Of a stretch of 64,000 nt of DNA, positions 1-64,000 are shown piece by piece. Position numbers and translations under genes: made by a program. Source of the DNA: Siphonodentalium dalli. Its lineage: Eukaryota > Mollusca > Scaphopoda > Gadilida > Siphonodentaliidae. Positions within the stretch are counted from its first letter, which is position 1; each line of letters opens with the position of its first letter. The stretch covers positions 174,901,164 to 174,965,163 of the forward strand of contig CP136066.1 in NCBI GenBank assembly GCA_032622095.1, read 5' to 3'. Below the pieces are notes generated by a model that worked only from the letters and a program-made list of their open reading frames with translations, was not told the origin of the DNA and searched no databases.

Positions 1-230
1 CGTATGGTTGTAGTTATCCCATATTCCCACTCCGAGGATAACAAAGCTTCCTTTTTTACCAATTAGCTCCCGGATAGTACTGTCAAATTTAGATGCGTGA
101 TCAGAGCCATGGATGGCAACACGTCGCGCAGTCAGTGATCCGTCACACGTCGTTATTGCCGAACGGATAATAGGCCTGCATTCTCCCAAAATAACATTAA
201 TTCCAGAACACAGAGTGACATTTTTTTCGT
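1..230 (-). CDS. partial internal exon of an unrecognised host-like gene, off the left edge
   Basis: On the minus strand, 1-230 is open in one frame for about 76 codons and reads like real protein. Pieces include VILGECRPIIRS, RRVAIHGSDHASKF and GSFVILGVGIWDNYN. It is preceded by a good splice acceptor: a T-rich tract and CAG at 231-233 (minus strand GCTATTTTTCAG), with the reading frame in phase across it. The exon runs past position 1, so its 3' end and the rest of the gene are missing. The GSFVILGVGIWDN stretch after an RRVAIHGSDHASKF segment faintly recalls secreted esterase-like or NXPE-like proteins of invertebrates, but I cannot name the family. No other exon of this gene is identified in the window; upstream exons would lie at higher coordinates. 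Confidence 0.55.
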
Positions 231-233
231 CTG

Positions 234-861
234 AAAAATAGCATTATCGACAATGGTGAATTGAAATTACATGTCCGTACATATATGAGTGTGGATAAAT
301 CATGAGAATAAACAAACCATCAATACTATAATATTTTAAAACTTTTGTCACAGGGTAGAGATACTCACTTGTATGCAATTTCTGTAAATATCGTGTACTT
401 GGCGGTTTACACAGAAATTACAGGCACCAAATCATGTGTGCGACAACTGAGCTCGTCTACAGTTAAGTTGGAAAGAACAGTGAGTCGTTAACTCAGACGG
501 AGTCACGTGGTCGATTGAAATACTTGTTTGCACGTTAACTTATATATGGGGCCGACATACCGTTATATTCAAATCATTAGCAGCATTCTCTGGAGGTCTC
601 TTGATATTTATTCATATTTTAGAAAATTATAACTAGAAATAATAATATGCGATGAAGACTATTATGTTATTCATATATGAACATGTTGTTAAAGCGTTTA
701 TCGGGTGACACACAAGATGATGTTGCTATATATAGGTGTTGATTTAGAAAATGCACTCTAAATTCCGTTGGGTATAGGATTTTAGCCCAAGAGCATAGTA
801 ATCGGGTGTTGGGCAGTTTAGCAAGATATGTTTACTAAAATGTACCCAATATGTAATAGTT
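234..861. other. intron or intergenic DNA
   Basis: AT-rich sequence next to the acceptor of the edge exon. No coding frame, RNA gene or repeat was recognised. It is probably intron of the edge gene. Confidence 0.4.
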
Positions 862-942
862 AGAGCACAAGAATAGTTCTTTACCAGAATAAATCGAGTC
901 GGAGACGAGATTTATTCTGGTAAAGAACTATTCGCGTGCTCT
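862..942. repeat. near-perfect 34-bp inverted repeat (hairpin)
   Basis: Arms 862-895 and 909-942 are reverse complements with only two mismatches, around a 13-nt loop (896-908). Each arm contains GTTCTTTACCAGAATAAATC or its complement. Such a long near-perfect stem is recent or selected. Confidence 0.85.
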
Positions 943-1382
943 GACCGACTTAGAGCACAATTGACCGCACATAATGCGATTATCTCGAAATACGCAATTG
1001 ATCGTGCGTTGAACACGACGTACAATCCGTGCGCTGGCCGAGATGAACACAATGACCCGTTAGCCACACCAATCATCGTGATTACCCATGCAGTGATCGC
1101 CGTTGAATGTGAATAAATATGTCCGAAACGACACGGATTAACGTGTGACCCGTTTTCACAAACCAAGTCACTCGCAGATGTGTTTGGAAAGTCAAATGTG
1201 GAAGTCGCATGATTGTGTCTTACTATTATTATAAATACATTGTATAAGTGGATCATGAATTCCGAAGAAGTCTGTCTGCCAGAATGATGACATGGAATTT
1301 GACCTGTAACCAACAACCAACTACTTTTGCCAAAGGTAATGCTGCACATCATTATTATGTGATAAACGTGTCGCCTTTTCAA
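877..1382. other. open region on both strands, coding status unresolved
   Basis: The minus strand is open for 156 codons (912-1382). The plus strand is open from 877 to a TAA at 1114-1116 and then again to about 1,210 in the same frame; the plus-strand peptide (LRAQLTAHNAIISKYAIDRA, DPLATPIIVITHAVIAVECE) has a more protein-like composition. Neither reading matches a family I recognise and no clear splice sites frame it. It could be an exon or a degraded mobile-element ORF. Confidence 0.2.
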
Positions 1383-1740
1383 GAAACTGTTTCGAAATTA
1401 CTACCATAATAGTCCATTGGTTCCTCCAGTTTCTCCAGATACAAGTTCTGTTGTTAGTTATATCGGATATGTGGAGCGCTATATTGTGAAGTGGTGATTC
1501 TGTTGGATCATTGGATCTATCACTATATTTAGTGGTTCTAAATGTAAATGTTAATTCGTTTAGTTTCATCGTTGGATTAGTGGTCCTGAGAATATTTTCG
1601 GAACTGGATTAGTTTTGTGGAATAATTATAATAAATGTAATTATGCTACTAGTTAATAAATAATTTAACCAATGCATGTGTTGCTATTTCCACCCACCCC
1701 CCGTTCGTCCTGTTGATGTATTATATATATATATATTGTA
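1383..1740. other. no recognised feature; short TA run
   Basis: Noncoding AT-rich sequence. A short TATATATATATA tract lies at about 1,723-1,736, next to the start of the following inverted-repeat element. Confidence 0.4.
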
Positions 1741-2139
1741 ATTTTGGTAAATCACACCCAATTCCCAAGGCTGGCAAACTAATATTTCAGTGATATCCCA
1801 TTATTCGACACTCGCCACTCTTAACAAACAAATCGCGCGGTCGTTTCAATATAGCTTCAGTTATTATACAAGAGGACCGCATGCACTCCCCTTATACGCC
1901 GCCCTATATATGTGCCTGCTTAGTATATTAGAGGTGCATAAATAGTAACGGCAGTATAATGGCAGTGTGTTTGGGGGTAGCAGAGCACTGTTCGTGCCCC
2001 TGTTGCCTCTGGTAATTGAAGCTACTTCGAAGCGCCCGTGCGATTTGTCTGTTGTGAGTTGCGTTTGCCTAACAATGGGGTAATCATTGAACTATTCATT
2101 CGCCAGCCTTGGGAATCGGTGTGCTTTACCAAAATTCAG
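1741..2139. mobile_element. MITE-like element with about 40-bp terminal inverted repeats
   Basis: The left end (AATTTTGGTAAATCACACCC, then AATTCCCAAGGCTGGC) is repeated in inverted form at the right end (GCCAGCCTTGGGAATCGG, then TGTGCTTTACCAAAATT). The element is about 400 bp and encodes nothing. I could not define a target-site duplication, so the superfamily is open. Confidence 0.7.
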
Positions 2140-2242
2140 GGAACGATTGCAACAATGGGATTGTGCTCTAAATAGTGATAATGCACTATCAGAAATCATC
2201 TGATTTTAAAGTCTCGTGATTCATTTCGGGCCGATTTCCGGT

Positions 2243-2254
2243 CAACATGGCGGC
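2243..2254 (+). promoter_or_regulatory. possible YY1-like site in the LINE leader
   Basis: CAACATGGCGGC resembles the YY1 core (AAnATGGCGGC). It lies about 145 bp upstream of ORF1, where some LINEs carry a YY1 site in an internal promoter. This is a motif match only. Confidence 0.2.
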
Positions 2255-2397
2255 GTAGTTGTAAAATTGTCAACACAGCGCGGTTTTTCTCCATTTATTG
2301 TCTTATCGCAGCAAATAATAAGAGAAAAGTATCATCAAAGCATAGTTTATAAATATATTGGACATTCCTCTGCTTTGTTTTGTGCGATCTCCAAACG

Positions 2398-3330
2398 ATG
2401 GCGACGGAAATAAGGAGACCTCTAACTGTCAGTTTCAACAAAGGAATTTTCGAAAAGGTCAGGGGTGAGGATATACTGCGTAGCGCAGAGAAAGTTGTAC
2501 GTGCCGACCATATTCTGTGTGTGCAATTATCCAAGGACTTATGCCTCATAACAGTGAGTACCCCTGATGAAAAAAATGATCTCCTACAAAAAGGTATAAG
2601 GCTATATGGAAATTTTATTTGGCCACAAGATGTTGAAAAGAGAACCACAGTAGTGACAATAATTGACGCACCATTTGAGATGGACGATTCGCTACTCACG
2701 GAGAGCCTGAAACCATATGGGGAATTATTATATGCCACAATGCGTAGAGGGACATATAGAGGGTCTATAATTGAAGACGGCAGGAGGTGGATACAAATTG
2801 AAGATTGTAAAGAAATACCCAACATCATAAAGGTCGCTGGATTCGAAATTGGAATTTCATCTGACATGACCCAATTAAACTGTAAACACTGCAATTTGAC
2901 ACACTTCCCAACAAATGTGTGTAAAGAGTCACGTGATGCAAATCGTAAGTGTGGAAATTGTCTGAGCACTAATCACTACTCATACCAATGCAAAGATCCA
3001 GTAGTGTGCCGATCTTGTGGAGGACAATTTCACAAATCAGTGAACTGCCCTCAACGTGCACGTGAGAGTGAGGAATACAACGGGTTTCCCCAACTACCGA
3101 ACAACGAACATCGACAAGCTTACCGTGGTGGGCCAATCAACATGTATAAACAGGATGACAGTTATCTCCACTCATCAAATGACAATATTGAGCCTTCCGA
3201 TAAACAATCAGAAGCCGCTAACAATCCAGAATCGACGCACGTGACCATCGACAAATCGAAGCAGGCACATGAAACCAAAAAGGCTAAACCCCCGAAACCG
3301 ACCATCGACTCGCTCATTCTTGGAGCTATA
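2398..3330 (+). pseudogene. LINE ORF1, N-terminal part: RRM-like domain and CCHC zinc knuckles
   Basis: This is the gag-like RNA-binding protein of the LINE, expected to bind element RNA in the ribonucleoprotein. The start chosen is ATG 2398, which has A at -3 and G at +4. An RRM-like region (about residues 75-160, RTTVVTIIDAPFEMDDSLLT then LKPYGELLYA) is followed by three cysteine/histidine motifs: CKHCNLTHFPTNVC (CX2CX3HX5C), CGNCLSTNHYSYQC and CRSCGGQFHKSVNC (both classic CX2CX4HX4C knuckles). A Lys/Pro-rich linker leads to the esterase-like domain. The frame is lost at about 3,325-3,330, where two extra bases shift it; the frame then runs on out of register to a stop at 3426. Confidence 0.8.
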
Positions 3331-3941
3331 GTAATTGCAGGGACATCAAAGTTGACAAACCAAATGCAAAACTTGTATCCATGTCCGGTGCTTCATTTGA
3401 ACACATTGATAAACTTATCGGCATAGCGAAGGATATCCCTGACATTAATCCTGAGAACATTACATCTGTGACAATTCACTTGGGCACAAACGATATTACA
3501 AACACAAATGCAAGTGATTCGCGAGTGATCTACTGGTTCAACAAAGCTTTGACACAGATCACAAATGAATTTAAAAATGCGACTGTAAACCTTTGCAGCA
3601 TTCCACCCAGGAAAGTAACCGGTGGAAAGTCACAACCGCACAACTCGGCAGCATTTGATGTTAATGGATACATGCGAATGCATTGCGACATAACCGACAA
3701 TTTCACGTTCATTGACAATGACCTCTTATTTATAAAGGATGGAGATATTGTTAAAACGCTATTCAAGGACGACCAAGATGGAGTGCACCTCAGCCCGAAG
3801 GGTAAGGATAAGCTCGCGGCCGCACTAAATGGAACCGTCGATGACTATGATGAGGAGGCAACTCAACAAAAAAAGCGAACAAGGGTTGAGCTCACACCAT
3901 CGCCAGAACAACGCAAAAACGGGCGCACTGGGCTAGAATGA
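3327..3941 (+). pseudogene. LINE ORF1, C-terminal part: SGNH hydrolase (esterase)-like domain
   Basis: In frame 3381-3941 the protein shows SGNH signatures: HLGTNDI (block III, GTND) and DGVHLSPKGKDKL (block V, with the Asp and His of the catalytic pair). The nucleophile block (GDS) should lie just upstream; LGAIVIAG in one frame and CRDIKVDKPNAKLVSMSG in the other flank a two-base insertion at about 3,325-3,330 that destroys it. Esterase domains of this type occur in ORF1 of CR1-group LINEs, where they probably act on lipids or membranes. The domain ends in a basic tail and a TGA at 3939-3941. That stop is in the same frame as the long ORF that follows. Confidence 0.8.
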
Positions 3942-6476
3942 ACTGATAAGTGGGACAGCTACTGTCCCACAAACCACACAATCAACACCAGTGGTCAACC
4001 GTTTCACTCCCAAATCGCAACGAAGCAAACTGTAGATGCAGAAGTGTACATTGGAAATAGCTCAGACGTGGAAACCCACACCAGCGGGGATTTCCCGATC
4101 ATGGCCCAATATTTTGAAAACAACCGTTCAGTTGACCAATTTAGATCCATGGAAAACCCCACCAACGGGGATTCCCCGATAATTGCCCAATGTTTTGAAA
4201 ACAACCGTTTAGTTGACCTATTTAACTCGGGCGTCCGACGAGACCAAATCAATTTTTCTGTTACTTCTCAAATGAACTGTACCGCGCAGATTGAAATCAA
4301 TCAGGCACGTAATGGTCAGCTACAAAGGCCAGGTTTTTATAACAATCAGACACCTGATTATGCTAACACGGTCAGCACGAGAGACCAATTTAATACCATT
4401 GTCATTTCGCAAAAGAAACGCCCCGTATTGCCACCAATCGATCCGACATGTGCTGGTCAACGTCAAAACATTTCCACATGTAAACGTGTCACGATAGGGG
4501 ATTCCCATTATTATAGTAACCCTATTCGAGAGGAAGCTTGTCTGGGTATTGTTGATCAAATTACGCCAAACGGAAACAATTCTACACTGTCTGACAACTG
4601 CCTGGAAAGCTTGCGCGTAAATACTGACCACACTAATGTGGCGACTTTTGACTGCACCGTAAATGACCACAGCATAGATACCAGTAATAACCGATGCGAT
4701 AATATGGGAGTAAAACGTTGTCCACTTAATACTATAAGCTTGGATGAGGTGAACATGAAACGCACATACACTATGAATTGTGATAATAACACTGTTCATA
4801 AAATTGTCACGAACGAATTAACAGATTATGTGTATACTAACAATCATGACGAATCTGTTAAGGGAGGTAATTCTAAAAATAATAACAGCGGCAATTACGA
4901 CCATTCATATATGGTTGAGTATAATATGGGAGATAACTCACATATACGATGTGGAAGTATATACACTAACACATATGTTAATCATAATAATGGTTTTGCA
5001 GCAAGCATTGATAAAGTTCTCATTGATTTTGGTGCTAATATGAAGCCCCATTATGAAATATGTGATCCTGATTTTAAATGTGCTAATGTTAATGAAAATT
5101 GCTGTCTTGACAGCGATTTTGTTTCTCTTGTGGATGCTGAGTATATGACATACCGGTACTCGCCTAGTATGGTTGATCACATATCTATGAGTGCTAGTAA
5201 CTGTTGTGTAAATGGTGAAGAGGTGGAGAATAGAACTCCAAACTCTGGCAACGCTATTTATGACCATATTGTCACAAATGGTCATGAGGAATGCGATTTT
5301 GAAACTTATTCTGAAAATAGTGTTAGCAGCGATATACATAAATCTATTGTTATGGTTGCTGATTTTATACCACATGCTACTGGTATAAATGACCATAATG
5401 TCATTGATGGTGACTGTGATGTAAAATTTTGTGCTAGAAAAAAATATTACGCTTTTCGTGTACACAATTTGGAGAAAGATGCACTACAATCGGACAGAAG
5501 ATGTACCAATTATTTAGCACAAAAACAGGGTGGAGATTTTAATAGCGATTGTGAGAAAATGGAATACGAATATAATTGTACTCACGATAGAATTGTGAAT
5601 TACACGACAAGATCTCACACATCGGATATAACTTTGAGATCGTTTAATGGTAGCCATCCTGAATTGTCTGATTATATCAGGGATGCAAGGGAAATATTGT
5701 ACGGTGACTTAGATGACCAATCGATTGATGTCAATGGACATGAGTATTCAAGAATATCAATGCCCATCGACATCACGGACAATACTACACCAAATAAAGA
5801 TAATAGGGAAGAAAAATATTGTGCTGTAAATCAGTATACAGGTGAATACAATTGTGGTATTATGAGCACAAATGTTACTCATGAAAATAATTGTGTTGCA
5901 AATGATGTTAACATATGTAGCACCGATCATTATGTATCTGTTGTTAATGATAATTGTATGCCATATCATGCTTGCACTGATAATTACAATCATTGGATTC
6001 CAAAACATGGTAAATATCGGAACATGAACATAGATTATGAAGATAACATAGACCAAGATAAAATAAACGCACACACAAACTCGTGTACTTCGATCACAGA
6101 AAACGACATACAACCGAAACTCTCCGAAATTCTTGGAAACGTTAGGGAAACCCTGTATGGCTACATAGACGACCAACTTTTATTAGAACCGAACGAAATA
6201 TCATCTGTGTCTCAAAAAACGCCAACTGGCAATAACCAGTCGACACTTGTGAATGCCCCACAAAGTAACAAAACGGTATCTATTCTGTCTATTAACGTAT
6301 GCGGTCTACGACAAAAATTACATTACCCTGAGTTTCAAAATATGTGCCAAAACCATGACATCATATGTTTCATGGAAACCAAGACTGATGACTGTGATGT
6401 ACTTGAATTGCCTGGTTATACATTCTACATGAAAAATAGACAGAAAAATTATCTAATATCAGATCTGGAGGAATAG
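3942..6476 (+). pseudogene. LINE ORF2, long N-terminal Asn/Cys/His-rich region and start of the AP endonuclease
   Basis: The frame is open from the codon after the ORF1 stop (3942) to 6476. The first in-frame ATG is 4101, in a good context (A at -3, G at +4). The first 740 or so codons match no domain I know. They are rich in Asn, Asp, Cys, His and Tyr, with DNA as AT-rich as the flanks, yet contain no stop. Two internal repeats are visible: a 27-codon tandem duplication (4,071-4,151 and 4,152-4,232, sharing the GENNR-like FENNR and VD segments) and a 20-residue motif at 5,661-5,720 (ELSDYIRDAREILYGDLDDQ) and 6,117-6,176 (KLSEILGNVRETLYGYIDDQ), 10 of 20 identical. The endonuclease begins at about 6,276 (VSILSINVCGL, then CFMETKTD, carrying the family's Asn and Glu). 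The frame is lost at about 6,440-6,465. Confidence 0.7.
3950..3970 (+). promoter_or_regulatory. perfect stem-loop 8 nt after the ORF1 stop codon
   Basis: GTGGGACAG (3950-3958), loop CTA, CTGTCCCAC (3962-3970): a perfect 9-bp stem with a 3-nt loop. It starts 8 nt after TGA 3939-3941. The downstream ORF continues in the same frame with no stop from 3942. Position and stability resemble structures that promote stop readthrough or reinitiation. The role is inferred. Confidence 0.45.
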
Positions 6477-7140
6477 TGGTAGGAGTCCGTGATAATACCC
6501 AGATTAACGTCCGGGTTATCCCTACAAATTGTAAATTCGTTTCGTGGTTTGAGATACATAGTCAATCATCGGGAAACCTGTTTAGATTAATATTGGGTGC
6601 AATATATATCCCACCAGAGAGCAGTAGATACACCTCAACCGATGCAATGGTACAAATAGAATCAGAATACCTTGATTTCATCGAACGATGGGATGATGTA
6701 AAACTCATATTAACTGGTGACTTTAATTCACGGGTCAGCACAGACATAGATTTTGCGATAATCGATGATGACGATCTACTTCTCCTACAATCGTGTATAC
6801 TTGATCAAATATGCGATCATTTGGCACGGATAGATGATACAGGATGGTCACGTGAGCGCACAAGTAAGGACGAATCAAAGAATAGTTACGGTAACAAACT
6901 ACTTGACTTTTGTAAACGTAATATATTCTCTATCCTTAACGGAAGAGTGGGACAAGATATAAATGTTGGAGCCCTGACGTGCAAAGATGCACCAGTGGTT
7001 GATTATTCTATATGCTCGTCATCGACTATCCCTATCATCAGGGACTTTCACATACTGGATTACAATGCATTATTTTCCGACATACACGCTGGCATATTGT
7101 CACTATCATATCGTGGGACAAACCTGGTGAAACTTCTTAC
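6461..7140 (+). pseudogene. LINE ORF2, AP endonuclease domain (second part)
   Basis: After the frame change the endonuclease continues as RSGGIVVGVRDN, GAIYIPPE, LILTGDFNSR (the GDFN active-site motif), VVDYSICS and SDIHAGIL, the last in place of the usual SDH. This domain nicks the genomic target to prime reverse transcription. The Asp and Asn of GDFN are present; the terminal SDH histidine is displaced by one residue, probably by mutation. The frame is lost again at about 7,130-7,150. Confidence 0.8.
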
Positions 7141-8100
7141 CCTAGTGTTCTTTCAAACGAGGTCAAAACGAAACGGGTTTGTAAACCTAAATGGAATAAT
7201 ATTAAAAGTGGCGACTTTGTTTGTAATCTAGACACGAGCTATATTTCTTTAGTAACGTCGAAACTTGACAATCTAATGTCGTCTGAAACCGAAGTGGATG
7301 ATAACTCTCGCGCAATAAATGAAATTGTACAAGATATTACAAACATAGTGATAGGCGCAGCTCACAAAACATTCGGTACCAGTGTATACTCATCGAACCG
7401 ACCAACAGCAACTCGTAAGCATCACAATAAACCATGGTTCACAGTTAACTGTAAAACAGCGCGCAAAGAATACCGAAAATCTGAAAGAACTTTTAAATCT
7501 AAACGTGACGCTTTCTCGAAATGTTCGATGAAGAGAGCAGCCAAATTGTACAAACGAGAAATGGACTCGGCTATTAAGAAACACAAAGAGGCAATGGATA
7601 TGAAAATGTCAAATATGAAATCTCACAACCCGCGCGACTTTTGGAAACTTTTAACAAGTAAAGAACCACAAAAGAATCGTGTTATCCAAATGGCACCATT
7701 GACTGAATTCTTTCGCGATTTAAACGCCGATTATGTGCAGGATAAGCCCCCCGAAATTCCGAAACTTTCGGATCGTATGCCAACTGTTGAAAATTTAGAT
7801 AAACCCATTAGTGAGACGGAAATAGAACTAGCACTAAAGTGCCTAAAGAATAATAAGTCGAGCGGACACGACAACATACTGAACGAGTATCTGAAAACAT
7901 CATCCCCGCGACTGATGGAGATATATCACAAACTTTTTAATAAGATTTTGGACTCGGGTTGTGTGCCCACTGAATGGTTCATTGGAACGATTATACCTAT
8001 ATATAAAAATAAGGGTAACCCAAATGACCCCAAGAACTATAGGCCTATCACACTTCTGAGTTGTTTTGGTAAATTGTTCACAAAGATTCTGTCTAATTGA
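7130..8100 (+). pseudogene. LINE ORF2, linker and N-terminal half of reverse transcriptase
   Basis: A basic linker (KPWFTVNCKTARKEYRKSER, then a DFWKLL motif) common to CR1-group ORF2 proteins leads into reverse transcriptase motifs: SSGHDNILNEYLK, then GTIIPIYKNKG, then NYRPITLLSCFGKLFTKIL. The frame stops at an in-frame TGA, 8098-8100, where related elements normally carry a sense codon (probably CGA to TGA). The same frame resumes at once. Confidence 0.85.
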
Positions 8101-8886
8101 CTAAATGAGTTTGTCGAAGATAATGATATTCTGCTTCAGAATCAGACGGGCTTCCGCAGAAAATTATCGACGTTAGACAACATTTTTATACTTCATATTT
8201 TGAGTGAATTGTCAAAAACATTGAAGTCAAGACTCATATGCGCTTTTATCGACTTTGAAAAAGCGTTTGATAAGGTGTGGCGCCCCGAGCTATGGTCAAA
8301 ACTACTGCAATATGGAATAAGTGGGAAAGTATTCAAAATAGTCACGAATATGTACAGAAATATAAAATCATGTATTCAGGTTAATGGGAATAAATCTGAT
8401 TATTTCCCATGCCTTTCAGGAGTCAGACAGAGTGAAAACTTGTCCCCTTCATTATTCTCTCTTTTCCTGAATGATCTTCAAACCTTTATGGATAATCAAA
8501 ACGGAATAAGTCTTAACAAAATCGGAAGAGAATTGGAAACTGAACTGGGTATATTACTAGATCTATTCCTAATTTTATACGCAGACGATACAGTTATTTT
8601 AGCAGATGGCCCCAGAAAACTCCAGAAACACCTTGACAAATTTAGCGAATATTGCGAAAAATGGAAACTGAAAGTTAATGTTGAAAAAACAAAAAATTTA
8701 GTCCTTTCAGGACGCAGCGTACCAAAACATCGTGTTTTCAAATATGATGGTAAAATCATTGAAAGGTTTCAGAACTTCACTTATTTGGTAATAAACTTCA
8801 GACGATCTGGCTCTTTCGCGGCAGAAAAAACAACTCTTGTAGAAAAAAGCAACAAAAGCTATGTACGCATTAATTGGAAAGTCTAG
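8101..8886 (+). pseudogene. LINE ORF2, reverse transcriptase catalytic core
   Basis: It continues in frame after the TGA: NQTGFRRKLSTLDNIF, ICAFIDFEKAFDKVW (first catalytic Asp), LSGVRQSENLSPSLFSLFLN (normally RQGxxLSP; Gly to Ser here) and LILYADDTVILAD (the YADD catalytic pair, intact), then KLKVNVEKTKNLVLS. The catalytic residues survive although the protein is broken on both sides. The frame slips at about 8,855-8,860 and reaches a stop at 8886. Confidence 0.9.
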
Positions 8887-9757
8887 AAAAAATTGCCTGT
8901 CGATCAGAAATATGTTTTTGTCTCTTTGATTCCTTGGTTTCGCCTATTGCTTCGTATGGATGTGAAATTTGGGGATTTGCTAACAACGATATAGTTGAAA
9001 ACTTACACCGGAAATTCATTAAACACATCTTAAGATTAAAACCATCTACCCCGAATTACATGGTGTATGGCGAAAGCAGACGGCTACCGCTTAGTATAAT
9101 GATTAACACACGAATGATCAAGTTTTGGTGCAAGTGGTAAACAACGAAGATCGCATATATAGCAAAGTACTATATAAGTTAGCTTATAGCTTATCACATG
9201 AAAATGATTATTGTTTTCCATGGCTCCGTAAGATTCGCGACATTTTGCTTGATTCTAGTCAATCCCACTTATTGGCAGCTGATCGAATTCAGAATGTAGA
9301 CCAGCTAACTGATTATGTAAGATGCTGCCTTATAGAATAATTTGTTTCGAGTTGGTCGACAGACATTGATAACTCTAGCAGAGGTGTCATTTATAGAATA
9401 TACAAGCACAATTTCCACTTTGAAGAATATCTAGATTGTAGTAATAGAAACGATCGAGAAACTTTATGTAAATTCTGAACGTGCAACCACAAACTCCCAG
9501 TTGAGGTGGGTAGATGGCAAAACATTGATCTCGAAGATCGTATTTGCACGCTATGCTCTTCGACAAGAGTTGGCGATGAATTCCACTACTTGTTTAAGTG
9601 TGAACACTTTAATTTTCTTAGAAACCGCCTACTGCCGAAATAATTCACTGAAAGACCAAATGTTATAGTCATGAGCGAATTACTAAATACAAAAGACAAA
9701 CATTTATATCGCCGGCTATGTATATTAATACGACACATTATAAAGGAATTTAATTAG
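8858..9757 (+). pseudogene. LINE ORF2, thumb and C-terminal zinc-finger region, multiply broken
   Basis: The thumb-like part is in two frames: 8,858-8,930 (KAMYALIGKSRKNC) and 8,925-9,140 (LFDSLVSPIASYGCEIWGF, typical of CR1/L2 ORF2). From 9,125 to 9,757 one frame can be followed with stops at 9338-9340, 9476-9478 and 9641-9643. It carries the C-terminal motif RICTLCSSTRVGDEFHYLFK followed by Cys, a CCHC-type finger conserved at the end of these proteins. The true end of ORF2 is TAG 9755-9757. Confidence 0.8.
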
Positions 9758-9955
9758 ATTAGGAAGGTGTATTACCCATTGGCACAATGATATCATAAAT
9801 TTGTATATTACAGCGATGTTACATGTATATCTGATCATATGTCTTTTATATAACACTGTTATGTTCTAGATAAACCATGTTGACCACATATACACATATA
9901 ATTATCTCCATACCTTTATTAAGGGAGTGAGAAATGAATGAATTGAATTGAATTG
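9758..9955 (+). other. LINE 3' UTR and GAATT-repeat tail
   Basis: About 200 bp of noncoding sequence ends in AATGAATTGAATTGAATTG-like repeats. CR1/L2-group elements typically end in a short tandem repeat rather than poly(A). No polyadenylation stretch is present. Confidence 0.7.
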
Positions 9956-10011
9956 CCAATGGTTCATCATGATCACGACCGGACCACGCCGTGTTGTTAA
10001 AACAAAGTAAA

Positions 10012-10081
10012 ATGGTTGACGATTTAGTTATCAGCAAGTTGAACGAATGTGGCTTTATGGAACTAAAGAAGGAATTCGAGG
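10012..10081 (+). CDS. candidate small first exon (SAM-like peptide)
   Basis: ATG 10012 (context AAAATGG) opens a 23-codon frame (MVDDLVISKLNECGFMELKK then EFEG) that ends at a possible splice donor, GTATAT at 10082. The peptide resembles the first helices of SAM-like domains, with a pattern of Leu/Ile plus CGF and ELKKEFEG. No downstream exon was found. It may be a host gene start, a fragment carried by a mobile element, or chance. Confidence 0.25.
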
Positions 10082-10149
10082 GTATATAGATTCATTACAC
10101 AACCATATATTGATAGCATTTGAATCACTAACGGGTTTGTGTCTACGGA

Positions 10150-11253
10150 CCATCAGCTGGATATGGAGTATTTCATTGTCCCCCAAATTTTATTCAAATG
10201 TGTCAAATTGGACGTTCGGTTGAAAGACGTTTCGTACCATTAATGGTTTGGTGCATCTTGTATACTTGTTGTCTGTCCGGCTATGGGCGACCAAAGGGGA
10301 GTGTCATGGGATAGTTGACGTGAGATGTCTTAAAAGGACACTAATAATTAATTTAACTAAATAATTATTTATATATACCCAAAATGGTTCGAATCTGGTC
10401 GATAAAATTTATTCAAGTGGGTAAATTGACCAGATGAGTGTCACGGGATATGTACCGTTGACCTCAGACTACTTAAAGAGCCACCGATAAACAATTTTAA
10501 TTAAATAATTAATCATATACCCAATACGGTTTGACCCTGACCGTTGAAAATTGGCATGCAGTGGAGACTTGACACATGGAGTATCATTGGATAGCTGCCG
10601 TTGACCCAAAAGGGTAACTTAAAGATTATATTATCATAAATTAGAAATAAAGAGCTTTCCATATCATCTCAGACGATATGTAGGAACATTGGTACACAGG
10701 GGTCACCTGATCAGAATAATATAATGGTTAAAGGGGGGGGGGGGTCTAATAAATTAGTTTAACATATATTAGGCTTCAATGAAGAGCGTTCATTATCAAT
10801 TCAGAATATGTGGGGAAATTTGCACAGAGACGTAATTTGTCGTGGGACAGATGACGTTGGCCTCAGATGACTTAAAGATTAACAATAACTAATAATTATC
10901 AATAAATATGTGTTATATACCCAATGTGTTTGTATCGATTCGTGTATATACTGTCGTTTTGATTTTTCACGCGATTGATGTGACGTCAGTTCATTCATGA
11001 TTTTGAACCAGTCAACGACGTCACGATCGCCTTGTATCGCAACTGCAGTAACGATACAGATGTTTTTATTGCGAATTCGTTATCGCCAATGTTATCAGGG
11101 AATTTAATAGGAAATGGTAGATACAGAGCGTTTATTGTCAACTTAAACTACAGCGGTAACTTTATCCGGAGAGTATCATGCAATATGTGATGTTTATCTC
11201 GGGTGACTAATAATTAATTTAAATGACGGGGGCACTAATAATTTACTCATTAT
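10150..11253 (+). repeat. diverged tandem repeats of about 140-145 bp
   Basis: Recurring blocks: GTGTCATGGGATAG then GTTGAC (about 10,301; 10,438; 10,581; a variant at 10,841), ACTTAAAG (10,327; 10,472; 10,616; 10,869) and ATAATTAAT then ATATACCCAA (10,371; 10,516; 10,914). Spacing is 137-145 bp where intact, with larger gaps later. A run of 13 G lies at about 10,732-10,744. The block ends at the Helitron-like terminus. Confidence 0.7.
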
Positions 11254-11283
11254 TTACCCGCGCAACACCGGGATCCCAGCTAG
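11254..11283 (+). mobile_element. Helitron-like 3' terminus
   Basis: ACCCG, a short loop and CGGG form a hairpin, followed after a few bases by CTAG at 11280-11283 and then T. A hairpin shortly before CTRR, with insertion before T, defines Helitron 3' ends. The upstream tandem repeats probably belong to the element (non-autonomous Helitrons often carry them). The 5' TC end was not located. Confidence 0.55.
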
Positions 11284-11329
11284 TTTAGATCACAATCCGT
11301 TGACCATTGGGTCCAGTGGATTATACATT

Positions 11330-11535
11330 TATCATGCATCTATCCATAATTATACAACCGTCTGCCGAGCCGTCCCGTCGTACATCGGGCCATCCGTCAA
11401 TCCATCTATACATATGCATATGTCCCCGAGCCGTTTAGTCGTATATATCGTGTCGTCCGTCAATCCATCCAGTCATATACATCCGTCCACCGAACCGTCT
11501 AGTTGCACATCATCCATCCATTCTCCCATACACCG
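11330..11535 (+). repeat. cryptic simple sequence, CCGTC/CCATC type
   Basis: Irregular runs of CCGTC, CCATC and CATAC words. Open frames here (for example 11,300-11,542) arise from this composition and are not genes. Confidence 0.6.
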
Positions 11536-11769
11536 GAAATAAGATAACTGGTAAAACATAGCATTTTGCTGATCAAATGTTGGAAATTCTATACAATTTA
11601 ATAGCTCCTATAGCATGTTGATGCCCATATATTGTGTTGATGAACTGGATCTATTTGTTCATTAACTGATTCCTTATTAAATGAAACTACCTTTCAAAAT
11701 GGATGAGTTGGTATTCACGTTCCCAATTTGCATATCATTTTGCTACACACAACAACAAAGTTAGTGTAC
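11536..11769. other. no recognised feature
   Basis: AT-rich unique-looking sequence between two simple-sequence blocks. Confidence 0.3.
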
Positions 11770-12025
11770 ACCCTGCCAATCCATACATACAGCTATCCAT
11801 CGTTCCATCAATCCAACCAACCAAACAACCATCCATCCATCAATCAATGCATAACCATGCACATCAATGTATCCATACATACATCAATCCATCCAACCAT
11901 CCATCCAGACACCCGTCGATCGATCGATCCATCAATCAAACAATCATAAAATCCGTCCACCAATCACCCAATCAATTCATGAATATTTCTATGACCCCCA
12001 CCCATACATCCGTTTATTGATCCAT
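11770..12025 (+). repeat. cryptic simple sequence, CCATCCAT/CAATCCAT type
   Basis: Dense CATCCAT, CAATCAAT and CCAACCAA words. Reading frames through it are Ser/His/Pro/Ile-rich and not coding. Confidence 0.7.
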
Positions 12026-12414
12026 ACAGCCAGTTGACAGCATGTGCCACCAATGTTCCCAGACATATGTGGATGTGGTGGTTAGAGGGTTCACAAAATG
12101 AAGCCCTGGTGGGACTTTACGTTACTAAGATCTAATCCACATTGCAGTATTCTTTGTCCACTGCATCATTACCCTGCTACTAGAGCCATACATGTAATGG
12201 AGCAACCGAACAAGGTGTCACATGGGTATAGTAGAACACACACACCTGTCTCAAGTCACCCCTTGTGAGAGTGGCATGTTTGAACAAGCGAATTTGTTTT
12301 GGGGGGGGGGGGCTAGCCCCGGGATGGTCGAACACTATTTTTTTCACATCTATATATATAATATATTAACCAAATAGAACTCTTTGCAACGTGGTGGAGG
12401 TAGTTGGGGGGGGG
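12026..12414. other. no gene; poly-G tracts
   Basis: Noncoding. G runs of 10 or more lie at about 12,300-12,312 and 12,406-12,415. Similar runs occur at 10,732 and 12,740. Confidence 0.4.
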
Positions 12415-12910
12415 GGCTACATTCTTGTTAGTTAATGTGGGATATACCTGGAATCTCCAGTGATCGTCTGTCGCGCGTTCTGATATTAAATGGCACTCTA
12501 ATAAGACCCTAGCTGGTTCATTTACCAACACAGTGACACTGCGACAGGGACGTTGTGTGTGGGAGGGACGGTGCACATTATAGTCAGTCATCGTGGGGTA
12601 TATAGCTGGAAACACCAGTGGTCGTCTGTCGCACGTTCTGATATATCACTGTCCACTCAAAGCCCACTGATTCATAATCAACCCATGGTCATGAGGAGCG
12701 TGTGTGCGTCTGTGGGTGAGGGAGTGTGTGTGTGTGTGGGGGGGGGGGGGTGATGGTGGGGTGACCACTTCAGTGATATTGGTCCAGATTGTGTCTCCAG
12801 CAATCATCCTTTTCGCGTTAGGCTACAAAATTATTATGTCAGCTCAGACTCAGCTGGTCCTTTCGTTGTTCATAGGCCACTGATTCTGCTATAGCATTGT
12901 GATACCGGTT
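12415..12910 (+). repeat. three diverged tandem copies of about 155-180 bp
   Basis: CTCCAGTGATCGTCTGTCGC (12,457), CACCAGTGGTCGTCTGTCGC (12,614) and CTCCAGCAATCATCC (12,796) mark homologous positions. Each copy begins after a G-rich stretch and has CACTGATTC-like words near its end. Confidence 0.6.
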
Positions 12911-13428
12911 CGAAAACGTTTGTGCTATATAATTGTCGTCATGTTGTAGCATAATGTGAAAGGGATGAGTGCATGAGACGTACAAGCTGCTCCATTATCA
13001 CTGAAGCCTCTATGTTTTGAGAGTTTAAGTGGAACAAAACGGAGAAGTGTGGAGTTTGGGATGATACCCGGGAAGATTTGAAAGGGCTGTCAGCCCTCTC
13101 CCACAACCCACTTTAGTTATGCTGCAGTACCAGCGAAGAGCGTATGTGCAGGGTTGAATGTAGAACAAAACTGAGTATGATTATATATCAAGTTATAGAA
13201 ACTTTTCAAACGTTAGCCATTGTCAACGTGATCCAACACCGTAAGACAGTAATCTCGATTGGATTGGCCAATCCATAATCTGATTTGTCATATTAAGTAA
13301 GCTGATATATCAGATTAGTAATCTGCAGTATCTTTGAAAACCGACGAAAATCCTATATCGGAATTACGTCTCTAGAACTCTAAAATTAGGTTCTGTGCTG
13401 AAGGGATTCCCTCCATTTCATTGGGGGA
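12911..13428. other. noncoding; single copy of a palindromic minisatellite motif
   Basis: The only structured part is GCTGATATATCAGATTAG at about 13,302, related to the palindromic minisatellites at 15.3 and 36-38 kb. Confidence 0.35.
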
Positions 13429-13695
13429 GTGACGCAGACTGCTAGTGATTTCATTGGTTTATGGCATAGCAGATCACGTCAGAGATCAGAGGTCAATGAA
13501 GTGTTGACAAGTTCCCCACGCATTGTCAAACTGGGACTGTGGACTGGATACACCCATATCAGTCCGGAAGCTTTGCCTGATGAAAAAGATGAAACACCAT
13601 CTAGGAAAAAGAGTGATGCAGAAAGATTGTCTGTCGATGAATCTCCACCACCACGACCAGACGAGGACACCGAAGACTCCGGAGTATCTTTTATG
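13429..13695 (+). pseudogene. N-terminal part of a TPSRKK-motif ORF, cut by a LINE
   Basis: The frame encodes RSEVNEVLTSSPRIVKLGLW, then ETPSRKKSDAERL, then DESPPPRPDEDTEDSG. The ETPSRKKSDAERL block matches KTPSRKKRDTERL in the minus-strand ORF at 16,661-17,449, and the acidic Ser/Pro segment that follows is also similar. Function is unknown. Basic P-S-x-x-x-R-D-x-x-R segments of this sort recur in uncharacterised repeat-associated proteins of invertebrates (recall). After 13,695 the frame reads the tail of an inserted LINE fragment and stops at 13717-13719. Confidence 0.5.
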
Positions 13696-14660
13696 AATAG
13701 TTTATTTGCCAAGTCATAATTTAACATGAAACAGGCAAAACAAAGAACATAATTATATACACAATATACAGAAGGAATACAGATGCGTTCCAATCGCGCG
13801 CATCATCACAACACAAGTATGAATGCGTCATATGTTATATACTGTTATATACCTATACTATTTATAGATTTATGAATACATCGCACTGATGTCAGCCCCT
13901 CAGTGAGTAGAGTGGAGAATATACGATCTCCCTCATTTGTCATAGGAGACACGGGCAGTACGATGTATGTTTGGGCATATGTGGACATAATTATGTGATT
14001 ATTCATCTGACAAATACAAACAAGTCCAAACTGTTGTTGAATTTATATGCTGGACATTCATACAAATTTCAATCTAGTAACTACTCACGGTGGGTATTCC
14101 GTTATCAAAAACAGCCTAGTTCCTTGAAAGCGCATTTCAGGAATATACAAACTCGTTTTAGGATGGTCATATTCTCAATAGATATTAATCGGTAGAATTT
14201 CTCTCTGTTCGGCTTCTCCCAGTAATATTTAGGAATGAATTTCTCTCTAATTTTATCTAGTTGTTTGCATTGAATAACCAAGTGGTATTCATCACCAATA
14301 TCAATTTGGCACAGGTTGCATAGTCTCTCTAGTTTTGGTTGATTTTCCACCTCCCCCTCTCAATCGGGAGTCTGTGGTTCGAGGTGCGAATTTTCATGAG
14401 GAATTCGGCCAGATGATATGGAATTTCAATGAGATAACGGCTCATTTTTGGGTAATGTTTCAGGGATAAGTAGTTATGTCCGCGATTTGAAGTCATGGAA
14501 CCAAACCATTCTTGATTATTAGTATATTGAGCCAGAGCATTCACCTGACACCACACCCGGTCAAGAAACATCCGATCATGGAAACCTAGAAGCGGCACCA
14601 AAGTTCTACAAATAGCAAGAAAAATAGACCTATCACCAATAGGTGTTGATCTCATCCTAA
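13693..14660 (-). mobile_element. 5'-truncated LINE fragment (ORF2 C-terminus and 3' UTR)
   Basis: On the minus strand, 14,655-14,329 reads SIFLAICRTLVPLLGFHDRM and later HRLPIERGRW. After a one-base shift at about 14,345, the frame 14,350-14,105 reads ERLCNLCQIDIGDEYHLVIQ followed by Cys, the C-terminal CCHC-type finger of CR1/L2 ORF2. A 3' UTR follows to about 13,693, ending in sequence like GACTTGGCAAATAAAC typical of LINE 3' ends. It differs clearly from the LINE at 2-10 kb, so it is another family member. Confidence 0.75.
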
Positions 14661-14665
14661 GAACA

Positions 14666-14824
14666 ATGAGTGAAGCCGGACCTTCTGCACCTTCAAATTC
14701 ATCTCCTACTTCACCACCGAAGAAAAAAGGAAGGGAAATAAGAAAAGAAAAAAGAAATATAACAAAGAAAACAACAGCTAGAATTCCATTCCACCTGACA
14801 CCTGGCCAGACACATGTAGGGTAG
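14666..14824 (+). pseudogene. probable C-terminal part of the interrupted TPSRKK-motif ORF
   Basis: A 52-codon frame encodes SEAGPSAPSNSSPTSPPKKK then GREIRKEKRN. It resembles the tail of the 16,661-17,449 ORF (PTPSLQTSPSEPPPKKRKRN). With the 13,429 fragment it suggests one ORF split by the LINE fragment. Confidence 0.4.
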
Positions 14825-15290
14825 AGACAGATAACAAGAAAAACTCAAGACAGGGCGTAAGGGCGACACTCGGATGAGCCCACCCTGTCCTCGTGCCGCC
14901 CTTATATTGATGGAGCGTTTTGATGATTTATTCCCATAACAAATCTGAATGTATTCTTATTTATTTTCATAAAATGGTCGATAATCTGAGACTAGCCCAC
15001 GCAGCACATTAAGTCAGTCCGATATAAGACTTCCAAAATCTTATCTGCGACAAAGTGATCGATATAAATAACTGGTTTCAGATTCAATTCGGCTAAACTT
15101 TGAAAATCACGCTAAATTATTCTGCTGACCGATTTAGTCAGATTAGGTCAACAATTTGTAACTTCCTGTTCGTGATACACTCCAGAGATCTCTGCATTAT
15201 TACATGGGATTATTGGGATATAAACCGGGTGACCCAATTGGCAGTTGACCAATCACCAAACAAGATTTAGTGCATCGCAGACAGGCTATG
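14825..15290. other. no recognised feature
   Basis: AT-rich noncoding sequence with no repeats or frames I can support. Confidence 0.3.
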
Positions 15291-15295
15291 TAAAT

Positions 15296-15396
15296 ATTCT
15301 GATATCTCAGATTAATTACTCTGATATATCAGAACACTAATCTGATATATCAGATTAATAACTGAAGAGGATGTGGCGGTTCTATACGCCCCCGTA
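15296..15396 (+). mobile_element. solo right end of a palindromic-minisatellite foldback element
   Basis: Three TCTGATATATCAGA-type palindromes are followed by AACTGAAGAGGATGTGGCGG and a CCCCCGTA terminus. The order matches the right end of the foldback element at 38,265-38,663 (minisatellite, AACTGAAGAGGGGGTGGCGG, CCGCCGTA). No matching left end is visible, so this is a remnant or a diverged relative. Confidence 0.6.
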
Positions 15397-15399
15397 TAA

Positions 15400-15890
15400 A
15401 GGTGTCTGGAATATGACTACCTATTTTAACCAAGGCTACACTCCTGACTCCGACGGCGTCAATAGGTACAATGTTTCAACTTTTAAGTTTGGAGGCAATC
15501 AGCGATGCATATGTTTAGGACAAATTAATTTTATTTCCTCCATTAAACCCCATTCCTGACTCCGACGACACCATGCACTTTGAATCATATATAAGATTCC
15601 GTATACAGTGGATATTACATTATATAAAAGTTTGGTGGTAATCGACGACAAAAACATTTTAACAGTTGTTTGTGTCATTTCGGCCCCCATACCGGCCATG
15701 GATGCCACCACTTAGTTATATTCAAACCACGCTATTATATTCCATATATCATGGCTATGACTATATACATTTATATATTAAGTTTTGTAGTAGTCGACGA
15801 CAACAACAAATTTTATTAATGTTGACGACCCTCCCTCAGCCCCCGACTCAGATTCGGGCGGCGTCATATTATGCATTTTTAAAAACATAT
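15400..15890 (+). repeat. diverged tandem repeats of about 145-150 bp
   Basis: AGTTTGGAGGCAATCAGCGA (15,485), AGTTTGGTGGTAATCGACGA (15,628) and AGTTTTGTAGTAGTCGACGA (15,780) mark three copies; GACTCCGACGGCGTC-like words recur at 15,448, 15,559 and 15,848. Confidence 0.65.
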
Positions 15891-15924
15891 CAAAATATTA
15901 CCCATATCATGGAGATGGCTTTAT

Positions 15925-17556
15925 ACCATAATTGCCTGTTTTATTATGTGTATAACACCTATTTAGTAAATTTCATATTTACTGTGGGTATACAGCTTCC
16001 CATTGTGGGTATAAATTTCTACTGTATATGGGTGTAAATGTTCAAACGTAATTTCACGTGTTAAACGTGTATACCCATGGTAGAACTATATAATGATTAG
16101 CAAAATAGTTCCTATGTCACATTCATTTACAATTGAAGTTGTAATGATATCAATTAGATATGAGGAAAATTGTCTGCAATTCAATCAAATGTAGCTTGCT
16201 AGTGTTATATGAAATAGGAAACATGAATGGTAATTCCAAGTGACTGATCGCTCAGAAACGGGCTGATGTCATGACGTAAATATTTGCATCACTACGCGTG
16301 AAGCACATTCCTCATAGCCTCTTGTTTGTATCTCTCGGTGAGGACAGGGTATACCGGTACATTAAAAGTCAACAACGGAGTAGTTGAATTCGCGGAACAA
16401 ATCAAAAATGATAATTATGGCATAAATAAAATACACCGATAGTAGCCGAGAGTACAAAATTTTCACAATTCCACTCGTGGTGAAAATTTTGTATTCTCGG
16501 TTGTTGAGTCGTTTCCGGCCGAAGGCCGGGTAGGGTGGTCGGACTGCAGTGTGCAAGTCCCTTCACCCTTCCTTGGTTTTTTTCCGATGAAAATCGAACA
16601 TGTTGGCTGTCGTAGGTGTTGTGGTTGGAGGCAAGGCGGCGAAAGCGTGGTGGAGGAGTCTTAGCGGCGGTTGTTTTGTTTCTTTTTATTTCTCTTTCTC
16701 TTTTTTGGCGGTGGTTCGGATGGTGATGTTTGCAAACTTGGAGTCGGACGATTCATGATCTTTTCGGTTTCGGCTTGTACTAATTCGGCTTTTCTTACTG
16801 CTTCTTGTGCTCTCGCTACAATTTCCATTAAGTTCTTTTGTCTTTCTTCTTTTTCGGAGTCGGATGTGTCGTCGCAGTCAGAGTCGGAATCAGATGTGTC
16901 GTCGGGGTTGGAGTCAGATGTGTCTTCGGGGTTGGAGTCAGATGTGTATTCGGAGTCGGAAGTGTCTTCGGAGTCGGATGTATCTTCGGTGTCGGATGTT
17001 GGTGCTTCGTTTGCTGTAGGAGAGGCAGGTGAAGACTCCGGTTCGGTGTAATCCGGCGTCTTCGGGTTGAAAAAGGAGATGTCCGCGTCTATCCGTGGCG
17101 ATGGGGAGTCCATTACCACTTCGGGCGGTGAATCGATCACGGCTGCGCGGGAGGTGTCGCCTGGTGTGGCATCAGTCGATTTCCTCTTTTTCCACGCAGC
17201 CAATCTCTCTGTGTCTCTCTTTTTCCTGGATGGAGTCTTTTTCTTTCGCTTCTTCCTAGCTGGTTTGGTAGTTTCCAGACCTCTCCCGGTAGAGAGCCCT
17301 GATAAGGGATTTGCCGGGCAGGACTGGAAGTCCAAAACCAACTGGTATCCGCCTTTGTGTGCATGGAGTGACCAGCTCACACAAGGCGCGACATGCATGG
17401 AGTCCAGCATTGTTGTGATAGCATTCGGGAATTTCGGTGGCGTAGTCATCCTGAGAGGTGGCGATCCTAACTCTCTGGTGGTCCGACCTGCTGATGGACG
17501 AGTGTCTGTTTGAAAATGCTGTATTCTCGGCTACTGTGGGTGTATCCTATATATGC
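15925..17556. mobile_element. element X, copy 1, carrying the TPSRKK-motif ORF
   Basis: 15,925-16,500 is homologous to 17,690-18,350 in the same orientation, sharing TGTGGGTATAAATTTCTACTG, the TCATGACGTAAA and GCATCACTACGCGTGA words, and GGCATAAA before the hairpin. In copy 1 the terminal hairpin is split by 1 kb holding the ORF. Inner 25-bp inverted repeats at 16,431-16,455 and 17,521-17,545 (ATACACC then AGTAGCCGAGA) match with three mismatches. This is a mobile unit of unknown class. Confidence 0.5.
16661..17449 (-). CDS. TPSRKK-motif, Ser/Asp-repeat protein of unknown function
   Basis: A 262-codon ORF from the minus-strand ATG at 17449; the frame is open about 29 codons further upstream to a TAG near 17,535, and CTCTCAG just before the ATG could be a splice acceptor. 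Order of parts: an N-terminal predicted beta region (VSWSLHAHKGGYQLVLDF), a very basic segment (ARKKRKKKTPSRKKRDTERL then AAWKKRK), a Pro/Ser linker, an acidic tract of EDTSDSE/PDDTSDSD repeats (about residues 145-200), a helical charged segment (NLMEIVARAQEAVRKAELVQ) that could be a coiled coil, and a basic tail (PPPKKRKRNKKK) that looks like a nuclear localisation signal. The frame is intact. No enzyme domain is visible. It sits inside an inverted-repeat element, so it is probably a mobile-element protein. Confidence 0.55.
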   Translation of the reverse strand: MTTPPKFPNAITTMLDSMHVAPCVSWSLHAHKGGYQLVLDFQSCPANPLSGLSTGRGLETTKPARKKRKKKTPSRKKRDTERLAAWKKRKSTDATPGDTSRAAVIDSPPEVVMDSPSPRIDADISFFNPKTPDYTEPESSPASPTANEAPTSDTEDTSDSEDTSDSEYTSDSNPEDTSDSNPDDTSDSDSDCDDTSDSEKEERQKNLMEIVARAQEAVRKAELVQAETEKIMNRPTPSLQTSPSEPPPKKRKRNKKKQNNRR

Positions 17557-18032
17557 ATGTCAGTTAGGTGGACATCGGTGCCAAAACAAATTTGATAGAA
17601 GTTGGTACCCCCCCCCCCTTCTTAAGCCATGAAGCCGAGAAGCTAACATCGTCAGTTTATAAATTTGTAACCAACACCAACTTATGCCACTATTGCCTAT
17701 GTTAGTGTGTGTATAACACACATCTTGTAAATATCATCTTTACGCCCTACTGTGGGTATAAATTTCTACTGTGGGTATCAATTTCTACTGTGGGTGTAAA
17801 TTTTCAAACGCCACTTGATGGGTTGAACGTTTACATCCATAGTAGAACTACATCGCAGTTAACAAAATATTTCTTCTGTTACAATTATTTTTAATTTGAA
17901 GTTGTTATAATATCAATTTAATATGATGAAAATTGCCTGTAGTTCAATAAAACATAACTTGCTACTGTCATATGAACAAGGAAACATATACATGGGAATT
18001 TGAAGTGATGTATCGTTGGCAAGCTCCATGTG

Positions 18033-18080
18033 GAGTTCAGTCCCCTGCTACGCAAGTCATTGCGTAGGGGGGCTGAACTC
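18033..18080. repeat. small hairpin inserted in element X copy 2
   Basis: GAGTTCAGTCCCC, then GCTACGCAA, a short loop and GCGTAGGGGGGCTGAACTC form an imperfect stem of about 20 bp. The homologous place in copy 1 (about 16,245) lacks it. Confidence 0.65.
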
Positions 18081-18251
18081 TGTTTAGCATCTTGGATCGA
18101 TGGTCATGACGTAAAATTATGCATCACTACGCGTGACGAACATTCCTTGTAATGTTGTGTTTAGGTGAAGATACAAATTGCATGTCAAAGTAAAGAGCGG
18201 TGGAGTTGAATTGGCAGAACAAATAAAAACAAATAATGATGGCATAAACAA

Positions 18252-18364
18252 ATACACCCACAGTAGTCGAGAGTACCAATTTTTCACCACACCTTCTATT
18301 GTGGTTAAAATCACAATTCCATTTGTGGTGGGAATTTTGCACTCTCGGCTACTATCGGAGTATT
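18252..18364. repeat. 113-bp hairpin, ORF-less version of the 16,431-17,545 unit
   Basis: It starts ATACACCCACAGTAGTCGAG and ends CTCTCGGCTACTATCGGAGT as an inverted match, with an inner TTTTCACC/GGTGGGAA stem. Confidence 0.6.
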
Positions 18365-18370
18365 CTATAT

Positions 18371-18512
18371 CTTCCTCATAAAAAACAACTCCTGCCAGAC
18401 CCCTTTGGTACCCTCTAGATTTTTATATTTATATTGCGGACAGACATTCGCAAATATCTATAATATGATACATTTCATCGTGTATTTTTATTCTGTTAAT
18501 ATATAGAATACA
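18371..18512. other. no recognised feature
   Basis: AT-rich spacer. Confidence 0.3.
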
Positions 18513-18651
18513 CAGTAATGCCCTAAATAATCGACTCCTTAACCACAACATAATTATGGGTAATTTTTCAGGATATAGTCGGAAATATGGCTTGTTCAAG
18601 TTGCCATTCATCGGAAAGGAGTTAAGGGGTCGACTATTTAGGGCATTACTG
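18513..18651. mobile_element. 139-bp Tc1/mariner-like MITE
   Basis: CAGTAATGCCCTAAATAATC at the left is inverted at the right (GACTATTTAGGGCATTACTG), followed by TA. CAGT-type ends with a TA duplication are typical of Tc1/mariner-derived MITEs. The left flank reads CA rather than TA, so the duplication is imperfect. Confidence 0.65.
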
Positions 18652-19235
18652 TATATCTGTTAATATATATATGTTTAGAAAGAACTACGATTGTATTCTA
18701 TATTTATACTGATGAATAAATTCAATTTAATTGAAAGCAGACAGTGTGTCGATTCACTGTACGAGAACAACGTGTTATAAATACAGTGTATAATATATCC
18801 ACAGCTTATTTCATTGTTGGTCCTTCCTTTGTGATACAGAGGTAAGATGAGATACAAAGGGAATTTTAGAGAGACATAAAGCTCGAGCTCGGAGACCAAC
18901 CACCCACCCATAACAAACCGATTGTATACAAACACCGCTAATAATGTAAACATCCGGGCGGGCATGCGCAACGGCGCAAGATCGTAATTTCAGAATAACA
19001 GTATACAGTAATGACCAGAATAGCTAACAAAGACATCTATCTCTCAGATAACATGACTAAAGTTTTATAAATCTGTGTTTCCTTACAGTTATATACCTAT
19101 AATGGGTCACAATAATATATCATTATTTTCCAGACATCTCATAAGGTGTTTAGTTATTTATATAAAAAAATAAGCTGTAAATAGTTGACAAATGACAGAA
19201 TAAATTCCATAATGGCAATGCTAGCTCCTCAAATA
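18652..19235. other. no recognised feature
   Basis: AT-rich. A single GCATGCGCA word (NRF1-like) at about 18,963 has no nearby gene. Confidence 0.3.
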
Positions 19236-19239
19236 CTAT

Positions 19240-22200
19240 ACTATAGACACTGTTGTTGTTGTTTGTGGATAGGTATGCATCTATATACAAATAGTTTGCA
19301 CAAAGTTTGGGCTCCTTAGTGGGTTTTAAGGGTATGGAGACAGCCCAACACCCACAGCACCCATGACAATTCAAGTTAAATTGGTATATTTAACATGAAT
19401 TGGGCCATATGACCAATTATATGTATCTACTTCCAACACTTTTGTTGTTTGTGGATAGGTATGCATCTATGCAAATGGTTTGCACAAAGTATGGGCTCCT
19501 CAGTGGGTTTTAAGGGTATTGAGACAGCCCAACACCCACAGCACCCATGATAAAACCATACAGCACCCGTGCCTATGAAAACATATTTCTGAGTCAGCCA
19601 TCTCTCAGACTATACCCATTCTATAATGATTCCACATTTCACTCTAGAATATATAGAGGCAATGGGGAAAAAATATTTGGGCACCTGAATGGGATTTTGG
19701 GCTCTATTCAGGGGGGATATTTGGTTTTTTTAATGGTTAAATTGGTATATTTAACTGGAATTGGGACCTGTAAAGGTATATACTTCTAGGTCTCCTAGTG
19801 ATTTTGGAAATATCTGCATCAGTATAAGAAGATTTGCAAAAGTTTGGGCTCCTTAGTGGGTTTTAGGGGTATGGAGACAGCCCAACACCCACAGCACCCA
19901 TGACAATTCAAGTTAAATTGGTATATTTAACTTGAATTGGGCCATATGACCCATTATATGTATCTACTTCCAACACTTTTGTTGTTTAATTGTGGATAGG
20001 TATGCATCTATTCAAATGGTTTGCACAAAGTTTGGGCTCCTCAGTGGGTTTTAATGGTATTGAGACAGCCCAACACCCACAGCACCCATGATAAAACCAT
20101 ACAGCACCCGTGCCTATGAAAACATATTTCTGAGTCAACCATCTCTCAGACTATACCCATTCTGTAAATGATTCCACATTTCACTCTAGAATATATAGAG
20201 GCAATGGGAAAAAAATATTTGGGCACCTGAATGGCATTTTGGGCTCTATTCAGGGGGGATATTTGGTTTTTTTAATGGTTAAATTGGTATATTTAACTGG
20301 AATTGGGTCCTGTAAAGGTATATACTTCTAGGTCTCCTAGTGATTTTGGAAATATCTGCATCAGTATAAGAAGATTTGCAAAAGTTTGGGCTCCTTAGTG
20401 GGTTTTAAGGGTATGGAGACAGCCCAACACCCACAGCACCCATGACAATTCAAGTTAAATTGGTATATTTAACTTGAATTGGGCCATATGACCCATTATA
20501 TGTATCTACTTCCAACACTTTTGTTGTTTGTGGATAGGTATGCATCTATGCAAATGGTTGCACAAAGTTTGGGCTCCTCAGTGGGTTTTAAGGGTATTGA
20601 GACAGCCCAACACCCACAGCACCCATGATAAAACCATACAGCACCCGTGCCTATGAAAACATATTTCTGAGTCAGCCATCTCTCAGACTATACCCATTCT
20701 GTAAATGATTCCACATTTCACTCTAGAATATATAGAGGCAATGGGAAAAAAATATTTGGGCACCTGAATGGGATTTTGGGCTCTATTCAGGGGGGATATT
20801 TGGTTTTTTTAATGGTTAAATTGGTATATTTAACTGGAATTGGGTCCTGTAAAGGTATATACTTCTAGGTCTCCTAGTGATTTTGGAAATATCTGCATCA
20901 GTATAAGAAGATTTGCAAAAGTTTGGGCTCCTTAGTGGGTTTTAAGGGTATGGAGACAGCCCAACACCTACAGCACCCATGACAATTCAAGTTAAATTGG
21001 TATATTTAACTTGAATTGGGCCATATGACCCATTATATGTATCTACTTCCAACACTTTTGTTGTTTGTGGATAGGTATGCATCTATGCAAATGGTTTGCA
21101 CAAAGTTTGGGCTCCTCAGTGGGTTTTAAGGGTATTGAGACAGCCCAACACCCACAGCACCCATGATAAAACCATACAGCACCCGTGCCTATGAAAACAT
21201 ATTTCTGAGTCAGCCATCTCTCAGACTATACCCATTCTGTAAATGATTCCACATTTCACTCTAGAATATATAGAGGCAATGGGGAAAAAATATTTGGGCA
21301 CCTGAATGGGATTTTGGGCTCTATTCAGGGGGGATATTTGTTTTTTTTAATGGTTAAATTGGTATATTTAACTGGAATTGGGACCTGTAAAGGTATATAC
21401 TTCTAGGTCTCCTAGTGATTTTGGAAATATCTGCATCAGTATAAGAAGATTTGCAAAAGTTTGGGCTCCTTAGTGGGTTTTAGGGGTATGGAGACAGCCC
21501 AACACCCACAGCACCCATGACAATTCAAGTTAAATTGGTATATTTAACTTGAATTGGGCCATATGACCCATTATATGTATCTACTTCCAACACTTTTGTT
21601 GTTTGTGGATAGGTATGCATCTATGCAAATGGTTTGCACAAAGTTTGGGCTCCTCAGTGGGTTTTAAGGGTATTGAGACAGCCCAACACCCACAGCACCC
21701 ATGATAAAACCATACAGCACCCGTGCCTATGAAAACATATTTCTGAGTCAACCATCTCTCAGACTATACCCATTCTGTAAATGATTCCACATTTCACTCT
21801 AGAATATATAGAGGCAATGGGGAAAAAATATTTGGGCACCTGAATGGGATTTTGGGCTCTATTCAGGGGGGATATTTGGTTTTTTTAATGGTTAAATTGG
21901 TATATTTAACTGGAATTGGGACCTGTAAAGGTATATACTTCTAGGTCTCCTAGTGATTTTGGAAATATCTGCATCAGTATAAGAAGATTTGCAAAACTTT
22001 GGGCTCCTTAGTGGGTTTTAGGGGTATGGAGACAGCCCAACACCCACAGCACCCATGACAATTCAAGTTAAATTGGTATATTTAACTTGAATTGGGCCAT
22101 ATGACCCATTATATGTATCTACTTCCAACACTTTTGTTGTTTGTGGATAGGTATGCATCTATGCAAATGGTTTGCACAAAGTTTGGGCTCCTCAGTGGGT

Positions 22201-25200
22201 TTTAAGGGTATTGAGACAGCCCAACACCCACAGCACCCATGATAAAACCATACAGCACCCGTGCCTATGAAAACATATTTCTGAGTCAACCATCTCTCAG
22301 ACTATACCCATTCTGTAAATGATTCCACATTTCACTCTAGAATATATAGAGGCAATGGGAAAAAAATATTTGGGCACCTGAATGGCATTTTGGGCTCTAT
22401 TCAGGGGGGATATTTGGTTTTTTTAATGGTTAAATTGGTATATTTAACTGGAATTGGGTCCTGTAAAGGTATATACTTCTAGGTCTCCTAGTGATTTTGG
22501 AAATATCTGCATCAGTATAAGAAGATATGCAAAAGTTTGGGCTCCTTAGTGGGTTTTAAGGGTATGGAGACAGCCCAACACCCACAGCACCCATGACAAT
22601 TCAAGTTAAATTGGTATATTTAACTTGAATTGGGCCATATGTCCCATTATATGTATCTAATTCCAACACTTTTGTTGTTTGTGGATAGGTATGCATCTAT
22701 GCAAATGGTTGCACAAAGTTTGGGCTCCTCAGTGGGTTTTAAGGGTATTGAGACAGCCCAACACCCACAGCACCCATGATAAAACCATACAGCACCCGTG
22801 CCTATGAAAACATATTTCTGAGTCAGCCATCTCTCAGACTATACCCATTCTGTAAATGATTCCACATTTCACTCTAGAATATATAGAGGCAATGGGAAAA
22901 AAATATTTGGGCACCTGAATGGGATTTTGGGCTCTATTCAGGGGGGATATTTGGTTTTTTTAATGGTTAAATTGGTATATTTAACTGGAATTGGGTCCTG
23001 TAAAGGTATATACTTCTAGGTCTCCTAGTGATTTTGGAAATATCTGCATCAGTATAAGAAGATTTGCAAAAGTTTGGGCTCCTTAGTGGGTTTTAAGGGT
23101 ATGGAGAAGCCCAACACCCACAGCACCCATGACAATTCAAGTTAAATTGGTATATTTAACTTGAATTGGGCCATATGACCCATTATATGTATCTACTTCC
23201 AACACTTTTGTTGTTTGTGGATAGGTATGCATCTATGCAAATGGTTTGCACAAAGTTTGGGCTCCTCAGTGGGTTTTAAGGGTATTGAGACAGCCCAACA
23301 CCCACAGCACCCATGATAAAACCATACAGCACCCGTGCCTATGAAAACATATTTCTGAGTCAGCCATCTCTCAGACTATACCCATTCTGTAAATGATTCC
23401 ACATTTCACTCTAGAATATATAGAGGCAATGGGGAAAAAATATTTGGGCACCTGAATGGGATTTTGGGCTCTATTCAGGGGGGATATTTGGTTTTTTTAA
23501 TGGTTAAATTGGTATATTTAACTGGAATTGGGACCTGTAAAGGTATATACTTCTAGGTCTCCTAGTGATTTTGGAAATATCTGCATCAGTATAAGAAGAT
23601 TTGCAAAAGTTTGGGCTCCTTAGTGGGTTTTAGGGGTATGGAGACAGCCCAACACCCACAGCACCCATGACAATTCAAGTTAAATTGGTATATTTAACTT
23701 GAATTGGGCCATATGACCCATTATATGTATCTACTTCCAACACTTTTGTTGTTTGTGGATAGGTATGCATCTATGCAAATGGTTTGCACAAAGTTTGGGC
23801 TCCTCAGTGGGTTTTAAGGGTATTGAGACAGCCCAACACCCACAGCACCCATGATAAAACCATACAGCACCCGTGCCTATGAAAACATATTTCTGAGTCA
23901 GCCATCTCTCAGACTATACCCATTCTGTAAATGATTCCACATTTCACTCTAGAATATATAGAGGCAATGGGAAAAAAATATTTGGGCACCTGAATGGCAT
24001 TTTGGGCTCTATTCAGGGGGGATATTTGGTTTTTTTAATGGTTAAATTGGTATATTTAACTGGAATTGGGACCTGTAAAGGTATATACTTCTAGGTCTCC
24101 TAGTGATTTTGGAAATATCTGCATCAGTATAAGAAGATTTGCAAAAGTTTGGGCTCCTTAATGGGTTTTAAGGGTATGGAGACAGCCCAACACCCACAGC
24201 ACCCATGACAATTCAAGTTAAATTGGTATATTTAACTTGAATTGGGCCATATGACCCATTATATGTATCTACTTCCAACACTTTTGTTGTTTGTGGATAG
24301 GTATGCATCTATGCAAATGGTTGCACAAAGTTTGGGCTCCTCAGTGGGTTTTAAGGGTATTGAGACAGCCCAACACCCACAGCACCCATGATAAAACCAT
24401 ACAGCACCCGTGCCTATGAAAACATATTTCTGAGTCAGCCATCTCTCAGACTATACCCATTCTGTAAATGATTCCATATTTCACTCTAGAATATATAGAG
24501 GCAATGGGGAAAAAATATTTGGGCACCTGAATGGGATTTTGGGCTCTATTCAGGGGGGATATTTGGTTTTTTTAATGGTTAAATTGGTATATTTAACTGG
24601 AATTGAGTCCTGTAATGGTATATACTTCTAGGTCTCCTAGTGTTTTTGGAAATATCTGCATCAGTATAAGAAGATTTGCAAAAGTTTGGGCTCCTTAGTG
24701 GGTTTTAAGGGTATGGAGACAGCCCAACACCCACAGCACCCATGACAATTCAAGTTAAATTGGTATATTTAACTTGAATTGGGCCATATGACCCATTATA
24801 TGTATCTACTTCCAACACTTTTGTTGTTTGTGGATAGGTATGCATCTATGCAAATGGTTTGCACAAAGTTTGGGCTCCTCAGTGGGTTTTAAGGGTATTG
24901 AGACAGCCCAACACCCACAGCACCCATGATAAAACCATACAGCACCCGTGCCTATGAAAACATATTTCTGAGTCAGCCATCTCTCAGACTATACCCATTC
25001 TGTAAATGATTCCACATTTCACTCTAGAATATATAGAGGCAATGGGGAAAAAATATTTGGGCACCTGAATGGGATTTTGGGCTCTATTCAGGGGGGATAT
25101 TTGGTTTTTTTAATGGTTAAATTGGTATATTTAACTGGAATTGGGACCTGTAAATGTATATACTTCTAGGTCTCCTAGTGATTTTGGAAATATCTGCATC

Positions 25201-27640
25201 AGTATAAGAAGATTTGCAAAAGTTTGGGCTCCTTAGTGGGTTTTAGGGGTATGGAGACAGCCCAACACCCACAGCACCCATGACAATTCAAGTTAAATTG
25301 GTATATTTAACTTGAATTGGGCCATATGACCCATTATATGTATCTACTTCCAACACTTTTGTTGTTTGTGGATAGGTATGCATCTATGCAAATGGTTTGC
25401 ACAAAGTTTGGGCTCCTCAGTGGGTTTTAAGGGTATTGAGACAGCCCAACACCCACAGCACCCATGATAAAACCATACAGCACCCGTGCCTATGAAAACA
25501 TATTTCTGAGTCAGCCATCTCTCAGACTATACCCATTCTGTAAATGATTCCACATTTCACTCTAGAATATATAGAGGCAATGGGAAAAAAATATTTGGGC
25601 ACCTGAATGGCATTTTGGGCTCTATTCAGGGGGGATATTTGGTTTTTTTAATGGTTAAATTGGTATATTTAACTGGAATTGGGACCTGTAAAGGTATATA
25701 CTTCTAGGTCTCCTAGTGATTTTGGAAATATCTGCATCAGTATAAGAAGATTTGCAAAAGTTTGGGCTCCTTAATGGGTTTTAAGGGTATGGAGACAGCC
25801 CAACACCCACAGCACCCATGACAATTCAAGTTAAATTGGTATATTTAACTTGAATTGGGCCATATGACCCATTATATGTATCTACTTCCAACACTTTTGT
25901 TGTTTGTGGATAGGTATGCATCTATGCAAATGGTTGCACAAAGTTTGGGCTCCTCAGTGGGTTTTAAGGGTATTGAGACAGCCCAACACCCACAGCACCC
26001 ATGATAAAACCATACAGCACCCGTGCCTATGAAAACATATTTCTGAGTCAGCCATCTCTCAGACTATACCCATTCTGTAAATGATTCCATATTTCACTCT
26101 AGAATATATAGAGGCAATGGGGAAAAAATATTTGGGCACCTGAATGGGATTTTGGGCTCTATTCAGGGGGGATATTTGGTTTTTTTAATGGTTAAATTGG
26201 TATATTTAACTGGAATTGAGTCCTGTAATGGTATATACTTCTAGGTCTCCTAGTGTTTTTGGAAATATCTGCATCAGTATAAGAAGATTTGCAAAAGTTT
26301 GGGCTCCTTAGTGGGTTTTAAGGGTATGGAGACAGCCCAACACCCACAGCACCCATGACAATTCAAGTTAAATTGGTATATTTAACTTGAATTGGGCCAT
26401 ATGACCCATTATATGTATCTACTTCCAACACTTTTGTTGTTTGTGGATAGGTATGCATCTATGCAAATGGTTTGCACAAAGTTTGGGCTCCTCAGTGGGT
26501 TTTAAGGGTATTGAGACAGCCCAACACCCACAGCACCCATGATAAAACCATACAGCACCCGTGCCTATGAAAACATATTTCTGAGTCAGCCATCTCTCAG
26601 ACTATACCCATTCTGTAAATGATTCCACATTTCACTCTAGAATATATAGAGGCAATAGGAAAAAAATATTTGGGCACCTGAATGGGATTTTGGGCTCTAT
26701 TCAGGGGGGATATTTGGTTTGTTTATGATGGTTAAATTGGTATATTTAACTGGAATTGGGTCATGTAAAGGTATATACTTCTAGGTCTCCTAGTGTTTTT
26801 GGAAATATCTGCATCAGTATAAGAAGATTTGCAAACGTTTGGGCTCCTTAGTGGGTTTTAAGGGTATGGAGACAGCCCAACACCCACAGCACCCATGACA
26901 ATTCAAGTTAAATTGGTATATTTAACTTGAATTGGGCCATATGACCCATTATATGTATCTACTTCCAACACTTTTGTTGTTTGTGGATAGGTATGCATCT
27001 ATGCAAATAGTTTGCGCAAAGTTTGGGCTCCTCGGTGGGTTTTAAGGGTATGGAGACTGCCCAACACCCACAACACCCATGATAAAACCATACAGCACCC
27101 GTGCCTATGAAAACATTTCTGAGTCAGCCATCTCTCAGACTATACCCATTCTGAAAAGGATTCCACAGTTCACTTTAGAATATATAGAGGCAATGGGAAA
27201 AAATTATTTGGGCATCTGAATGGGATTTTGGGCTTTGGTCAGGGGGAGGGGAATATTTGGGTTTTTTAATGGTCAAATTGAATTGAGCCCTGTGACCCAT
27301 TATAGGTATCTACTTCTATGTCTCTTACTAGTAGTGTTTTTGGAAAGATGTGCATCAGTATAAGAAGGTTTGCAAAAGTTTGGGCACCTGGGAGTGATTT
27401 AATGGTGAGCAGGTGGCACAACACCAGTCGTAATGAATTTCGAAGTACAATTGCTAGTCGCGCTCGTACCGTGCGCAACTATGGGAGCAAATGTACGCTA
27501 AGTTTACTGAGACTGGCACAACACCAACAGCACCCATGATAAATCATACAGCACCCTTGTCTTTAAAATCATATTTGGGCTCAGGTGAAGGACAAAATAT
27601 GTTTTTTAATATTAATGTCGGTATATTTAACTTGAATTGG
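19240..27640 (+). repeat. 538-bp satellite array 1 (plus orientation), about 15 units
   Basis: GTTTGGGCTCCTTAGTGGG-type landmarks recur at 19,842; 20,384; 20,921; 21,459; 21,997; 22,535; 23,072; 23,609; 24,147; 24,684; 25,222; 25,760; 26,297; 26,837; 27,377, a period of 537-542 bp. Each unit has a short half and a long half that begin with the same 70 or so bases (TTTGGGCTCC to CACAGCACCCATGA). Private variants repeat every third unit over 23.6-26.8 kb (TTAATGGG at 24,154 and 25,767; GATTCCATATTT at 24,470 and 26,085), giving a 1,613-bp higher-order repeat. End units are more diverged and resemble array 2. No gene lies inside. Confidence 0.97.
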
Positions 27641-28140
27641 GCCATGTAAACCGGGGTATTCTATACACTCAGGGGGGATACCCTGGGTAATCTATACAAT
27701 CAGGGTGTTACCTTCCTTACGCTATTCGTTTAGGCCCATATAGAGCTTATTTAAGTTTTCAAATATTGCCAACATGAGCTTATTTCGCGCAATTTTAAAA
27801 TAAGCTCAGTTTCACATAAACAGACTGTTACTTGGTGTTCATATTCAGATAGTTCTCAGGTGTCCAATCTCAAATACCGACCTCGTCGCCATCCGTATAC
27901 TACCGATTACGTCGACAAAACGATGGCAAATAATTTAAGATAATAATATATTGGGATCTCAAATCGTGTAATACAGTAGTGTCTTAAAATATGAAAATTA
28001 CATTTCCAAGAATAAATAAACAAAAAATGTGAAGATGACAACAAATATTTAACAAGACAGTCAATGACTGTGGGTCGCTCACCAGACTGTAAAGACTGAG
28101 AAGAATGGGACTCTGAAGACTACAAGAGTCAGTACGTGAC
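27641..28140. other. spacer with a short family F fragment
   Basis: 27,730-27,830 matches family F (AGGCCCATATAGAGC, AACATGAGCTTATTTCGC). The rest is unassigned. Confidence 0.4.
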
Positions 28141-28430
28141 AATATCACTTAAGACAAGTAGTTCTAAACATGGACATAGATGGAGGTTCTCCGATGAGCA
28201 GGGCTCTTCAACTTGAAATTTCTAATTGCACACCACTGACAAATCTCCAACCTCTTACATTTTACAGAAGACAACCATACCACAGTACTAAGTTCACAGA
28301 AATCATTTTGCACACCCCTCTTAGGTTGAATTTTACAACTAGTACAAGGATATAGGAGAGTTAAATCTCTTATCTCTGCCCCTATTAGAACAAATGTGAA
28401 TCCCCATCTATGAGATCCATTCATCTAGTA
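28141..28430 (-). repeat. dispersed-repeat segment with a minus-strand open frame
   Basis: An 86-codon minus-strand frame (28,164-28,424) contains CTSCKIQPKRGVQNDF. The sequence looks like a known type of invertebrate dispersed repeat rather than a gene, but I cannot name it. Confidence 0.3.
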
Positions 28431-30240
28431 ATATCAATATACCCCCAATATCCAATAGGGTATGATTTCACCTGGATAAGTGGTACGTGGTTAAGAAAAT
28501 AATATTGGAACAGCCAAGTCTGTATTTAGTATGTCTGATCTTTGCAGAATGAGGTCCATAAAAGGTGAATTTAATGACACTATTCCCCAAGGTGGAAAAG
28601 CATCAACGAATTCACCATATGGGGACCTCATTTCCTAAAATGACCCAATTTGAACAAATCTGAACCCGGTCACCCAAGGCCCATCCATACCAAATATAAG
28701 CTAATATAGGCTCAATGGTTCTTGAGAAGAAATTTTAAGATTTACTATGGAGGGAAAGAGTTATGGCCCTAGCTTCGCACCTATTTGATATGATGAACTT
28801 ATTTGAACAAATCTGATTGTGAGTCACCTAGGGAACATGCACACTGAAATATATGAACATATTTGGTCTTTAATATGGAGAAGAAAACAATTGTTGATAG
28901 ACGGATGGATAGACATCCCAACAGACAGACGAGTGGAAGGACCGCCTGACAGACATACGACAAATTCAATCCAATATACCCCCCCCCCAATGTTTCTTTG
29001 AAAAATCAGGGTATGATTTCATCTGGATAAGCGGTGGTTAAGAAAATAATATGCCAGCCATGTCTGCATATAGTGTGTCAGACATTTGCAGAATGAGGTC
29101 CCCAAATGGTGAATTTAATGACAATATTCCGCAAGGTGTGCTAGCATCACCAGATTTATCCTCAGTCTGATTAGGCCTCACCAGCCATGGGAAACCTATA
29201 TAGGAACAGATTTAAGTTCTAAAGTTGAAGTTTGTAATGCACACCCATTGAGCACCTCAATTATGCATTTTATCTTCTGCAAATTGGGGGGGGGCATAGA
29301 AACTGAACAGAAGGGAAAAAGTAAAAAAGTAACTAAAACAAAATTTCAATTTGATACTTAAGATACTTCCCAGAAGATGATGCCTAAGCAGAATTAGGTC
29401 CATGGAGGGTGTATTTGGTGATGCTAGCCTGCTGTACAGGGTTGCAACACTAAATTGACCCTCTGGGGACCTCATTATGCAAATGTCAGACACTAAATTC
29501 AGGCAGTTTGTTTAAAATTGCTAGCAGTAATGTTTACACAAGCTGCCAGGTGACATTTTATTGTAATCTAGATTAATGACATGTGTCTCTCTCTGTCTAT
29601 CCACAAAGATATATCTGCAACTTTAATAGAACAGGTATTAAAGTTGGAAGCTGGAGATGATATCCGTTGGAAGGGATGTTGGTTGGGTGCAGGCCACTGC
29701 AGGGTGGGGTGGGTCTGGGCCATATGGGATGGGGGATGGGTAATGGAATATTTCTGTAATTTCATTAAAGATTAAAGTTTCATAACTCTGCAGATGTTAT
29801 AATGGTGTCACTTTTTTCAAATTTTATAAAATGTTTAAAAACTAATTTTTTTGTTTGTTAAATTGAGCCCACATTCGATCCAGTGACCTCATTTGAACAA
29901 ATCTGAATAACAGTCCCCCAAGGACCCTTTGTATCAAATACGAACCCATTCGCCCCAATGAAATTTGAGAAGTCGTTGTAAGAATTACTATGGTGGCAAA
30001 GAGTTATGGCCCTGGCTTCGCAACCATTTGACCCAGTGTCCTCATTTGAACAAATCTGAATGAGAGTCACCTAGGAAACATACACACCAAATATGAACCC
30101 ATTCGGTTTCATGGTTCCAGAGGAGAAGATGTTCAAAGAATTGTAGACGGACGGATGGACGGACGGACGGACGATGGACGGACGACGGACGAAGAGTGAT
30201 GACAATAGCTCCACCTGAGACGAGCTAATAAAAACGTGAG
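28431..30240 (+). repeat. dispersed repeats with GACGGACGG microsatellite and TGATGACAATAGCTC tail
   Basis: Related blocks recur: GGGTATGATTTCACCTGGAT (28,457) and GGGTATGATTTCATCTGGAT (29,011), each followed by GCAGAATGAGGTCC; TTTGAACAAATCTGA at 28,650, 28,800, 29,890 and 30,040, with GAGTTATGGCCCT between. The last copy ends in GACGGACGG runs (30,148-30,192) and TGATGACAATAGCTCCACCT, a tail I associate with mollusc genomes. Confidence 0.65.
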
Positions 30241-30625
30241 ACAACCAGCCCCGGAAAATCTGGACAACCCACCCTAACATACGCCCGCGCGAGTTGTCCC
30301 TGTGGTCCCGATTCGGTCTGTAGTCAGATGTACTATATACACATGTATATAGTTGTATATACAGGAACGGGACCATCCGCCCCAGGCACAACCGACACCA
30401 AGCGACCCGGAACAACCCGACCCAATTAAAGTACGAACTATGTTTTGGTTTAAACCTTTAATTAAATTAGGATAAGATATGGTAAATTGTAGTTGTGATA
30501 CACTGCATGGACATAATGATATAGTATTCTGTATGAAATATGAAGAATATTTTAATATGAATATATACGGAAGTACAACATATGTATATGAAAAAGGAAT
30601 GTATAGTACATGTATATGCTACTTC
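30241..30625. other. no recognised feature
   Basis: A GC-richer stretch (30,240-30,420) with CCCGACC-type words, then AT-rich spacer. Confidence 0.3.
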
Positions 30626-30892
30626 ACAGCCTGTTCTCGTGAAAATAGCCACACTCCCGGCTTATTTTAATGAGCGAAATAAGCTCATATCAATATAGGC
30701 TCTGTGTGGAGATAAACGTACACTATGGGAGTACATGTATGGTTTCCATAAAAATAAGCACGTAACGGTCTTATTTTAATGAGCGATATAAGCCCCTATT
30801 GGTATTATTTAATCACAATATACGCTCTATATGGACCTAAAACTCAGTTTATAAAACAGTCCAATATGGGACTATCTCCCATATTGTCATTA
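30626..30892. repeat. family F, left edge of the palindromic domain
   Basis: It starts at TGTTCTCGTGAAAATAGCC. 30,672-30,890 is repeated in inverted form at 47,300-47,498, including an edge-specific segment (ATAGGCTCTGTGTGGAGATA) seen nowhere else in the domain. Confidence 0.75.
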
Positions 30893-30896
30893 TTAA

Positions 30897-31375
30897 AGGT
30901 ACTCAATCCGATAACACTCCTATCAAATACTATTTCAATGGGTTCGGTGGTCAAAAATATTTGATTCGAGTCGAGGAAGTCACCCATCAAAGCTCAGATT
31001 TGTTAGATATCGATTTTAGAAATCTATTATTTTTCATTATCGGGAATTCTTTCTGGCCCAGAAGACAGTCAAAATTTCGTTATTATTACCACTTGATTAT
31101 AGAGTTATCCATCCTTGTCTGTTTGAATAGAGTTTTGGCGTAAAATCTCGAGCAGGTTACCAAATTGACGGCAGTTATTAGTACTCATCTCGAGCAATTA
31201 ACAAATTTCAAAAATCAATATCTAATAACTCTGAGCTTTGTTTGATGGGTTCCTCGACTCGAATCAAATATTTTTTACCCCCAAAGCCAAAGAAATAGTA
31301 ATATAGGACCCTCTGATCGGATTGTTGTTGTTGGAATCTGTTGAGATGGGGACCCTTTTTACGGATTGAGTACCT
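30897..31375. mobile_element. 479-bp MITE with TTAA target duplication
   Basis: Ends AGGTACTCAATCCG and CGGATTGAGTACCT, flanked by TTAA at 30,893-30,896 and 31,376-31,379. Longer inverted homology extends inward (ATATTTGATTCGAGTCGAGG and its complement). Removing the element and one TTAA restores the family F sequence CATTATTTAATCTACC, which fixes the boundaries. TTAA duplications are typical of piggyBac and Kolobok derivatives. It encodes nothing. Confidence 0.88.
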
Positions 31376-31379
31376 TTAA

Positions 31380-34300
31380 ATCTACCGTTTTTCATCGCAA
31401 CTTATCCTCGCGAAAATAGGTTCATATTGGGCATACATATTAACATATGTTTCAATGGACTTAATTGATTCGGAAATAAGCCATTAGTGAGTTTATACCC
31501 GTTATTTAGTTGAATGAAGCGAGCCGCAGTTAAAACACATTATAAAGAGCGTGAATCTGGTATGTCGTGTCGCAACATATCCTCCCTCAAATAGGCACAT
31601 AATCGGCCTATAATGTGAAATAGGTACATTTTATTGTGAAATAAGCAGATAATAGATCATATCCGTCATTTCGTTTTATGGCGCGGCCACATTGAAAACA
31701 CATGCTATAAAGAACATACACATGAAAACCGTGAGTTGGCTTATTTGTGTCATTTTCTGCACACAATCTGATTACAATCGACTCATTAGCAGTCGATAAT
31801 GTGACTAAAATTGTCTCATTTTCAGCACATTATCGACTTAAATTTATGAGATTATAAGCATATTATCTACCTAAAAATGTTTATGTATAAGCAGATAATC
31901 TGCGGGTTTTCGGGAGAACAGGCTGCATGTCGATAAACAAGTTTAGGTTGTTAAATAATGACAATGGGAGCTTAATTCGCTCATTAAAATAAGCCCGTTT
32001 CGCAGCGTTATGTGCTTATTTTTACGAGAACAGGATGAAACACATCGTCGTGCAAATAGGTTCAAATTGGACCTACATGTAGCTATTCGCATAGGTTGAT
32101 ATTTGAAATAATTTGATTATGAAATAACTCCATAGTGAGCTTAAATCGTTATTCCGTTATGGCCGCAGTGAAAACATTATAAAGATCGTGAAATTTGTAA
32201 GTCGTGTCGATGAAAAGAGGCAGATTAAATCATTTCAATTTGGGCTTGATATGTATGGAAATAACCCCATATTGTACTGTTTTATTTATAAAAACAGTGT
32301 GTTAGATCCATATTGAGCGTATATTGTGGCAAAATAATTCCAATATCAGCTTATATCGCGCATTAAAATATGTCCGTTTTGTACTTATTTTCATGAGAAC
32401 AGCATGACAAGTCTTGAGTTGTTTAATCGTGTTCTCGTGAAATAAGCACAATACGGGTTTTCCTCATATTGAAATAACCCATATACATGTACATGTAAGG
32501 CTGTTTTAATAACTAGCGTTTAGGCCTTATGGAGCGTATTTCAGTTTTCAAATAATGTCAACATGCAGACTGTTCTCGTGAAAATAAGCACATAAACGCC
32601 ATGTTATTATGAACTAAATATTGCCATTATTAACCGCAGTATACGATATGGACAGAAAATGCGGGTTTTAAGAGTCTAACATGGGACTATTTACATACGA
32701 AATATGCCCATATTGGCACTATTTAATCTATCTACCTATTCTCATCGAGATAACTTACTAGATTCACGCTCTTTAGAAGGTATTTTCACTGTGGCCTGCG
32801 CCATTCTACGGAATAACTGGTATACGCTCACGTGGGCTTATTTCAGAATAAAATAAGTCCAATATGAACTGTGTGAATATTTAGGTCCAATATAAACCTG
32901 AGGATATGTTGAGATGAAAAAAAGTAGATTAAATAATACCAATATGGGCTTACATGGAAATAGTCCAACATTTGACTGCTTTAAAAATCGCGTTTAGGTT
33001 CAATAATGGCAGTATGAGCTTAATTCGCTCATTAAAATAAGCCCGTTATGAGCTTATTTTTACGAGAACAAGCTGCATATTGTCATTATTTGATTATTTG
33101 ATTATTATAACAGCCCTATATGGGATATTTCAATATGCGATAAGAACATCTTATGATTATTTTTGCAATTTGTGTTGTGGAATACAACACAAATAAACCA
33201 ACTCAAGACTGTTCTCGTGAAAATAGGCACATAATAATATTATATAAGCCCGTATTGTCGCCAATAGTCCCGATTCCAGAAGTAAATATTTACAATTGAG
33301 CGTAGTTCAGACGATGATTTCTATGGAGAGGTACGGTCGATTTACTTGACATAGCGCCTGAATGCTAACTTATCAGTTTCACATACCCGTACAAGTCCAT
33401 AATATGTCTTTAAAGTGCGTACATCTGATAAGCTGTGGGTTGGCTTAGTTGTGTCATTGTCCGCTCATAATCTGCTTAGAATTGTTCCATTATGAGGCGA
33501 TAATGTGACTAATTTTGTATAATTTTCAGCACATTATCGACTCAAAATGAGAGCGTTCATAAGCAGATTATCTACCTAGAATATTTACTTTTTATATAAG
33601 CAGATAATGTGCGGGAATTTGGGGAACAGGCTGTTTAAAACGGTACAATATGGGACTATTTACATAAGAAATAAGCCCATATTGGCATTATTTTATCTAC
33701 CTTAGTTTATCACTTACTTACCAAAGCTACCCTAATTGTATTGTTTTTACTGAAATAAACCCATATCAGTATTATTAATCTAGCTTTTTTCATCGACACA
33801 ACCTACCAGATTCAAGCTCTTTATAGTCAATGCTGCCCTCGCCATTCAACCGAATAATGGCTATAAGCTTACTGTGGACTTATATCAGAATCAAAAGAAC
33901 CTATGTGAATACTTAAAGGTCAAATATGAACCTATTTACATGAGGATATGTTGCGATGAAAACAAATTAGATTTAATAATACCAACATGGGACTAGTTCG
34001 ATAGAACAGTCTGATATTGTCTGTTTAAAAAGCCGCGTTTATAGGTCCATATATATAGCGTACATGTATACATATTAAGTTAAATTATACCTCTGTATGA
34101 GCTTATTTCGCTCATTAAAATAAGTCCTGTTTTGTGTTTATTTTCACGAAAACAGACTGCAAACTGCCATTATTTGAAAACTAAATAAGCTTCATATGGG
34201 CCTAAACGCTGGTTATTATAACAGCCCTATATAGATATTTCAATATGCGATAAGCTCGTCATGCTTATTTTAGCAATTCGTGTTGTGGCACAACACAAAT

Positions 34301-35642
34301 AAACCAACTCAAGACTTACCATGCAGACGTCACCCTGTTCTCATGAAAATAAGCACATAACAATATGAGATAGGCACGTGGTGTGCTTATTTTCACGTCA
34401 ACAGGCTGGAAAACAACACGATTAAACAACTCAACACTTGCCATGCAGATGTCAAGCTATTTTCGTGAAAATAAGCACTTAACGGCCGTATTTTAACGAG
34501 CGATAATTTTGGCATTATTTAATCGCAATATATATAAGCTCTATATTGACCCAAATCTCGGCTTTTAAAGCAGTACAATATGGGACTATTGCCATATGTT
34601 ACTAAAATGCTACATTCCTCCAGTTGACATAGCGCCTGAATGCTAACTTATCAGTTTCACATACCCGAACAAATCCATATTATGTCTTTAAATAGCGTAC
34701 ATCTGAAAAGTTATGGGTTGGCTTAGTTGTGTGATTGTCCGCACATAATCTGAATTGCCCCATTATGAGTCGATAATGTGACTAAAATATTCTCATTTTC
34801 AGCACATTATGGACTGAAAATGAGGACATTCTAATCAGATTATCTACCTAAAATAAATTATTTATAAGCAGATAATGTGCGGAATTTTGGGGAACAGTCT
34901 GTTTAAAACACAGTACAATATGGGACTATTTACATACGAAGTGAGCCCATATCGGAATGATTTAATCTGCCTTTTTTCATAAACACAACTTACCAAAGCT
35001 ACGCTCTTTGTAGGGTGTTTGGCGCCATTCAACGGAATAAGGGACTCAGTATGTACTTATTTCAGAATCAGATAGTTCCAACATAAACCTGTGAATAGTT
35101 ACATGTAGGTCCAATATGAACCTATTTGCACGAGGATATGTTTCATCCTGTTCTCATAAAAATAAGCACATAACGGGCTTATTTTAATGAGCGAATTAAG
35201 CTCATACTGGCATTATTTAACCTCAATGTTTTCATCGACACGACATACCAGACTCACGCTCTTTAAAATGTGTTTTAACTGTGGCCCATGCCACTTAGCT
35301 GAATAGCGGGTAGTAGTTCACTGTGGGTTTATTTCAGAATCGAATAAGTCCAATATGAACCTATGTGAATCTTTAGATCCAATATGAACCTATTTTTACG
35401 AGAATATATGTTGCGATGAATAAAGGTGGATTAAATAATACCAATATGGGCTTATTTCTTATGGAAATAATCCCACATTGGACTGTTTTAACATCCTTGT
35501 TTTAGGTTCAAATATAGCATACATATATAATGAGTCTTAATAATTCCAATATGAGCTTATTTCGCTCATTAAAATAAGCCCGTTATGGGATTATTTTCTC
35601 GAACACAGGCTGGAAAACAACACGAATAAACACATGACTTAC
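31380..35642. repeat. family F palindromic repeat domain, block 1
   Basis: Repeating units of about 450-500 bp whose halves are inverted copies. A half runs from TCTCGTGAAAATAAGCACAT through TTTTAATGAGCGAAATAAGC, a CCAATATGGGACTATTT segment and ATTTAATCTACC to TTTTTTCATCG; the other half is its complement. A centre of about 150 bp (GCCATTCAACGGAATAA) lies between. A well-preserved unit is 35,150-35,612. Hairpin-bearing variants lie at 31,760-31,907, 33,466-33,614 and 34,741-34,880. No coding frame is supported. Confidence 0.8.
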
Positions 35643-36183
35643 CAATCAATCAATCAATCATGTTTATTTGTACGTTACACCATATATGGTCAAATGTACA
35701 TGAACACAGAATAACAAGACAAAATGGACGGATTACATGAAACAAAGTTAAGTACAATGTAACAACAATGATATATGGCGGTATATGCTTATATATGACA
35801 ATATACATATGTTATACCGGTATATGCCTATCATACGTTCAGATAATATATGTAGATGATTGGCAAACATACCATTCAGAGTTGATACTGGCAACACTGA
35901 CATGGTCTCAAGTCGAAGAATCTTTGTTCCTTTTTTGTTGTACTCGATTTAAGAGTCGTTACTCTGTTGCCAAACCCCTTTCTTTTTCAATCCATAGTGG
36001 ACAAAGTGTGCACCAAAGCCCGCATAGTTTTTGAGTCGCTGCTGATCATTATTTGTTTAAATAGTTTCTCGTTGGGGATGTTTAACAGATTGGGTGATAT
36101 GTTCTCGTCTGACAGAAGAAGTACAGTAAATAATTGTCGATTTCATTGCATGTTTCGCAAATTCGGTCCGCTTCGTCGAAATC
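35643..36183 (-). mobile_element. LINE 3' fragment, 3' part (split by a foldback element)
   Basis: On the minus strand, from 36,183: DEADRICETCNEIDN is the start of a CR1/L2 ORF2 C-terminal finger, then, after frame damage, LFKQIMISSDSKTMRALVHT, the 3' UTR and a TGAT-repeat tail (CAATCAATCAATCA on the plus strand at 35,643). It joins precisely to 38,664 once the intervening element is removed. The LINE itself is inserted in family F (GACTTAC on its left, CATGCACATTTCAGCC on its right). Confidence 0.85.
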
Positions 36184-36223
36184 TACGGCGGCCTGGAACC
36201 GCCACCTCCTCTTCAGTTAGTTT

Positions 36224-36522
36224 CCTGATATATCAGGTTACCTATCCTGATATATCAGGTTAGTATCCTGATATATCAGGTTACGTATCCTGATATATCA
36301 GGTTATTATCCTGATATATCAGGTTACGTATCATGATATATCAGGTTACGTATCCTGATATATCAGGTTACGTATCCTGATATATCAGGTTACGTATCCT
36401 GATATATCAGGTTATTATCCTGATATATCAGGTTATGTATCCTGATATATCAGGTTATTATCCTGATATATCAGGTTACGTATCCTGATATATCAGGTTA
36501 TTATCCCGATATATCAGGTTAT
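36224..36522. repeat. palindromic minisatellite, left arm, 14 copies
   Basis: CCTGATATATCAGG (its own reverse complement) alternates with TTACGTAT-type or TTATTAT-type spacers, period 21-22 bp. Two copies carry one substitution. Confidence 0.97.
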
Positions 36523-36597
36523 GTCTCGACCAATCCAGAGTGTCGTCTCATTGGCGGAGGCTTGTGGTTGGTTGGATTCTTAGTCAATATTGTTAGG

Positions 36598-36667
36598 CCA
36601 ATGTATATGCTCTTATATATGCGAGGCTACCAGTAGGAGACTCGCATATATAAAAGAGTTCATTGGC
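36598..36667. repeat. hairpin inside the foldback element
   Basis: CCAATGTATATGCTCTTATA then TATGCGAG is inverted as CTCGCATATATAAAAGAG then TTCATTGG around a 15-nt loop. Confidence 0.7.
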
Positions 36668-36984
36668 ACAGGTTTTTGCAAAATTTCAAGGAGCCCCAGT
36701 CACGGAAGTGTTAGCAAGAACCGAACCATCCACTGAGCGATGACCAGTCCATTATTAACCCTTTCTATACTAAATAATCATTGACGAGTAGTTCCCTTCG
36801 GAAATGATTAGATAATAAGTTCAAATGAAAGTGTCAATGACACTGTAGCTCAACGTTGGTAGGTGTTAATTTCATGCTGAGCTGTCAATAGAATGATAAA
36901 GGACTCCTATAGAAGAAGGAAAGTCAAAAAGTTACAATAATGTACGCAATGGGCTTGTATTCTGTAGATGATATTGTTATACCC

Positions 36985-37600
36985 CATTTTCCGTCCGTCC
37001 GTGCGTCTGTATGTGCGTCCGTCAGTACGTCCGTCGATGTCTGTTCATGTCATAACTTTAACAGTAGTGCTCAGATCTCAATGAAATTAGGTATGGATGT
37101 TCACTACTATGAGGACATTAAATAGAGGTTTCCATCGTTTTGTTCGGATTTTCCATTCTAGAGTTATTCATCATTGTTTATCTGGAAATGTTGGATTTTT
37201 GGTCCGTCTGATGTCTGTTCATGTCGTAACTTCAACAGTTGTGCTGGGATCTCAATGAAATTTGGTATGGATGTTCACTAGTATGATGACATTCAATAGA
37301 GGGTTCCATTGTTCAGTTTCGCTTTTCCATACTAGAGTTATTCATCTTTGTTTATCTGGAAATGTTGGCTGTTTGGTCCATCCGATGTCTGTTCAGGTCA
37401 TAACTTGAACAGTAATGCTCGGATCTCAATGAAATTTTGTATGGATGTTCACCAATATGAGGACATTTAATGGCACATTCAACTGTTTTGTTTTGTTTTT
37501 TGTTCTATAGTTATTCATCTTTGTTTATATGAAAATTCAGATTTTTTGGGTCCAATCTGTCTGAGTATAGCAGTCATAAGTTATAGATATGCCCACACTA
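36985..37600 (+). repeat. about 175-bp tandem repeats led by a CGTCCGTC microsatellite
   Basis: GATGTCTGTTCATGTCATAAC recurs at 37,036, 37,210 and 37,384 with GATCTCAATGAAATT and TATGGATGTTCAC 40-70 bp later in each. Three copies plus a partial one, inside the foldback element. Confidence 0.8.
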
Positions 37601-38209
37601 GGCGGTAATCCACAAGGGGGTATGCACCGGACGACAGTCCATCTCTTGTTTTCATTTAAAACATTTCACCAATAAATGAGGGATGCATGGTGTGCGAATG
37701 AAATCCTGCTGCCGGCCATGTTTTCTTTTCATGAATTGCGTAATAATTGGATACCTCCCATGTTTTTCAATGACATTTTTGGTGGCTCCCATCTCCCAGA
37801 AGATCCATATGAAGTTCAGTAAGGACTATATAAAAGATGTGGTCTGTATTTTGTGCCAAATCATTTAGTCATACAAAGTTTAAAATCCAAAAGGGGCGGA
37901 AATGCTTTCAACGAAATTCGGAAACATTTGATATCCCCAGAGGTGACCCAAAACACGCCTGTATAAAGTTTTAAAATATTTGTTCCGATATTTGTTCTGC
38001 TGGGTGTGCCAATGGATCCAAATTTGAAATCCAAGATGACTGATGGCGGCCATGTTTTCTAACGAATTTCGGGAAAAAATAGATGGCTCCCATCTAGAGG
38101 TCACCCTGAAGATCCATATGAAGTTTGGTGAGGGTGTGTGGTTAATCGCCTACATGTACTATTGTACATGCCACATCACTCATCCTCATCGTCACCAAAC
38201 TTAATATGG
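37601..38209. other. foldback interior, dispersed-repeat-like sequence
   Basis: Words such as GATCCATATGAAGTT recur (37,802; 38,111). No open frame with a recognisable domain. Confidence 0.4.
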
Positions 38210-38264
38210 AACCAACCACAAGCCTCCGCCAATGAAAGACGACATTCTGGATTGGTCGAGACAA

Positions 38265-38628
38265 CCTGATATATCAGGATACATAACCTGATATATCAGG
38301 ATACATAACCTGATATATCAGGATAATAACCTGATATATCAGGATACGTAACCTGATATATCAGGATACGTAACCTGGTATATCAGGATAATAACCTGAT
38401 ATATTAGGATACGTAACCTGATATATCAGGATAATAACCTGATATATCAGGACACGTAACCTGATATATCAGGATACGTAACCTGATATATCAGGATAAT
38501 AACCTGATATATCAGGATACTAATCTGGTATATCAGGATACGTAACCTGATATATCAGGATAATAGCCTGATATATCAGGATACTAACCTGATATATCAG
38601 GATACGTAACCTGATATATCAGGATACT
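38265..38628. repeat. palindromic minisatellite, right arm, 17 copies
   Basis: The same CCTGATATATCAGG unit with ATACGTAA-type or ATAATAA-type spacers, the complement of the left-arm spacers. Three more copies than the left arm, so the arms have changed in copy number independently. Confidence 0.97.
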
Positions 38629-38663
38629 AACTGAAGAGGGGGTGGCGGTTCCAGGCCGCCGTA

Positions 38664-39014
38664 GAAATCGAAGTAGCGTCCGCGTTCGATGCCCAAGGTG
38701 TGGCAACTTATTCTTAATTTTGTCAGGGATTCACGCTATTTTGGGACGGAAATGACGTTGATATATATTTCCAAAGAAGTCATCGTTTTGAATGTTCTAT
38801 ACGTTCTAAGTTTGTTCCTTGGATGATCACGTCGATTGCTATTTTTGAGAAGTTTGGTGCGAATATTATCATTAAATATTTGTTTCTGTATTGAGTTATC
38901 GAAGAAGTCATTAATACCGTGACTTGGGGACATGGATGTGACTAATTGTTGACATTGTGACAGCGACCTGCTCGATGAATCCAGATTAGATTCAAATACA
39001 TGTAGTTGTATGCA
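38664..39014 (-). mobile_element. LINE 3' fragment, 5' part (split by the foldback element)
   Basis: The minus-strand frame from 39,014 contains HPRNKLRTYRTFKTM and EIYINVISVPK, a stop, then LTKLRISCHTLGIERGRYFD, the region of CR1/L2 ORF2 just before the C-terminal finger. It continues at 36,183 after the foldback element is removed. Truncated at its 5' side within family F. Confidence 0.85.
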
Positions 39015-41497
39015 CATGCACATTTCAGCCTCTCGTGAAAACAAGCTCATATCGGGCTTTTTTTAATGAGCAAAATAAGCTTCTTTGGGCGTTATTTAAC
39101 CGCAATATACGGTTTATATATGGACCTATAAATAACGCAAAATAAGCCCATATTAGTATTATTTAATCTAGCTTTTTTCATCGACACGACCTACCAGATT
39201 CAAGCTCTGTATAATGTGTTTTCTATGCGGCCCTCGCCATTCAACGGAATAATGGCTATAAGCTCACTGTGTGCTTACTACAGAATCAAGTCCAAAAATT
39301 AACCTATGTGAATACTTAGGTCCAATATGAACCTACATGTATTTACCCGAGGATATGCTGCTATTAAAAAAATTAGATATTGGACTGTTTTAAAAACCGC
39401 GTTTAATAGGTCCATATATATAGCGTGCATGTATATTAGGTTAAATAATACGACTATATTAGTTTATTTCGCTCATTAAAATAAGCCCCGTTATGTGTTT
39501 ATTTTAACGAAAACAGGCTACAAATTGACATTATTTGAAAACTCAAAAACGCTCCATGTGGGCCTAACGCTGGCTATTAAAACAGCCCTTTTTTGTGTAT
39601 ATTGGATATTTGAATATGAGATAAGCCCATATTGTGTTTAGTTTCATGACAATAGAGTGGAAAACAAACACGAATCAACCATCTCAAGACTTACCATACA
39701 GATTGTTCTTGTGAAAATAAGCACATTTTGAGCGAAATAAGCTGATATTGGCATTATTTAACCGCAATATACGCTATATATGGACACAAAACGCTTATAG
39801 ATGTGGGTATGAGGGTATACCTTTGTAGATACCACGGTATATTTGGGTATGTGCACCATATACATGGGTACAGTATCACTGCATATTGACATTATTCGAA
39901 AACACTATACGCTCTATATGTGCTTAAACTATAGTTATTAAAACAGCCCTATATGGGATATTTGAATATGCGAGAAGCCTGTTTTGTGCTTATTTTTGCA
40001 ATTCGTGTTGTGCAAAACAACACAAATAAACCAAATCAAGACTTACCATGTAGCTATCAGCTCATAACGGGATTTTTTTGCTGAGCGAAATAAGCTCCTT
40101 TTGGCATTATTTAACCGCAATATACGTTCTATATGGACCTAAAACGGATTTTTTTTTAAACAATCCAATATGGGATTATTTTCATACGAAATAAGCCCAT
40201 ATTGGCATTATTTAATCTACCTTTTTTTCATCGACACGACCTACTAGATTCACGCTCCTTATAATGTGTGTTAACTGTGGCCCGCGCCATTCAAAGGAAT
40301 GATAGAGATAACCTCACCGTGGGCTTATTTTAGAATCAAATAAGTCCATATGAACAGTGTGAATATTTAGGTCCAATATGAACCTAATTACATGAGGATG
40401 TGTTGCGAAGAAAAAAAAGTAGATTAAATAATACCAAAGATAGGCTTATTCCGTGTAAAAATAGTCCAACATTTGACTGTTTTAAAAACCGTGTTTAGGT
40501 CAATATATAAAAAGTTCAGGTATATTGAGGTTAAATGATGCCAGTATGAGCTTATTTCGCTCATTAAAATCAGCCCGTTATGAGCTTATTTTTACGAGAA
40601 CAGACTGCATATTGTCATTAATTGAACACTAAATATATGCTTGGGATATTTCAATATGCGATAAGCCCGCCTTATGCTTATTTTAGCAATTCGTGTTGAA
40701 AATAACACAAATAAACCAACCCAAGACTTACCATGCAGATGTCAGCCTGGTCTCGTGAAAATAAGCACATACCAATATGATATTGGCCCGTGTTGTGCTT
40801 GGTCTCGTGAAAATAAGCACATACCAATATGATATTGGCCCGTGATGTGCTTATTTTCACGAGAACAGCTAGGCTGGAAAACAAGACGATTAAACAACTC
40901 AACATTTACCATGCAGAGGTCATGCTATTTTCTTGAAAATAAGCACTTAATTTTATTCATATAAGCTAATGTTGGCTTATTTAATCGCAATATATATAAG
41001 CTCTATATTGACATAAAACACGGTTTTTAAAACTAACATATCCTCCCATAAATACGCACATAATCGACCTATAATGTGAAATAGTTACGTATTGTGATTA
41101 TTTGATTCTCAAATAAGCATATACTGGAGTCATAGCCGTGATTTCGTATTATGGCGCGGGCCACAGTGAAAACACATATTAAAGAGCGTACACCTGAAAA
41201 GCCATGGGTTCGCTTATTTATTTCATTGTCCACATATAATCTGCTTAGAATAGCCTCATTATGAGTCGATATTATGACTAAAATGTTCTAATTTTCAGCA
41301 CATTACCGACTTAATATGAGGCGATTCTAAGCAGATTATATACCTAAAAAGCTTTATTATAAGCAGGTAATGTGCGGATTTTAGGGAGAACAGGCTGTTT
41401 AAAACAGAACAATATGGGACTATTTACATACAAAATAAGCCTAGTGAGCTTATACCCGCTATTCAGTTGAATGACGCGAACCGTAGTAAAACACATT
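39015..41497. repeat. family F palindromic repeat domain, block 2
   Basis: The same palindromic units as block 1, for example 39,036-39,532. Short linkers with AACACAAATAAACCAACTCA and GACTTACCATGCAGATGTCA separate units at 39,690, 40,040, 40,724 and 40,904. 40,741-40,860 contains a local 60-bp tandem duplication (TGGTCTCGTGAAAATAAGCA). Confidence 0.8.
41214..41384. repeat. hairpin module H within family F (best copy)
   Basis: CATAATCTGCTTAGAATAGC, then CTCATTATGAGTCGAT, is followed after a short gap by the complement (ATTACCGACTTAATATGAGG then CGATTCTAAGCAGATTAT), and then TAAGCAGGTAATGTGCGG. Other copies: 31,760-31,907; 33,466-33,614; 34,741-34,880; 44,041-44,203; 45,125-45,206 (truncated); 46,470-46,613. 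In all of them the inner stem is kept. Confidence 0.85.
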
Positions 41498-42551
41498 TGC
41501 ACTAGAATGCACCCATCACACATTCAGTATGGCATGTTTTGTGATATCTTGCCAACAGCAGTTTGAACCACGGGTGCTGGGCCCTCTTTTGAGAGATCGA
41601 TAGAGAATCTAGATATCAAATTTCAGTTCATCCATCGCTGAAATATTTGTGTGTACGGACAGAATATCTCTGTTATCTCCAGTTGATCTATTACACTAAT
41701 TATGGTCTTAGTAATGACGTAAGAGTTGTTTGACATATATATAGAACAATATAGACATCGCTCATATGAAGGGTGTGAATACGATTGGTTGCCGCTGATG
41801 CTATATAGTATATACCAATTGGGTTACATTACTAGTTTGACTAGAATGCTTTGTGTATGTCATTGCACTTCAGCGGCAAAAAACGTCAAAGTCAATTCCG
41901 ACACAATTAAATAAAAGACACGCGATCATTGGTTAGTCTTTGATTATCAATGTGTCAATGTGAACATGCCCTTATAGCGACTGATCTACGGTCTTCGGGA
42001 ACATATCATCAAAATGCCAATTGCTTTGAGAATGAGAAAGCTTGTTTTCCCAGTTAATTAATAAGGCGCTTTAATAATCCATGTTTCAACATATTTTTCA
42101 GTACAATTTTGTCTAGAACCATGCGCTCGATCGTTTGGCCGGACATGGTTTATATGCACCTGCGTCTTTCGGAAATGTTTTGAACGTCGAAGAAAGTTTC
42201 CAGAAATTTGTTCGCACATCATTTTCTATGCGAGAAAAAAAAAACGATTCCGCACGCATCTTTTAGACTCGATCTCAAATAATTTTCCGAGTTTCAAAGA
42301 AAGCAATCTTTCAATTTTGTTCTTTTATGAACGATTTATTACCAAAATAAAACGAGATAACAATGCAAATTTAGTATAAATGTGGATTTAAATTACAATT
42401 GGTGCCATCATTTCATATTAGCGCATGTGCATTCTTTACATTCTGTACTTCCGGTATGACGTAACATATTCGTGGAAGGACAGACAAATAAACAGATAAA
42501 CAGAGATCCTGACCGAAAACATTGCTTGCGCCCAGCATAGACTGGCGCAAG
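41498..42551. mobile_element. 1.05-kb insertion in family F ending in a hairpin (Helentron-like candidate)
   Basis: Family F reads AACACATT on the left and TAAAGAGCGTGA on the right, normally contiguous. The insert's right end is a hairpin, CTTGCGCC (42,525-42,532) and GGCGCAAG (42,544-42,551), directly at the boundary. Insertion next to T with a terminal 3' hairpin recalls Helentrons, but there is no CTRR. No coding frame is supported. Confidence 0.4.
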
Positions 42552-42599
42552 TAAAGAGCGTGATATGTCCTGTCACAAGCTCCATGAATTCCGTTCCCA

Positions 42600-43385
42600 G
42601 TTCCCAGTTCCCCTAAAATTGCACCTTTCGTTACTAAATCGGATGCGTAGCCAGAGTCATGGTGGCCACCCGGGAATCCTTGTATTTTCGTGCGGTGCCA
42701 CCCAGCTGGCATCTATAGGAAAGGGACGCGACCATGCAGCCCCTTCCAAATTTTCCAAAATCGGGCTGAAGTCGTGCATGGGGTGTCAATATAGCACTTT
42801 TCGTTACTAAATCGGCTGCGTAGCCAGAGTCATGGTGGCCACCCGGGAATCCTTGTAGTTTCGTGCGGTGCCACCCAGCGGGGATCTATAGGAAAGGGAC
42901 GCGACCATGCAGCCCCTTCCAAATTTTCTAAAATCGGGCTGAAGTCGTGCATGGGGTGTCAAAATAGCACTTTTAGTTACTAAATCGGCTGCGTAGACAG
43001 TCATGATGGCCACACGGGAATCCTTGTATTTTCGTGCGGTGCCACCCAGTTGTCATCTATAGGACAGGGACGCGACCATATAGCCCCTTCCAATGTTTCG
43101 AAGATTGGGCTAAAGTCGTGCATGGAGCTCAAAATCGCACTTTTTGTTACTAAATCGGCTACGTAGCCAGAACCATGGCGACCACCCGGGAATCCTTGTA
43201 TTTTTGTGCGGTGCCACCCAGCGCGCATCTATAGGACAGGGACGCGGCCATATAGCCCTTCCACTTTTTTGAAAATTGGGCTGAAGTCGTGCATGCATGG
43301 AGCTAAAAATTGCATTTTTTTGTTGCTAAATCGGCTGCGTAGCCAGAACCATGGCGGCCACCCTGGAATTCCTTGCATTTTATGG
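42600..43385 (-). repeat. 172-bp satellite, left arm (minus orientation)
   Basis: GTGCCACCCA recurs at 42,695, 42,867, 43,040 and 43,212 (172-173 bp). The orientation flips at about 43,385, in the word CCTTGCATTTTATGGG. Short open frames across the units are a by-product. Confidence 0.92.
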
Positions 43386-45344
43386 GACCTAGTTTGTGAT
43401 GTTTCGATGCACTATTGGTGGCACAAGAAGATTCCAAAAGGATAGACTCGTGGCAGCTACGGTTATGCCTACGCAGGCGATTTAGCAATGAGAAATGATT
43501 TTTTTCATTATTTTGACCCCACGCACGACTTACGCCCAATTTTTGAACAACTGGACAGGCTTATGTGACTATGTTTGTGATTTTTAGATGGACTAGTGGT
43601 GGCATAAGAAGCATCCACAAGGATACCCTCGTGGCTGCTATGTGTATGCCTACGCAGGCGATTTAGCAACGAAAAATATCTCTTTTTTCATTATTTTGAC
43701 CCCTCGCACGACTTACGCCCAATTTTTGACGAGCTGGACAGGCGTATGTGAACTAGTTTGTGATTTATAGATGGACTAATTGTGGTATAAGAAGAATCCA
43801 CAAGGGTAGCCCAGTGGCTGCTATGGTTATGCCAACGCAGGCGATTTAGTAACATATCCTCGCACGAATACGCACAAAACCGACCTAAATTTTAATTAGG
43901 TACTTAAAGTGATTATTTGGTTATGAAATAAGCAGATAATGGAGTCATAGTCGTCATTTCGTGTTTTGGCGCGTGCCACAGTGAAAATACATGCTAATGA
44001 GCGTACACCTGAAAAGTTTGGTTATTATTTTTGTCATTGTCAGCACATAATTTACTTAGAATCGCCTCTATATGAGTCGATAATTTGACTAATAGGAACT
44101 CATTTTCAGCACATTGTCGACTCAAAATGAGGCGATTCTAAGCAGATTATCTACCTAAATTATTGTTTCTTCTCAGCAAATAATGTGCTGGTTTTCAGGA
44201 TTAAGCAACGAAAAATGTCATATTTTTACCCCACGCACGATTTACGCCCAACTGTTGAACAGCTGGACAAGTTTATATGACATATTTTGTGATTTCTAGA
44301 TGGACTTGTAGCGGCACAAGAAGAATCCACAAGGATAGCCCCGTAGCGTCTATGGTTATGCCTACGCAGGCGATTTAGCAACGAAAAATTATTTTTTTTT
44401 CATTATTTTAACCCCACGCACGACTTACGCTCAATTTGTGAACAGCTGGACGGGAGCATGTTAATTGATTTGTGATTTCTAGATGGACTGTTGGTGGCAG
44501 AAGAAAAATCCACACGGATAGTCTCGTGACTGCTATGGTTATGCCTACGCAGGCGATTTAGCAACGAAAAATGAACTTTGTTTCATTATTTTGACCCCAC
44601 GCACGACTTACGCCCAATTTTTGAACAGCTGGACAGGCGTATGTGAACCAGTTTGTGATCTCTCGATGGACTAGTGGTGGCATAAGAAGAATCCACAACG
44701 AGAGCCCCGTGGCTGCTATGGATATGCCTACGCAGACGATTTGCAACGAAAAATGACATTTTTTTCATTATTTTCATCCGATGCACGACTTACACCCAAT
44801 TTATTAACAGCTGGACAGGCATATGTAAACCAGTTTGTGATTTCTAGATGGACTAGTGGTGGACAAAGAAGAATCCACAAGGATAGCCCAGTGGCTGCTA
44901 TGGTTATGCCAACGCAGGCGATTTAGCAACATATCCTCGCACAAATACGCACATATTCGACCTATAATTCCAATTAGGTACATAAAGTGATTATTTGATT
45001 CTGAAATAAGCAGATAATGGAGTCATAGTCATCATTTTGTGTTAAGTCGCGAGCCACAGTGAAAACACATGTTAATGAGCGTACAGCTGAACAGTAGTGG
45101 GTTGGCTTATTTCTTGTCATTGTTCGCACATAATCTGCTTAGAATCGCCTCTATATGAGTCGATATTGTGACTAATAGGGTCTCCTTTTCAGTACATTAT
45201 CGACTAACGAAAAATGTCCTATTTTGGACAAGTTTATGTGACCTAGTTTGTGATTTTTAGATGTAATAGTGGTGGCACAAGAAGATCCCGCAAGGATAGC
45301 CACGTGTCTGCTACGGTTATGCCTACGCGGGCGATTTAGCAACG
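43386..45344 (+). repeat. about 180-bp satellite, centre of the palindromic element
   Basis: GCAGGCGATTTAGCAACG-type landmarks at 43,478, 43,658, 43,837, 44,369, 44,553, 44,735, 44,917 and 45,330, period 179-184 bp except where family F pieces interrupt (43,850-44,205 and 44,930-45,205). Shares CGATTTAG, GCACGACTT and GCCCAATTTT words with the 172-bp satellite, so the two are related. Confidence 0.88.
43850..44205 (+). repeat. family F/H piece inside the 180-bp satellite
   Basis: ATATCCTCGCACGAATACGC to TTTTCAGG with a full hairpin module. It is flanked by GATTTAGTAAC and GATTAAGCAAC, a possible imperfect target duplication. A related, truncated piece occupies the same satellite position at 44,930-45,205. 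Confidence 0.7.
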
Positions 45345-46215
45345 AAAAGTGCGATTTGGAGCTCCATGCACGACTTCAACCCAATTTTCGAAAAATTGAA
45401 AAGGCCTATAAGGTCTCGTCCCTGTCCAATAGATGTCTACTGGGTGGCACCGCACGAAAATACAAGGATTCCCGAGTGGCCGCCATGGTTCTGTCTACGC
45501 AGCTGATTTAGTAACAAAAAGTTAAAAAAAATTAACTCCATGCACGACTTCAGCCCAATTTTCAAAAAATTGGAAGAGGCTATATGGCCGCGTCCCTGTC
45601 ATAAAGATGCCCGCTGGGTGGCACCGCACGAAAATGAAAGAATTCCCGGGTAGCCGCCATGGTTCTGGCTACGCAGCCGATTTAGTAACAAAGCGTGCTA
45701 TGTTTAGCTACATGCACGACTTCAGCCCAATTTTCGAAAAATTGGAAGGGGCTAGATGGCCGCGTCCCTGTCCAATAGATGCCCGCTGGGTGGCACCGCA
45801 CGAAAATGCAAGGATTCCCGGGTGGCCGCCATGGTTCTGGCTACGCAGCCGATTTAGTAACGAAAAGTGCTATTTTGACACCCCATGCACGCCTTCAGTC
45901 CGATTTTCGAAAATTTGGAAGGGGCTGCATGGTCGCGTCCCTTTTCTATAGATGCCCGCTGGGTGGCACCGCACAAAAATACAAGGATTCCCGGGTGGCC
46001 ACCATGACTCTGGCTACGCAGCCGATTTAGTAACAAAAAGTGCTATTTTGACACCCCATGCACGACTTCAGCCCAATTTTCGAAAATTTGGAAGGGGCTG
46101 CATGGTCGCGTCCCTTTCCTATAGATCCCCGCTGTGTGGCACCGCACGAAAATACAAGGATTCCCGGGTGGTCTCCATGACTCTGGCTACGCAGCCGATT
46201 TAGTAAACGAAAAGT
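45345..46215 (+). repeat. 172-bp satellite, right arm (plus orientation)
   Basis: GGTGGCACCGCACGAAAAT recurs at about 45,443, 45,615, 45,787, 45,959 and a variant at 46,133, period 172 bp. The outermost unit matches the outermost left-arm unit, including the CCTAAAATTGCAC junction. Confidence 0.92.
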
Positions 46216-46276
46216 GCAATTTTAGGAGAATAGGGAACTGGGAACTGGGAACGGAATTCATGGAGCTCGTGTCACA

Positions 46277-47515
46277 ACATATCCTCGCGCAAATACGCAC
46301 ATAATCGGCCCATAATGTGAAATAAGTACATAATATGATTATTTAATTGTAAAATAAGCAGATAATAGATCATATCGTTATCTGGTTCTATGGCGCGGGC
46401 CACATTGAAAACACATGTTAAAGAGCTTACACTTGAAAGTCGTAAGTTGGCTTATTTGTGTCATTTTCCGCACACAATCTGTTTACAATCGACTCATTGT
46501 CAGTCGATAATGTGACTATGCTCTCATTTTTAGCACATTATCGACTCAAAATGAGGCGATTCTAAGCAGATTATCTACCTAAAAAAATATTTATTATAAG
46601 CAGATAATGTGCCCGTTTTTTTTTGGGAACAGGCTGTTTAAAACAGTACAATATGGGACTATTTACATACGAAATAAGCCCATATTGGCATTATTTAATC
46701 TAACCTTTTTCCATCAACACGACTTATCAAAGCTACGCTCTTTGTACGGTGTTCTCACTGTGGCTCGCGCCAATCAACGGAATAAGGGTTTAAGCTTAAT
46801 ATGTGCTTATTTCAGAATCAGATTATGGGCGTATTTTCTCAAGAACAGGCTGAAAAATAACACGAATAAACCAACACAAGACTTTCCATGTACATTTCAT
46901 CCTCGTGAAAATAGGCACATAACGGTTTTATTTTAATGTGCGAAATAAGCTCATATTGGCGTTATTTAATATAAGCTTTATATATGGACCTAAAACGCGG
47001 TTTTTTTAAACAGTCCAATATGGGACTATTTTCGTATTATTATTATTATTAATCTAGCTTTTTTCATCGACATGACCAATATCAGATGCACACTCTTTAT
47101 GTTTTATATATGCGACCCTCGCGATTCAATGGCGTAATGGCTATAAGCTCACTGTGGGCTTATTTCTGAATCAAATAAGTCTATTGAATCATATGTTGAT
47201 ATTTATTTCCACTATGAACCTATTTTTGTGAGGATATGTTACGATCAAAAACGGTAGATTTAATAATACCAATATGGGCTTTTTGCGTCCGGAGATAGTC
47301 CCATATTCGACTGTTTTAAAAACTGAATTTTAAGTCCATATAGAGCGTATATTGTGATTAAATAATACCAATAGGGACTTATTTCGCTCATTAAAATAAG
47401 ACCGTTGCGTGCTTATTTGTATGGAAATCATGGTCCCATATTGGACGTTTATCTCCACACAGAGCCTATATTGATATGAGCTTATTTCGCTCATCAAATG
47501 CAATTTAATAATACC
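46277..47515. repeat. family F palindromic repeat domain, block 3 (right edge)
   Basis: Contains a hairpin module (46,470-46,613) and, at 47,060-47,498, the inverted counterpart of the left edge (30,672-31,480 without its MITE). It abuts satellite array 2 directly. Confidence 0.75.
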
Positions 47516-47519
47516 AATT

Positions 47520-49420
47520 AGACCATGAACAAACAAATATTCACCTCCCCACTGAGACCAAAATCCCTTTCATGTGGCCAAATTGTTTTGTTCAGTGCCT
47601 GCCTATATTCTAAAGTCAAATGTGGAATCATTTTCAGAATGAGTAGAGTCTGAGACTGACCCCAAAATATTATTTCATAATCACAGGTGTTGCATGGTCC
47701 ATTGGAATTTATCATGGGTGCTGCAGGTGTTGGGCCAGCTCCGTGCCCTTCAATCCCAACCAGGAGCTCAAACTTCAGTAAATATTTTATGCAGATGCAG
47801 ATCTATCCATTAACAAATTAATGGGTACTGGGCCCAATTCAAGTTAAAAAATACCCAATCGACTTTAAACACAAATATTCACCTCACCTGAGCCCAAAAT
47901 CCCTTCAACGTGCCCAAACATTAAATGGGTTACTGGGCCCAATTCAAGTTAAAATTATCCATTTGACTATTAAACACAAATATTCACCTCCCCCTCAGCC
48001 CAAAATCCCTTCCAGGTGCCCAAATAATATTTTTTTCGGTGTCTGAGATAACACTGACCCCAAAATATTATTTTATAGGTACCAGTGCCATATGTTTTAT
48101 CATGGGTGGTATGGGTGTTGGACTGATTCCTAAGCCTAAAATACCAATATGGCTATTAAAAACACAAATATTCCTCTCCCCTCGCCCAAATTCCCTTCCA
48201 GGTAACAAAATATTTTCTGTTGATCGCCTGCCTATACTCTAAAGTCATATGTGGAATCATGTTTCATAAATGAGTGTTGTCTGATTGAACACTGACCCCA
48301 AAATATGATTCTATAGGCACAGATGCTGTATGGTTTACCATTGGTGCTGTGGGTGTTGGGCTGGCTCCATACTCTTAAATCCAATACGGGAAATCATTTA
48401 CATAGGTGCTTACCTATTCAATAACACTAAAAGCCCTGGATGTAGATATCAATAATGGCACAATATAAGTTAAATATACCAACTTGACTATTAAAATTCC
48501 TAATATTCCACTCCCCTTGACCAGAGCCCAAAATAACTTCCAGGTGCCAAAATATATCATTTTCAGAATGGGCATAGTCTGAGACCCAGAAAAATTATTT
48601 TATAGGCACGGGTGCTGTATGGTTTCATCATGGGTGCCGTGGGTGTTGGGCTGTCACCACACCCTTAAAACCCACTGAGGAGCCCAAACTTTTGCACATC
48701 TTCTTAAACAGATGAATATATTTCCAAAAACACTAAAAGTACTGGAAGTTGATATCTATAATGGGTCACAATTCAAGTTAAATATACCAACTTAACTATT
48801 AAAAAACCCAAATATTCCCCTCCCCCTGACCAGAGCCCAAAATACCATTCAGGTGCCCAAAGAATTGTTTTACCATTGCCTACATATATTCTGAAGTAAA
48901 CTGGATTAATTTTCAGAATAGGTATAGTCTGAGAGAACACTGACCCAGAAATATGTTTTCATAGCCGCTGTATGGTTTCATCATGGGTGCCGTGGGTGTT
49001 GGGCTGTCACCATCTCCTAAAAACCCACTGAGGAGCCAAAACTTTTGCACATATTATTATACAGATGAAACACTAAAAGTACAGGAAGTAGAAATCTATA
49101 ATGGGTCACAATTCACGTTAAATATACCAATTTAACTTTTAAAATACCCAAATATTCACCCCCCTGACCAAAGCCCAAAATCCCATTCATATGCTCAAAT
49201 AAAAAAATTTCTCATTGCCTATATATATTCTAAAAGTCAACTGTAGAGTAATTTTCAGAATGGGTATAGTCTGAGAGATCACCGATTCAGAAATATGTTT
49301 TCATAGGCACGGGTGCTGTATGGTTTTTTTCATGGGAGCTGTGTGTGTTGGGCTGTCTCCATAACTTTAACACCCAACGTGGAGCCCAAACTTTGTGCAA
49401 ACCATTTGTATAGATGCATA
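47520..49420 (-). repeat. satellite array 2, diverged edge monomers
   Basis: Satellite-like but strongly diverged copies with irregular spacing: the TTGCCTATATATATTCTAAA landmark lies at 48,228, 48,877 and 49,215. The 338-bp interval corresponds to the long half alone. Divergence falls towards the homogeneous array. Confidence 0.85.
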
Positions 49421-52400
49421 GTTGCATACCTATCCAAAAACTATAAAAGTGCTGGAAATAGATACCTATAATGGGTCATATGACCCAATTCAAGTTAAAT
49501 ATACCAATTTAACTTGAATTGTCATGGGTGCTGTGGGTGTTGGGCTGTCTCCATACCCTTAAAACCCACTAAGGAGCCCAAACTTTTGCATATCTTCTTA
49601 TAATGATGCAGATCTTTCCAAAAACACTAGGAGACCTAGAAGTATATACCTATAATGGGTCACAGGACCCAATTCCAGTTAAATATACCAATTTAACCAT
49701 TAAAAAACCCAAATATTCCCCCCTGACCAGAGCCCAAAATGCCATTCAGGTGCCCAAATCATCTTTTCCCATTGCCTCTATATATTCTAAAGTGAAATGT
49801 GGAATCATTTTCAGAATGGGTATAGTCTGAGAGATGGCTGACTCAGAAATATGTTTTCACAGGCACGGGTGCTGTATGGTTTTATCATGGGTGCTGTGGG
49901 TGTTGGGCTGTTTCCATACCCTTAAAACCCACCGAGGAGCCCAAACTTTGTGCAAACTATTTGCATAGATGCATACCTATCCACAAACAACAAAAGTGCT
50001 GGAAGTAGATACATATAATGGGTCATATGGCCCAATTCAAGTTAAATATACCAATTTAACTTGAATTGTCATGGGTGCTGGGCTGTCTCCATACCCTTAA
50101 AACCCACTAAGGAGCCCAAACTTTTGCATATCTTCTTATAATGATGCAGATCTTTCCAAAAACACTAGGAGACCTAGAAGTATATACCTATAATGGGTCA
50201 CAGGACCCAATTCCAGTTAAATATACCAATTTAACCATTAAAAAAAACAAATATTCCCCCCTGACCAGAGCCCAAAATGCCATTCAGGTGCCCAAATCAT
50301 CTTTTCCCATTGCCTCTATATATTCTAAAGTGAAATGTGGAATCATTTTCAGAATGGGTATAGTCTGAGAGATGGCTGACTCAGAAATATGTTTTCATAG
50401 GCACGGGTGCTGTATGGTTTTATCATGGGTGCTGTGGGTGTTGGGCTGTTTCCATACCCTTAAAACCCACCGAGGAGCCCAAACTTTGTGCAAACTATTT
50501 GCATAGATGCATACCTATCCACAAACAACAAAAGTGCTGGAAGTAGATACATATAATGGGTCATATGGCCCAATTCAAGTTAAATATACCAATTTAACTT
50601 GAATTGTCATGGGTGCTGTGGGTGTTGGGCTGTCTCCATACCCTTAAAACCCACTAAGGAGCCCAAACTTTTGCATATCTTCTTATAATGATGCAGATCT
50701 TTCCAAAAACACTAGGAGACCTAGAAGTATATACCTATAATGGGTCACAGGACCCAATTCCAGTTAAATATACCAATTTAACCATTAAAAAACCCAAATA
50801 TTCCCCCCTGACCAGAGCCCAAAATGCCATTCAGGTGCCCAAATCATCTTTTCCCATTGCCTCTATATATTCTAAAGTGAAATGTGGAATCATTTTCAGA
50901 ATGGGTATAGTCTGAGAGATGGCTGACTCAGAAATATGTTTTCACAGGCACGGGTGCTGTATGGTTTTATCATGGGTGCTGTGGGTGTTGGGCTGTTTCC
51001 ATACCCTTAAAACCCACCGAGGAGCCCAAACTTTGTGCAAACTATTTGCATAGATGCATACCTATCCACAAACAACAAAAGTGCTGGAAGTAGATACATA
51101 TAATGGGTCATATGGCCCAATTCAAGTTAAATATACCAATTTAACTTGAATTGTCATGGGTGCTGGGCTGTCTCCATACCCTTAAAACCCACTAAGGAGC
51201 CCAAACTTTTGCATATCTTCTTATAATGATGCAGATCTTTCCAAAAACACTAGGAGACCTAGAAGTATATACCTATAATGGGTCACAGGACCCAATTCCA
51301 GTTAAATATACCAATTTAACCATTAAAAAAAACAAATATTCCCCCCTGACCAGAGCCCAAAATGCCATTCAGGTGCCCAAATCATCTTTTCCCATTGCCT
51401 CTATATATTCTAAAGTGAAATGTGGAATCATTTTCAGAATGGGTATAGTCTGAGAGATGGCTGACTCAGAAATATGTTTTCATAGGCACGGGTGCTGTAT
51501 GGTTTTATCATGGGTGCTGTGGGTGTTGGGCTGTTTCCATACCCTTAAAACCCACCGAGGAGCCCAAACTTTGTGCAAACTATTTGCATAGATGCATACC
51601 TATCCACAAACAACAAAAGTGCTGGAAGTAGATACATATAATGGGTCATATGGCCCAATTCAAGTTAAATATACCAATTTAACTTGAATTGTCATGGGTG
51701 CTGTGGGTGTTGGGCTGTCTCCATACCCTTAAAACCCACTAAGGAGCCCAAACTTTTGCATATCTTCTTATAATGATGCAGATCTTTCCAAAAACACTAG
51801 GAGACCTAGAAGTATATACCTATAATGGGTCACAGGACCCAATTCCAGTTAAATATACCAATTTAACCATTAAAAAACCCAAATATTCCCCCCTGACCAG
51901 AGCCCAAAATGCCATTCAGGTGCCCAAATCATCTTTTCCCATTGCCTTTATATATTCTAAAGTGAAATGTGGAATCATTTTCAGAATGGGTATAGTCTGA
52001 GAGATGGCTGACTCAGAAATATGTTTTCACAGGCACGGGTGCTGTATGGTTTTATCATGGGTGCTGTGGGTGTTGGGCTGTTTCCATACCCTTAAAACCC
52101 ACCGAGGAGCCCAAACTTTGTGCAAACTATTTGCATAGATGCATACCTATCCACAAACAACAAAAGTGCTGGAAGTAGATACATATAATGGGTCATATGG
52201 CCCAATTCAAGTTAAATATACCAATTTAACTTGAATTGTCATGGGTGCTGGGCTGTCTCCATACCCTTAAAACCCACTAAGGAGCCCAAACTTTTGCATA
52301 TCTTCTTATAATGATGCAGATCTTTCCAAAAACACTAGGAGACCTAGAAGTATATACCTATAATGGGTCACAGGACCCAATTCCAGTTAAATATACCAAT

Positions 52401-55400
52401 TTAACCATTAAAAAAACCAAATATTCCCCCCTGACCAGAGCCCAAAATGCCATTCAGGTGCCCAAATCATCTTTTCCCATTGCCTCTATATATTCTAAAG
52501 TGAAATGTGGAATCATTTTCAGAATGGGTATAGTCTGAGAGATGGCTGACTCAGAAATATGTTTTCATAGGCACGGGTGCTGTATGGTTTTATCATGGGT
52601 GCTGTGGGTGTTGGGCTGTTTCCATACCCTTAAAACCCACCGAGGAGCCCAAACTTTGTGCAAACTATTTGCATAGATGCATACCTATCCACAAACAACA
52701 AAAGTGCTGGAAGTAGATACATATAATGGGTCATATGGCCCAATTCAAGTTAAATATACCAATTTAACTTGAATTGTCATGGGTGCTGGGCTGTCTCCAT
52801 ACCCTTAAAACCCACTAAGGAGCCCAAACTTTGGCATATCTTCTTATAATGATGCAGATCTTTCCAAAAACACTAGGAGACCTAGAAGTATATACCTATA
52901 ATGGGTCACAGGACCCAATTCCAGTTAAATATACCAATTTAACCATTAAAAAACCCAAATATTCCCCCCTGACCAGAGCCCAAAATGCCATTCAGGTGCC
53001 CAAATCATCTTTTCCCATTGCCTCTATATATTCTAAAGTGAAATGTGGAATCATTTTCAGAATGGGTATAGTCTGAGAGATGGCTGACTCAGAAATATGT
53101 TTTCACAGGCACGGGTGCTGTATGGTTTTATCATGGGTGCTGTGGGTGTTGGGCTGTTTCCATACCCTTAAAACCCACCGAGGAGCCCAAACTTTGTGCA
53201 AACTATTTGCATAGATGCATACCTATCCACAAACAACAAAAGTGCTGGAAGTAGATACATATAATGGGTCATATGGCCCAATTCAAGTTAAATATACCAA
53301 TTTAACTTGAATTGTCATGGGTGCTGGGCTGTCTCCATACCCTTAAAACACACTAAGGAGCCCAAACTTTGGCATATCTTCTTATAATGATGCAGATCTT
53401 TCCAAAAACACTAGGAGACCTAGAAGTATATACCTATAATGGGTCACAGGACCCAATTCCAGTTAAATATACCAATTTAACCATTAAAAAACCCAAATAT
53501 TCCCCCCTGACCAGAGCCCAAAATGCCATTCAGGTGCCCAAATCATTTTTTCCCATTGCGTCTATATATTCTAAAGTGAAATGTGGAATCATTTTCAGAA
53601 TGGGTATAGTCTGAGAGATGGCTGACTCAGAAATATGTTTTCACAGGCACGGGTGCTGTATGGTTTTATCATGGGTGCTGTGGGTGTTGGGCTGTTTCCA
53701 TACCCTTAAAACCCACCGAGGAGCCCAAACTTTGTGCAAACTATTTGCATAGATGCATACCTATCCACAAACAACAAAAGTGCTGGAAGTAGATACATAT
53801 AATGGGTCATATGGCCCAATTCAAGTTAAATATACCAATTTAACTTGAATTGTCATGGGTGCTGGGCTGTCTCCATACCCTTAAAACCCACTAAGGAACC
53901 CAAACTTTTGCATATCTTCTTATAATGATGCAGATCTTTCCAAAAACACTAGGAGACCTAGAAGTATATACCTATAATGGGTCACAGGACCCAATTCCAG
54001 TTAAATATACCAATTTAACCATTAAAAAAACCAAATATTCCCCCCTGACCAGAGCCCAAAATGCCATTCAGGTGCCCAAATAATATTTTCCCATTGCCTC
54101 TATATATTCTAAAGTGAAATGTGGAATCATTTTCAGAATGGGTATAGTCTGAGAGATGGCTGACTCAGAAATATGTTTTCATAGGCACGGGTGCTGTATG
54201 GTTTTATCATGGGTGCTGTGGGTGTTGGGCTGTTTCCATACCCTTAAAACCCACCGAGGAGCCCAAACTTTGTGCAAACTATTTGCATAGATGCATACCT
54301 ATCCACAAACAACAAAAGTGCTGGAAGTAGATACATATAATGGGTCATATGGCCCAATTCAAGTTAAATATACCAATTTAACTTGAATTGTCATGGGTGC
54401 TGGGCTGTCTCCATACCCTTAAAACACACTAAGGAGCCCAAACTTTGGCATATCTTCTTATAATGATGCAGATCTTTCCAAAAACACTAGGAGACCTAGA
54501 AGTATATACCTATAATGGGTCACAGGACCCAATTCCAGTTAAATATACCAATTTAACCATTAAAAAAACCAAATATTCCCCCCTGACCAGAGCCCAAAAT
54601 GCCATTCAGGTGCCCAAATCATCTTTTCCCATTGCCTCTATATATTCTAAAGTGAAATGTGGAATCATTTTCAGAATGGGTATAATCTGAGAGATGGCTG
54701 ACTCAGAAATATGTTTTCATAGGCACGGGTGCTGTATGGTTTTATCATGGGTGCTGTGGGTGTTGGGCTGTTTCCATACCCTTAAAACCCACCGAGGAGC
54801 CCAAACTTTGTGCAAACTATTTGCATAGATGCATACCTATCCACAAACAACAAAAGTGCTGGAAGTAGATACATATAATGGGTCATATGGCCCAATTCAA
54901 GTTAAATATACCAATTTAACTTGAATTGTCATGGGTGCTGGGCTGTCTCCATACCCTTAAAACCCACTAAGGAGCCCAAACTTTTGCATATCTTCTTATA
55001 ATGATGCAGATCTTTCCAAAAACACTAGGAGACCTAGAAGTATATACCTATAATGGGTCACAGGACCCAATTCCAGTTAAATATACCAATTTAACCATTA
55101 AAAAAACCAAATATTCCCCCCTGACCAGAGCCCAAAATGCCATTCAGGTGCCCAAATCATCTTTTCCCATTGCCTCTATATATTCTAAAGTGAAATGTGG
55201 AATCATTTTCAGAATGGGTATAGTCTGAGAGATGGCTGACTCAGAAATATGTTTTCATAGGCACGGGTGCTGTATGGTTTTATCATGGGTGCTGTGGGTG
55301 TTGGGCTGTTTCCATACCCTTAAAACCCACCGAGGAGCCCAAACTTTGTGCAAACTATTTGCATAGATGCATACCTATCCACAAACAACAAAAGTGCTGG

Positions 55401-58400
55401 AAGTAGATACATATAATGGGTCATATGGCCCAATTCAAGTTAAATATACCAATTTAACTTGAATTGTCATGGGTGCTGGGCTGTCTCCATACCCTTAAAA
55501 CCCACTAAGGAACCCAAACTTTTGCATATCTTCTTATAATGATGCAGATCTTTCCAAAAACACTAGGAGACCTAGAAGTATATACCTATAATGGGTCACA
55601 GGACCCAATTCCAGTTAAATATACCAATTTAACCATTAAAAAAACCAAATATTCCCCCCTGACCAGAGCCCAAAATGCCATTCAGGTGCCCAAATAATAT
55701 TTTCCCATTGCCTCTATATATTCTAAAGTGAAATGTGGAATCATTTTCAGAATGGGTATAGTCTGAGAGATGGCTGACTCAGAAATATGTTTTCATAGGC
55801 ACGGGTGCTGTATGGTTTTATCATGGGTGCTGTGGGTGTTGGGCTGTTTCCATACCCTTAAAACCCACCGAGGAGCCCAAACTTTGTGCAAACTATTTGC
55901 ATAGATGCATACCTATCCACAAACAACAAAAGTGCTGGAAGTAGATACATATAATGGGTCATATGGCCCAATTCAAGTTAAATATACCAATTTAACTTGA
56001 ATTGTCATGGGTGCTGGGCTGTCTCCATACCCTTAAAACACACTAAGGAGCCCAAACTTTGGCATATCTTCTTATAATGATGCAGATCTTTCCAAAAACA
56101 CTAGGAGACCTAGAAGTATATACCTATAATGGGTCACAGGACCCAATTCCAGTTAAATATACCAATTTAACCATTAAAAAAACCAAATATTCCCCCCTGA
56201 CCAGAGCCCAAAATGCCATTCAGGTGCCCAAATCATCTTTTCCCATTGCCTCTATATATTCTAAAGTGAAATGTGGAATCATTTTCAGAATGGGTATAAT
56301 CTGAGAGATGGCTGACTCAGAAATATGTTTTCATAGGCACGGGTGCTGTATGGTTTTATCATGGGTGCTGTGGGTGTTGGGCTGTTTCCATACCCTTAAA
56401 ACCCACCGAGGAGCCCAAACTTTGTGCAAACTATTTGCATAGATGCATACCTATCCACAAACAACAAAAGTGCTGGAAGTAGATACATATAATGGGTCAT
56501 ATGGCCCAATTCAAGTTAAATATACCAATTTAACTTGAATTGTCATGGGTGCTGGGCTGTCTCCATACCCTTAAAACCCACTAAGGAGCCCAAACTTTTG
56601 CATATCTTCTTATAATGATGCAGATCTTTCCAAAAACACTAGGAGACCTAGAAGTATATACCTATAATGGGTCACAGGACCCAATTCCAGTTAAATATAC
56701 CAATTTAACCATTACAAAAACCAAATATTCCCCCCTGACCAGAGCCCAAAATGCCATTCAGGTGCCCAAATCATCTTTTCCCATTGCCTCTATATATTCT
56801 AAAGTGAAATGTGGAATCATTTTCAGAATGGGTATAGTCTGAGAGATTGCTGACTCAGAAATATGTTTTCATAGGCACGGGTGCTGTATGGTTTTATCGT
56901 GGGTGCTGTGGGTGTTGGGCTGTTTCCATACCCTTAAAACCCACCGAGGAGCCCAAACTTTGTGCAAACTATTTGCATAGATGCATACCTATCCATAAAC
57001 AACAAAAGTGCTGGAAGTAGATACATATAATGGGTCATATGGCCCAATTCAAGTTAAATATACCAATTTAACTTGAATTGTCATGGGTGCTGGGCTGTCT
57101 CCATACCCTTAAAACCCACTAAGGAGCCCAAACTTTTGCATATCTTCTTATAATTATGCAGATCTTTCCAAAAACACTAGGAGACCTAGAAGTATATACC
57201 TATAATGGGTCACAGGACCCAATTCCAGTTAAATATACCAATTTAATCATTAAAAAAAAAAAAAATATTCCCCCCTGACCAGAGCCCAAAATGCCATTCA
57301 GGTGCCCAAATCATTTTTTCCCATTGCCTCTATATATTCTAAAGTGAAATGTGGAATCATTTTCAGAATGGGTATAGTCTGAGAGATGGCTGACTCAGAA
57401 ATATGTTTTCACAGGCACGGGTGCTGTATGGTTTTATCATGGGTGCTGTGGGTGTTGGGCTGTTTCCATACCCTTAAAACCCACCGAGGAGCCCAAACTT
57501 TGTGCAAACTATTTGCATAGATGCATACCTATCCATAAACAACAAAAGTGCTGGAAGTAGATACATATAATGGGTCATATGGCCCAATTCAAGTTAAATA
57601 TACCAATTTAACTTGAATTGTCATGGGTGCTGGGCTGTCTCCATACCCTTAAAACCCACTAAGGAACCCAAACTTTTGCATATCTTCTTATAATGATGCA
57701 GATCTTTCCAAAAACACTAGGAGCCCTAGAAGTATATACCTATAATGGGTCACAGGACCCAATTCCAGTTAAATATACCAATTTAACCATTAAAAAAAAC
57801 AAATATTCCCCCCTGACCAGAGCCCAAAATGCCATTCAGGTGCCCAAATAATATTTTCCCATTGCCTCTATATATTCTAAAGTGAAATGTGGAATCATTT
57901 TCAGAATGGGTATAGTCTGAGAGATGGCTGACTCAGAAATATGTTTTCATAGGCACGGGTGCTGTATGGTTTTATCATGGGTGCTGTGGGTGTTGGGCTG
58001 TTTCCATACCCTTAAAACCCACCGAGGAGCCCAAACTTTGTGCAAACTATTTGCATAGATGCATACCTATCCACAAACAACAAAAGTGCTGGAAGTAGAT
58101 ACATATAATGGGTCATATGGCCCAATTCAAGTTAAATATACCAATTTAACTTGAATTGTCATGGGTGCTGGGCTGTCTCCATACCCTTAAAACCCACTAA
58201 GGAACCCAAACTTTTGCATATCTTCTTATAATGATGCAGATCTTTCCAAAAACACTAGGAGACCTAGAAGTATATACCTATAATGGGTCACAGGACCCAA
58301 TTCCAGTTAAATATACCAATTTAACCATTAAAAAAACCAAATATTCCCCCCTGACCAGAGCCCAAAATGCCATTCAGGTGCCCAAATAATATTTTCCCAT

Positions 58401-61400
58401 TGCCTCTATATATTCTAAAGTGAAATGTGGAATCATTTTCAGAATGGGTATAGTCTGAGAGATGGCTGACTCAGAAATATGTTTTCATAGGCACGGGTGC
58501 TGTATGGTTTTATCATGGGTGCTGTGGGTGTTGGGCTGTTTCCATACCCTTAAAACCCACCGAGGAGCCCAAACTTTGTGCAAACTATTTGCATAGATGC
58601 ATACCTATCCACAAACAACAAAAGTGCTGGAAGTAGATACATATAATGGGTCATATGGCCCAATTCAAGTTAAATATACCAATTTAACTTGAATTGTCAT
58701 GGGTGCTGGGCTGTCTCCATACCCTTAAAACACACTAAGGAGCCCAAACTTTGGCATATCTTCTTATAATGATGCAGATCTTTCCAAAAACACTAGGAGA
58801 CCTAGAAGTATATACCTATAATGGGTCACAGGACCCAATTCCAGTTAAATATACCAATTTAACCATTAAAAAACCCAAATATTCCCCCCTGACCAGAGCC
58901 CAAAATGCCATTCAGGTGCCCAAATCATTTTTTCCCATTGCCTCTATATATTCTAAAGTGAAATGTGGAATCATTTTCAGAATGGGTATAGTCTGAGAGA
59001 TGGCTGACTCAGAAATATGTTTTCACAGGCACGGGTGCTGTATGGTTTTATCATGGGTGCTGTGGGTGTTGGGCTGTTTCCATACCCTTAAAACCCACCG
59101 AGGAGCCCAAACTTTGTGCAAACTATTTGCATAGATGCATACCTATCCACAAACAACAAAAGTGCTGGAAGTAGATACATATAATGGGTCATATGGCCCA
59201 ATTCAAGTTAAATATACCAATTTAACTTGAATTGTCATGGGTGCTGGGCTGTCTCCATACCCTTAAAACCCACTAAGGAACCCAAACTTTTGCATATCTT
59301 CTTATAATGATGCAGATCTTTCCAAAAACACTAGGAGACCTAGAAGTATATACCTATAATGGGTCACAGGACCCAATTCCAGTTAAATATACCAATTTAA
59401 CCATTAAAAAAACCAAATATTCCCCCCTGACCAGAGCCCAAAATGCCATTCAGGTGCCCAAATAATATTTTCCCATTGCCTCTATATATTCTAAAGTGAA
59501 ATGTGGAATCATTTTCAGAATGGGTATAGTCTGAGAGATGGCTGACTCAGAAATATGTTTTCATAGGCACGGGTGCTGTATGGTTTTATCATGGGTGCTG
59601 TGGGTGTTGGGCTGTTTCCATACCCTTAAAACCCACCGAGGAGCCCAAACTTTGTGCAAACTATTTGCATAGATGCATACCTATCCACAAACAACAAAAG
59701 TGCTGGAAGTAGATACATATAATGGGTCATATGGCCCAATTCAAGTTAAATATACCAATTTAACTTGAATTGTCATGGGTGCTGGGCTGTCTCCATACCC
59801 TTAAAACACACTAAGGAGCCCAAACTTTGGCATATCTTCTTATAATGATGCAGATCTTTCCAAAAACACTAGGAGACCTAGAAGTATATACCTATAATGG
59901 GTCACAGGACCCAATTCCAGTTAAATATACCAATTTAACCATTAAAAAACCCAAATATTCCCCCCTGACCAGAGCCCAAAATGCCATTCAGGTGCCCAAA
60001 TCATTTTTTCCCATTGCCTCTATATATTCTAAAGTGAAATGTGGAATCATTTTCAGAATGGGTATAGTCTGAGAGATGGCTGACTCAGAAATATGTTTTC
60101 ACAGGCACGGGTGCTGTATGGTTTTATCATGGGTGCTGTGGGTGTTGGGCTGTTTCCATACCCTTAAAACCCACCGAGGAGCCCAAACTTTGTGCAAACT
60201 ATTTGCATAGATGCATACCTATCCACAAACAACAAAAGTGCTGGAAGTAGATACATATAATGGGTCATATGGCCCAATTCAAGTTAAATATACCAATTTA
60301 ACTTGAATTGTCATGGGTGCTGGGCTGTCTCCATACCCTTAAAACCCACTAAGGAACCCAAACTTTTGCATATCTTCTTATAATGATGCAGATCTTTCCA
60401 AAAACACTAGGAGACCTAGAAGTATATACCTATAATGGGTCACAGGACCCAATTCCAGTTAAATATACCAATTTAACCATTAAAAAAACCAAATATTCCC
60501 CCCTGACCAGAGCCCAAAATGCCATTCAGGTGCCCAAATAATATTTTCCCATTGCCTCTATATATTCTAAAGTGAAATGTGGAATCATTTTCAGAATGGG
60601 TATAGTCTGAGAGATGGCTGACTCAGAAATATGTTTTCATAGGCACGGGTGCTGTATGGTTTTATCATGGGTGCTGTGGGTGTTGGGCTGTTTCCATACC
60701 CTTAAAACCCACCGAGGAGCCCAAACTTTGTGCAAACTATTTGCATAGATGCATACCTATCCACAAACAACAAAAGTGCTGGAAGTAGATACATATAATG
60801 GGTCATATGGCCCAATTCAAGTTAAATATACCAATTTAACTTGAATTGTCATGGGTGCTGGGCTGTCTCCATACCCTTAAAACACACTAAGGAGCCCAAA
60901 CTTTGGCATATCTTCTTATAATGATGCAGATCTTTCCAAAAACACTAGGAGACCTAGAAGTATATACCTATAATGGGTCACAGGACCCAATTCCAGTTAA
61001 ATATACCAATTTAACCATTAAAAAACCCAAATATTCCCCCCTGACCAGAGCCCAAAATGCCATTCAGGTGCCCAAATCATTTTTTCCCATTGCCTCTATA
61101 TATTCTAAAGTGAAATGTGGAATCATTTTCAGAATGGGTATAGTCTGAGAGATGGCTGACTCAGAAATATGTTTTCACAGGCACGGGTGCTGTATGGTTT
61201 TATCATGGGTGCTGTGGGTGTTGGGCTGTTTCCATACCCTTAAAACCCACCGAGGAGCCCAAACTTTGTGCAAACTATTTGCATAGATGCATACCTATCC
61301 ACAAACAACAAAAGTGCTGGAAGTAGATACATATAATGGGTCATATGGCCCAATTCAAGTTAAATATACCAATTTAACTTGAATTGTCATGGGTGCTGGG

Positions 61401-64000
61401 CTGTCTCCATACCCTTAAAACCCACTAAGGAACCCAAACTTTTGCATATCTTCTTATAATGATGCAGATCTTTCCAAAAACACTAGGAGACCTAGAAGTA
61501 TATACCTATAATGGGTCACAGGACCCAATTCCAGTTAAATATACCAATTTAACCATTAAAAAAACCAAATATTCCCCCCTGACCAGAGCCCAAAATGCCA
61601 TTCAGGTGCCCAAATAATCTTTTCCCATTGCCTCTATATATTCTAAAGTGAAATGTGGAATCATTTTCAGAATGGGTATAGTCTGAGAGATGGCTGACTC
61701 AGAAATATGTTTTCATAGGCACGGGTGCTGTATGGTTTTATCATGGGTGCTGTGGGTGTTGGGCTGTTTCCATACCCTTAAAACCCACCGAGGAGCCCAA
61801 ACTTTGTGCAAACTATTTGCATAGATGCATACCTATCCACAAACAACAAAAGTGCTGGAAGTAGTTACATATAATGGGTCATATGGCCCAATTCAAGTTA
61901 AATATACCAATTTAACTTGAATTGTCATGGGTGCTGGGCTGTCTCCATACCCTTAAAACACACTAAGGAGCCCAAACTTTGGCATATCTTCTTATAATGA
62001 TGCAGATCTTTCCAAAAACACTAGGAGACCTAGAAGTATATACCTATAATGGGTCACAGGACCCAATTCCAGTTAAATATACCAATTTAACCATTAAAAA
62101 AACCAAATATTCCCCCCTGACCAGAGCCCAAAATGCCATTCAGGTGCCCAAATCATCTTTTCCCATTGCCTCTATATATTCTAAAGTGAAATGTGGAATC
62201 ATTTTCAGAATGGGTATAATCTGAGAGATGGCTGACTCAGAAATATGTTTTCATAGGCACGGGTGCTGTATGGTTTTATCATGGGTGCTGTGGGTGTTGG
62301 GCTGTTTCCATACCCTTAAAACCCACCGAGGAGCCCAAACTTTGTGCAAACTATTTGCATAGATGCATACCTATCCACAAACAACAAAAGTGCTGGAAGT
62401 ATATACATATAATGGGTCATATGGCCCAATTCAAGTTAAATATACCAATTTAACTTGAATTGTCATGGGTGCTGGGCTGTCTCCATACCCTTAAAACACA
62501 CTAAGGAGCCCAAACTTTGGCATATCTTCTTATAATGATGCAGATCTTTCCAAAAACACTAGGAGACCTAGAAGTATATACCTATAATGGGTCACAGGAC
62601 CCAATTCCAGTTAAATATACCAATTTAACCATTAAAAAACCCAAATATTCCCCCCTGACCAGAGCCCAAAATGCCATTCAGGTGCCCAAATCATTTTTTC
62701 CCATTGCCTCTATATATTCTAAAGTGAAATGTGGAATCATTTTCAGAATGGGTATAGTCTGAGAGATGGCTGACTCAGAAATATGTTTTCACAGGCACGG
62801 GTGCTGTATGGTTTTATCATGGGTGCTGTGGGTGTTGGGCTGTTTCCATACCCTTAAAACCCACCGAGGAGCCCAAACTTTGTGCAAACTATTTGCATAG
62901 ATGCATACCTATCCACAAACAACAAAAGTGCTGGAAGTAGATACATATAATGGGTCATATGGCCCAATTCAAGTTAAATATACCAATTTAACTTGAATTG
63001 TCATGGGTGCTGGGCTGTCTCCATACCCTTAAAACCCACTAAGGAACCCAAACTTTTGCATATCTTCTTATAATGATGCAGATCTTTCCAAAAACACTAG
63101 GAGACCTAGAAGTATATACCTATAATGGGTCACAGGACCCAATTCCAGTTAAATATACCAATTTAACCATTAAAAAAACCAAATATTCCCCCCTGACCAG
63201 AGCCCAAAATGCCATTCAGGTGCCCAAATAATCTTTTCCCATTGCCTCTATATATTCTAAAGTGAAATGTGGAATCATTTTCAGAATGGGTATAGTCTGA
63301 GAGATGGCTGACTCAGAAATATGTTTTCATAGGCACGGGTGCTGTATGGTTTTATCATGGGTGCTGTGGGTGTTGGGCTGTTTCCATACCCTTAAAACCC
63401 ACCGAGGAGCCCAAACTTTGTGCAAACTATTTGCATAGATGCATACCTATCCACAAACAACAAAAGTGCTGGAAGTAGATACATATAATGGGTCATATGG
63501 CCCAATTCAAGTTAAATATACCAATTTAACTTGAATTGTCATGGGTGCTGGGCTGTCTCCATACCCTTAAAACACACTAAGGAGCCCAAACTTTGGCATA
63601 TCTTCTTATAATGATGCAGATCTTTCCAAAAACACTAGGAGACCTAGAAGTATATACCTATAATGGGTCACAGGACCCAATTCCAGTTAAATATACCAAT
63701 TTAACCATTAAAAAAACCAAATATTCCCCCCTGACCAGAGCCCAAAATGCCATTCAGGTGCCCAAATCATCTTTTCCCATTGCCTCTATATATTCTAAAG
63801 TGAAATGTGGAATCATTTTCAGAATGGGTATAATCTGAGAGATGGCTGACTCAGAAATATGTTTTCATAGGCACGGGTGCTGTATGGTTTTATCATGGGT
63901 GCTGTGGGTGTTGGGCTGTTTCCATACCCTTAAAACCCACCGAGGAGCCCAAACTTTGTGCAAACTATTTGCATAGATGCATACCTATCCACAAACAACA
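49421..64000 (-). repeat. satellite array 2 (minus orientation), about 27 units, continues off the right edge
   Basis: Near-identical 538-bp units, reverse complements of the array 1 unit. Up to about 52.3 kb, 538-bp and 547-bp units alternate (a 9-bp difference in GGGTGCTGTGGGTGTTGGG), giving a 1,085-bp dimer. Later units fall into variants by CAAATAATATT, CAAATCATTTTTT, GTATAATCTGAG and AACACACTAAGG. Trimers of 1,614 bp (two between 53.9 and 57.1 kb) are followed by dimers of 1,076 bp (58.2-61.4 kb) and mixed order after that. An open frame of 75-81 codons present in many units is lost in others and is not a gene. Confidence 0.97.

Follow-up and report, generated by a model that had tools for sequence, protein, structure and literature searches.

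A probable non-autonomous foldback-type DNA transposon family with mirrored satellite arrays in the scaphopod Siphonodentalium dalli

A 3690-bp element built of mirrored satellite arrays in a 64,000-nucleotide stretch of the Siphonodentalium dalli genome (the window, meaning the whole stretch that we analysed) belongs to a family that we assign to the non-autonomous foldback-type DNA transposons, with a probability of about 0.87. Three observations match the definition of this class: terminal inverted repeats that are long and contain tandem repeats, a fixed short duplication at independent sites (10 of 14 within one mismatch of 9 bp), and a number of units and an arm length that vary both between arms and between copies. 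The difference from the described foldbacks compared below is that long arrays, reaching about 15.7 kb a side, here lie between intact tips and clean duplications.

Results

Structure of the window copy

The initial annotation had described a transposed element of inverted satellite arrays at 42578..46267, and these borders turned out to be exact to the base. The element is organised as follows.

42578..46267, no strand assigned: whole foldback element, 3690 bp (inverted tips, mirrored arms, border duplication)
42578..42612, plus: left terminal inverted repeat, exact over 35 bp (sequence; its 20-mer occurs 199+185 times in the genome)
42630..43381, minus: sat172 of the left arm, with four full units and one partial unit
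43382..43850, plus: centre, sat183 array a
43851..44195, plus: F module 1 (match to the flanking F repeat)
44199..44926, plus: centre, sat183 array b
44928..45205, plus: F module 2 (match to the flanking F repeat)
45290..46223, plus: sat172 of the right arm, with five full units and partial ones
46233..46267, minus: right terminal inverted repeat, exact over 35 bp (sequence)

Two opposed arms of a 172-bp satellite had been claimed, and the arms (42578-43381 against 46267-45457) indeed align as mirror images in register, with 92.3% identity over 796 ungapped columns. Next to the tip the identity is 98%, and further in it drops to 88-91%; the pairing in register scores 1086 bits, compared with 872 bits when it is slid by one unit. 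The arms hold nine full units of about 172 bp, four on the minus strand at the left and five on the plus strand at the right. The related central satellite, given as 180 bp in the annotation, measures about 183 bp and is about 60% identical to sat172; its five full units are oriented like the right arm. The satellite orientation switches at 43381/43382. The centre also holds the two F modules, which had been overlooked, and a direct repeat of about 740 bp with an offset of 1.08 kb encloses both of them. The G+C content is 50% in the arms and 36% in the flanks.

The clean inverted termini described earlier are confirmed as 35 exact base pairs. The tip reads AGCTCCATGAATTCCGTTCC, followed by one to four copies of the 7-bp motif CAGTTCC. 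The 20-bp tip occurs only twice in the window, even when up to three mismatches are allowed (chance expectation 0.01). Elsewhere in the window, a possible second foldback at 36169-38678 and an inverted pair at 30666/47498 have edges without a clear duplication.

Insertion site of the window copy

The element sits in a palindromic site of an F repeat, for which the following features were recorded.

42562..42568, plus: GATATGT, left palindrome half around the duplicated 9 bp (sequence)
42569..42577, plus: left copy of the 9-bp target duplication, CCTGTCACA (sequence, spacing control)
46268..46276, plus: right copy of the 9-bp target duplication, CGTGTCACA (sequence, spacing control)
46277..46283, plus: ACATATC, right palindrome half and start of the flanking F repeat (sequence)
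31543..31629, plus: paralogous empty site, an F repeat without the element (alignment across the joint)

The 9-bp target duplication reported earlier is present, but its two copies agree at 8 of 9 positions, with one mismatch; at the same edge spacing, 10 of 60,283 window positions match as well as this. The duplicated 9 bp form the exact spacer of the palindrome GATATGT-N9-ACATATC, and such 7-bp palindromes were found at 25 of 63,960 control positions. As for the empty site, which had been called proven, the F paralogue does align through the joint once the element and one 9-bp copy are removed, and it is closer to the right 9-bp copy than to the left (score 122 vs 117). The left side of this match, however, is short: the homology covers only about 26 bp and includes a 6-bp indel. 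Its score of 32 was reached by 2 of about 20,000 random pieces, and a competing F-related place on the minus strand near 35,234 scores 31.

Survey of the tips across the genome

The annotation had proposed searching the genome for the 20-bp tip in inverted pairs and scoring their 9-bp duplications, and both were carried out. In the window's own genome (2.23 Gb, 9 contigs), the exact 20-bp tip occurs 199+185 times, while the reversed tip pattern, used as a control on the same genome, occurs 0 times. We worked from 100 of the 384 places and defined pairs as adjacent convergent tips. These 100 tips gave 25 convergent pairs within 8 kb and nine wider apart, and 32 of them had no exact partner among those listed; one partner, on C3, came from a second listing. 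In total 32 pairs were read, namely the 25 of up to 8 kb, six of the nine wider ones and the window copy. The other wide pairs (C1:95.27M, C2:113.9M and C2:203.0M) stand outside the counts, and the 32 partnerless tips and 282 further tips besides the window's two stand outside the scoring. The 32 pairs fall into 18 at one shared insertion, the window copy included, and 14 elsewhere. The tip is preceded by C or T at 73+57 places (130); at the shared site, by contrast, this base is A or G.

A shared insertion copied within a larger unit

The 18 pairs at the shared site have near-identical flanks over 110 bp per side and carry the identical duplication mismatch throughout; the exceptions are L033, one flank of which diverges beyond about 80 bp, and L020, which has one extra change in the left copy. 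Their interiors are uniform, with sat183 and F modules in the centre, 4-5 sat172 matches at the left and 3-8 at the right, and one copy (L026) has about 2.7 kb extra inside. Because the flanks, the imperfect duplication and the interior build agree, the shared-site insertion is a single event that was later copied within a larger host unit.

One of the 17 other shared-site loci, at C1:24.05 Mb, was followed outward. There, 23.6 kb are colinear with window positions 32529-56279 in three main blocks at 98.4-99.0% identity, and a further 2.8 kb match window positions 26111-28909 at 98.5%. The 3.7 kb between these two homologous stretches were unread, and their length fits. The host unit at this locus is therefore at least 30 kb long and includes the inner parts of the 538-bp satellite arrays on its two sides.

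19260..27425, plus: host unit, left array of the 538-bp satellite (inner edge repeated at C1:24.04 Mb)
48981..64000, minus: host unit, right array of the 538-bp satellite (extends beyond the window to 83405 in window numbering)

The window copy thus multiplied as a passenger of this host unit and not by its own repeated jumping.

Insertions at other sites

The 14 pairs outside the shared site comprise eight smaller ones (L016, L017, L019, L021, L027, L030, L032 and L038) and six large ones (C1:31.87M, C1:53.99M, C1:76.8M, C1:114.1M, C1:221.5M and C3:89.8M). Eight of the 14 are bordered by perfect 9-bp duplications, all different in sequence, and two by duplications with one mismatch; by comparison, random 9-mers of the window agreed within one mismatch in 95 of 200,000 trials. 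The scars are less perfect at L019 (a 2-nt indel) and C1:114.1M (6/9). At the borders of L027 no 9-bp duplication was found, and the flanks of L030 are inverted and satellite-like. L019 interrupts a retrotransposon reverse-transcriptase frame. Once the element and one of the two duplicated 9-mers are removed, this frame runs through the junction without a stop and matches RVT_1 with an E value of 5.6e-7 and 29.9 bits, just over the cut-off of 29.6. We take the ten copies with near-perfect duplications, together with L019, as independent insertions. The claim that a satellite array had moved as a DNA transposon accordingly holds for the family, which occupies unrelated sites with copies of up to 27.5 kb, but not for the way in which the window copy multiplied, since that copy and the other shared-site pairs (18 of the 32 in all) go back to one copied insertion.

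Mirrored sat172 arrays are present in all 14 copies. Six of them (L016, L017, L019, L021, L027 and L032) are nearly pure sat172 between the tips, and six others (L038 and all the large copies except C1:76.8M) have extra sequence of 0.7 to about 5 kb in the middle, which at C3:89.8M is split into two stretches, of 2.9 and 4.6 kb. As in the window copy, sat183 and F modules occur in C1:76.8M and L030. The middle, of up to about 5 kb, holds no recognised genes; it is wholly or partly common to five of the six large copies and 93-98% alike across sites; at C1:114.1M it is inverted relative to the other large copies.

The copies range from 595 to 27,481 bp. The two shortest, L021 and L017, measure 595 and 598 bp, and the 598-bp copy has 1/2 satellite matches per side. 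The largest has 90/63 matches and a perfect duplication, GAAATAATC. Among the large and middle-sized copies, the matches per side are 90/63, 84/28, 54/17, 36/35, 29/34, 16+3/67, 19/14, 18/17 and 4/36. The arrays start no more than about 75 bp from the tip, and the total number of sat172 units per copy runs from about 3 to about 150.

Coding content and sequence searches

The longest stop-to-stop frame in all copies read has 177 residues. A Pfam search with six ORFs of the element middles gave only sub-threshold matches and no transposase, and one with eight window ORFs gave only reverse transcriptase, far from the element. Rfam returned no match to the window at gathering score; three weak matches within the element lie far below the cut-off, and no known ribozyme family was found.

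The tip had no match in a viral contig collection. A single match to it in a bacterial record, from general genome contigs, was dismissed: about 0.5 would be expected by chance, and it had no mirrored partner among the matches listed. One satellite word gave four matches in viral contigs, judged to be chance, with nothing beyond words of about 20 bp among the matches listed, and a second satellite word gave none there. We also considered the satellite as a carrier of tip copies, through the 9-mer AGCTCCATG in inner units, and rejected this as not significant, the score being reached by 242 of 2000 shuffles.

Unit sequences and unit order

Unit identity was compared over 283 units from five related loci, with subfamilies chosen from an earlier unit comparison. 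The identity was 98.13% within loci and 98.03% between loci; the difference of 0.10 was reached by none of 500 label shuffles, yet it is small. For C1:53.99M and L038 (166 units), the identity was 98.33% within and 98.44% between loci. Units next to each other showed no greater similarity than units far apart (98.16% vs 98.27%). At C1:76.8M and L032, the identity of units within an arm lies up to about 1.5 points above that to the nearest other locus.

The order of units was compared with shuffled orders for nine arm pairs. The longest exact runs common to two loci exceeded all 20 unit-shuffles in three of six arm pairs, by 6 to 104 bp. We set aside a reading of joint array movement from unit order, as this between-locus signal is weak. 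Within C1:53.99M, both arms share an exact run of 1635 bp (shuffled maximum 589 in 20), which suggests arm-to-arm exchange at this locus; for 31L/31R and L019L/L019R, the shared run was not longer than the shuffled maximum. Among the copies read, no pair resembles simple daughters of one long parent.

Class assignment and known systems

The 595- and 598-bp copies, being short and non-coding with inverted tips and a duplication, also fit the description of MITEs, while the large copies exceed the usual size of these. Target duplications of the Mutator superfamily span 8-11 bp, and the 9 bp found here agree with the length of about 9 bp expected for it, a length that is not specific to Mutator. 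The P element makes an 8-bp duplication, and the 9 bp differ from the 7 or 8 bp of the P superfamily, to which Galileo belongs.

By comparison of descriptions, the nearest known element is Tetris of Drosophila virilis. In the excerpts of its description used here, Tetris has tandem repeats of about 220 bp, long inverted arms, a non-coding middle and 8-10 bp duplications; its transposase is not known, and membership in Mutator has been proposed (PMC4079207). The S. dalli elements resemble it in the tandem repeats within long inverted arms, the variable array number and a middle without coding capacity. According to the same excerpts, three structurally complete Tetris copies have duplications, with arms of at most 1.7 kb and an outer domain of at most 866 bp, and the expanded repeat arrays, of up to 66 copies, are held to originate inside the element and are read as disrupting it (PMC4079207). 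By contrast, the S. dalli arrays reach 90 units between intact tips with clean duplications and start at most about 75 bp from the tip.

Two other systems share parts of this structure, again as far as the excerpted sources go. Galileo subfamily F has tandem repeats of about 210 bp in its terminal inverted repeats, in unequal number per arm, like the copies described here, but Galileo makes 7-bp rather than 9-bp duplications; its arms reach about 1.2 kb and its P-type transposase is known (PMC3573991). Tm1, a Mutator/Foldback element of root-knot nematodes, likewise combines composite inverted repeats carrying tandem repeats with mostly 9-bp duplications and MITE-like short forms; it differs in its units of about 14 bp with asymmetric outermost motifs and in its Mutator-like, transposase-coding copies (PMC3169594). 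The element had been called unusual. This is partly right, as foldbacks that carry tandem repeats of about 210-220 bp in inverted arms and make 7-10 bp duplications (Tetris and Galileo), and one with 14-bp repeats and 9-bp duplications (Tm1), are known. For elements as large as the biggest copies described here, those parts of the open-licence PMC literature that were covered yielded no report.

Discussion

The most serious alternative to travelling arrays is that short elements jump and that their satellite arms lengthen only where they have landed, through unequal exchange or replication slippage, so that the arrays themselves stay put. Several observations agree with this: unit numbers vary widely among copies, with the right arm spanning 3 to 8 matches even within the shared insertion; short copies of 595-598 bp exist; hardly any long unit order is common to different loci (at most 104 bp over the shuffles, in the three arm pairs); and the units of C1:76.8M and L032 are somewhat more similar within than between loci. 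Growth in place, however, predicts a clearly higher identity within loci, and the near-equal values within and between the five related loci argue against growth after landing. C1:53.99M and L038 are even slightly more alike between than within loci, and adjacent units are no more alike than distant ones. We therefore regard growth in place as rather unlikely, and judging from the unit sequences the arrays were probably already long at the time of jumping.

The remaining alternatives are much weaker. If the window element had spread by repeated transposition into F repeats with a preference for the palindromic site, the exact fit of the duplicated 9 bp to the palindrome spacer and the presence of 18 of 32 pairs at one site would both be accounted for. 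Nevertheless, the near-identical 110-bp flanks with the identical mismatch in 18 of 18 pairs, and a homology of about 30 kb at the followed locus (with the 3.7-kb stretch unread), make this improbable, and none of the 32 pairs read lies in a clearly diverged F repeat with its own perfect duplication. Still less probable is an element of the Helentron type (HINE) whose core resembles a satellite. In the excerpts of PMC7492417, the Cg_HINE elements of the Pacific oyster are non-autonomous Helentrons that bear satellite-like arrays, and the mobile carriage of such arrays is common to both systems; these rolling-circle elements are described there as lacking a target duplication, as are Helitrons, whereas 9-bp duplications and terminal inverted repeats are present here. 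The least probable explanation of all is an assembly artefact or a chance inverted satellite. Inverted repeats are prone to misassembly, and the initial annotation had named an artefact at the orientation switch near 43,385 as a possible refutation. This suspicion is hardly tenable: the arms are only about 92% alike, the switch and the same structure recur in 17 other fetched copies at the shared site, and the clean duplications differ in sequence.

For the foldback reading, we propose that the tips would be recognised by a transposase made elsewhere and acting in trans, that insertion would proceed through a 9-bp staggered cut, and that the element may move by cut-and-paste, with its arrays turned over by unequal exchange. 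The window subtype, whose centre contains sat183 and F modules, inserted once into the palindromic F-repeat site, and amplification of the surrounding unit then took it to other loci. Tentatively, and at somewhat less than even odds, mirrored satellite arrays of 10-27 kb may travel as the body of a foldback and seed satellites across chromosomes, with a second level at which the element lies inside a larger repeat flanked by mirrored 538-bp arrays, possibly a giant foldback.

How satellites come to occupy new positions on chromosomes has long been an open question. With defined tips, a 9-bp scar and up to about 150 units per copy, this family offers a direct case in which copies can be counted and scored one by one for scar, array length and unit sequence. 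Data from another individual, or from a sister species, would then allow a test of whether the arrays travelled or grew in place.

Possible exchange between the arms of a foldback element

At C1:53.99M (L051-L053), a large independent foldback copy elsewhere in the same genome, the two arms have an exact run of 1635 bp in common. Because this run far exceeds those in unit-shuffled controls, it suggests that the arms of this one element exchange sequence with each other.

Organization of the surrounding region

Many diverged copies of the F repeat, the family flanking the foldback element, occupy 31397-47420 of the window. Five copies begin at a common AACATATCC junction and the sequences adjoining it are mostly different, as if the junction were the end of an element. 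A 214-bp inverted repeat (30666-30879 and 47291-47498; 91% identity) lies at both edges of the F-repeat region. A further inverted pair of tandem arrays, with a 22-bp unit around CCTGATATATCAGG, lies at 36169-38678; the arrays are 93% identical, their outer tips are some 50 bp long, and no clear target duplication was found at the edges of the pair. At 2380-8883, ORFs resemble pieces of a non-LTR retrotransposon; among the window ORFs tested against Pfam, that at 8200-8883 matched RVT_1, and the remaining tested ORFs of this interval matched no family.

The F repeats and the foldback element (42578-46267) lie within a 21.5-kb region enclosed by two inverted arrays of a higher-order satellite:

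19260-27425, left array, ~538-bp unit, orientation opposite to the right array
48981-64000, continuing to 83405 in window numbering, right array, ~538-bp unit, orientation opposite to the left array

Identity is about 92% between the two sides and mostly 97-98% inside each. The inner edge of the left array was found again at C1:24.04 Mb, in a locus carrying another copy of the shared insertion. Together, the arrays and the enclosed region may constitute a giant mobile or amplified unit.
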